Source: a virus
Strand: one strand, 5' to 3'
DNA length: 39,281 nucleotides
IMG/VR virus record: IMGVR_UViG_3300035698_002686
Span: 1-39,281 of that record
Position numbers and translations under genes: made by a program. Shown one piece after another: positions 1-39,281 of this stretch. The notes beneath the pieces were generated by a model that saw only the letters and a list, made by a program, of their open reading frames with translations, was not told the origin of the DNA and did no database searches. How positions within the stretch are numbered: the stretch's first letter is position 1; each line of letters begins with the position of its first letter.

Positions 1-1290
1 CTTCGCCGCCGCGATGAGATCGGAGACCAGAAGGGCGTCACCGATTCCGAGCCCATTGATGACCGCCAGGATAGCGGCCTTGACGTTCGCCTGCACAACT
101 GCGACGCCGACATTGCGGATCCCGTAGTCCGACACCACGACGGTGATTTCGAGCGGGACCGCCGGGGTTCCAACCCACTGCACCGTCGCCGGGACGATAG
201 CCAGGAAGGCCGCAGAAGCCGCGCGGTACTGCGGGTAGGTCTCGCGGTCGGACGGGTCGCCGTCGATGCGCTTTTGCGCCTCTGCGAGCACGCCGGTGTA
301 GGCTTCGTAGGCGGCGAAGGCCACGGAGTCACCCACGCCCAGCGGGGCGTCGAGTAGCACCTTGCCTGTCGTGGGGAAGATAACCGCCGGGTTCGCGGGT
401 GCCGGAATCTGCGTGATCGCAGGCGCCGTCTTCAGAGGGAAGGCCGGGAGCTGCAAGACGCGCTCACCGCCCACCGCCGCGGCCACAAGGTTCGCACCCG
501 CCTCTACGGCCGACAGCGTACCGAGCGTGCCGGCCCCGTCGTCCACGTAGAGCGGCATATGCACCATGGTCCCGCCTACCGCGTAGGTCGGGAGTTCTGC
601 CATCTTCGCGTGCCGGATCGTCTTGTCGTCGATCACGGTCCCGATCACTCGGCCAAGGATCCCGTCGTCATGGTGGCGCCCGAGCCCGAGAATGTGGCGC
701 CGGATGACGTCACGGAACTCCGGGTCTCCGGCGGAGTCTGATCCGTTCGTGAACCGCGTCACATTCGTGACCGATACCAGACCCGGCGATGAGCTTCCGA
801 GGCGATCGATCATGCCGACCGATTCGAGGTTGCCGATGGTTCCTGTTTCGGTGCAGGCGGCTGCGACCGCGGGGGAGGCTAGGTTGCCCGCCAGGATCGT
901 CACGTCCGCAAGGCTCGCGAAGTACACGACTCGCCCGGCGACAGTCGTCGATCCGCGGGCGCCCTTCGACACTACGAGAGCGCCGACGATGGATTCCCGC
1001 ACGAATTCGAGCTGGCCCTGCGCCCGCTTCGGGCCGCCGCGTAGCAGGCCGTCTGGAAGGATCTGCGCCGCCCGAAGGTCCAACTCTTCCCCGCTCAAGT
1101 CGTCCAGGGAGTAGAGCAGTTCAAGCCGCGCGATCTGGAGATCGCTGTAGCCAAGCTGATTCCCGTGCTGCGTCGAAATCTGCGCCAGCGGATCGGTATC
1201 TCGAATGTCCGTCAGGGTTGTGCGAGCCCGCACCCCCGCCATTATTCCAAGCGCGACGTCCCGGGAGCGCCTCGGCGTGAACCGGCTCAT
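1..1290 (-). CDS. Baseplate J-like protein (C-terminus cut by window edge)
   Basis: The reading frame stays open from the ATG at 1290 to the left edge (430 codons, no stop), so the 3' end is missing. Near residue 190 is a DPEFRDVIRRHILGLGR stretch, which matches the conserved acidic/Arg motif of baseplate J proteins. The last visible residues (VINGLGIGDALLVSDLIAA) match the usual C-terminal pattern of the family, so probably only a short tail is lost. The family forms the wedge ring that links the central hub to the tail fibres in contractile tails and injection machines. The start overlaps the stop of the upstream gene by 4 nt (ATGA), which indicates translational coupling. Tail-fibre genes would be expected just beyond the left edge. 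The family call is from recognised sequence patterns, not a search. Confidence 0.8.
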   Translation of the reverse strand, partial: MSRFTPRRSRDVALGIMAGVRARTTLTDIRDTDPLAQISTQHGNQLGYSDLQIARLELLYSLDDLSGEELDLRAAQILPDGLLRGGPKRAQGQLEFVRESIVGALVVSKGARGSTTVAGRVVYFASLADVTILAGNLASPAVAAACTETGTIGNLESVGMIDRLGSSSPGLVSVTNVTRFTNGSDSAGDPEFRDVIRRHILGLGRHHDDGILGRVIGTVIDDKTIRHAKMAELPTYAVGGTMVHMPLYVDDGAGTLGTLSAVEAGANLVAAAVGGERVLQLPAFPLKTAPAITQIPAPANPAVIFPTTGKVLLDAPLGVGDSVAFAAYEAYTGVLAEAQKRIDGDPSDRETYPQYRAASAAFLAIVPATVQWVGTPAVPLEITVVVSDYGIRNVGVAVVQANVKAAILAVINGLGIGDALLVSDLIAAAK

Positions 1291-2930
1291 GGAACCTCCG
1301 TTTCGATCTTCAGGCGCGATCCCCACGCCTTGATCTCCAGCGTGGCGTCGATTCGGTCCCCGTCGATTCCCTCGTAGTGCGGAATGACAGTACGAATCCG
1401 GTCGTCGCCTAGCAGGGAGTCTATCGCAGAAGGTATCACCGTTGTAGAATCCGTGTTTCTTTCTCCGACTGCCGCTCGTACTCCGATCCGGGGGAACGTC
1501 CGGTTGCTGCCCTGAATCGTATTCAGGCGCACGCGAATTCCTTGCAGCAGGTTATCCCAGCCACGGATGAGCCTGACGCCCTCCGGGCTGTCTCCGGCCT
1601 CTGGGATCAAGTCTCCGGTCTCATCGTCTAGCGCGAGTCCGATCCCGTACAGCGCGTCGTCCGTCAGGGCCGCCCCGAGCATGGCGGCCGAAGGGCCGGA
1701 CGTTGCAAACATAGGGTCTCCGAGCGGGTCCACGGGGAGCGGGTCACCGGGCCACGCTGCCCCCGGGATCATCCCGAACCAATCCGCAGCCGGGCCGCCC
1801 TGCGTGCCGAACGCCTGCGCCAGAACATCGGCGGTGACGTTGGTACGAGACTCCAGGGAGTCCTCGGTGTCGTTCGCGGTCATGCGCTCGAGCCGCACAA
1901 CGGACGGCGAACGGGCGCGGTCGATCATGATCGTCGTGAGCGCGAGCCCTTGCGCCAGCTCGAGCATTTCGATCTCAGACTCTAGCGCTGGAAGCGTGAG
2001 CCCCTCTCGATCCGGGTCGTCGAGCGGGTCCAGGCCGGCGTCGTAGCGGCCCGACGCCTTCGCCCAGGCATCCCGCGCGTCATCGGACAAGGTCTCCAGT
2101 GCCTCGATGGCAAGGACGAACTGCGTCCGCGGAGCGTTCCATAGATTCAAGCTACCATCGGCCAGCGCGTTCATGGCCTCGACGCTCTGCGATATGGGCC
2201 GCCTGATCAGTTCGTACACAAGCGAGGCGCCAATGTCTCCGAGGTGGTCCATGGTCTGCGCGACTGCGTTCGCGAGCCCAACCACTAGCAGGGTCGCCTC
2301 TTGGTACTTCGTGACGAGATTGTCGATCACCTCCAGGACGCCCGGGGCTTCCGGTGACACTTCCTTTATTCCGAGAATCTGTAGCGATACCTGATAGTTC
2401 CAGTCGAGCGCCCCGTCCGGTTGCTGAAAGGTGAACGACGCGAGCGATACGATGTAGTTCACGCCTTCGTTCACGTTGCGGAAGATGAGTCTAACCACCG
2501 GCTCCCCGGGGTCGCGCTCATCTTTCTTCCACGATTCAAAGCGAATCAGGAAGTCTTTAAGTGCCATGGTCCGGGCGATTCCGTCTGCCCAGAAAGTCTT
2601 AGCGTTCGAGTCGAAGCCCAGTTCGTATCGCAGTCCGGTTTTGCCGCGCAGGTAAATGTTGCCGCCGCGGACCCCGCTGCCCCTGACGCTCGTAGAGTCC
2701 ACGCCACGGACTACCGACGCCGAAGACACGATCTGCACGGAATGCGCGTCCGGGTTGTCCGGGAGCGTCACGAGGGCCTTGCGCTCCCAGCCGCTACCGG
2801 CCGCGGTCCGGGATCGTTTCTCGACTTCCAGAATGAAGTCCGAAGGCATGCCGATGAGCCCGAGCATCCACGCAGGGAGCCCCACGGAGTAGCTGGACGC
2901 GCCACTTGTGGCCCTGTTTTTCAGGATCAT
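1287..2930 (-). CDS. Baseplate/tail structural protein of unknown family, 547 aa
   Basis: I do not recognise a family with certainty. The ATG at 2930 overlaps the preceding stop by 4 nt, and the gene's own stop overlaps the J start by 4 nt, so it is tightly coupled inside the baseplate operon. The N-terminal 40 residues include a hydrophobic PAWMLGLIGMPSDFIL segment. Residues around 90-185 (GKTGLRYELGFDS, then LDWNYQVSLQILGI) recall the beta-rich N-terminal domains of tail proteins lying between tape measure and baseplate. The rest is mostly predicted alpha-helical and acidic. There is no signal peptide or transmembrane segment. By position between the spike and J genes it is probably a baseplate hub-wedge component. 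That role rests mainly on context. Confidence 0.6.
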   Translation of the reverse strand: MILKNRATSGASSYSVGLPAWMLGLIGMPSDFILEVEKRSRTAAGSGWERKALVTLPDNPDAHSVQIVSSASVVRGVDSTSVRGSGVRGGNIYLRGKTGLRYELGFDSNAKTFWADGIARTMALKDFLIRFESWKKDERDPGEPVVRLIFRNVNEGVNYIVSLASFTFQQPDGALDWNYQVSLQILGIKEVSPEAPGVLEVIDNLVTKYQEATLLVVGLANAVAQTMDHLGDIGASLVYELIRRPISQSVEAMNALADGSLNLWNAPRTQFVLAIEALETLSDDARDAWAKASGRYDAGLDPLDDPDREGLTLPALESEIEMLELAQGLALTTIMIDRARSPSVVRLERMTANDTEDSLESRTNVTADVLAQAFGTQGGPAADWFGMIPGAAWPGDPLPVDPLGDPMFATSGPSAAMLGAALTDDALYGIGLALDDETGDLIPEAGDSPEGVRLIRGWDNLLQGIRVRLNTIQGSNRTFPRIGVRAAVGERNTDSTTVIPSAIDSLLGDDRIRTVIPHYEGIDGDRIDATLEIKAWGSRLKIETEVP

Positions 2931-3886
2931 GGCACCTTCACCTTATCCGTCAGCAGGTCCGCCGGGATCGTCGGCCACGCTTGCGCCGAAACTACCACAG
3001 GGTTCGGATTGTTCGGATGGGTATGAAGCGCGAGCGCTTTCAGAATGTCCGTCAGGAGTGCTTGAAGCGTCTCTCCGCGCGGTACCTTCTGTGTTGCGGC
3101 GCCGATGAGTAGCTGGCTATCCCCGGCGGCTTCGATCTTCGTGCCCGTCGCAGCCGGGGTCACGCGCAGGGCGGTAGCGCCGCCGTTCCACCTCAGAACG
3201 ACCGCTGCACCGGCCTTCAGGTTCAATGCGACGCAGCCGGCCGGCGTGACCCCGGTGTCGGTCCCGTCCGATTTGAGCGGCGTCGCAGTCGTGTCGATTG
3301 CGACGTTCCCGGCTTCGTCCACGGTTGCAATCGCGCCGGCCCTGGTGAACCACTCGACGTTCCCGTTCGGGGAAACCGGGTGCGGGTCATCGACCGACGC
3401 CCACGCTTCAGGGGCATCCCCTGCACGCGCAGGGGCCCGCGGGTGGGGCAAGGGCGCTGCAATCCAATGCCCGTACCCAACACGCTGCGAGCCCGGACCG
3501 CGGACTTCCACGAGTACGCGGTCTCCGTCCAAGCTATCGAGCCGCTCCGGCAACATCTCGGGAAGGTCAGTGCTATCGGGGCCGAAGGCCAGCTCTGCGC
3601 CAGTGTCCAAGCTGCGCGTTGTCGGAGTGGGGCGCCATGGGGCGCGCGCATGAACCACGCCCGAGCCCGCCCCCCAGAGAACGGGCACGTCCCGAAGCAC
3701 GGTGCGGATCCCGTCCTCGAGAACCACGGTGCAGGTCACGAGTCGGTCGGGGCGCTCGCTTGTTTCTGGGTCGTTCGTGACCAGGACGTAGGCGCCCACC
3801 GCCCCGGTGCCCCTGGACGCCTCGCCAGAAGCCGCGCCGCTAAATGCGGACGAGACTAGCATCCTACCGTCTACACTGCGTCTCAT
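2927..3886 (-). CDS. Baseplate spike / gpV-like assembly protein
   Basis: This 319-aa protein is probably the membrane-piercing spike, or its OB-fold carrier, at the tip of the tail tube (P2 gpV / T4 gp5 type). The N-terminal half contains a beta-rich domain with short strands separated by Gly/Pro/Asp turns. The middle (about residues 185-265) is rich in short Thr/Ala/Gly beta-strands such as GNVAIDTTATPLKSDG. The C-terminal segment has GETLQALLTDILKALALHTHPN, a helix followed by His-rich residues, a pattern often seen at the end of gpV-like proteins. It lies between the hub gene and baseplate genes with 4-nt ATGA overlaps on both sides. I see no lysozyme motif, so it is unlike T4 gp5. The assignment rests on position plus fold impression. 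Confidence 0.6.
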   Translation of the reverse strand: MRRSVDGRMLVSSAFSGAASGEASRGTGAVGAYVLVTNDPETSERPDRLVTCTVVLEDGIRTVLRDVPVLWGAGSGVVHARAPWRPTPTTRSLDTGAELAFGPDSTDLPEMLPERLDSLDGDRVLVEVRGPGSQRVGYGHWIAAPLPHPRAPARAGDAPEAWASVDDPHPVSPNGNVEWFTRAGAIATVDEAGNVAIDTTATPLKSDGTDTGVTPAGCVALNLKAGAAVVLRWNGGATALRVTPAATGTKIEAAGDSQLLIGAATQKVPRGETLQALLTDILKALALHTHPNNPNPVVVSAQAWPTIPADLLTDKVKVP

Positions 3887-5394
3887 GCCGTCCCACGCCC
3901 GCCCAGGCCACCGGCCTTGATGATTCCCCCGATGGTACCCGAATCCGTCAGTGATTCTTCAAACCCGCGTAGAGCATACTGCGGGACTGCCGGCGGGGTC
4001 ACGTACTCCCCGGGCTGGCCGCGGACGCACGCAACGTTGGTAGTGCCCTGCACCGCTCCCGACGCAGGGTCCGCGTCAATGGAATGCGTGTACCCCTCGA
4101 CAAAGAAGCTGTGGAAGTCCCCGCCGTCATTCAGCGGGCACTCCAGCCGCGTTGCCAGCCGAACCTCCGGCGTCCAGTCCAAGCGCACGCCTCCGGTGAG
4201 GTAGAACCGCCCCAGTGCGTGCCAGTCCCATAGGCGTTCGTTCCACCGCACAACCCATGCAGCAAGATTCTCGCCTGCAGGAACCCACCACAGCGGAGAG
4301 GGTTGCATTCGCAAGGTACCGTATCGCCGCGTCATGGCGATGTCCCATATGGGAATGCTTGGGTGCGCGGCGTACAAGCTCCACTCGACTCCGGCGGTCC
4401 CCATATCGTACTGAGGCTGGAACGAAAAGAACGTCGCCATGTTGCCGACGCTGGTAGACGCCGAGACTCCCAAGGGGTTTTCGACTCGCAAGGCGCTGAG
4501 ATCCCTCCAGGGCCCAGCGTCCCACGGGTGTTGCTGGTAGACAACGAGCATGCGGTCGTCTTCATACTCGACGAACAGTTCTGTCAGTTCCGGCATGCCA
4601 AGGTAGGCGGCGAACACGGAGCGCACCGTGCGACGCTCATTGGAGGCGATCATTTGAACCGGGTGACCGTGCAACGCGCCGTCAACAGGGAAGTCGAGCA
4701 TCGCCCACGGCTGCGACGAAAGTTCGTCCTGTACCAAGCCCGGCGGGTAGGCGACCAAGCGCCCGTCTCCGAATGCTTGGTTCACGATGGCGAACATAAG
4801 ATCCCCGACGCCGCCGCCCTCGATGGCCGCCGAAATAGCGTCTGAGTTAATGTCGAAGTAGGCTGGAACACCGCGGAAGCGATGGTCGAATATGATCTCC
4901 CGGTCGAATATGGAAGCCGCGGAGATCCCCGTGATCTTGGTTCCTGCGTGGGCTTCCGATCGCTGGCCCACTTGCATGCTGGGCGCGCAGGTCTGGACGA
5001 TGCCAAGGTAGCTGGTGGTGAGTCCGCGCGCCCGGTCGATCTCAATCCGAATCCAGTCGCCGGCCGCGATGAGTTTCGACAAGTCGAGCTTCGCCCACAG
5101 CGCCCGCGTGCCTTCGTCGGCCGTGACTTGATCGCGCAAGCGGGGGCCTTTGACTATCGACCGGGTGTCGATGAGCGACACCGTGAACGGCGGCGAGAGA
5201 GCGTCCATCCCCACCGTCCAGTTGACGTGGTCCACAAACGGAGTCAGGTCGCACCGGCCGAAGTCGTGAGTGTAGACGGTGACGCGGAAGCTGGGGTAGG
5301 GCCGAAAGCGAGACTCGATTGTCGGGCACCACGAAACCCCGAGCGTGCCCTGCGTGGCGTATGCTAAGATTCCGTCTTCGTATCCTGGCGCCAT
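3883..5394 (-). CDS. Baseplate hub protein (gpD/gp27-like)
   Basis: A 503-aa protein starting at ATG 5394, three nucleotides after the tape-measure stop. Its own stop overlaps the spike start by 4 nt. The N-terminal region (FRVTVYTHDFGRCDLTPFVD, then VNWTVGMDALSPPFTVSLID) reads like the first tube-like beta-barrel domain of hub proteins, with DWIRIEIDRARG and an IVQ-type strand after it. The hub forms a trimer that joins the tail tube and the spike and contacts the C-terminus of the tape measure. The order tape measure, hub, spike and wedge proteins is standard for contractile tails and is the strongest support. There is no enzymatic motif and no cell-wall hydrolase domain. Confidence 0.6.
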   Translation of the reverse strand: MAPGYEDGILAYATQGTLGVSWCPTIESRFRPYPSFRVTVYTHDFGRCDLTPFVDHVNWTVGMDALSPPFTVSLIDTRSIVKGPRLRDQVTADEGTRALWAKLDLSKLIAAGDWIRIEIDRARGLTTSYLGIVQTCAPSMQVGQRSEAHAGTKITGISAASIFDREIIFDHRFRGVPAYFDINSDAISAAIEGGGVGDLMFAIVNQAFGDGRLVAYPPGLVQDELSSQPWAMLDFPVDGALHGHPVQMIASNERRTVRSVFAAYLGMPELTELFVEYEDDRMLVVYQQHPWDAGPWRDLSALRVENPLGVSASTSVGNMATFFSFQPQYDMGTAGVEWSLYAAHPSIPIWDIAMTRRYGTLRMQPSPLWWVPAGENLAAWVVRWNERLWDWHALGRFYLTGGVRLDWTPEVRLATRLECPLNDGGDFHSFFVEGYTHSIDADPASGAVQGTTNVACVRGQPGEYVTPPAVPQYALRGFEESLTDSGTIGGIIKAGGLGGRGTA

Positions 5395-5397
5395 GGC

Positions 5398-7320
5398 CTA
5401 TCCGATCATGTTTATGACGAGAGCCCCGTCTGCGTCCACGTGGGCGCCGGGCAAGGTCACGTCGCGAATGATTCTGATTCTCAGATCAATGCTGGTCTGG
5501 GGCCCGTCGCGAAGTTCGTCCAGTTTTTTTTGCACCTTCGGATCCATAATATGAAACGATGACCCCGGCTGCCCGACTCCGACTGGGTCCGGAGCAACCC
5601 ACGGATCGGCTCCAACTGCAGCCTGCCCCGGCAGCGCCTTCCGGGCGGCTCTGACCAAAACCTCAATCCCCGGAATGATCTCGAACTCCGGGGGGCGGTC
5701 CTCGAAGCCCTCTCGCTGGCGGAGATACTGCTCGAACCCGGCCCGTGCATCTCCAGTCCACCCGCGGCGCCTTGCCGCTGCCTCCATTTCGTCGACCATG
5801 TTGACAATGTCGCTCTCGCGTGTCTGCCCTGCCCATCTTGCCGCTGCGGCGGCGTCGTCGTGCTTGCTCTGTGGCGGATCGAACATGCCGCTCCATAGCT
5901 CTTGCAGCTTGTCGATGGATGCCTCAAGCGCATTTATTCCGGCCGAGAACAGCGGCGCAACCAGTTCTACGAGGTGCTTTTCCGCCGCCAGTAGCATCAT
6001 CTCTATCCGCTCTGTCGTCTCGGCGTTATCCTTCCCGATGCCGATCCGCATGCCCCGTTTCTTGGCGGCCCAGTCGGACGTTGACAGGAACCCCTTGACC
6101 GATTCCATGCCGGTCCCCACTTCTTCGACGTCGCCAGAGGCCCCGTCCCATCCTTCGCGCAGCCGGTCCACTTCGTCGCGGCTGAGTCCCGTCGCGCGCT
6201 TCAAGAACTGGCGCCCGTAGTCCCCCATCCCCAGCGACGCTTTCACGAGGGCGGAAGTGACCGCGCCAGGGCCGGCGGCGTCTACCCGCTTGTTGGCTTC
6301 CCAAACATCGACCCCCTCTTCTCCGAGGCCACCGATGCTTCGCAGAAGAATCCCGCGGACAAGATCATCCCCGCCCTGCCCTGCCATTTGCGCGCGAACA
6401 CCCTGCGCCGATTGCAGGCCGGCGATGCCACGCGAGCCCTTGAACCCGATGCTCCCCAGCTTCGCGGCCGTTCCGAATAGGTCCGTGTCGGACGTCTGGA
6501 GTCCGACTCCGCCTGCCGTAGTAACGGCCCCGGATAGAGCCTGAAGCAACTCCGGGAAGCGGGCCGTGTCGAATCCCAGCGCCTTCCCAGCGCCGAGACC
6601 GCGCGCCAGAAGCGTACCCGGGGCCTGGGTTACGCCTCCGAGCCCCATATCCGGCCCGAACGGGCGCTCGAATGAGCCGATGTCGCCCGCGCTCAATCCG
6701 CGTCCGCGCATGTACCCCAGCGCGGACTTGACGCTCGCGCGATCCCTTCCGGTGCCCGCGGCGCGACTCATCTCCAGTTGGGCGGAAAGGGCTTGCTCTG
6801 CCCCGAACCCGTGAACGGGCTCTTGGATGTTCCCAAACGGCGTCGCGAACGGCGCTACGGAGGCTTGGGCGCCCTGGAATTGAGACCACGCCCCGTAGTT
6901 CACGCTCATGCTCGCGAAGGCACCGGCCAGGACCGCGCCTCCGAACGGGACCGCCGCCAGAAGCCTATTCACCCCGCCCATGCTTGGCATCGGAGCCTGT
7001 GGCATTCTTCCAGGCACGCGCCGGCCTACGCTCTGTCCGCCGCGCCCGCCGCTTCCGGGCCCCACCCCGCCACCGCCACCGCCACCGCCACCGCCACCGC
7101 CACCGCCACCGCCACCGCCACCGCCGGGGCCACCGCCGGGGCCGGGGCCGGGGCCGGGGCCGGGGCCTCCTCCTCCGCCCATCCCGGCGCCTGCGTTGGC
7201 GAGCGAGTTCTGTATATTGCTGGCGTGATCCGCCATGGAGGCGAGTCTAGCTTCAGCCGCCGCGAGCGGTCCGTCGTCAATCGACAGTGGGAGCCGGACT
7301 GATACGTCCTGACCGGGCAC
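5398..7320 (-). CDS. Tail tape measure protein with polyglycine tract
   Basis: A 640-aa protein that starts with GTG at 7320 behind a strong SD (GGAGG, at plus-strand 7326-7332). Tape measure proteins set tail length and are ejected into the cell ahead of the DNA. Supporting features are the position between the tail chaperone and hub genes, the Ala/Gly-rich helical composition, and a single hydrophobic stretch after the Gly tract (LLAAVPFGGAVLAGAFASMS, about residues 120-139). The glycine tract (about residues 52-84) is encoded by a near-perfect hexanucleotide repeat and has Gly-Pro alternation at one end. The protein is short for a tape measure, so the tail would be relatively short if the usual residue-length relation holds. 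No peptidase or transglycosylase motif is evident. Confidence 0.72.
   Translation of the reverse strand: MPGQDVSVRLPLSIDDGPLAAAEARLASMADHASNIQNSLANAGAGMGGGGGPGPGPGPGPGGGPGGGGGGGGGGGGGGGGGGGGVGPGSGGRGGQSVGRRVPGRMPQAPMPSMGGVNRLLAAVPFGGAVLAGAFASMSVNYGAWSQFQGAQASVAPFATPFGNIQEPVHGFGAEQALSAQLEMSRAAGTGRDRASVKSALGYMRGRGLSAGDIGSFERPFGPDMGLGGVTQAPGTLLARGLGAGKALGFDTARFPELLQALSGAVTTAGGVGLQTSDTDLFGTAAKLGSIGFKGSRGIAGLQSAQGVRAQMAGQGGDDLVRGILLRSIGGLGEEGVDVWEANKRVDAAGPGAVTSALVKASLGMGDYGRQFLKRATGLSRDEVDRLREGWDGASGDVEEVGTGMESVKGFLSTSDWAAKKRGMRIGIGKDNAETTERIEMMLLAAEKHLVELVAPLFSAGINALEASIDKLQELWSGMFDPPQSKHDDAAAAARWAGQTRESDIVNMVDEMEAAARRRGWTGDARAGFEQYLRQREGFEDRPPEFEIIPGIEVLVRAARKALPGQAAVGADPWVAPDPVGVGQPGSSFHIMDPKVQKKLDELRDGPQTSIDLRIRIIRDVTLPGAHVDADGALVINMIG
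7069..7167 (-). repeat. GC-rich hexanucleotide tandem repeat inside the tape measure gene
   Basis: On the plus strand the block consists of about nine CCACCG units (7070-7124) followed by alternating GGGGCC/CCACCG and then GGGGCC units. On the coding strand it reads as polyglycine followed by Gly-Pro repeats. Tandem units of 6 nt keep the frame, so copy-number change would lengthen or shorten the glycine linker without breaking the gene. It is also a likely site for sequencing or assembly error. Confidence 0.9.
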
Positions 7321-7347
7321 AGATACCTCCGAAGGCGCCCGGCAGAC

Positions 7348-8103
7348 TTAGCCCGGGAGAGCGCCAGCGCCCTTCAGGGCGTTGTCATCTTCGTGTTCGT
7401 CCTCTTCCGGGGCCAGCGGCGGGTCCGGGGCCGGAGTCTTCTCGAGGGCCTCGCGCTCCGCGATGGGGCTTTCGTACTTCACAGCAGGGGCAGACTTCGG
7501 GCTGGCGCCCGGCGCCTTTCGCTGTGGTCGCTTTTTGGCCGCTGCCAGGGCCGCCCGCCCCTCTTCGATGATCTCCGGCGTCACAGCGCCGCGCAGGTAG
7601 CCCGCAGCGACGGTCTGCGACGTGGGCGGCACGTCCGGGTGACGAGTCACGGAGGCACCCTGCGGCGCCTCCTGCGGCGCCTCCTGCGGCGCCTCAATGC
7701 TCGACTTGGAAGCGGGGCGACTGTAGTAGTCGTTCTCCGCGTCGCGGCAGCGCAAGGCGAGATCCGTCAGGAGCGGGTAGTCATCGTCGAGCGCTTCGGC
7801 CAACGCTTCGGGCATATCCGGGAGCATATGGCGAACGCGCACGAGACAGTCGAGGAATCCGCGCGACACCGGCGACAAGTGATCCCAGGGGACGCCCGCG
7901 AGCTGTGCCTGCTCGACGGCCATACTCAGCCGCTCATCCGTGGCAGGGATATGGACCTGCGTATTGAGCACAACTTCGCGTCCGTCGCGATAGACGAGAT
8001 CCCATGACACGTCCACCGGGGACGGGGCCGGCGGCCCCGTCCGTTCGTCTTCGGTACGTCCGCCCTGGAATCCGGCCCCGGTAGTGTCTCTCCACCCTGC
8101 CAT
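7348..8103 (-). CDS. Probable tail assembly chaperone
   Basis: I place the start at ATG 8103 (MAGWRDTTG) because GAAGGGAGC lies just upstream. The in-frame start at 8172 has no SD and would overlap the tube gene. The product is 251 aa. Residues 20-120 look like a compact domain (VSWDLVYRDGREVVLNTQ, MPEALAEALDDDYPLLTD). The C-terminal half is low-complexity, with three EAPQ units and a Lys/Pro/Glu-rich tail ending in an acidic EEDEHEDDN run. A gene between tail tube and tape measure is normally the chaperone that coats the tape measure during tail assembly. Many phages make two chaperones by frameshifting, but here only one frame is open. No sequence motif proves the role. Confidence 0.5.
   Translation of the reverse strand: MAGWRDTTGAGFQGGRTEDERTGPPAPSPVDVSWDLVYRDGREVVLNTQVHIPATDERLSMAVEQAQLAGVPWDHLSPVSRGFLDCLVRVRHMLPDMPEALAEALDDDYPLLTDLALRCRDAENDYYSRPASKSSIEAPQEAPQEAPQGASVTRHPDVPPTSQTVAAGYLRGAVTPEIIEEGRAALAAAKKRPQRKAPGASPKSAPAVKYESPIAEREALEKTPAPDPPLAPEEDEHEDDNALKGAGALPG
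7660..7695 (-). repeat. Three tandem 12-bp repeats (EAPQ) in the chaperone candidate
   Basis: CTGCGGCGCCTC occurs three times head to tail without mismatch, encoding Glu-Ala-Pro-Gln units in the linker between the two halves of the protein. Exact identity at the DNA level suggests recent slippage expansion. Confidence 0.9.
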
Positions 8104-8132
8104 GATGATGCTCCCTTCGTGCTGTTGTCGGA

Positions 8133-8579
8133 CTACGCAGCGGCCCGAGCGATGGCCGCCATGGTCATGCAATCCTGAGCGACGAACTGCAACCCATGGG
8201 CCGCCTGTGCGTCACTCGTGAACCCGAATCCGTGCTCCCCGAGGCGCACGCCGTTGACGACTCCGAGCACCTTGCCGGTCGTATCCATGATCACCACGTC
8301 CATGACGCGGTTCTCGATGGCATCCTGCAAGGTGTAGTCGTGCAGGCCGAGATCGTCGGCTTCGTCGGTATCGACGCGCCACGCCCAGTCGGCCGACAGC
8401 GACACGTACTTGCCGAGCGTCGTGTGTTCCTTGACCGTGAGCGAGTTGCACGGCTTGTGTGGCCGGCGATCGTACCGGACCTGGACGCGGCAACCCTGGA
8501 GATCCGCCAAGGGCGTCGCGCCGAAGTAGGCCAGCGCTCGAGCGCCGGAAAAGATGGTTTCAGTGGTGCTATCGGCCAT
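8133..8579 (-). CDS. Probable tail tube protein
   Basis: A 148-aa protein with ATG at 8579 and a strong SD (GGGGAGG) about 10 nt upstream. It follows the sheath gene after only 24 nt and precedes the chaperone and tape-measure genes, the normal place for the tube subunit. The sequence is compatible with the small beta-barrel of tube proteins, with alternating strands such as GCRVQVRYDRRP, KYVSLSADWAWRVD, RVMDVVIMDTTGKVLGVVNGV and GLQFVAQDCM. Tube subunits stack as hexamers inside the sheath and form the DNA channel. I do not recognise a specific sequence family, so the call rests on size, composition and gene order. Confidence 0.6.
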   Translation of the reverse strand: MADSTTETIFSGARALAYFGATPLADLQGCRVQVRYDRRPHKPCNSLTVKEHTTLGKYVSLSADWAWRVDTDEADDLGLHDYTLQDAIENRVMDVVIMDTTGKVLGVVNGVRLGEHGFGFTSDAQAAHGLQFVAQDCMTMAAIARAAA

Positions 8580-8603
8580 GATCCTGCCTCCCCGTCAGCG
8601 CGT

Positions 8604-10625
8604 CTAGCGCGTTACGAACTGCGAAATGGTTACGAACTGAATCCCCTCAATCGGGACGCACTCGTAGGAGAGTTTCACCTGCTCCCCGAGATCCTCCGAC
8701 GTGACCGATCGGAAGCCCTTGATCATGTAGAGGTCGTCCTTCGGATTGGCCTGACGGCGCAACCGAGAGACCAGCATCGTCTTGAGCTGTTCGTCGGACC
8801 CGTCGAAGTTGGGGTTTCCCACGATGTCTTTGAGGTACCGCCGGGCGTCGCGCTTCGACTCCGACCATGAGCAGACCGCCGCAGTGGACTGGAACTGCGG
8901 GACGGCGGACGCGCGGTACGTCGTCATGTCCCGTTCGATCTTCAGGATACCATCTTCGTCGGCGTCCTCTACGATGTTGTAGACGCCGTAGTCCGTAAGG
9001 GTCTGGGCGTCTTCGTCCGGATTGATCGTAGCTGCCTGACTGACGCTATCAAGGCGCGGTCGCTTCCACGTCAGGGGCGTTCCGATGGGCATTCCTGCGT
9101 GCATGCCCGCCAGTTCGACGGACAGCACGTAGGGCTCATCGTAGACAACCTCATCGACAACGATGTCCTGGTAGGCGAATTGCAGGTACGGATTGGAAAG
9201 CGCGAGCGCCCGCGTGTTGATCTGCGCCTTCGTGGAATCCTTCGCGATGCCGGTCCACCACTGCTGTTCGTTGCGATCGTCGCAGTATTCGACGTGCGCC
9301 ACGAGTAGCGCCTGATAGGTGGCGCTGTTCGTGAGGTACGCGCCGGCCGTGACCGGGAGCTTGCGGAGAAGTGCCAGGGCGGCGGTCCACTCCGTAGCGG
9401 TCACGTCCACGCCGTCTGTGTCCATATCGTCACCGCCGACGAGATAGACCGGGTCGGTACCCGCCGTGTTGGCGACGATTCCGCCCACGGTTCCATTCTC
9501 GGCCGCCGAGATAAGCCCGGCGCCCTTCACGTTCAACTCCGCCACCATGCGGTACATGATCGACCACAAGGTAAGCTCCGCCGCGGTGATGTCCGTCGCG
9601 ACGATCTGATCCATGTAGGCGCCCAGATGCGTCGAGCGGTCCGGGAGCGTGCTCGCGACGGTGTACCCGTGCCCGACCAACTTGCCGGTCAGGTAGTCGG
9701 TCACGTCCTGAATGGTCGGATGCGAGGCGAACACCGCCTTGGCCGCCGAGCCCGTCACGTTAAACACCGCGCCCGCGGCGAATGCGGAGAAGTCGATAGA
9801 GGTGATCGAATCGTAGGCGTTGACCGACGTAACCGTGCCGCCAGCTCCGTCCGGGGTGTAGCCCAGGGTCTCTCCGCCTGCTACGCCAGCGACCGTTCCG
9901 ACGATGATGATGCCGAACGGACCCTCCGCCGTGTCGCTTTCAAAGGTGAGCTTCCCGTCGAAGGCCATCTTCGTCGCGTCCGGGCTCCACACCTGGAGGG
10001 CGAGCGGCACCGCATTCAGCGCCATTTGAGCGTCGTAGGCCACGTCCACATATCCAGCGGAGCCGCGGACCACCTCTGCGGTCATGGCCGAAACGACCAA
10101 GCCGCCGCCGGTGTACTCGAGCGCAAGGTCCGCGTTCCCGCCGAGATCGTCGTAGTCATAACTGCGACCGGCCAGAGAGAACGTGAAGCGCTTGCCGACA
10201 AGGTGGTTCGTGGCGGCACGGATACGGGCCCCGATGCGATTGCCTTCCTGCCCGTAGCGCGCCGATGAGACTACGACCCCGGAGGTACCTGCGGCCGTCA
10301 GGAACGTCTTGGTCGCCAGCGTCATCGGATTGACGCACACGACGTAGACCTTCGACGCCCCGCCGCCGACGACCTTGTCATCGTTCGTCGGGTTGAACGC
10401 GAGTCCGATCATGCGGCGCAGTTCGCAGTCCGCCATGATGCCGCGCGCGGTCGCGTCGGAGCCGACTTCGTGGACAACGCCCGGCTTCAGGGAGCGCCCG
10501 ATTCCTACGACCGCCACAGCGCCGCGAGGGAATGCGCCGACGCTGGCGGAGCGGTCCGCGGTGGTCTGCGAGTAGACCCCGGGGCGGTTTGTCGTCTGCC
10601 CCTTCCATACGATAACGCTTGCCAC
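8604..10625 (-). CDS. Contractile tail sheath protein
   Basis: A 673-aa protein starting with GTG at 10625 behind GGAGGACACC. The SD overlaps the stop codon of the preceding gene. The N-terminus (RPGVYSQTTADRSASVGAFPRGAVAVVGIGRSLKPG) is the classic sheath opening, where a Pro-Gly-Val-Tyr strand is followed by small-residue beta-strands. The C-terminal domain (about residues 540-673) contains NIVEDADEDGILKIERDMTTY, then RRYLKDIVGNPNFDGSDEQ and a closing VKLSYECVPIEGIQFVTI strand, matching the conserved C-terminal domain that wraps around the tube. It assembles on the tube and contracts to drive it through the envelope. This is the clearest evidence for a myovirus-type particle. Confidence 0.88.
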   Translation of the reverse strand: MASVIVWKGQTTNRPGVYSQTTADRSASVGAFPRGAVAVVGIGRSLKPGVVHEVGSDATARGIMADCELRRMIGLAFNPTNDDKVVGGGASKVYVVCVNPMTLATKTFLTAAGTSGVVVSSARYGQEGNRIGARIRAATNHLVGKRFTFSLAGRSYDYDDLGGNADLALEYTGGGLVVSAMTAEVVRGSAGYVDVAYDAQMALNAVPLALQVWSPDATKMAFDGKLTFESDTAEGPFGIIIVGTVAGVAGGETLGYTPDGAGGTVTSVNAYDSITSIDFSAFAAGAVFNVTGSAAKAVFASHPTIQDVTDYLTGKLVGHGYTVASTLPDRSTHLGAYMDQIVATDITAAELTLWSIMYRMVAELNVKGAGLISAAENGTVGGIVANTAGTDPVYLVGGDDMDTDGVDVTATEWTAALALLRKLPVTAGAYLTNSATYQALLVAHVEYCDDRNEQQWWTGIAKDSTKAQINTRALALSNPYLQFAYQDIVVDEVVYDEPYVLSVELAGMHAGMPIGTPLTWKRPRLDSVSQAATINPDEDAQTLTDYGVYNIVEDADEDGILKIERDMTTYRASAVPQFQSTAAVCSWSESKRDARRYLKDIVGNPNFDGSDEQLKTMLVSRLRRQANPKDDLYMIKGFRSVTSEDLGEQVKLSYECVPIEGIQFVTISQFVTR

Positions 10626-10634
10626 GGTGTCCTC

Positions 10635-11297
10635 CTACGAGCTTGCCTCTACAGGCGTTGAAGCTATTGCAATGTCGCTGTGCCACGAGTCGGCCGGCAC
10701 ATACCCGTTGATCTGATACGCGAACTCCCACTCGACAAGCCGCAGTCCGTAGGCCCCGGTATCGGGGCGGGATGACGCGACCCGGGTCTCGACGTCGAAG
10801 GCGCCCGCAGTCATAGCCTTCGCCTCGGAGACGACGTTCGCACGCATCGCATCCGAAGCCACAGCGTACATCATCGACTGGAGGATATGGAAATGCCCGT
10901 TGACCGTTTCCGGGTTGTCCGCCCTCACCTGAATCTGCACGCGCTGCGACCACATGCCGCCTACGCGGCGATACTTCACGGCGGTGGCGCCCATCTCGAC
11001 GACGGCCGCCCCCTTCCCGATCTTGAGTCCGGCGACCGAGCGGCCCGATGCCGACTGAAGCAACACGAGCCAGAACGGGGCCGGCGGCGGGTCGTCCGAC
11101 CCGTAGCCGAGCACAACGGTCGGAGGTTGCTCGCGGAACTGCGCGATGATGCGGGTCTGGTCTGTCGTCGAGTACCCGCCGAGCATGGAGCGCAGAATGT
11201 CTGCGTTCACGTCGTCAGCCGGCGGTGTCACGTTGACGATGGACAGGATCATTGCCTCGAGGCGGTCCCGGACGACTCTGTCGATGGCAAGGCTCAT
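10635..11297 (-). CDS. Candidate tail terminator / neck protein, 220 aa
   Basis: The start is ATG 11297 (MSLAIDRVVRDRL), which overlaps the stop of the upstream gene by 4 nt (ATGA). A 257-aa extension in the same frame lacks an SD and would run into that gene. The protein has a helical N-terminus, then a beta-rich body (LKIGKGAAVVEMGATAVKYRRVGG, WSQRVQIQVRAD) and a C-terminal strand (LRLVEWEFAYQINGYVP). Placement directly before the sheath gene fits the tail terminator that caps the tube and docks to the head. Residues GAFDVETRV are encoded by a 26-nt stretch found identically in the 943-aa beta-helix gene. I do not recognise the family. Confidence 0.5.
   Translation of the reverse strand: MSLAIDRVVRDRLEAMILSIVNVTPPADDVNADILRSMLGGYSTTDQTRIIAQFREQPPTVVLGYGSDDPPPAPFWLVLLQSASGRSVAGLKIGKGAAVVEMGATAVKYRRVGGMWSQRVQIQVRADNPETVNGHFHILQSMMYAVASDAMRANVVSEAKAMTAGAFDVETRVASSRPDTGAYGLRLVEWEFAYQINGYVPADSWHSDIAIASTPVEASS
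10780..10805 (-). repeat. 26-bp exact repeat in the tail-terminator candidate
   Basis: Identical to 15296-15321 in the beta-helix gene, same strand and frame, encoding GAFDVETRV. The flanking DNA is not obviously similar. Confidence 0.92.
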
Positions 11298-12082
11298 GCG
11301 CCCTCCGTGTTCGATACCGCGTTGCGCAGTATCCCGGGCCACACCAGGGCCGCGTATTTGGCGGCCTTCTGGGCTATGTTGTGCGCCCGGATTCCGGGGT
11401 GCATCCAACTCAAAGGGCTCGACGCGGGGTTCGTCGAGATCGTCCTAAACGTCCAGAATGTATGGCCGCCGCCGCTCCCCTTTGCCGCGCCCTTTTTGAT
11501 CATGCCGACGTAGGGATTCGTGACGTGGTGCGCTTTTAGCTTCACCGCCCCGGCGTTCCATGTCTGCCTCTCCGATAGGCGAGTGTTTCCGGTCTGCGCC
11601 GTCCCTCCGTGCAAGCGCAGTCCCTTGGCCCGCTTGTGGATTCCGAGGCCAATCTTGCCGCTGGGGTCTTCGGCGCCCATGGTGCGCGCAAACCCGCTCG
11701 ACTCCCCGCCCGGAGTTAGGTGTCGGAAGGGGACGGACCGGAACCGATACCCGGACTTGGACGTTTTCACGCCGCGCTGGCCCGGCTTCAGCATCGTGTC
11801 GCGCATATCGAAGCGGGCCAGTCCGTGCTCTACGCTGTCCGCCAGCTTCGGATACCGTGCGAGGAAGATCGTCACGACGCCGGCCCCGACTTCCATCGGG
11901 ATCGCGGTGAGCGCCTTCAGGTACGCCTCGCGGGAAGACTTCAGCTCCCGCGAGGCAATCTCCCCCCATTCGTCCAGAGTGATCTCCGCAAGACGGGCCA
12001 GCGCGACCATGAGGTTCTCTTTCCCCAGGCCGAGCGCCGGAAGCAAGTCCGTGTGGAGCCGAGTCATAAGCACGTCGGTCAT
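11294..12082 (-). CDS. HK97 gp10 / Mu gpG-like neck or tail-completion protein
   Basis: The start is ATG 12082 (MTDVLMTRLHTD), which overlaps the upstream stop by 4 nt. The longer in-frame form (12157) begins inside that gene. The 262-aa product has an N-terminal helical half (EWGEIASRELKSSREAYLKAL) and a basic, glycine-rich middle (KTSKSGYRFRSVPFRHLTPG). Near its C-terminus is SWMHPGIRAHNIAQKAAKYA, resembling the His-Pro-Gly turn of gp10-like and virion-morphogenesis proteins. These sit at the head-tail interface or on the tail terminator side. Position between neck and sheath genes supports this. The specific subfamily is uncertain. Confidence 0.55.
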   Translation of the reverse strand: MTDVLMTRLHTDLLPALGLGKENLMVALARLAEITLDEWGEIASRELKSSREAYLKALTAIPMEVGAGVVTIFLARYPKLADSVEHGLARFDMRDTMLKPGQRGVKTSKSGYRFRSVPFRHLTPGGESSGFARTMGAEDPSGKIGLGIHKRAKGLRLHGGTAQTGNTRLSERQTWNAGAVKLKAHHVTNPYVGMIKKGAAKGSGGGHTFWTFRTISTNPASSPLSWMHPGIRAHNIAQKAAKYAALVWPGILRNAVSNTEGA

Positions 12083-12909
12083 GGCTCCACCGCCGGAATC
12101 TCCACCGGCGTCCAGCCGCCTCTGTCGGTGGGCTGCGTACCCCAGTCGAGCTTGCACAGCACGGACACCGGCAGGGGCCCGTGGGTCTGCTGCGTGCTCT
12201 TTAGCTGCGTGTCGGTCTGCCGCAGCGCGTGCGCGTGCTCAGAGACCGTCCAGCGCGGTCTGGCGTAGTAGGACACCGCATAGCGACGGCCAGCCGGCGG
12301 GGCCGTGCCAAGCACGTCACCCTTCGCCCAGTCGATGCAACCGTCGTATATGTCGAAGTCGGTCCCTTCCTTGAGCGCTGCCCCTCCGACCCCGGCGGCG
12401 GTTGCCGCGATGAGCTTGCGGACTCCGAACGTCACGGACGCAGGGAGCCCGCCGCGCAGCACGTCCATGGTCATAAGGCCGATGCGGAACGTGAGCCGGT
12501 CGTAGTCCGCGGAGGAACGGGTCACCCGTTCTTGCCACAGCATCGTCCCGTCGAGCACCGTGTATCGATCGCCGTGTCCGGGGGCGTGCTCCCAGTGAAG
12601 CGAGATCGACGCCATGCCGAAACCGAAGCGCCCGAAGTCTTCGTAGAGCCGCGGAGCGTCGCTCATGCGGTTCACGATGCCCCGGATCTCCTGCCCGGTA
12701 GTCCAGTAGTACCCGCGCCCGTCGCAGATCGTGCAGTCGGTGTTGTGCGTGTCGTCCCCGATGGTACAGGGGCACATTTCGTGGTGCTCCCAGAGCAACC
12801 GCGAGCCGAAGCCCTCAATCGCAACCTCGAACTCCTGCGGCCGGAAGTCCGTCCGGGGAGTCATGCGCGCGGGGCGCTGTATTGGATATGTGATTCCCGG
12901 CCCTGCCAC
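12079..12909 (-). CDS. Neck/head-completion protein with Cys4 motif
   Basis: A 276-aa protein that probably starts with GTG at 12909, with GGAGAGTAGG upstream. The internal ATG (residue 16) has no SD. A conserved-looking cysteine cluster, C46-x-C48 then C59-x2-C62 (HEMCPC, DCTICDGRG), could bind zinc or form disulfides. The CxxCxGxG half resembles a DnaJ-type knuckle. After it come a beta-rich body (FGMASISLHWEHAPG, LTFRIGLMTMDVLRGG) and a C-terminal strand region (RRYAVSYYARPRWTV). It lies between a connector-like gene and a gp10-like gene, so a stopper or head-completion role is most likely. The stop overlaps the next start by 4 nt. Confidence 0.55.
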   Translation of the reverse strand: MAGPGITYPIQRPARMTPRTDFRPQEFEVAIEGFGSRLLWEHHEMCPCTIGDDTHNTDCTICDGRGYYWTTGQEIRGIVNRMSDAPRLYEDFGRFGFGMASISLHWEHAPGHGDRYTVLDGTMLWQERVTRSSADYDRLTFRIGLMTMDVLRGGLPASVTFGVRKLIAATAAGVGGAALKEGTDFDIYDGCIDWAKGDVLGTAPPAGRRYAVSYYARPRWTVSEHAHALRQTDTQLKSTQQTHGPLPVSVLCKLDWGTQPTDRGGWTPVEIPAVEP

Positions 12910-12925
12910 CGCTACCTACTCTCCC

Positions 12926-14149
12926 CTACGCCCGGAACATCATTCCGCGGTACTCCCCGCGAATGGCTTGCATGATCGGCTTCAATTGCTTGCCCCAACT
13001 CAGAATGCGGGCTCCTAGCCCTGCGTTCGTGGCACTGGCAGTTGTCCCGACGCTCTGCGAAATCTGATCGATGGATAGCGACTTCGTGGCGATACCGGCC
13101 CCGGCGATGATATCGCCAGCCGGGTCAAGCGCCAAGATGCCTGCGGTCATGGCGATGGCCGCTCGAATCATCTCCGGGAGCTGAATGTAGTCGTCCCGGA
13201 CGAAGCCCCACGAGATCGCGCGCTGCGTGTCGGACTGCCCGTGGACGCTCCCGGCCGTGTCGAGGTGCTCCTGCGTGTTCGCCAGCGCTTCATTGATGAG
13301 GTTCGCCGCCGTGGTCACGTCGGTGGCATCCGGCGATATCAGTTCGTTCACCGCATCCGTCACGCCGTGGGCCGTCAGGCTCAGAATGTGCAGATTGAAC
13401 GCGGCCTTGTAGGCGTTGATCTGCCTGTAGAGGTCCGCCTCGGTCGCCGTGGAGACGTCGTACCAGAGGGTTCCGCCGTGCAGCGTCAGGCTGTTGGCGG
13501 TGTCGGCCGCAAGATGGATCGCCGGTACACCCCGGGTGTCCGCCCGGTGTCCGATCCGCGTGCGCGACCCGTCCGGTGCCTGCATGACGTCCATGCGCCG
13601 CTCGTAGGTCTCGGTTAGATCCAGGACGGCGTAGTGCAGCAGGCGGAGATCCCCGACAGGGAAGCCGGCTGTATACTTGAGCCGGAACCACCCCGGGAAG
13701 CGCCCGCCCACGCCCTCGTTGAACACCCCCAGCCAGTTCCCGCCCTGCGTCGCCGGCAGGGTCGCTAGATTCGTGCTCACAGGGATCAGCTCGACGATGC
13801 CCGCCTTCTCGTCATTGCAATTTATCCAGTCCTCCGGAACAAGGAAAAGGGGACGGTGCCCCAGCATGAAGGCCATCTCTAGCGGCTGCGACCCGTCGAG
13901 GTACATGGGCCGTTCCATGGCTTTGAGGTGGCTGAATTCCCGCCCCATGGCGTCGAAACGGTCATGGCGCTCACTCACCACTCGGGGTGCGAGGCGAATG
14001 GAGCACTGCGCCTCAATCCGCTCGACGGCCGAGCGGATCCCGTGATCGTACAGGGCGCGCGAGAATTGCTTGCCCTCGTCGTTCGTGACGGTGACGCCCT
14101 CGAGGTAGACCTTCAGGAGCCATTCGGCGCTGATCGGGAATGTCGCCAT
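12926..14149 (-). CDS. Head-tail connector-like protein with inserted helical module
   Basis: The start is ATG 14149 (MATFPISAEWLL), with TAGGAG five nt upstream. An in-frame extension to 14398 would read through the preceding gene and is rejected. The product is 407 aa. Residues 1-195 form an N-terminal domain, including FRLKYTAGFPVGDL. The C-terminal part (IRAAIAMTAGILALDPAG, GAGIATKSLSIDQISQS, LSWGKQLKPIMQAIRG) follows the pattern of connector/adaptor proteins that pack around the portal ring. Between them, roughly residues 240-308 carry a helical module with spaced His, Asp and Asn (INAYKAAFNLH, HGVTDAVNEL, LINEAL, HLDTAG, VHGQSD), also found in the 943-aa protein. The call is moderately sure for the C-terminal domain. 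Confidence 0.62.
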   Translation of the reverse strand: MATFPISAEWLLKVYLEGVTVTNDEGKQFSRALYDHGIRSAVERIEAQCSIRLAPRVVSERHDRFDAMGREFSHLKAMERPMYLDGSQPLEMAFMLGHRPLFLVPEDWINCNDEKAGIVELIPVSTNLATLPATQGGNWLGVFNEGVGGRFPGWFRLKYTAGFPVGDLRLLHYAVLDLTETYERRMDVMQAPDGSRTRIGHRADTRGVPAIHLAADTANSLTLHGGTLWYDVSTATEADLYRQINAYKAAFNLHILSLTAHGVTDAVNELISPDATDVTTAANLINEALANTQEHLDTAGSVHGQSDTQRAISWGFVRDDYIQLPEMIRAAIAMTAGILALDPAGDIIAGAGIATKSLSIDQISQSVGTTASATNAGLGARILSWGKQLKPIMQAIRGEYRGMMFRA

Positions 14150-14157
14150 GGCCGCTC

Positions 14158-14670
14158 CTAAACGCCTAGCGAGGCCCTCACGATTGAGGGGGGCGGGCCC
14201 GGCAAGGGTGGAAGTTTCCCTGTGTACACAAACTGAAAAAACACCGGCCGCATGCGGGTGGGGCTCGCGAATTCTTCCAGGCTTTCGATCGCCAAGCGCG
14301 TATCCACGAGGATCCACTTCTCCAGGCCGGGCTCGACTTCGGTGAGCACCCAGACGTACACCTCTGCGGTGACGCCCGCGCCAAGCTCTACATGCCACAG
14401 CACGTTCGAGATCAAGGCGGCTTCCCAGAAGACGTCCGCGTTTGCTGGTGGCGCGGTGTTCGGATCAAGCTCGGCGCCCGCGACGATGCGCGCGAACATC
14501 ATCCGATCCGGGACCGTGGCGGGGTGCTTGTCCTTGACGGTATAGGACGCCCGCGGCTCACCTTCAGCTACGGCGAGAGCGCTCGCGTCGGCATCGAAGG
14601 AATGACCGCCGGCTACGCCTATTGAGGCTGACCGTCTGTCGCGTTTGTGCTGAAGCCGCGGGTTGTCCAT
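14158..14670 (-). CDS. Virion-associated protein, tandem paralogue A (170 aa)
   Basis: ATG 14670 is preceded by TAGGAGCGACCC, where the TAG is the stop of the upstream paralogue. The protein aligns along its length with the neighbouring 166-aa product: MDN-RLQHKRDR at the start, EGEPRASYTVKDK, the ISNVLWHV strand, VWVLTEVEPGLEKWILVDT, SPTRMRPVFFQF and RASLGV at the end. It looks beta-rich and globular, with no signal peptide or membrane segment. I do not recognise the family. Its place between the beta-helix protein and the connector suggests a collar, head-decoration or fibre-anchoring protein. The last 35 residues are proline-rich (LPPLPGPPP), unlike the paralogue. Confidence 0.65.
   Translation of the reverse strand: MDNPRLQHKRDRRSASIGVAGGHSFDADASALAVAEGEPRASYTVKDKHPATVPDRMMFARIVAGAELDPNTAPPANADVFWEAALISNVLWHVELGAGVTAEVYVWVLTEVEPGLEKWILVDTRLAIESLEEFASPTRMRPVFFQFVYTGKLPPLPGPPPSIVRASLGV
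14527..14559 (-). repeat. 33-bp exact repeat shared by the paralogous genes (copy 1)
   Basis: The block is identical to 15037-15069. It encodes the RASYTVKDK region in both paralogues, and the retained DNA identity supports a duplication origin for the pair. Confidence 0.9.
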
Positions 14671-14679
14671 GGGTCGCTC

Positions 14680-15180
14680 CTACACGCCGAGCGACGCCCT
14701 CACGCTTGCCGGGGTTCCGGCCGTGATACCCGTGGTGTTTCCGAACTGGAAGAAGACAGGACGCATGCGAGTGGGGCTCCGGCGTTCGCTCAGGTTGACG
14801 ACAGCCAGAACCGTATCCACGAGGATCCACTTGTGCAGACCGGGCTCGACTTCGGTGAGCGCCCAGACGTAAATGTCCGCCGTCGCCGCCGCAGGCCGGT
14901 CTACGTGCCACAGCACGTCCGAGATCAGGGACGCCTCCCCGAAGATGCCCGCGCTCGCGGGAGCCGCCGTGTTGGGGTCCGCCTCGGTCGCGGTGGCAAC
15001 GCGAAGGTGCATTTGCCGATCCGCAATCTCCGGGTTCTTGTCCTTGACGGTATAGGACGCCCGCGGCTCGCCCTCGACTACGGCGAGCGCCGCAGCGTCA
15101 GGGTCGAACGAACGGCCATGGGCCACGCCGAGCGAGGCTGACTGCCTGTCACGCTTGTGCTGAAGTCGGGCGTTGTCCAT
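14680..15180 (-). CDS. Virion-associated protein, tandem paralogue B (166 aa)
   Basis: ATG 15180 follows an AAGGGG SD. The protein is the duplicate of the product encoded just downstream. Conserved blocks are the basic N-terminus (RLQHKRDRQSAS), EGEPRASYTVKDKNPE, ISDVLWHVD, VWALTEVEPGLHKWILVDT and SPTRMRPVFFQFGN. Differences concentrate in the middle and in the C-terminal segment (TTGITAGTPASVRASLGV). The conserved blocks look like strands of a single beta-sandwich. No family is recognised. A strong GC hairpin lies just upstream at 15199-15232. The gene pair probably encodes two variants of one surface or collar protein. Confidence 0.65.
   Translation of the reverse strand: MDNARLQHKRDRQSASLGVAHGRSFDPDAAALAVVEGEPRASYTVKDKNPEIADRQMHLRVATATEADPNTAAPASAGIFGEASLISDVLWHVDRPAAATADIYVWALTEVEPGLHKWILVDTVLAVVNLSERRSPTRMRPVFFQFGNTTGITAGTPASVRASLGV
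15037..15069 (-). repeat. 33-bp exact repeat shared by the paralogous genes (copy 2)
   Basis: Identical to 14527-14559 and in the same reading frame within the upstream paralogue. Confidence 0.9.
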
Positions 15181-15198
15181 GCGTACCCCTTCCGCAGA

Positions 15199-15232
15199 GC
15201 GCCGCAGAGGCCCCGTGAGGCCCCTGCGGCGC
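15199..15232 (-). promoter_or_regulatory. Strong GC hairpin after the beta-helix gene
   Basis: GCGCCGCAG (15199-15207) pairs with CTGCGGCGC (15224-15232). After one A-C mismatch, GGCC pairs with GGCC around a six-base loop. No T-run follows on the transcribed side, so it is not a canonical intrinsic terminator. It may attenuate transcription or stop exonucleases at the end of the beta-helix message. The rest of the 57-bp spacer holds the SD of the next gene. Confidence 0.7.
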
Positions 15233-15237
15233 CTGTC

Positions 15238-18069
15238 CTATACGGCGACTTCGACGTTGTAGCTTCCGCCGGCCGGGAGCGTGGTAGGCACCCACACCCG
15301 GGTCTCGACGTCGAAGGCGCCGAGACCGGCGTCAACCTCCGGGCCCAAGACTCCGGCGTCGATAGCGGCATGGGTCACGCCCAGGACGTCCCATCCCAGG
15401 AACACCCCATCGCCGGTGATGAGGTCGATGTTATTGCCGCCCGGGGAAGCACACTCGAATCGAGTGATGCTGGCAAACGCCGCGTCGGTGTAGACCGTGC
15501 CGTTGATCGTCGCGCCTACTTCGGCAATGACGTTGCCCGCCGCATCGGTGCCGGTGACGGTGAAGGCAAGTCCCACATCGGTGGCGATGACTCCGACCGT
15601 TCTTGCGGGCCACGGCATACCAGCGGCCACACCGCCGACGAGACCGAACCCGGCATTCTCGTCAATGGCGCCACCGGGGGCAGTCCACTGCGCGTGCAGT
15701 TCGTCGCCCGCGTTTAGGAAGCCGACGAAGCGCTGCGAACGCTTCATCTCCGTTACCGAAGCCGCGATGAGAGCGGAGAGGCCAGGGTGCTGGAGACGCA
15801 CGCCGGTCGCATCGACCGCAACGCCGGTGCAGTCGAGCACGCCGTCGAGCGTCACGTCGGTGAGACCCACGTTGGGGCACAGCGCGAGTTCCGCGATGAT
15901 GGCGTCGTCGGCGTTTCCGTTCTCCAGTTCGCAGTTTTCGGCCGAGAAGTCACCGCCGCCCGGGACGAACATTGCTGCGGCCCGGTTGCCCGAAAGACTG
16001 CCGCCGCGAATCGAGAACGCGCCGGCCGACATCGTGATGATGTCGGTGTTGCCCGTGTGCTCGAACTCGACGTTGTCGATGGTGATACTCCCGCCCGCGA
16101 GCAGGAACGGGGTTCCCGTGAGCGCGCCGCCCGTAGCCAGCATCCTGGAGAGACCGGTGTACGCGATGTTGACCCCGCCGTTTGTGTCGGCCTGGAAGAC
16201 CGGGGCGGTATTCCAGAAGACGTCCAAGAGGGTGACGTAGGCGGCATTGTCCGACGTGACGTTTCCGGCGTAGGCGGCCGTGTAGGAGACGACAGCGCCA
16301 TTGTCTGCGACGAGCCCGCCTTCGAGATCCCCGCCCTGAGCGGTCAGGGTGTTCGCTCCCGCCGCACCGTCCACCGTGACGAGGCCGGCGACGTCGGTAT
16401 TTACGAGTCGCACCTGGGCGCCGTTTCCGTCCACGTCGAGCGTGGAAAGGAAGTTGCAACCCTCCAGGTCGCACTGGGCGGTGCCGCTGTAGGTCGCCGC
16501 GCCTGTGACGGAGGTACCCGCGAGACGGGTGATGTTGGCTCCGCCCGACAGGATGAGAGCGCCAGCGATACTGCCGATATGGTTATGCACGCCCGCGCCG
16601 CCCGTGCTGGTGAGCGTCGAACTGGCGGTGAGCATGAATCCGCTCATGGCGCCCGTGCTCGACAGGGTGATTGCGCCGACAACGCTCAGGTTGTCATAGA
16701 GAAGGTCGCGCGCCGCGGTGACGTCCAGTGTGCCGTTGATCGTCACGTCGCGAAGCATGGCATTGTGGCCCGAGTCCACGTTGCCGGTGATTGCCGCGCC
16801 TTCCATGTAGAGAACGTCCGTGATCGTGATAGCGCCCACGATGGTCACGCCTCGAGCGAACACATTGAGCGTCTTCGAGAACGCCACCGCTTCGGTGTAG
16901 GTGCCGGCGGCGATGAACAGCGAGTTTCCCGCCGCTGCCAGGGTGATCGCCGCGGAGATCGTCGCCAGCGGCTTGTTGATCGCACCGTTGCCCGTGGTGT
17001 CCGAACCGAGGGTACCGTCCACGTAGACCTTGCCGGTCTCCATGATCGGCATGAGCAACGGGGTAGTCCGCAGGAAGCGCCCGACACCGGCCGGGGCGGC
17101 CGTGGGCGTGATCACTCCGACGTCGTCGGCGGTGGCCGTCGAGGCGGCGGAATAGCGGTACTGGCCCAGCGTCGCGCACAGGATCATCATGTTGTTGTCG
17201 AGTTCGTCGAGGGGCAGCGCCTTCAGGGCGGCAAGGTCTGCCACCGGGGCGTGTACGATCTCTTCGGTCTCGATCAAGATGAGGGAGGGCAACACGTTCG
17301 TGAGAACGAAGCGGCCCGCGCCGGAGTCGGCCACGGAAGAGTGTCGCCACGTCTGCGTGAAGACGTTGTCGAAGCTGTAGGTGTCGTCCGTGCTCGTCGC
17401 GTCCCAGACGAACTCCCCGTACCAGTCGTCGGTCGATAGCAGGTTGCCATTCGACAGGAGCGCATGGTCGGGCGGATTGACCGTGTCCGCGACGGTGTGC
17501 GAGACGACGTCGGCGCAGTGAGCTTGGAGGGTGGAGATCAGGTCGTTCACGAGCTTGAGGAGCCCGAAAATGTCCTGAGCGCCGGCCGCCGGGTAGGTGA
17601 GCAGGTTGATCACGTCGGCAGTGAGGTGCGTTACCGCCCCCATCGCGAAGTGCAGAATGACCGCCGCGCGGATCGCATTGAGCTGCGTCCACTCGTCTAC
17701 GGTCCCGGCTGCGGCCGTCCAGGTTCCGTCACCGCCGCTCGCCGCGATCGTATTCGTCACGTCTGCTGCGCCGTGAACGGTGCCGACCACGTAGACGCGG
17801 TGGTCCTCGTACTTTTCCGTGAGGTTCTCGATGGCATCCCGCAGCGCTGCGCGGCCGATGCGGCTCTTGCAGCGGTACGTCCGGCCTTCAGCCAGATCGC
17901 GCACGTCGCAAGAGAACATCTCGAACGGGTCCGCGAAGATGTTGCCGGCCATGGTGGACTGACGCCGCCGCATCAGCTTGTACTTGCTCTGAAGCGGATC
18001 GGACGCTTCGGCATGAGTGAGTTCCGCGTCGGAAAGGAAGACGCGGTCGGTCATCGGGATATCGCTCAT
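15238..18069 (-). CDS. Large beta-helix virion protein, probable head decoration/fibre
   Basis: A 943-aa protein with ATG 18069 and an AGGGAGA SD. Residues 1-120 form an N-terminal region (possibly the head-binding part). About 126-205 is a helical module with spaced His/Asp/Asn (LNAIRAAVILHF, HLTADVINLL, LVNDLISTLQAH, VSHTVADTVN) shared with the connector-like protein. About 343-725 is a right-handed beta-helix, opening with GKVYVDGTLGSDTTGNG and TYTEAVAFSKTLNV and continuing with many short strand-turn repeats typical of pectate-lyase-like folds. From about 760 a beta-sandwich-like end follows (FASITRFECASPGGNNIDL). No catalytic residues are recognisable. It sits immediately after the major capsid gene, so I infer a head-attached decoration or receptor-binding fibre and not a tail spike. 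Confidence 0.65.
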   Translation of the reverse strand: MSDIPMTDRVFLSDAELTHAEASDPLQSKYKLMRRRQSTMAGNIFADPFEMFSCDVRDLAEGRTYRCKSRIGRAALRDAIENLTEKYEDHRVYVVGTVHGAADVTNTIAASGGDGTWTAAAGTVDEWTQLNAIRAAVILHFAMGAVTHLTADVINLLTYPAAGAQDIFGLLKLVNDLISTLQAHCADVVSHTVADTVNPPDHALLSNGNLLSTDDWYGEFVWDATSTDDTYSFDNVFTQTWRHSSVADSGAGRFVLTNVLPSLILIETEEIVHAPVADLAALKALPLDELDNNMMILCATLGQYRYSAASTATADDVGVITPTAAPAGVGRFLRTTPLLMPIMETGKVYVDGTLGSDTTGNGAINKPLATISAAITLAAAGNSLFIAAGTYTEAVAFSKTLNVFARGVTIVGAITITDVLYMEGAAITGNVDSGHNAMLRDVTINGTLDVTAARDLLYDNLSVVGAITLSSTGAMSGFMLTASSTLTSTGGAGVHNHIGSIAGALILSGGANITRLAGTSVTGAATYSGTAQCDLEGCNFLSTLDVDGNGAQVRLVNTDVAGLVTVDGAAGANTLTAQGGDLEGGLVADNGAVVSYTAAYAGNVTSDNAAYVTLLDVFWNTAPVFQADTNGGVNIAYTGLSRMLATGGALTGTPFLLAGGSITIDNVEFEHTGNTDIITMSAGAFSIRGGSLSGNRAAAMFVPGGGDFSAENCELENGNADDAIIAELALCPNVGLTDVTLDGVLDCTGVAVDATGVRLQHPGLSALIAASVTEMKRSQRFVGFLNAGDELHAQWTAPGGAIDENAGFGLVGGVAAGMPWPARTVGVIATDVGLAFTVTGTDAAGNVIAEVGATINGTVYTDAAFASITRFECASPGGNNIDLITGDGVFLGWDVLGVTHAAIDAGVLGPEVDAGLGAFDVETRVWVPTTLPAGGSYNVEVAV
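15296..15321 (-). repeat. 26-bp exact repeat in the beta-helix gene
   Basis: Identical to 10780-10805 in the tail-terminator candidate and read in the same frame, encoding GAFDVETRV. It contains the 10-bp palindrome TCGACGTCGA. Confidence 0.92.
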
Positions 18070-18118
18070 TGGTATCTCCCTGGGGGCGCCTGGCCCCGAC
18101 GCGAATCATGCGGCCACC

Positions 18119-18142
18119 GGCGGGCGCCCTACGGCGCCCGCC
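18119..18142 (-). promoter_or_regulatory. Perfect 10-bp GC hairpin after the capsid gene
   Basis: GGCGGGCGCC (18119-18128) and GGCGCCCGCC (18133-18142) form a perfect 10-bp stem with a 4-base loop, ten bases past the major-capsid stop. No T-run follows on the minus strand. A second smaller stem (18083-18087 with 18093-18097) lies close to the SD of the beta-helix gene. Likely roles are partial termination, message processing or 3'-end protection, so that capsid protein is made in excess over downstream proteins. The 82-bp spacer 18070-18151 holds nothing else I can support. Confidence 0.72.
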
Positions 18143-18151
18143 TTGACCAGC

Positions 18152-19570
18152 CTAGAGGGACTGCCCGCAGTTCTTCCAGGCCCACAGCTTGCTCGGAGCC
18201 TTCAGCATGAGGCCGAGCACCGAAACCACCATGAACCGCTGGGCGGTACCGAGACGCGCCAGTTCGATGCGCGCGGCCTTCACGCCGAGTCGCACGGTCT
18301 GAAGGATCTCGGGGTCGTAGGACACGCCGAACGCCCAGCAGGTACCGGGAATGTCGGCGTTCTCATCGACGATCGTGGTCACGCCGCCGAAGGGGACCGA
18401 GACCATGAAGCGCGCGGTGCTCGCGGCGCCATTGTTGGAGCTGCGGTAGACCTTGTAGAACCACACGTCCGCGATGGCCGCGTCGTTCATCACCAGGGTG
18501 CATTTCTCGCCGGCCGCGATCGTCTGCTGCGCGCTGGTAAAGGAAGCGGAGATCCCGTTGGGGCCCCACGCCTCGACGACGTAGTAGTACTTGCCCGCGT
18601 CCGCGGCCTGGAAGAGGTTGTCCGCGCCGCCGGCTGCGACCGTGTCGCTGGTGAGCAACGGAGCCGCCGGGGCCGACGCGCCCACGGCGCCCACGGGGCC
18701 GCCGCGGTCGGACTGGAGGAAGTAGCTGGGCTCGTAGGGAACGAACTCGTCGTTCACCTGACTGATCTGTCCGGCCATCGGCATGCCGGACTTGCCGCGC
18801 TGGTTGCCGACTTCGTTCGGCCCGTACCGGCGCTTCGGGATCTCGAGCTGACCGAGGATGCGCTTGGACTTGTTGCTCATCCAGACGGCGTCGAGCATTC
18901 CGGCGCGGTCCATGACGTTCGCAACGCCTTCGTCGAGGCTGTCCTGCGTCAGCGACTCCCCGCGCATATCGGTGATCTGCGTCGGAGCGGCGGCGATCAT
19001 CTGCGTCGCGAGGCCGTCGATGGCGAGCGGGCACAGAGCCTCGGAGCCGAAGAAGAGATCCTCTTCGATCTTCGAGAGAAGGTTCAGGGACGCGGCCGTG
19101 GTGTTCGCTGCAAGCGCGTTCGCGCCGGCGCCCGGGAGAATCTTGACGATCCGCGCGACGTCGGTCACCTGATACAGCTCCACGGCGATCTTGAGCTTCG
19201 CGTACTCGCGGCTCCACGACGGGGCCGACTCCACGCTCGGGATGGCGCCTTCAGCGACCCACGCGAGCGTCGGAGTACCGTAGCTGGACTGACGGACGTA
19301 CTGGTGGACGGTGTTGTCCACGCCCATCTCCGCCAGCTTCTCCTGGAATCGGATATGGTTGCGCTTGAACAACAGGGACGTGATCGTCCCGTCGAGGGAC
19401 TCCGGCATGACCGGAGCCAGATTGCCCGGAGCGGCGGCCGGATACGGCTGGCCGGCGGTCAGGGACTTCGCCAACTCTTCCGGGTTGTCGATCCCCAGGA
19501 TGCTGGGGTCAAGTCCGGCGGCTTCGGGCTGCCCGCCGGCCTGCTGTGCGCTAAGCTGAAACAGACTCAT
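18152..19570 (-). CDS. Major capsid protein with Ig/FN3-like insertion
   Basis: A 472-aa protein with ATG 19570 and a strong SD (GGAGAGAAGG). It follows the protease/scaffold gene, as expected for the HK97-fold shell protein. Typical capsid features are YGTPTLAWVAEGAIPSVESA (about 97-116), the long helix region ILGQLEIPKRRYGP (about 238-251), and a C-terminal return to the core (GVKAARIELARLGTAQRFMVVSVLGLML). Between roughly 300 and 405 an extra beta-rich segment (KYYYVVEAWGPNGISASF, KCTLVMN, FYKVYRSSNN) looks like an Ig/fibronectin-type domain probably displayed on the capsomer surface. The first 50 residues are Gln/Ala/Pro-rich and could be removed by the prohead protease. No cleavage site is proven. 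Confidence 0.85.
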   Translation of the reverse strand: MSLFQLSAQQAGGQPEAAGLDPSILGIDNPEELAKSLTAGQPYPAAAPGNLAPVMPESLDGTITSLLFKRNHIRFQEKLAEMGVDNTVHQYVRQSSYGTPTLAWVAEGAIPSVESAPSWSREYAKLKIAVELYQVTDVARIVKILPGAGANALAANTTAASLNLLSKIEEDLFFGSEALCPLAIDGLATQMIAAAPTQITDMRGESLTQDSLDEGVANVMDRAGMLDAVWMSNKSKRILGQLEIPKRRYGPNEVGNQRGKSGMPMAGQISQVNDEFVPYEPSYFLQSDRGGPVGAVGASAPAAPLLTSDTVAAGGADNLFQAADAGKYYYVVEAWGPNGISASFTSAQQTIAAGEKCTLVMNDAAIADVWFYKVYRSSNNGAASTARFMVSVPFGGVTTIVDENADIPGTCWAFGVSYDPEILQTVRLGVKAARIELARLGTAQRFMVVSVLGLMLKAPSKLWAWKNCGQSL

Positions 19571-19585
19571 AGTGCCTTCTCTCCT

Positions 19586-19600
19586 CGCGGCTAGGCCGCG
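19586..19600 (-). promoter_or_regulatory. Small hairpin upstream of the capsid SD
   Basis: CGCGGC and GCCGCG form a 6-bp stem with a 3-base loop in the 36-bp spacer between protease/scaffold and capsid genes. On the coding strand the SD begins immediately after the stem. A 5' stem next to a strong SD can protect a message from decay, and here it would belong to the most abundant virion protein. Confidence 0.5.
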
Positions 19601-19606
19601 CGCTCG

Positions 19607-20290
19607 CTACTGCCCGTTGGCGTAGCTGCCGACGATGGCGGTGATTTCGGAAGCCTTGACCTGCTGCCCGGCCTGCATCGTGTCGATTCGCTGGAGGCTT
19701 TCACCGATCCGGTTGCAGGCCATATCGTCGCCGGCATGGCGGGCCGACTGCATCGAACGAGTCAGGGAGGCAACCGCGGCGCTCTTCGACAGGACGTCGC
19801 CGGTCCCCTCTGCGGGGTGCTCGAGCACGGCCGCGGCGTCGGAGCCGGTCACGCCGCGAGGGGCCACGGGGCGCCCCATGGCCTTCAGGAGCGTGGCGAC
19901 GTTCGCCTCAAGCTCCGGGGAGACCGCGGCGACCGGGGTCGCGATGGACCCTTCGATGCGCTCCATGCGCGTGTCCATGGCCTTGACGAGTTCGGTGAGC
20001 GCCACGAACACGTCGGCCTTGGCCTCATCGTTGGCCGCCAGCTCGCGAAGCGATGCGTTGGACTCCGCGATGCCGCGGCGCATGCCTTCGAGATCGCCGG
20101 GGAGGCGCTCGGGCGCAGAGCCAACCGACTTGGCGAGCACGTCAACCGAGCCCTCCATGACGCCCAGCGCCTTGCGCATATCACCGACCGCCTCGTTGGA
20201 GGTCGTGGACCCGCCCAGCTCACCGATAAGCTCGGCCTTCTGAGCGTCGGTCAGGGCCTTACCCTGCGTGACCAAGTCTGCGAAACTCAT
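19607..20290 (-). CDS. Probable nested scaffold protein (internal start)
   Basis: In the protease frame, ATG at 20290 (MSFADLVTQG, residue 252 of the long form) is preceded by GGAGGGAACG, one of the best SD matches in the window at ideal spacing. Translation from here gives a 227-aa helical protein equal to the scaffold half. The same arrangement is known from lambda, where Nu3 lies inside gene C. It would let the phage make many scaffold copies per protease. This is inferred from the SD and domain boundary. No second promoter is visible. Confidence 0.6.
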   Translation of the reverse strand: MSFADLVTQGKALTDAQKAELIGELGGSTTSNEAVGDMRKALGVMEGSVDVLAKSVGSAPERLPGDLEGMRRGIAESNASLRELAANDEAKADVFVALTELVKAMDTRMERIEGSIATPVAAVSPELEANVATLLKAMGRPVAPRGVTGSDAAAVLEHPAEGTGDVLSKSAAVASLTRSMQSARHAGDDMACNRIGESLQRIDTMQAGQQVKASEITAIVGSYANGQ

Positions 20291-21043
20291 CGTTCCCTCC
20301 GTTTTCGAGGCGCCGGCTTGGAGTTCGTCTTTGTCCTCCATGTCGGATTCGCCCTCAATGATTGATCCTTCTTCTTCGTCCGCATCGGTCCCGTCTTCGA
20401 GGTCTTCGTCGTCGTCAGCGTCCGGGTAGTCGTCTATGCCCTTCTTTAGCTTGGCTTTCGCAGCGGTGGCGCACTTGTCGAGGTCCGCCTGGACGCTGCC
20501 CATCGCCTTTTGGAACACCTCCGCCGTCGCCTCGAGGTTCATGGGCGCGGGGTCGAATGCGATGTTTCGGACGATGGCGCGGGCAATGTCTCGCTTGGTT
20601 TCGGGGTCTTTGTAGGCGAAAATGTAGCCCTCGACGCTCATCCCCATCGACCGATCGGCTTCCTGGAGCGCCTTCGCGAGCGCCTCTACTTCATAGGCGA
20701 CCGGCTGTTCAAGCCACTCGCCCTCGACGTAGGTGGCTTTGTTGCCGCGGGGAGTCTTCTTGCCGGTCTGTACCAGGGTAGGCTTGGCGACGTAGTCGAG
20801 GGGCTCGTCCCTGCCCTCATCGGGCTTCGGGGTGTGCTTCCAACGGAACAGGCCGTTATCTTTGAACCACGAGAAGTCGAGCCCGGATTGCTTGACGACT
20901 TGCCCCTCTTGGTCCCTCATCTCGGTCGAAGCGAAGCCGCGGAGCATGCGCCGCTTGGGCTTTTCGCCGGCTTTGACGAGTTCGTCCGCCTCGACTGCGA
21001 GCAGCTCGAATGGGAGCGTGAGGGCGAAGGGCGTTTCGGCCAT
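19607..21043 (-). CDS. Prohead protease fused to scaffold
   Basis: A 478-aa protein with ATG 21043 and a GGAGGATCT SD. Residues 30-170 match a prohead serine protease: RGFAST near 36, FRWKH with the candidate catalytic His70, and SMGMSVEGY with candidate Ser136 in the SVEG motif, followed by ARAIVRNIAFDPAPMN. Residues 200-240 are extremely acidic (DDDEDLEDGTDADEEE). From residue 252 the chain is helical and Glu/Ala-rich without cysteines apart from one near the end, as expected of a scaffold. The protease matures the head by cutting scaffold and itself. An internal SD and ATG at residue 252 suggest that the scaffold is also made separately. Confidence 0.8.
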   Translation of the reverse strand: MAETPFALTLPFELLAVEADELVKAGEKPKRRMLRGFASTEMRDQEGQVVKQSGLDFSWFKDNGLFRWKHTPKPDEGRDEPLDYVAKPTLVQTGKKTPRGNKATYVEGEWLEQPVAYEVEALAKALQEADRSMGMSVEGYIFAYKDPETKRDIARAIVRNIAFDPAPMNLEATAEVFQKAMGSVQADLDKCATAAKAKLKKGIDDYPDADDDEDLEDGTDADEEEGSIIEGESDMEDKDELQAGASKTEGTMSFADLVTQGKALTDAQKAELIGELGGSTTSNEAVGDMRKALGVMEGSVDVLAKSVGSAPERLPGDLEGMRRGIAESNASLRELAANDEAKADVFVALTELVKAMDTRMERIEGSIATPVAAVSPELEANVATLLKAMGRPVAPRGVTGSDAAAVLEHPAEGTGDVLSKSAAVASLTRSMQSARHAGDDMACNRIGESLQRIDTMQAGQQVKASEITAIVGSYANGQ

Positions 21044-21161
21044 AGATCCTCCGGGGACGTATGGTCGCAGGCTACGGGATGGATCCCACCGAACGCAAGG
21101 TTACGCCACAACCTTTCCTTAGCAGTTTCGGGCACCTATGGTGATGGTTGATCGCGCCCGA
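21044..21161 (-). promoter_or_regulatory. Largest intergenic spacer (118 bp); possible leader
   Basis: This gap between the minor head gene and the protease gene holds a 6-bp hairpin (AAGGTT 21097-21102 with AACCTT 21110-21115, 7-base loop) and the protease SD near 21050. No convincing -35/-10 pair was found for a sigma70-like promoter, though its length makes it the best candidate site for one in the head module. Confidence 0.3.
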
Positions 21162-22142
21162 TCAGGACTGATCACCGGGCGGCTGTTCCAGGGAGGCTTC
21201 GTCCGCGGTCTCTTCGGACTGCGAAACCATCTCGGCGGGTAGCAGGCTCCATTCATCGTTGAAGGCGAATCCGGCGGGCACCCATCGCGTGCGGCAGTGA
21301 CAGTTGGGGTGGACCGTGCTCCACGTCGCTATCCAGTCGCGCCGCTTGCGCCCGACGTTGTCGCCCTTTGCTAGAAGTTCGGACAGCACCCAGATCCGGG
21401 GCTTCCCCTCCGGGTCCAGGAACAATCGCAGGCAGTCGGGGCAAGCGCCCGGGTTCGGCACCCTGGCTACCAGCGAGTCCGCTCCGTGTGTCTCGTACAG
21501 CCGGTGAACAGTGCCGGCGTTGTGTGCTTGCTGAAGCTCGGTACGGGCGACCCGGTCCCAGTCGCGGGCGTGGTCTCCGAGGTTGCGCGCGATGTCCTCT
21601 GCAAGTTGACGGGACGTCTTACGCTCCTCAATGGCCCGAATCGTGCGGTCGCTAATGAACTCTTGCAAGGTCTGGTCGCGAGCGGCGCGCGAGCCCGAGT
21701 CCATGAGCCCGGCCGCAATCTTCTGCCCGCCGCCCTGGACGTGCTGCGCAGTCCGGTGTCGCGCCCATACCGAAGCGCCCCGCTCCGCCTCGGTCATCGG
21801 GATCGGGTCTCTGGCGATGCGAGCGCGCAAGGCGTCGTAGGACAGGGCGTCCACGTCTTCTGGCAGCCACCCGCGGGCCACCTTGGCGGCGGCTTCCTGG
21901 ACGTGCAGGCGCAGGAGCGATAGCGCCACGGCGTCGCCCATGGCATCGGCGCTGGCTAGGGCGTCGAGCGCCGTCGCGGAGTCCAGGATCCCGGCGTCCA
22001 CAAGGCGCTGAATCTCGGTCGCGGCGGCACCGGTCGCAGGAATCCCGACCGTCTCTACCGCGAACGCAAGGTGGTAGTCCGCGATAAGGCCGTACAGAGC
22101 TTGGAGCATCTCGGGGGTGAGCGGCGTCACTTGCTTCTCCAC
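21162..22142 (-). CDS. Mu gpF-like minor head protein
   Basis: A 326-aa protein, most likely starting with GTG at 22142 (no strong SD). The central region (about 165-215) has TIRAIEERKTSRQLAEDIAR and WDRVARTELQQAHNAG, the helical pattern of phage head-morphogenesis proteins. The C-terminal part carries C234-P-D-C237 and H278-P-N-C-H-C283 (TVHPNCHCRTRW), the hallmark metal-binding motif of the family. These proteins bind the portal and are packaged in low copy number inside the head. The gene follows portal and precedes protease, the canonical order. The C-terminal 35 residues are acidic. No toxin or ADP-ribosyltransferase domain is fused. Confidence 0.85.
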   Translation of the reverse strand: MEKQVTPLTPEMLQALYGLIADYHLAFAVETVGIPATGAAATEIQRLVDAGILDSATALDALASADAMGDAVALSLLRLHVQEAAAKVARGWLPEDVDALSYDALRARIARDPIPMTEAERGASVWARHRTAQHVQGGGQKIAAGLMDSGSRAARDQTLQEFISDRTIRAIEERKTSRQLAEDIARNLGDHARDWDRVARTELQQAHNAGTVHRLYETHGADSLVARVPNPGACPDCLRLFLDPEGKPRIWVLSELLAKGDNVGRKRRDWIATWSTVHPNCHCRTRWVPAGFAFNDEWSLLPAEMVSQSEETADEASLEQPPGDQS

Positions 22143-22175
22143 AACATAACGAGGGCCGCCAGGAAGGCCCCCGCG

Positions 22176-22373
22176 CTACACAGTAGCGCTACCGGCGTCA
22201 GGTCGATCAAGAGGTTCCGCCGGGGCGGGCAAGCCAAGCTCGCGATGTAGTCGCGCCTGAAGTCGCGCGAGCATGGCGCGGTACGCAACGGACAGTCGCG
22301 CATTCGACTCCGCTAGTGACCGCGCTTCCCATTCGGCCGGCTCATCGTGGCTAGTCGTCTTCGGGCTTGCCAT
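22176..22373 (-). CDS. Small helical protein of unknown function, 65 aa
   Basis: The start is placed at ATG 22373 because TGAGGTG lies upstream at good spacing. An ATG four codons earlier has no SD. The first 23 nt overlap the end of the portal gene in another frame. The product is mostly one long amphipathic helix (EWEARSLAESNARLSVAYRAMLARLQARLHREL) followed by a Pro-rich tail. There is no cysteine, membrane segment or known motif. Position between portal and minor head protein suggests a small head-assembly factor. It could also be a non-functional overlap ORF. Confidence 0.45.
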   Translation of the reverse strand: MASPKTTSHDEPAEWEARSLAESNARLSVAYRAMLARLQARLHRELGLPAPAEPLDRPDAGSATV

Positions 22374-24159
22374 GGCGCACCTCATAGACGGTCAATGGGC
22401 GCCCGACAACCGAGATCGGCCGGGGCGCTCCGGGTTGCCAGGACGGTATCGGGGCGCCCTTCTCGGCTTCGTCCGGCGGCTCGAGCCCCGGGAAGTCGTC
22501 GCCCTCTTCCTCCGGGAACGCCTCATCGGGCCCCACGAGGCCCGGGAAGTCGTCTTCGCCTTCGGGCAACGGTTCGCCCTCTTCACCCTCCCCGGGCATT
22601 CCGGGCATATCCGGGGGCTGTTCGGCGGCGTGCTTCGCTTGTAGCCACACCTGATTCAGGATCACGTCGCCGTCCTCGCGAGGCGGCATATCCTCTTCCT
22701 CGCGGGCCTCATTGACCGTCATGTAGGTGTTGATCCGCTTGATCCGGCTTTCGAGTCGGGCGGCTTCGTCCTCGGGATTCAGGTTGAACTTGAACTCAAA
22801 GTCTTCGTCGATCTGCCAAGTGATGTAGCGATTGAGGTTCTCGGAGATGAAAACGAGCAACGGGTAGAGCCCGCGGTCCTGCGACAGAAGGATGCGCGCC
22901 TCGGGGCCTTGCTGCGTCAGCGCCCCGGTGACGCCCTCTGCGCCGAAGATCAGATTGAGTTGCGCCGGGTCCATGAGGATGACCGCGCAGTACAGCTTGA
23001 CCAGGGTGCCGAACCACTGGTGGAACTCTTCGTCCTTGTTCGATTTCTTGAAGTCCTCGAAATTGGTCTTCGCGTTCGGATCGTCGAGTAGCAGGTAGCT
23101 CATCCGATGGGCATTCGCCACGCCGGTCATCGACGCTTTGAAGTCTTCGACCCACGACTTGAACATGCCCTCGCTCATCTGGCCTGAGACCGTGAGCATG
23201 CCGGCGGCCTGCAAGCCTTGCTTGAACTTCGCGAAGTTGTATTCCATCGACCATGAGATCCCGGTGATCAGGCTCATGGTCTCCTCGAACTCAGGCCATC
23301 CGTACCCGTAGGACTCCAGGTCGGTGCGCTGGCGACGAATGCCCCACATGAGGTACTCGCCGGGCCACTCCGCGATCCTCCGTTGCTGGTAAACCTGCAC
23401 GAAGTTTGTCGCCTCGCGATCGGGGCGCTGGTCTCCGTGTTCGTCGAGGTGCCACTTCGTCGGAATGGCACGCCGGATCGTGTGCGAAGGAAGGGCCCTG
23501 AATGCCGCCGGACGGCCAAGCCGGTCCGGGATGATCTCGGTACAGGACTGGTCGAAGGTCATGGAGTCGCGCACGAATTGCTTTACCCAAGTCGTGAAGC
23601 CTGCGTGCTGCCACATTTCGTTCGCGTCCCAGACCCCGCAGTTCTGGAAAAACCGCTGCATCTCTTCGATCTTCTTTTTGGCGGCAGGGGACGGGGACTT
23701 CTTACTCTCGCGGAGCTGCACGCGGCAACCGGCCATCTCCGGGTGCGGCTCGAACCGGCAGAACCGCGCCGCCTCATTTGAACGGATCTGAATCGCAGCG
23801 GCGGAGATATGCCAGCGGGCAACAAGGCGCAGAAGGTCGTAGGACAGGCGATTCAGAGGCCCGGGGGTGGACATTGACGCAGGGTCCGCGTGGATCAGGA
23901 GTTGGGGGTCGAATGTGTAGGGCTCGGGACGTCCGCCCACCCCGGGCGGAAGGGGCACCCCTGCCGCCTTGTTCACGTCCGGCTTCGCCGGTCCGCCCTT
24001 CTCGAGCGCGTCGAAGTAGGAGCCCATGACGCGCGACGTGATGATGCCGGCGCCCCCGCCCACGGTGCTCGCAGCGGTCTCTACGCCGCTCACGACGCGC
24101 TTCACGGTCCGGGCCGCTGTTCTGCCTACGCGCCCTGTCAGGTCGTCTACAATCCCCAC
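22351..24159 (-). CDS. Portal protein
   Basis: A 602-aa protein starting with GTG 24159 behind GGAGGCAGAC. The portal is the 12-fold ring through which DNA is packaged and ejected. Supporting patterns are LVARWHISAAAIQIRSNEAA near the N-terminal third, the clip and stem region with NFAKFKQGLQAAGMLTV and FKASMTGVANAHRM, GTLVKLYCAVILMDPAQL, and the late NTYMTVNEAREEEDMPP segment typical of portals before the C-terminal tail. From about residue 520 the tail is acidic and Pro-rich with two DDFPGL-x-x-PDEA units. The next genes (minor head protein, protease, capsid) confirm the role. No terminase genes lie directly upstream, which is unusual. Confidence 0.85.
   Translation of the reverse strand: MGIVDDLTGRVGRTAARTVKRVVSGVETAASTVGGGAGIITSRVMGSYFDALEKGGPAKPDVNKAAGVPLPPGVGGRPEPYTFDPQLLIHADPASMSTPGPLNRLSYDLLRLVARWHISAAAIQIRSNEAARFCRFEPHPEMAGCRVQLRESKKSPSPAAKKKIEEMQRFFQNCGVWDANEMWQHAGFTTWVKQFVRDSMTFDQSCTEIIPDRLGRPAAFRALPSHTIRRAIPTKWHLDEHGDQRPDREATNFVQVYQQRRIAEWPGEYLMWGIRRQRTDLESYGYGWPEFEETMSLITGISWSMEYNFAKFKQGLQAAGMLTVSGQMSEGMFKSWVEDFKASMTGVANAHRMSYLLLDDPNAKTNFEDFKKSNKDEEFHQWFGTLVKLYCAVILMDPAQLNLIFGAEGVTGALTQQGPEARILLSQDRGLYPLLVFISENLNRYITWQIDEDFEFKFNLNPEDEAARLESRIKRINTYMTVNEAREEEDMPPREDGDVILNQVWLQAKHAAEQPPDMPGMPGEGEEGEPLPEGEDDFPGLVGPDEAFPEEEGDDFPGLEPPDEAEKGAPIPSWQPGAPRPISVVGRPLTVYEVRHGKPEDD
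22462..22554 (-). repeat. Two acidic repeat units in the portal C-terminal tail
   Basis: Positions 22520-22554 and 22462-22500 encode DDFPGLVGPDEA and DDFPGLEPPDEA, with similar DNA, separated by an acidic spacer. The units lie outside the portal core and could be a short binding motif for scaffold, protease or packaging partners. Confidence 0.75.
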
Positions 24160-24177
24160 GTCTGCCTCCGGCCCTGG

Positions 24178-24648
24178 CTACATTTCCACGACGTCGGGAT
24201 AGCCACCGTTCGGGGACGCCCCCGTGGCGGCGCCTGCGTTGCCCGCGACGACGGCCTTCGCCTTGCAGATCGCCCAGCGCTCGCGAACGAGTGTCGGTAG
24301 CTGCCCGACGCCTCCGGCGGCGCGGATCGCGCGCAGCAGAGAATCGTTGTAGATCGTGCTCTCGACGGCGTCGGCGGCGATGTAATCCGACGCGGCCTGT
24401 ACGACCGCGTCGTCCGATGTGCAGTCCACGCCTTCGAGCCAGTTCGGAACGTAGCTATCCGTACCCGCGGCGCGCTTCGCTGCCCTCCGAAGGGTGCCGT
24501 CGATCTTACTCCGCAGGTACACCTTGCGCTCATCGTCGGTCGGTTGGATCTTGGATGGCTTGCCCGCTGCCTTCGACAGCGGGTCAATCCCCAGTCCGAC
24601 GCGGGCCGCCCCGTGCATGCGTTCTTTCGCGCTCATGCGGTCTTTCAT
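24178..24648 (-). CDS. Unknown protein upstream of portal, 156 aa
   Basis: The start is ATG 24648 (MKDRMSAKERMHG) because GGAGGGCACC lies directly before it. The in-frame ATG 12 codons earlier has no SD. The product has a basic N-terminus, the stretch KSKIQPTDDERKVYLRSK-like region at about 33-50, and a helical middle (DDAVVQAASDYIAADAVES, LLRAIRAAGGVGQL). It is predicted soluble. The size and place before portal would allow a small terminase or a head-assembly factor, but I see no helix-turn-helix motif that would support a terminase small subunit. Function is unassigned. Confidence 0.6.
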   Translation of the reverse strand: MKDRMSAKERMHGAARVGLGIDPLSKAAGKPSKIQPTDDERKVYLRSKIDGTLRRAAKRAAGTDSYVPNWLEGVDCTSDDAVVQAASDYIAADAVESTIYNDSLLRAIRAAGGVGQLPTLVRERWAICKAKAVVAGNAGAATGASPNGGYPDVVEM

Positions 24649-24667
24649 GGTGCCCTCCCTGGTGCCC

Positions 24668-25009
24668 CTATGGCTCGATGTCATGGTCTAGGATTGAGAC
24701 CACGCGGTCTCCGAGCAGGTCCGTCCGCAGATCGCCGCCGGCCGCGAACCGTCCATGCTGGTGAGCCAGCGCGGCCGTGATAACCTCTGCGCTTCCTAGC
24801 TCCGCCCCCACGGCGTCGAAGTCCGGGTCTTCGTCGATGTAGGGCCCGAAGGCCAACCCATCGCCTTGCTTGAACCCTGCGTCACGGAACAGCGCCTTGA
24901 TCGGCCACCACCATACACCGAAGTAGCGGTAGAAGAATGGATCGCTTTGCAGCAGGAGCGCGGCCTGTTGCAGCCGCGGATCAAGTAGTTCATACGCCGT
25001 AACGGCCAT
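24668..25009 (-). CDS. Unknown protein, 113 aa
   Basis: ATG 25009 has a strong SD (AGGAGGCCAC) that includes the stop codon of the giant upstream gene, so the two are translationally coupled. The N-terminal third is hydrophobic and aromatic (AALLLQSDPFFYRYFGVWWWPIKALF) and the C-terminal part is acidic (GPYIDEDPDFDAVG). The WWW patch and preceding helix are not long enough for a convincing membrane span. No family recognised. Both neighbours are virion-related, so a structural or assembly role is plausible. Confidence 0.6.
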   Translation of the reverse strand: MAVTAYELLDPRLQQAALLLQSDPFFYRYFGVWWWPIKALFRDAGFKQGDGLAFGPYIDEDPDFDAVGAELGSAEVITAALAHQHGRFAAGGDLRTDLLGDRVVSILDHDIEP

Positions 25010-25018
25010 CGTGGCCTC

Positions 25019-28000
25019 CTATCGCCGTGCAGCGGCGCGGCGCGTGCCCGCCGCTGCCAGTGCGAGTCTCAGTGATACCGGGTGACCAAACGCCTTCTCG
25101 GCGGGGTGCGGCACCTCGGTCTGCCACTTCTGGTAGACGTTGGCGGCCGACCGGGTCTCGCCCCAGTAGCTTTTCAGTGTGTCGAGTAGCTTCCGGGTGT
25201 CGGGGTCGTCCTTACCGCTGGCCCGGACCGCCGAGTCAGGGTCGCGCCCGCCGCTCTGCGCTTCCTGCGACCGCTCATAGACCTTCTCCTGGAGGGCCTT
25301 GAATACAAGCTCCCGGTCCGCGGCGGTCGGAAGCACATGCCGCTCGTTTGGCTGAAGCTCCGTGCGGGAATTGACCACGCGCGTTTTTCCGCCGTTGGTC
25401 ACTACCCATGTTCGCTCTCCGTAGACGGACGCCTTGCGCCGCTCCCTCTCTTCCCAGTCCTGAATCGCGTCCGACGCCGCGGCGATCTGGGCGTCGGGGA
25501 CGAAGCGCAGATCCGACAACGCGCCATGCCACCACTTGTCCTCGCCGGGCTTGCCTAGCAGGCTTTCGATCTCGGCCTTCCCGTCGTAGGGTGCCGAGGC
25601 CGCCCCGAGCGTCAGGGCGTGGATCTCGTACTTCTGCGTGTCTTTAGGACGGTACTCATTCGGGACGATGATCGAACCGTCCCGCAGGTTTTCCAGGGTG
25701 AGTGTCATCGTGTGATTCGGGCTGCCCAGGAAGTGAACCGTGGCGCGGTTCTGCTCCGCCTCGACGTAGTCTACTACGACCTTCTTGGGGTCCTTGTAGT
25801 AGCCCGACCCGGTCACCTCGAACATCGTCCCCTCGCGCACGAACACGCCGGAGTCGTGGTCCCAAAGCATCGGTTCCTTCACCGCAAGAAGATCCTTGTG
25901 CTTCCAGTGCTCGAGCCGCGCGAGGCGCCGCTCATCGACCTCGACGCGCTGCACGGCGGACTTGTGAGCGTTCGAGCTGGGCGCGGTCCTGCGTATCAGG
26001 GCGCGGGACTTCTGGACGCGCGACCACAGGTCGTCCGCCACGTCCTGTTGCTGCTCAATCTCGCGCTTCGCAAAGGCCCTCTTTGCGACGCCGAGCGCGG
26101 CACGGGCGGCTTCCGGGTCTTCTGCGAAGTACGCGAGCATCTCTTCCATTTCCATACCAGGGTCACCGAAATCGACCATCTCAGAGCCGGAGAATAGCGC
26201 TTCCTGCCACGTAGCCTTGCCGCGGACGTTCTGGGCTCTGATACCCTCTGCCGAGCGCTCTGCGAAGTAGTCGTGAATCCGCACGTGCCCGATCTGGTTA
26301 CCCTGCCGCACGCCGCGCCCCTCGCGCTGGTGCATGGAACCGGGCTCCCAGCGCTGGTCAAGGTGATGAATGTCCGAACACCAGTCCTGGAGATTGATAC
26401 CCTCACCGGCCGTGGCGGTGTTGCCGATCACGATCCGAATGTCGCCGGCCCTGAAGGCGTCTGCGATGGCCTGACGGTCCGCGCTGCTAGGCGTGACCTT
26501 CGCATTGATGATCGCGATCTGGTCTTCCGGGATGCCCTGCTCTATCAGGTGTTGTTTGATGCGCTGGTGGCTCGTAGTGCGCTCTGCGAAAATGATCTGC
26601 CCGGTTTTGATGTTGGTACCGTCCACATCGACGCCGGCCTTGTAGACCTCGGAGGCGGCTTTGGCGAGCGCACGGTACTTCGGAGACCGCTTCCAGTGAT
26701 CCTTGGGAATCGGAAGGTTCGTCAGCGGGTTCTCGTCGGCGTCCTCCCCGACGTTTTCGACCTTGCCCTTGCGCTCTGCAAGTAGGTCCATATCCATCGC
26801 GACGCCCTCCATTTTCGAGAGGCATCGACCTAGCTCCGCGATGACGTTTATGTCCTGGGCCTTCGCCTCCTGGCGGGACATATGCTTGAGTGTATCGACG
26901 TACTCGCGAATGGCCGTCGTAGCCGCTTGCTGATCGTCGTCCATGGCGATCTCGTGCGTGACGCGGGAGACGGTCGGGACTTCCAGGCCGACCTCTGAGG
27001 CCGTCTTGCGGTCCATGGCGCGGCCCATGAGGATCCGCAACTCGTCAAGGTTCTGGAACCCCACGAGCGTTGGTTTCATCTCGACTTCACCGGCGAGCGA
27101 CAACCCCTGGCGGTCCTCAATCTGGCAGTAGCGGTTCACGAAGGCGAAGGGGGTCTCGATACCGAGCGTCCGGAGCAAGGCCGGGTCGGTCTGGGCGAAG
27201 AGGTTGTACAGCTCCATTGGCGAGTTTTTGCAAGGGGTCGCCGTCATGTAGAAGACGCCCTTCTCGTCGCCGCGTTGCTCGCGCATGAAGCGGCACTTTT
27301 TCTCCATTTGGCGGGCTCGAATCGACTCCGCCCGGCCGCCCATGTTCGCAACGCTTCCGGGCTGGTCGGGGTCAACGGCCGTGTAGAGGTTCTTGTAGGC
27401 GTGCGCTTCGTCCACGATCATGTTGCGGATTCCGAGACTATCCCAGTCGATTCCGCGCGTAGCCTCCGACTCTTCCCCGTAGGAGAGCTTGTCGGCCCGC
27501 GCCGTTTCGTTTCGGATGATCTCTTCGATGGCCTTCAGGCGGCGCGCGTCCTTTTTTGTATCGCCCTGCGACAGTCGCGCTGCGATGATCTCCAGACTCG
27601 CCAGCAACGACTCTGCCTCTTCTTCGCTCACAGGGGCGGGGCCTGCCAGCGTCGCGTTGAAGCGCAGCCAGTCCCCTTCGGTGACCTTGACGCCGTCGTC
27701 CTCTTTCGAGCCGCTCTTCGCGTGCTTTTCCTTCAGCTCTTCGATGGCGCCCTTGCGGCGCGTCAGGATCTCATCCTGCGTCAGACGCTTGTCCGCGTTC
27801 TCCGAAAGCCTGATCGCGTTCGTCAGATCGTGCGTGCAGAGGATGACTTGATGCAATCCCGCCTGCACCTCCATGAGCTTCTTGGCCTTCTCGTCGGCGC
27901 TTTCCTCTACCCACGCGCCGGGCTTGCCGGTCTTCTTGTCGATCTTCTTAGCGTCCCACTTCAGGCCGATCATGAGCACGTCTACGCCGGGCGCCCAGAC

Positions 28001-31000
28001 CTTGAACTCTTCGTACCAGTTCGAGAGGGTCTGTTTCGGGACCGGGAGCATGGTCCGCTCGTTGCCCATCGCCGCAAGGTGCGCCGCGATCGTAACCCCG
28101 ATGGGCGTCTTACCGAGGCCGACGTCGAGAGCGATGAGCCCGCGGCCTTCAGCAATCGCGCGGTTCGCGGAGCTGGCCTGGAAGGGGTACAGCTTGAGGT
28201 TGACCGCTTTCCCGCCCTCTGTCGCGGCCCGCTTGCGGGTGCCCTTCAGGCGCCGCTCGAGCTTCGCTTTCTTCTGCGGGTCGCTCTGCGCCGCGATCTT
28301 CCCCTCCAGGGTCACGATGGCTTCGTCGAGGGTCTGATTGTTGCGGCCCTTGGGTACCGGGTCTTCGTTGCTGTAGGCGACCGGCGTCCACGCCCCGTAG
28401 ATCGACGAGTAGGTTTGCTCGACGAGCTGCCGCAGATCGTCCTGGCCTGCGAGCCAGTCCTTGAAATGGTCGCGGTGCATCGACATTAGTTCCTTCTGGC
28501 CCTCACTCCCGAGCGGCACGCGGTTCAAGTGGCGCAGGAGCGTCCAGAGGATCTCGTAGTTCTGGTGGGTGATCTCGCTTCGGTTCTGCCTGTCGAGGCC
28601 GTGAATGTCGGTGATGGTCCCGTCATTGACGATCGTGATCTTTGCCGCCACGTTCTCGCCGTAGCCCATGCCCCTTACAACGTGCTGGAAGTAGCCGGTG
28701 AGCACTTCGTCAGGCATCCAGTCGGCGCGCATATCGATCCGAATCTGGTCAAAATTCATCTCGTGCGTGTTCGCCTCTAGGACCGCGATGGCCGCATCGT
28801 ACTGCGCCGCTAGCTCCTGATTCGGCATGCCGGCGCGGGCCCTCTTGAGATCCTCCGCCTTGCCGATCAGGTTCCCGCTCAGGAAGTCCGCGCGATGGGA
28901 CCACGCGCCGGGCGGATAGGGCTCCGGGAAGTAGTCAGTCGAAGCGACAAGCCACTGGCGGACTTCTGCCCCGCGGTGCTCATCGTCGCCGGTGCCCCCC
29001 GTCCACTTCTCCAGAATGTCCGACACGCGAATGTCGCGCGACGTGTCGGCCAGATACTCCGTCACGCTCGACAGGCTCGAGGCGTCCGCGATCTCGCGCT
29101 TGCTGCGCTCCGCGGCGTTGGGCTCCCGGGTCAGGATCTCGGAGAACGAACCGTCCTTGCCGAACAGCATCATCATGTGCAGGAACGTCCTGCGCTCCGC
29201 GTCCCCCTTGGCCTTGCGCAGGGCCTTGACGCCCTTGATCCGATGGGGGTTCCCGTGGTCTTCGAGGTACTGACGAACCATCGGGCCTAGCTTCTGCTGT
29301 TGCTCGAGCGCCGCGATACGGTCCCCTTCGAGCATCGCGAGATTCAGCGCGGCGGACACCGCTGCAATCTTCTCGGCGTCCTCGACGGCGGCCGACGTGC
29401 CCTCTGAGTCGAGGTTGTGGACCTCTGGCAGTTTGTCCCGTGACAGCCACATACCGTCCGGCATGAGCACGTACTTGGTCCCGGTGGCGGGGTCATGGCG
29501 GGTGTCGCCGGGCTTGCTGATCGCGTAGGGCTTCTTGTTCGCCGCTGTGATCCTGTCGAGCTGTTCCCGCCCGCTCGCGAGCTTCTTGATCACGTCCCCG
29601 TCCGCGAAGGTCTGCGGGTCGCGCGTGGCGGGGTCCAGGAGCGTCGCGAGCGTCTCCGGCGTCATGCCGAACGGTGCGTCAGGGTCGCCCTTGCAGAGCG
29701 TCGAACTGGACTGCTTGAGCCCCGTCAGGTTGCCGCCCTTGCCGCCTTCGGTGTAGACCTTGACGTTCGCGATGCTCGCAGCGATCCGCTCCCTCTCGTC
29801 ATCGGTCTCCGCGACCTTCAGCGCCCCCTCGAGTTGTGCTAGGCGCTCATCGAACGTGGGCGGGCGGCTGAACTCCCCGAGCATATTCGCCGCGCCGCGG
29901 CCGGAGAAGTAGTGACCGGCGACAAACTCGTCATCGTACAGGCCCATCTCAGTGAGCTGAGTGGTGGTGGCGCCCTGGAGTCTCTCGCGAAGCTCCCGCG
30001 GGTGCGCCCGGAAGATCATTATGTCAGCGCCCATGGCGCAGCCACCTTGCTTGAACACCTCTGTCGGTAGGCGGTAGGCGGCCACTAGCTGGCCCTTTGT
30101 GAGCAAGCGCTTGCGCCACTCGCGAATGGCCCCGGGGCCCTCTCCTGCCCCGAATCCGGACACCGAAACGCCCATGCTGGACGCCGGCATGAGCATGGCG
30201 ACGTACCCGTTGTCCGCGAGCTTGTCCAGGCCCATTTCCATGGAGTATCGCTCGAGAGATACCGTGTCGCTCTTGTCGCCGGACGCCTTCGCGTTGACCC
30301 GCTTCCCGTAGGGCGGGTTGCCGACAATGAAGTCGAATTCGCGGCCATCGGTCAGAGCGAAGTCGCTTATGTCCGACTGCCAAATCTCATGCCCGTTGGG
30401 CTCGTGAAGCACCTTCGCGATCTCGACGGCGGGATCTAGCTCGCCAGCCGGGCGCTCCGTCAGGGCCATTTGGCCCAACTCGACGCCGATGCAACGGACA
30501 CCTTCGGGGGCTTGTTCGATGAATGAGCCAGATCCACAGCCGGGCTCCAACACGCGATGCCCGGGTCGCAGTCCTAGATCCTTCAGCGCTTCCCACATTG
30601 CGGCGACGACTGTCGGGGGGGTGTAGTATTCCGTCAGGGATCCGGTGCCGCTCGCGCCGCCCCACCCGCTGTATCCTCGTAGTATTTCCCGTTCGCCCGC
30701 GGTAGGCGCTCGCCCGGCCTCTATCAGGTGCCGGGCCATCGCAGTCGCCGTCAGGTTCCCTTTCTCGCGGTTGACCATGCCCCAGCCTTTGCGCCCGCCG
30801 AACTGCGGGGCATTCTTGACGGCCTTGATCGTGCCTGCGAGGCGTTGCAGGAGTAGCGCATGCGCCTGTCCGCGGTCGATCGGCTCGACACGTACCCACG
30901 CGAGGCTTGCGTGGTCCCAGGCGTACATGCGGCCACCCTCGGTCCGCGTGGAACCGTGAGCGGGCTCAGGGACCGGCACGTCGCCAGTCTTGCGGGGCCG

Positions 31001-32845
31001 CGGCGCCTTCGACTTCTCCGGGGACACCTTTGGACTCGCCTTCGCGTCAGGCGGCGCCTGGGGCTCTGGCGGTACCGCGCGAGTGACCGCCTTGCCTTCG
31101 GGAGCGTTGCGGCCGACCGGGCTCAGCTTTCGCAGAGCTGCCCCCAGCGCGACCTTGACGATCTTGCCGAGACTCTTGCGGCCCTTCACGTCCTCTGCGT
31201 CCGTGGCTGCATTCTTCTCCGCCGGGGTCGGCTTTTTGAGCGTGGGGACGGCCGGTGTGCCCGTCTTGAGCGCGCGGGCCTCGCGGCGCTTCGCGGCCTT
31301 CTCCGCCTTGCGCGCAGTAGCCATCATATCGTTGATCTTGGTCTCGGTCTCCAAGTCCAGAACCCGCTCGAACACGTTGGGCGCCACTTCCAGCGCCTTC
31401 GGCTCCGCGGGCTCCGCCCCCGCCGGGGTCGGCTCGCGGTCCTCGACGTGGGGCGCGGGCGGGGTAGCCAGCGCTGCCAGGATCGGCCCATGGTCTCCGC
31501 CCCACTGCGCTGCGGGGATCTCCCCGAACCCGTAGGACAACACATTGTCGAGCATCATCCGGGCGAATCCGGGGTCCGGCTTGGTCGAAGTGTGGGGCCC
31601 GTAGGGTCCGCCGGCCGTGGTCTGGTCAAGGATAAGCTGGCCTTCAGCGGTGATCTTGAAAATCACCTCAGAATCTACGACCAAGTCTCCGTTCATCTCG
31701 CGGTAGTGGGTGAGCATGAGCAGGGGCCCGTGGCGCTCAATCGTCAGAGGTAGGAAGGGCTCGTTGTAGAGCTTCAGGTAGAACGATGAGCCCACCGACA
31801 GGGCCTTCGGCGGGAGACCTAGCTGGTTGAACAGGCGGGTGACGGCCTTTGCTCCGGCCCCGGATTGCTTCGACGTGGGCAGGAGCGCGGTCCCGCGCAT
31901 GTTCTCCAGGCTCCCCATATCCATGAGCCTCCGGGTCTGCGTCTCGTTCATCTCGTAGAGGCTGATCGGACGGCTCCCGGGACTGGGGAACGTGATCGTC
32001 TCCGCCTTGCGGTCCCAGATTCCCTCTGGCGCACACTTCGCAGCAAAGTAGCGCCACGCCGCCGAGATCCGCGACGCGAGGCCGGTCCACTCGGGCATGA
32101 CGATCCCGCTGCCCTTGGAAGCCTCGCCGGCCTTGCGGGCGGCTTCCTCGCGCTGGCGCTGTTCGGCGTCGGTGAGCGGCCGGTCGGTGGCGGTCGCGGT
32201 GTCCTGCTCAGGCTTCACCTCTGCGGGCTCGGCCACCTTGGCCGCGCCGATCTGCTCGCGGACCGCCTCGAGGCGGTCTCCGAGGGCGGACAGTTCCGCC
32301 GTCTTCGTCTCCCATTCGGACGTGTTGTCGGGATCGTTGTGCGAAAGCCAGTCCAGGGCCGCCATGATCTCGCGGCGCCGGTTCTCCAACTGCGCCAGCG
32401 TCGGCAAGCGGGCCGTCTGGTGGGCCGCGGAAGGCTCCCGCTTCTTTTTGCCGGCCTTCCCTGCCTCATCGGTCGAAGCGCTTGCGGGGGCCTTGCCGGC
32501 GTCCTCATCGGCCTTCGGCGTGCTCGCCAGCGCCGTCGCGATCTGTTCGAGCTTGCGCTTGGCGATGTCAACGAAGTGCTCGAACGCGGACCGGGTCTGC
32601 GTGCGGCGCTTCCCGAGCGACGCTTCAGACACCACTCCCTTGCGGCGGGCCTTCAGGTCCTCTGCGTAGGTGTAGGCCCACCTCATCTTGCCGGCGATCA
32701 TGCGCTTGACGCGCCGAATGTACTTGTGTGCGCGGAAGCCGCCGCCGTCACCGAGGGCCTTTGTCAGCTCGTCCGGCTCACCGAGGTACACGTCGCCGTA
32801 GTCCTCATGGGCCCGAAGTACGCGCAGGAGAATGTCGTCTCGCAT
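25019..32845 (-). CDS. Giant N6-adenine methyltransferase-SNF2 helicase (DarB-like)
   Basis: A 2608-aa protein with ATG 32845 and an AGAGG SD. Domains in order: an N-terminal part with HKYIRR (40-45) and GK-x-RW; Lys/Ala/Pro linkers to about 240 and again at about 480-650; GYSGWGG near 730, typical of this methylase-helicase family; methyltransferase motif I VLEPGCGSGSF (765-775) and catalytic NPPY (843-846); a middle region; and an SF2/SNF2 helicase with Walker A DVGLGKT (Lys1579), DEAH (1812-1815), TATP near 1870, GEGINLQ near 2150 and QREGRGVRQ near 2170. All key motifs are intact. P1 DarB has the same plan and is carried in the virion to protect incoming DNA from type I restriction. Delivery from the head is inferred here from its place next to head genes. 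Confidence 0.87.
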   Translation of the reverse strand: MRDDILLRVLRAHEDYGDVYLGEPDELTKALGDGGGFRAHKYIRRVKRMIAGKMRWAYTYAEDLKARRKGVVSEASLGKRRTQTRSAFEHFVDIAKRKLEQIATALASTPKADEDAGKAPASASTDEAGKAGKKKREPSAAHQTARLPTLAQLENRRREIMAALDWLSHNDPDNTSEWETKTAELSALGDRLEAVREQIGAAKVAEPAEVKPEQDTATATDRPLTDAEQRQREEAARKAGEASKGSGIVMPEWTGLASRISAAWRYFAAKCAPEGIWDRKAETITFPSPGSRPISLYEMNETQTRRLMDMGSLENMRGTALLPTSKQSGAGAKAVTRLFNQLGLPPKALSVGSSFYLKLYNEPFLPLTIERHGPLLMLTHYREMNGDLVVDSEVIFKITAEGQLILDQTTAGGPYGPHTSTKPDPGFARMMLDNVLSYGFGEIPAAQWGGDHGPILAALATPPAPHVEDREPTPAGAEPAEPKALEVAPNVFERVLDLETETKINDMMATARKAEKAAKRREARALKTGTPAVPTLKKPTPAEKNAATDAEDVKGRKSLGKIVKVALGAALRKLSPVGRNAPEGKAVTRAVPPEPQAPPDAKASPKVSPEKSKAPRPRKTGDVPVPEPAHGSTRTEGGRMYAWDHASLAWVRVEPIDRGQAHALLLQRLAGTIKAVKNAPQFGGRKGWGMVNREKGNLTATAMARHLIEAGRAPTAGEREILRGYSGWGGASGTGSLTEYYTPPTVVAAMWEALKDLGLRPGHRVLEPGCGSGSFIEQAPEGVRCIGVELGQMALTERPAGELDPAVEIAKVLHEPNGHEIWQSDISDFALTDGREFDFIVGNPPYGKRVNAKASGDKSDTVSLERYSMEMGLDKLADNGYVAMLMPASSMGVSVSGFGAGEGPGAIREWRKRLLTKGQLVAAYRLPTEVFKQGGCAMGADIMIFRAHPRELRERLQGATTTQLTEMGLYDDEFVAGHYFSGRGAANMLGEFSRPPTFDERLAQLEGALKVAETDDERERIAASIANVKVYTEGGKGGNLTGLKQSSSTLCKGDPDAPFGMTPETLATLLDPATRDPQTFADGDVIKKLASGREQLDRITAANKKPYAISKPGDTRHDPATGTKYVLMPDGMWLSRDKLPEVHNLDSEGTSAAVEDAEKIAAVSAALNLAMLEGDRIAALEQQQKLGPMVRQYLEDHGNPHRIKGVKALRKAKGDAERRTFLHMMMLFGKDGSFSEILTREPNAAERSKREIADASSLSSVTEYLADTSRDIRVSDILEKWTGGTGDDEHRGAEVRQWLVASTDYFPEPYPPGAWSHRADFLSGNLIGKAEDLKRARAGMPNQELAAQYDAAIAVLEANTHEMNFDQIRIDMRADWMPDEVLTGYFQHVVRGMGYGENVAAKITIVNDGTITDIHGLDRQNRSEITHQNYEILWTLLRHLNRVPLGSEGQKELMSMHRDHFKDWLAGQDDLRQLVEQTYSSIYGAWTPVAYSNEDPVPKGRNNQTLDEAIVTLEGKIAAQSDPQKKAKLERRLKGTRKRAATEGGKAVNLKLYPFQASSANRAIAEGRGLIALDVGLGKTPIGVTIAAHLAAMGNERTMLPVPKQTLSNWYEEFKVWAPGVDVLMIGLKWDAKKIDKKTGKPGAWVEESADEKAKKLMEVQAGLHQVILCTHDLTNAIRLSENADKRLTQDEILTRRKGAIEELKEKHAKSGSKEDDGVKVTEGDWLRFNATLAGPAPVSEEEAESLLASLEIIAARLSQGDTKKDARRLKAIEEIIRNETARADKLSYGEESEATRGIDWDSLGIRNMIVDEAHAYKNLYTAVDPDQPGSVANMGGRAESIRARQMEKKCRFMREQRGDEKGVFYMTATPCKNSPMELYNLFAQTDPALLRTLGIETPFAFVNRYCQIEDRQGLSLAGEVEMKPTLVGFQNLDELRILMGRAMDRKTASEVGLEVPTVSRVTHEIAMDDDQQAATTAIREYVDTLKHMSRQEAKAQDINVIAELGRCLSKMEGVAMDMDLLAERKGKVENVGEDADENPLTNLPIPKDHWKRSPKYRALAKAASEVYKAGVDVDGTNIKTGQIIFAERTTSHQRIKQHLIEQGIPEDQIAIINAKVTPSSADRQAIADAFRAGDIRIVIGNTATAGEGINLQDWCSDIHHLDQRWEPGSMHQREGRGVRQGNQIGHVRIHDYFAERSAEGIRAQNVRGKATWQEALFSGSEMVDFGDPGMEMEEMLAYFAEDPEAARAALGVAKRAFAKREIEQQQDVADDLWSRVQKSRALIRRTAPSSNAHKSAVQRVEVDERRLARLEHWKHKDLLAVKEPMLWDHDSGVFVREGTMFEVTGSGYYKDPKKVVVDYVEAEQNRATVHFLGSPNHTMTLTLENLRDGSIIVPNEYRPKDTQKYEIHALTLGAASAPYDGKAEIESLLGKPGEDKWWHGALSDLRFVPDAQIAAASDAIQDWEERERRKASVYGERTWVVTNGGKTRVVNSRTELQPNERHVLPTAADRELVFKALQEKVYERSQEAQSGGRDPDSAVRASGKDDPDTRKLLDTLKSYWGETRSAANVYQKWQTEVPHPAEKAFGHPVSLRLALAAAGTRRAAARR
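31201..31260 (-). other. Degenerate copy of the TAADRM-type motif in the methylase-helicase
   Basis: The linker before the methyltransferase contains PTPAEKNAATDAED, close to the TAAEKM-x-AA elements of the adjacent 2137-aa protein but with Pro and Asn substitutions. It is the only such match I found in this gene. Confidence 0.45.
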
Positions 32846-32853
32846 GGTTGCCT

Positions 32854-35800
32854 CTACAGCGTGGGTTCTGAATCCCTGTAGTATTCGCTCTTCGCGGTGT
32901 TCGATTCGCGGTATTCCGGATCGTGGTACCAGTCAACGAACGACGCTTCATTCTTCCAGCGCGGGATCTCCGGCTGCGAGTCGTCTACCAGCTGCGCGAA
33001 GCCCTTGTCGGCCTTGATCTTGGCGATCCAATGGTCGCGGTCCCCGATCTCGTCATGCAGGTCGGGGTGCTTGTCCGCAAGCACCGTTGCCATCTTCTTT
33101 GCCGCGGTCGCGTTTCGGAATCTGACGGGCGCCATATCTCCGTTCGGGCCATAGACGCGCCGATCCTCCGAAACCACGAAACCCTTGCGCTGCATGCCGC
33201 GGACGTTCTTTCGGTCGGTCCCATCACTCACGGACGCCCAGGCTTTCTTGCTCCACGTCTTTCGGGCCGGGTCGGCCGGCGGGGCGTGCTTGCCGATCTG
33301 CTCTGCCCCGTCCGCCGCTACCTTCGATTCCTCGCCATGATTCTGCGTTGCGTCGAGGGTCTTCGCGGCGCTCGCGTTGGGGGCGTGCTGCTCCATATAC
33401 TCCGCGCGCTTCGTAGCGTCGGACAGGGTGAATGCCGGCGAGCCCAGCGTTAGACCGCTTCCCGCGTGAACCACGCTCCACCGGCCGTCGTCTTCGATCT
33501 TCTCGACGATGTAGTTCCCTTTTCTGTGGCCTTCGTACTCCTGATCCCATCCGACCCCGTTGTCTGCCTTCGTGATCTGGTGCGTAGCCTTCTCGCCCCA
33601 CCCTTCAGGGACGGGCTCGGCGCCGGTCTTCGCAGCGGCCTTCTCGCCAGCCGCTTTCATCTTTGCAGCGGCCCCCTCGACGTTGGCCGCCTGCACCACG
33701 CCCTCTGCCTCTGCAATGGCCGCGTCGCGGTCCGCCGCCGGCATGCCAGGGCCACCGGCCGATAGCTTCGCGGCAATCGCTCGTAGCTTCTCCGCTACCG
33801 CTGGCGCGTAGGTCTTCCCCTTCTTGCCCTTGCCGGGCTTGGCGACCATGGCGGCCATCTTCTCCACGCGAGCGACCGCGCGACCGTGGGCGGCGGCGCC
33901 CTTGTCCGTGGTCACGTCTGCGGTGGCATCCTTGACGACGGTGCGCGCCGCGGGCTCAGCCTCTTCGTCGTCATCGTCGAAGGTCGGCATCTTCCCGCCG
34001 AACGCTGCGAACTCCGCGGCCAGCGGGTCCACCTTCGGGGCTTGCTTCGGTGCGGCGACTGCGGCGGCCTTCATGCGATCCGCGGCGGTGCCCTTGCGGG
34101 TGGCGGGGCCGCCACCCGCCCCGTCAGGGGCAGGGGCGGGTGTGGGGGTGGGCTTTGTAGCGGGGGGTGTGCCCAGGAGAGCGGTCACGGCCTCTTTCGT
34201 CAGCGTCTTCGGGCGCTCATCCTGCATGAACTTCGCAGCGCCCTTGTCGCGCAAGGCTCGCGCGCTGTCGGTCAGGAACCTCTCGTCGCCTGTCGATTCG
34301 TAGGTTCGTAGGTTCGAGGCTGCTGCGTTCACCCTCCCTTGCAGCGCCCGCAGGGCCGCCCTGTCGGTCTCGCTGGCGCCTTCCATGGCGGCGGTCATCG
34401 CCACCACGGTGCGGTCCCCCTGCGTGGACGGGTGGTCCGCTCCGAACCTGCCCGCCTTCGCCGCTTGCTTGCCGGCGGCGTACTCGTCGGACGCGGCCCT
34501 CTTGGCCTCCGGGTCTTCCGGCTCTAGGTGCCCCTTCACCCGTGCCTTGGCTTCTGCCAGCGTCTCGCCTTCGAGGATGGGGCCCATGGAGGTGTTGCGT
34601 GAGTCTGCCTCGCTCAGCTTTTCGATGTATCTCTCGGCTGCCGCCTTCGTCCTGTGCTTCCTGACGGTGGCCTTGCCGCCCTCTCCGACCGACGCCGTTA
34701 CGTACTCGGGTTCGCCGCCACCCGCCGCCGCCTTCATCTTCTGCGCAGCGGTCCTATCATCCTTCGCCGCCACGTTCGGATCGGGGTTCTCTGGCGGTTC
34801 GATGCCAGCGGCCCAGTAGACGGCTTTCGCTTGAGCATCGGTGAGCTTGTTCGCCTTGACGGCCTTCTCTACTGCAACCGTGGTGACTTGCGCCGGGGAG
34901 TGCTCCGGCTTCGCTCCGGCCGCGACGGCGTCGTCTTCGTGCCCGTGCATCGCCACGGACTGGCTCAGGTACCCGTCACGCGCATCGACGCCGGCCTCGC
35001 TGATCGCGGACGCGGCTTCCCGCGCTGCCTGAGCGTTCGGGCCAATGCGGAACTTCTCTGCGTACTTCGCCAGTCCGGTCGCGTGCTCGCGCAGCTTGTC
35101 CGCGTACCGCCCGCCCCGCTCCATATGCGTATCGTGGGCGTTCTCCGACTCCGCAAGGGCGTCCTCAATCCCATCCTTGCGATACTTCCCGGGCGCCATG
35201 AAGTCGCTATCCAAGACTGCGCTATCGTGCAGTTCAATCGCCAGATTGGCGCGGTCTTCGTGCGGCGTGTTCCCGCCCGTGTGAAGCGAAGAATCCCGCC
35301 ACGAAAGGTCGTCGAGCGGGTCTTTCGCTGCATTGGCGGATTTGCCTTCCTCGACGATCATGTCGTGCTCCGAAGGCGTCACGATTGTGTCGTGAGACTC
35401 CGCCTCCGGGCCCGCCGTCCTGATCTCGGATTCCAGACTCTCGACGTGCTCATTCAGCGCGTCCGTGTACGCCTTCTCTTTTTCGTCCGCGTCCGCGCCA
35501 TAGAAGCCGTGATACCCTTCGTTCGCTTCAGCGGCGGCCTTGATCTTCAGCGCGTGAGCCATCTCCGACGCGAGGGTATGGTGCGCGGTCGTGAACGCTT
35601 CCGATTGCTTCGATCCGCCGCCGGGCGTTCGGTGGGCGCCCGCTTCGTGCAGCCTGCGGATCTGGCCTTGAATGTCCGTGATTTTCCCCAGGGCCTCATC
35701 AGCCAGGGCTCCGCGGTCCGTGTCCCTCAAGAACCGCTCATGCGCTCGCCATTGCGCGAGGCGCTGATTGAGCATGTTGACGCCCTCGCGACCCGTGACT

Positions 35801-38800
35801 ACCTGCCCGGTCGCCCGGTCTATCGCGGTCACGGGCCCGCCGTCCCGACGCGGCTTTGTGGCGCCGAAAATGTCCCCGGTCCTACTGACGCGCTTCGCCT
35901 GTTCCTTGGCGCCGCTGGCGGCTCCTCGGAGCTTCGCGGCGGCCTTACTCTCGGCCTTCATCTTCTCCGCCACTACGGCGGTGGCGGCGGTGGCCTTCTC
36001 CTGCCCGGCGGCTTTCTTCCCCCAGTTACCGGCCAGCGCCCGGTCGGCGTCGGCCATTTTCTTGACATTTGCGATTGCCTTTTTGCTCACCGGCCGCGGG
36101 AACCCGGTGGACTCCCCGCTGGTGAGTTGGGCGTCACCGTCCGACAACTGGCCCGCAAGGGCCGCCCATCGATCCATGGCGGCTGCGCTTCGCTCCCAAT
36201 CCTTCGCCGCTTGGCGGAGCGTCGCCGTGCCAGCGGCGTCCCCAGCATTCCGCACCTTCTGCTGTGCGTCGGTGTCTGGGCGAGCCGACAGGAATTCCGC
36301 ATCGACGGCCTTCCATTCCTTCAGCTTCGCAGCTCGCGAGGCGCCCGCGTCGGCCCCGAGCGCCGTGTCGGCCGCGGCGCCCATCTTCTCCGCCGCCGTG
36401 GGCTTGGGCGTCTTCAGGGCGGCAATGCGACCGGCGAGCGCCACGGTATGCTCCGCATGAGCCCTCCGGGCCTTGTCGGCCTTCGCCTTGTCCGCGTCCG
36501 ACCAGTCCAGGGGGAGCATGACAAGGCTGTCCGATATGGCCTTGTGGCGCTTCATCGCATCGCGAATGTCGCCTTCCGTCTTGTAGCTCTCCGGCGGCTT
36601 CATTTCCGGGGCGTACTGAAGCGTATCGTCCACGGTGTACGAGTCGTCGGCCGCTTTCTTGTCGGGCTCGTACCCCCACGCCGTAGCCATCTCGACGCCC
36701 TTCGGCGTCAGTCGGTAGTCTTGCGTTCCGGCCTTCCGGTCCGCGCCTGTGCGCTCCGCGAGCCCGGCGGCGACAAGGGCTTTCGCGGCTTTCTTCTCTC
36801 CTGCGGAAGATACGCCGGACGATGCCCCTGGCCCGTCCTCGCTGCGCCGATTCGATAGAATTGCCAGCAACGTACTCGCCATGCCGGTAGGCTTGGCCGG
36901 GCCGTCCGCGGCGGTCATCTTGTCGGCAGCGGTCGGCTTCGGCGCCGCGTCGGGAGTGCGGATCTCCGCCTCTAACGCTTCGGACATAGACCGCACGGCA
37001 TTGTTCACGCCCGAGGTCAGTTGTTTGCGTTTCTCCCGGAGCGCTTCATTCCTCTTGTCGCGCTCCGCCTCGTTGCTCATATCCGGGTTGTAGTAGCTGG
37101 ATTCCGCCGTTATCCGCTCGACAGCGCCTTGCAGGGCCGCACGGACAACCTTGCGGGCCTCTGCCGCGCTTCGGGGCGGTCTGATACTTCCGATCAGCGC
37201 TCCGCCGGACGTGTAGCTTGGCGTGTCTCCGTCCCACACCTCTCCGCGGGCCGTCCGGGGCTTGCCCGAGACGATCCCCCACTTGCCCGCAGAATTCGCC
37301 ACGCCGCTGCCGAAATCCTTGAGAGCAGCGCGCGCCAGTGGAGCCGCGACGAACCCGTCAAACTTCACGAGATGGCCGACCCCGGCCGCTTCGGCGGCCT
37401 CCGAAACCGAGCGGGCCACAGACTGGGCCTTCGGGGCTTCTGGCTTCGGAGTCTCGCCCTCTGCGCCCTTGCCAGTTGGCGCGGGCTCGCGTGCCTTGTC
37501 TATCTCCGCATTGACGCGCTGCCAGAGGCGGGTGAGCCCGAGCGACGTCTTCGACGAGTAGCCCGCCTCTTCCGTTTCTCCGCGCCGCTTGTGCTCTGTG
37601 GAATTCTCGTCTTCTCCGTTGGACTCTTGCGTCAGGAAGTCCGCCCACCGCTGCATATCCTTGGGGTCGGACGGGAGTGTCAGCACGCCCTTGCCGGCCG
37701 CTGCGGCAATCTCCCGGGCCGTGTCGCCCTCTGGACTGTCGTCCTCGAGGTACTTATCCGCGAGAGTATCCTTGATCCACCCGCCCCCGAATCCGCCCAT
37801 GCGAATCTTCGGCCCCTTGCCGGCCTCGCCGCCCTTCACGCCCGTTGTCCGGGCCGGCGGCTCCGTCTGCGGCGCGGCCTTCATGCGATCCGCGGCGGTG
37901 CCCTTGCGGGCCGCTGCGACCGATTCGTGTAGGTAGGCGTCGTGCAGCTTGTCAACGATCCCCAGAACCGTCTTGCGGTCGTATTCCCGCTCGACGGCGC
38001 CCGCCAGCTTCGCAGCGTCGGCCCACTCGCCATCCTTCAGCGCTTGCACCAGGGCCTTGGCATCGGCCGCAGGGATGCCCCCGCGGCGCTCCAAGCCTTT
38101 GATGCTCTGCTCGGCCCCCGCGAGTGTCACTTCGCCGGCCGTCTTCTCAGGCGCCCCGTAGACCCGCTCATGGTCCGCAAGATCCTTTAGGCGCCCGGCC
38201 TTCTGTTTCGTGGACCCGTGCTTCTGCGAAGCGTCCACCTCACCGCGCAGCCGGCGGTGGCGGGCCGTGAGGCTATCGCGCTGCTCGTAGTGCATGAGCG
38301 TGCGCAGGTTCGCTTCGGTCATATTGATGATGTTGCCGGACTCATCGTGCTTGACCGTGATCATGCCCTTGTCGGCATCGACCTTGGATATGTGGTAGTG
38401 CCCGCCGTGCGCCTTGAACGAGGATCCGACCTTCAGGTGCTCTGAGTGAACGATCCCGTGCTTCGTGCCCGGTACGGAGTACCAGTAGCGGTAGCTCTGT
38501 TTGCCGCGCGCGTTCGTGTAGGGCGTGCGTTTGATGTACTTGTGGCTCGCGCCCTTCACGAGTCGGAGATCCTCGTCTACCTCGATTGCGATGAGCACGG
38601 CGCCGTCCGGGATCTCGCCCAGCGCGAGGGCGTCTCGGTTGACCATGGCCTTTGCCATGTTCATGCGCCCGACCATGGCCGCGGCTTGGTTCCCGCCGAT
38701 GGGTTCCGGTATCCGCCAACTCTTCGCCGCTTCGTCCGGCCCCTTCTTGGCCCTCGCAGGCGGCTTCCAGGGCTCGCTTGGATCCTTCGTGATCCGGCCC

Positions 38801-39267
38801 CGGAGTACCGGCGGCGGACCGCCGAAGTCAAACGTGTGGCCCTGTACCTTGTCTGTCCCGTAGGCTTCCGCGAATTTGCCGAACTGCCGCTGCCCCATAT
38901 CGAACATCGTAGACAGGCGGGTGTCGTACTCCGATTCTTCGATGGTCACTCTGAGCCCGCCGTCCTCGAACCCAATGTCGTGGACCGAACCGCCGAGCAT
39001 GCCGAGCGTGAACTTCGGCGTCAGCCCGGACACTTCCTGCGAGGCATTCAACAGGGCCTCGCGCATCGGGGGTGTTAGTGGCGCCTCGCGGATCGCTTGC
39101 TCCAACTCGCCCTTGATCTCCGCGACCCGGGCCTTGTCGCCGGCAATCTGCGCTGTCTGGATTGCTTCCAGCTTCGGGATACTGTTGGGGACCAGCCTGA
39201 ATAGCTGCGGTAGCTTGTCCTGTGCGTACAGGCTCAGGTTGTCCGCAACGCGGACCGCGGACGTCAT
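32854..39267 (-). CDS. Giant modular protein of unknown function, 2137 aa
   Basis: ATG 39267 follows AGAAGGA at suitable spacing. The frame remains open for the few codons to the window edge, so a longer upstream start cannot be excluded. The protein is rich in Lys, Ala, Glu and Asp with no membrane segment. Visible parts: an N-terminal region to about 235; HKYIKR (from 242) followed by NARGKQSYRYWYS; a small beta-rich element (HYHISKVDADKGMITVKHDE) near 285-305; a winged-helix-like stretch near 800-865 (KALVAAGLAERTG, YRLTPKGVEMATAWGY); long charged helices; and C-terminal small domains near 1880-1950. About seven TAA[DEQ][KR]M-type elements separate the segments. No enzyme is recognised. 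Its position next to a DarB-like gene and the head module suggests an internal, possibly ejected or processed, virion protein. Confidence 0.72.
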   Translation of the reverse strand: MTSAVRVADNLSLYAQDKLPQLFRLVPNSIPKLEAIQTAQIAGDKARVAEIKGELEQAIREAPLTPPMREALLNASQEVSGLTPKFTLGMLGGSVHDIGFEDGGLRVTIEESEYDTRLSTMFDMGQRQFGKFAEAYGTDKVQGHTFDFGGPPPVLRGRITKDPSEPWKPPARAKKGPDEAAKSWRIPEPIGGNQAAAMVGRMNMAKAMVNRDALALGEIPDGAVLIAIEVDEDLRLVKGASHKYIKRTPYTNARGKQSYRYWYSVPGTKHGIVHSEHLKVGSSFKAHGGHYHISKVDADKGMITVKHDESGNIINMTEANLRTLMHYEQRDSLTARHRRLRGEVDASQKHGSTKQKAGRLKDLADHERVYGAPEKTAGEVTLAGAEQSIKGLERRGGIPAADAKALVQALKDGEWADAAKLAGAVEREYDRKTVLGIVDKLHDAYLHESVAAARKGTAADRMKAAPQTEPPARTTGVKGGEAGKGPKIRMGGFGGGWIKDTLADKYLEDDSPEGDTAREIAAAAGKGVLTLPSDPKDMQRWADFLTQESNGEDENSTEHKRRGETEEAGYSSKTSLGLTRLWQRVNAEIDKAREPAPTGKGAEGETPKPEAPKAQSVARSVSEAAEAAGVGHLVKFDGFVAAPLARAALKDFGSGVANSAGKWGIVSGKPRTARGEVWDGDTPSYTSGGALIGSIRPPRSAAEARKVVRAALQGAVERITAESSYYNPDMSNEAERDKRNEALREKRKQLTSGVNNAVRSMSEALEAEIRTPDAAPKPTAADKMTAADGPAKPTGMASTLLAILSNRRSEDGPGASSGVSSAGEKKAAKALVAAGLAERTGADRKAGTQDYRLTPKGVEMATAWGYEPDKKAADDSYTVDDTLQYAPEMKPPESYKTEGDIRDAMKRHKAISDSLVMLPLDWSDADKAKADKARRAHAEHTVALAGRIAALKTPKPTAAEKMGAAADTALGADAGASRAAKLKEWKAVDAEFLSARPDTDAQQKVRNAGDAAGTATLRQAAKDWERSAAAMDRWAALAGQLSDGDAQLTSGESTGFPRPVSKKAIANVKKMADADRALAGNWGKKAAGQEKATAATAVVAEKMKAESKAAAKLRGAASGAKEQAKRVSRTGDIFGATKPRRDGGPVTAIDRATGQVVTGREGVNMLNQRLAQWRAHERFLRDTDRGALADEALGKITDIQGQIRRLHEAGAHRTPGGGSKQSEAFTTAHHTLASEMAHALKIKAAAEANEGYHGFYGADADEKEKAYTDALNEHVESLESEIRTAGPEAESHDTIVTPSEHDMIVEEGKSANAAKDPLDDLSWRDSSLHTGGNTPHEDRANLAIELHDSAVLDSDFMAPGKYRKDGIEDALAESENAHDTHMERGGRYADKLREHATGLAKYAEKFRIGPNAQAAREAASAISEAGVDARDGYLSQSVAMHGHEDDAVAAGAKPEHSPAQVTTVAVEKAVKANKLTDAQAKAVYWAAGIEPPENPDPNVAAKDDRTAAQKMKAAAGGGEPEYVTASVGEGGKATVRKHRTKAAAERYIEKLSEADSRNTSMGPILEGETLAEAKARVKGHLEPEDPEAKRAASDEYAAGKQAAKAGRFGADHPSTQGDRTVVAMTAAMEGASETDRAALRALQGRVNAAASNLRTYESTGDERFLTDSARALRDKGAAKFMQDERPKTLTKEAVTALLGTPPATKPTPTPAPAPDGAGGGPATRKGTAADRMKAAAVAAPKQAPKVDPLAAEFAAFGGKMPTFDDDDEEAEPAARTVVKDATADVTTDKGAAAHGRAVARVEKMAAMVAKPGKGKKGKTYAPAVAEKLRAIAAKLSAGGPGMPAADRDAAIAEAEGVVQAANVEGAAAKMKAAGEKAAAKTGAEPVPEGWGEKATHQITKADNGVGWDQEYEGHRKGNYIVEKIEDDGRWSVVHAGSGLTLGSPAFTLSDATKRAEYMEQHAPNASAAKTLDATQNHGEESKVAADGAEQIGKHAPPADPARKTWSKKAWASVSDGTDRKNVRGMQRKGFVVSEDRRVYGPNGDMAPVRFRNATAAKKMATVLADKHPDLHDEIGDRDHWIAKIKADKGFAQLVDDSQPEIPRWKNEASFVDWYHDPEYRESNTAKSEYYRDSEPTL
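34064..34100 (-). repeat. 37-bp exact repeat encoding RKGTAADRMKAA (copy 2)
   Basis: Identical to 37874-37910. Related but diverged elements lie at about 36905-36950, 36370-36415, 35945-35985, 34725-34765 and 33640-33680. Confidence 0.93.
37874..37910 (-). repeat. 37-bp exact repeat encoding RKGTAADRMKAA (copy 1)
   Basis: Identical to 34064-34100, in the same frame, about 1270 residues apart in the 2137-aa protein. Flanking bases differ at once on both sides. Confidence 0.93.
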
Positions 39268-39281
39268 CGCATCCTTCTGCC

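Follow-up and report, generated by a model that had tools for sequence, protein, structure and literature searches.

A recurring motif between modules of a giant phage protein, read as a possible joint and docking helix in head-loaded cargo

A giant open reading frame (ORF) near one end of a 39,281-nucleotide viral sequence (the window; IMG/VR record IMGVR_UViG_3300035698_002686) carries five exact copies of a nine-residue motif, TAA[DEQ][KR]MxAA (TAADRM below), where none is expected by shuffling, so the recurrence first noticed in a sequence-only reading is real. We read the motif, with a probability of roughly one half, as a lineage-specific joint between modules that would also act as a docking helix in a head-loaded, modular protein of the polyvalent type. 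This joint and docking helix is favored over a protease site.

The giant protein and its gene neighborhood

Antirestriction genes of the DarB-like and Ulx-like types accompany the giant's gene in a cluster of head genes (Table 1), so the protein is most likely a polyvalent-type cargo of the virion. This context favors the earlier idea of an internal head protein, in the form of a putative Dar-like cargo. The 2137-aa ORF runs off the window end, and its reading frame continues upstream on a near-identical contig, L002, which differs at 2 of 15,425 bases and where the full protein has 2585 aa from the ATG taken as its start or 2607 aa from a GTG; 448 is therefore added to the residue numbers of the shorter ORF. 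Pfam, PHROG and NCBIfam gave no family at threshold for the giant, and a PDB sequence search was also without result. Searches of viral and genome contigs with one protein at a time returned the near-identical contig only, or nothing. Against 50,697 phage records, tblastn was without result for each of three queries: the 2137-aa ORF, the N-terminal 468 aa, and a terminase-like protein.

Table 1. Features of the window discussed in the text (aa numbers refer to the 2585-aa protein)
Feature	Positions	Strand	Remarks
Major capsid protein	18152..19570	-	
Head maturation protease	19607..21043	-	phrog_1028, E 1.3e-18
Minor head protein, SPP1 gp7-like	21162..22142	-	score under the family's cut-off
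Portal protein	22351..24159	-	
Ulx-like antirestriction protein	24668..25009	-	phrog_1629, E 3.4e-08
DarB-like protein, N6-methylase and SNF2 helicase, 2608 aa	25019..32845	-	
Leader element near DarB-like N-terminus	32654..32731	-	leave-own-out HMM E 0.0004
Giant ORF, 2137 aa in window	32854..39267	-	3' part of the 2585-aa protein
Good degenerate copy GAAAKMKAA	33649..33675	-	aa 2313; 15.3 bits
Motif copy 5, TAADRMKAA	34063..34089	-	aa 2175
37-bp exact direct repeat, copy b	34064..34100	-	over motif copy 5
Motif copy 4, TAAQKMKAA	34726..34752	-	aa 1954
Doubtful degenerate copy VVAEKMKAE	35950..35976	-	aa 1546; 10.3 bits; within long predicted helix
Motif copy 3, TAAEKMGAA	36373..36399	-	aa 1405
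Motif copy 2, TAADKMTAA	36907..36933	-	aa 1227
Motif copy 1, TAADRMKAA	37873..37899	-	aa 905
37-bp exact direct repeat, copy a	37874..37910	-	over motif copy 1
Module homologous to N-terminal module of large proteins of related phages	38212..38562	-	aa 684-800
Internal copy of leader element, HKYIKR...YRYWY	38470..38565	-	aa 683-714; leave-own-out HMM E 3.9e-12

Polyvalent proteins (Iyer et al. 2017, PMC5512222) are presented in the available part of that paper as very long, mosaic proteins of mixed modules, with DarB and DdrB types, that are predicted to be packaged. They are encoded with phage packaging genes, and the giant here likewise shares its cluster with portal, head protease and capsid genes. 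The giant differs in having no catalogued domain at threshold, although one of its modules is homologous to modules of relatives. The available text of PMC5512222 describes no recurring inter-module motif, and the terms "linker," "short motif," "shuffl" and "disordered" each occur zero times in it. The P1 Dar system is alike in that a DarB-like methylase-helicase adjoins a Ulx-like gene near the portal and protease genes. A scan of 22 window ORFs against PHROGs turned up no family with the name DarA, Hdf, DdrA or DdrB; the contig is incomplete, and such proteins could hide behind unnamed PHROGs.

Copies of the motif within and beyond the giant

The sequence-only reading had counted about seven copies. 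Five are exact (aa 457, 779, 957, 1506 and 1727 in the 2137-aa numbering) and a sixth, GAAAKMKAA at 1865, is a good degenerate copy, but VVAEKMKAE at 1098 is doubtful and falls inside a long predicted helix. "Regularly placed" was too strong a description, with spacings of 138-408 aa among the seven copies and 178-549 aa among the five exact ones. In 2000 residue shuffles of the 2137-aa ORF, matches to all nine classes averaged 0.0, and matches to at least seven of the nine averaged 0.146 with a maximum of 3, against eight observed. Hits of at least 15 bits number six, whereas 200 shuffles by 30-aa blocks averaged 0.015 such hits and never gave more than 1. An unbiased 9-mer recurrence score finds 6 copies in the giant and 2-4 in 60 block shuffles. 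High recurrence by itself is not unique to the giant, since two of 66 other giant ORFs reach 9 on the same score (the remainder score at most 5).

The surroundings of the motif were also assessed. The seven copies show weak enrichment for flanks prone to disorder (p 0.016-0.039), and a bulky-residue test of the flanks of the five exact copies gave 0.17. In a single-sequence model of aa 800-1560 (mean pLDDT 51.8; used for disorder only), copies 1-3 lie nearly entirely where pLDDT is below 50, which is little above chance because 413 of the 761 modelled residues are below 50.

Outside the giant, the degenerate copy claimed for the 2608-aa neighbor (TPAEKNAAT, 4.6 bits) is at chance level. The window's other proteins, capsid and protease included, hold no match above chance, with 20 hits of at least 4 bits compared with a shuffled mean of 10.9 and a maximum of 24. 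Two lookalikes were rejected: VSDRLRKAA at the N-terminus of the giant, similar to the motif by eye, and SAKERMHGAA at the N-terminus of a 168-aa protein, within chance. Absence from homologues had been named at the outset as evidence against the proposal, and among the homologues examined, 1629 six-frame ORFs with a length of 300 aa or more in loci L122-L349 (own contigs left out), indeed none has the exact motif; among 66 module-bearing ORFs the TAADRM score never exceeds 11.6 bits. TAADRM was rejected as a widespread phage motif: among the matches listed (at least 119 stretches), only this phage's contig has more than one exact copy. ORFs of L009, L031 and L092 have two hits of at least 11 bits each, but a single exact copy or none.

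A different motif near block borders in related phages

Related phages carry another recurring motif, NFETMPE, which has no sequence similarity to TAADRM and resembles it by placement only. It was found in 61 stretches, 23 of them with at least two matches, while a scrambled control gave 13 stretches, all with a single match. The 54 non-redundant ORFs that contain it include 39 of at least 800 aa and 26 with at least two copies. By tblastn, an NFETMPE stretch matched 1 and 2 records among phage records and plasmids, respectively, at E 7 or worse. In one pair of relatives (L251 and L289), two modules follow each other in opposite orders, and their edges are close to the motif. Ends of homology blocks lie within 20 aa of NFETMPE in 26 of 108 cases, compared with 7.9 expected and a maximum of 18 in 5000 draws, and within 30 aa in 29 cases (11.7 expected, null maximum 23); the other 82 of the 108 are more than 20 aa from any such motif. 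At 10 aa the count of 12 falls inside the null range (maximum 13), as does the count for block starts alone within 30 aa (13 of 46, maximum 14), and a median-distance test in five relatives ran in the opposite direction (p 0.995). Related phages show in this way that a recurring motif can sit near the borders of exchangeable blocks.

Joint, cleavage site or recombination patch

The 37-bp pair over motif copies 1 and 5 is the sole exact DNA repeat of at least 18 nt within the giant gene, and it invites the reading of a pure recombination joint, in which a linker cassette, spread by DNA copying, serves only as a homology patch for module shuffling and has no molecular partner. Exact repeats of 18-25 nt in five of eight relatives, mostly at linkers, point the same way, as do the enrichment of block ends near NFETMPE and the codons shared by NFETMPE copies within one protein (265 of 338 compared with 171.7 expected), which fit simple DNA copying. 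However, the motif copies outside the 37-bp pair agree at 61 of 81 residue pairs, whereas their flanks agree at 11 and 10 of 81, and their synonymous codons agree at 27 of 52 positions, within the random range (21.5 expected, 95% range 14-31). Residues kept while synonymous codons stay within that range indicate conservation at the protein level. NFETMPE, moreover, occurs on 54 contigs (a count of names) in proteins with unlike flanks and varied codons, and we consider the pure recombination joint somewhat unlikely. An ordinary Ala-rich helical linker, or the remnant of a repeated domain edge, with no special function would suit a protein with 17% Ala (371 of 2137 residues) and a degenerate copy within a long helix, but it is very improbable when composition-keeping shuffles, local ones too, fail to yield the motif and the motif flanks resemble each other no more than chance allows.

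The sequence-only reading had also offered a cut by the prohead protease, which would make the giant a polyprotein of internal head proteins released by that or another protease. A head protease gene does lie in the same cluster, and motifs lie near module edges in relatives. According to the available parts of the sources, P1 DarA and DdrB are proteolytically processed (PMC5512222, PMC12810830) and a single motif, repeated several times, marks the cuts in the propeptide of the SPN3US internal head protein gp53 (PMC10052503), a likeness to the several copies in the giant. SPN3US-type proteases are reported there to cut after AXE, and the Glu that they require is present in only one of the five exact TAADRM copies, whose acidic position reads D, D, E, Q and D, whereas [AS]xE occurs 38 times in the giant. 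A further difference is that the motif is missing from the capsid and other expected substrates: the window's own capsid and protease lack a match above chance, and NFETMP is found in 0 of 81 head proteins of relatives (capsid 0/18, protease 0/23, minor head 0/24, portal 0/16). This variable acidic position, together with the absence from capsid, protease, portal and minor-head homologues, leaves the prohead-protease version unsupported. The other earlier suggestions, a head-targeting signal or a docking helix, may still hold. The 12 Pfam families found in motif-bearing giants (20 of the 54 non-redundant motif ORFs scanned) include no peptidase, and we regard a polyprotein cut at the motif by any protease as unlikely.

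In the joint and docking helix reading that we prefer, the 2585-aa protein would most likely enter the phage head as cargo alongside its DarB-like and Ulx-like neighbors. The motif would form a short capped helix with a T-x-x-D/E cap and an Ala/Met face, in or beside a linker. T-x-x-D/E is a helix-cap rule from which the Q copy of TAADRM departs. The motif may have spread by copying between junctions, in one recent case as the 37-bp DNA repeat, with older copies maintained at the protein level, and modules would be exchangeable at such joints, as relatives show with NFETMPE. In addition, the joint would most likely hold the long chain to a docking partner, located either in the prohead or on a different cargo protein.

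For head loading itself, a better candidate than TAADRM, judged from sequence, is the leader element HKYIKR...YRYIY, common to the giant, its DarB-like neighbor and 74 other ORFs. It lies near the N-terminus in both giants, while the TAADRM copies are internal and thus lack the N-terminal position of a capsid targeting sequence. P1 DarB has such an N-terminal sequence, and P1 Dar proteins are reported, in the available parts of the sources, to have no common N-terminal consensus (PMC9024508, PMC12810830); the leader common to the giant and the DarB-like protein is a difference from that system. More tentatively, a large group of tailed phages may use a two-part cargo grammar, in which the leader directs head loading and a lineage-specific joint tag (NFETMPE in many, TAA[DEQ][KR]MxAA here) is read by one phage partner, so that freely reordered modules would form an exchangeable payload system. 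How very long protein payloads are chosen and loaded by phages is a largely open question. To our knowledge, only a few signals that target payloads have been described, those of P1 DarB and the T4 internal proteins being examples. If true, a leader held in common and recurring joint tags would be concrete, testable signals that help explain module reshuffling in polyvalent proteins, and in the laboratory they could be used as tags to direct selected proteins into phage heads.

A tblastn search with one relative's module against the 50,697 phage records was also without result. A fold search with the model of the module (mean pLDDT 62.6) returned 477 matches at E of at most 10 and none at 0.001, with weak SH3/Tudor-like resemblance only. 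Two relatives by capsid (L128 and L131) encode giants with a ddrB-ParB domain, and L131 also has a C5-methylase.

The giant protein and its recurring motif

The giant protein is encoded on the minus strand of the window, a 39,281-bp virus contig with a GC content of 65%; 14 bases separate the start of its 2137-aa ORF (32854-39267) from the end of the window. In a near-identical contig, L002 (IMGVR_UViG_3300025669_000073; 15,425 bases with 2 mismatches), the frame runs on upstream to give 2585 aa, counted from an ATG taken as the start, and residues of the giant are numbered accordingly. A gene upstream of the giant reads, from its sequence, as terminase-like, with no match in a Pfam search. 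Downstream follow, in order, a DarB-like methylase-helicase, a Ulx-like protein, a 168-aa ORF, the portal, a minor-head-like protein, the head protease, and the major capsid protein. In P1 and in Thermus phage Lalka27b, as in the window phage, DarB and Ulx are neighbours. Near the N-terminus of the giant (L002:8690-9030), H, HD, HH, and D residues appear by eye to be spaced as in HD hydrolases, with no Pfam match, and a winged-helix-like stretch (36685-36792) gives a sub-threshold match to EarA (E 0.094). Past the capsid gene and a 943-aa ORF, in the downstream direction, come two neighbouring ORFs (14158-15180; 170 and 166 aa) with near-identical starts (MDNPRLQHKRDRRSASIGVA and MDNARLQHKRDRQSASLGVA), apparently a tandem duplication.

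The sequence-only reading had counted about seven copies of TAA[DEQ][KR]MxAA (hereafter TAADRM) in the giant. Five exact copies (aa 905, 1227, 1405, 1954, and 2175) and a convincing degenerate copy at aa 2313 stand, whereas the degenerate copy at aa 1546 does not convince. Composition cannot account for the exact copies in shuffling tests. Two of them are carried by an identical 37-bp DNA repeat; no other exact repeat in the gene reaches 18 nt. With this pair excluded, residue identity between copies is 61/81, compared with 11/81 and 10/81 in the flanks, and synonymous codons agree in 27 of 52 cases, a count inside the range that random choice gives (expected 21.5, range 14-31). Because the motif residues are kept while the flanks diverge and synonymous codons are random, the copies look old and held at the protein level, with one recent copy made at the DNA level. 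The copies tend weakly towards disorder-prone surroundings, and copies 1-3 fall almost wholly in stretches with pLDDT below 50 in a low-confidence model. Among 66 other giant ORFs, two exceed this one in recurrent 9-mers (9 each).

Homologous loci were gathered by two routes. An alignment of three capsid proteins yielded 80 viral loci, two of them being the window phage or a near-identical contig. Residues 684-800 of the giant match the N-terminal module of large proteins in seven loci (E ≤7e-5, best 3e-10) and, more weakly, in an eighth, L161 (E 0.016); a search with this module gave 67 loci. The sequence-only reading had suggested looking for the motif in homologues, and six-frame translation of loci L122-L349, without the window phage's own contigs, gave 1629 ORFs with 300 aa or more, none of which contains the exact form. 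The 66 module-bearing ORFs never score above 11.6 bits for TAADRM, and a pattern scan returned at least 119 stretches with, among the matches listed, more than one copy on a single contig, that of the window phage. Since the exact motif is missing from the homologues searched, it is, as far as the search reached, specific to the lineage of the window phage. The C-terminal regions of the L143, L145, and L161 proteins end in a pattern that, by eye, resembles a DNA sliding clamp.

NFETMPE and module edges in related phages

A different motif, NFETMPE, recurs in giant proteins of related phages. It occurs five times in L251. When the 42 giants with 900 or more residues at the module loci were scanned for recurrence, 3 reached five copies of any motif. 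DNA encoding NFETMP[DE] was found in viral contigs as 61 stretches, of which 23 have at least two matches, on 54 contigs; a scrambled control gave 13 stretches with one match apiece. In all, 89 distinct copies lie in 54 non-redundant ORFs, 39 of them at least 800 aa long and 26 with two or more copies, at 1-5 copies per giant (loci include L251, L278-L336, L143, L161, L236, and L237). Chance-like single matches occur in a few short ORFs, such as those of L280, L301, and L321. Invariance of the core is a product of the search design, and the preceding D or N (86%) was not imposed by it; the flanks have fewer bulky residues and more proline than random positions in the same proteins. Pfam searches of 20 such giants returned polyvalent-protein domains in a few of them: ddrB-ParB (3), SNF2 (2), and ART-PolyVal, LPD1, and LPD25 (1 each). 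In these giant phage proteins, NFETMPE recurs between modules.

Two modules common to L251 and L289 stand in reversed order, with NFETMPE within about 17 aa of 6 of their 8 edges. Block ends were then compared over all pairs (identity ≥50%, length ≥80 aa), which gave 108 distinct internal ends, tested with 5000 draws. Within 20 aa of NFETMPE lie 26 of these ends (expected 7.9, null maximum 18), within 30 aa 29 (11.7 and 23), and within 10 aa 12 (4.1 and 13); the other 82 lie beyond 20 aa. Conversely, 28 of 49 internal copies have a block end within 20 aa. Taken by side at 30 aa, ends exceed the null (23/74, maximum 20) and starts fall within it (13/46, maximum 14). Five closer relatives have 44 ends, of which 20 lie at most 15 aa from a Pro/Glu-rich linker (expected 10), but the median distance exceeds random (p 0.995). 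Exact DNA repeats of 18-25 nt occur in 5 of 8 relatives, mostly at Pro/Glu-rich linkers.

Joint, cleavage site, or dock

The evidence favours TAADRM as a joint that would be both copied from junction to junction and retained as a protein feature. Mosaicism of polyvalent proteins has already been described (PMC5512222), and no recurring joint motif was seen in passages of that paper. In the open-licence literature, no paper was found for the peptide strings of the motifs, NFETMPE included, or for polyvalent proteins combined with linkers and a repeated motif. The sequence-only reading had also proposed a cleavage site for the prohead protease. This is less likely, because the AXE rule, as reported in SPN3US, fits 1 of 5 exact copies and NFETMP occurs in none of the relatives' capsid (0/18), protease (0/23), minor-head (0/24), or portal (0/16) homologues. 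Cutting by some other protease is possible. The joint may in addition dock cargo, a role that we infer from a capped-helix pattern and the repetition of the motif.

A leader element and head loading

The homologous module opens with a leader element (consensus xxLxKAAGHKYIKRIP....YRYIY). A profile from which the window phage's two giant copies were left out matches the giant at two places (E 3.9e-12 and 1.6e-4) and the DarB-like protein at one, close to its N-terminus (E 4e-4). That profile gave 101 domains at E ≤0.05 among 24,678 ORFs and 0 among reversed ORFs. Leader ORFs encode large head-cluster proteins, sometimes in two or more neighbouring genes, and the element is repeated inside some long ones. 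By an earlier profile of 54 sequences, the giant's two copies among them, the leader lies no more than 90 aa from the upstream stop in 53 of 76 non-redundant ORFs, has more than one copy in 6 ORFs, and marks at least two ORFs in 13 of 62 loci; since these loci were largely picked through the leader itself, the frequencies are no rate and it is the placement that informs.

Positions of leader copies and of modules in reversed order in L251 and L289 (module positions in aa)
Feature	Position	Counterpart or further occurrence	Source
Leader copies	38470-38565; 32654-32731; L002:7750-7827	74 other ORFs	Leader profile
Module pair	L251 439-805	L289 873-1232	
Module pair	L251 793-1107	L289 569-881	

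Among 78 capsid relatives, 10 carry the leader, as do 31 of 60 NFETMPE loci (five of these 60 being module loci known beforehand), with both elements in 30 ORFs. The leader occurs in 26 of 59 newly found NFETMPE loci, or 21 of 54 after dropping five on profile-source contigs, and in none of 118 loci chosen by the TAADRM pattern (1.04 Mb) or 13 scrambled-control loci. Of 14 pattern matches, 2 were confirmed; they come from bacterial MAGs, a Myxococcales and a Deltaproteobacteria record, in which leader proteins adjoin, or lie about 5 kb from, a homologue of the window's portal gene. For head loading the leader would be the better candidate. Its placement agrees with the N-terminal capsid targeting sequence of P1 DarB, demonstrated in PMC9024508. 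In Thermus phage Lalka27b, the product of gene 5 (L209:8738-10021), which lies near that phage's own DarB-like gene, matches the leader marginally at the N-terminus (E 0.003). By eye and pattern, the giants of capsid relatives L128 and L131 contain several leader-resembling GGYRRR...WxYWYP stretches, the first near the N-terminus.
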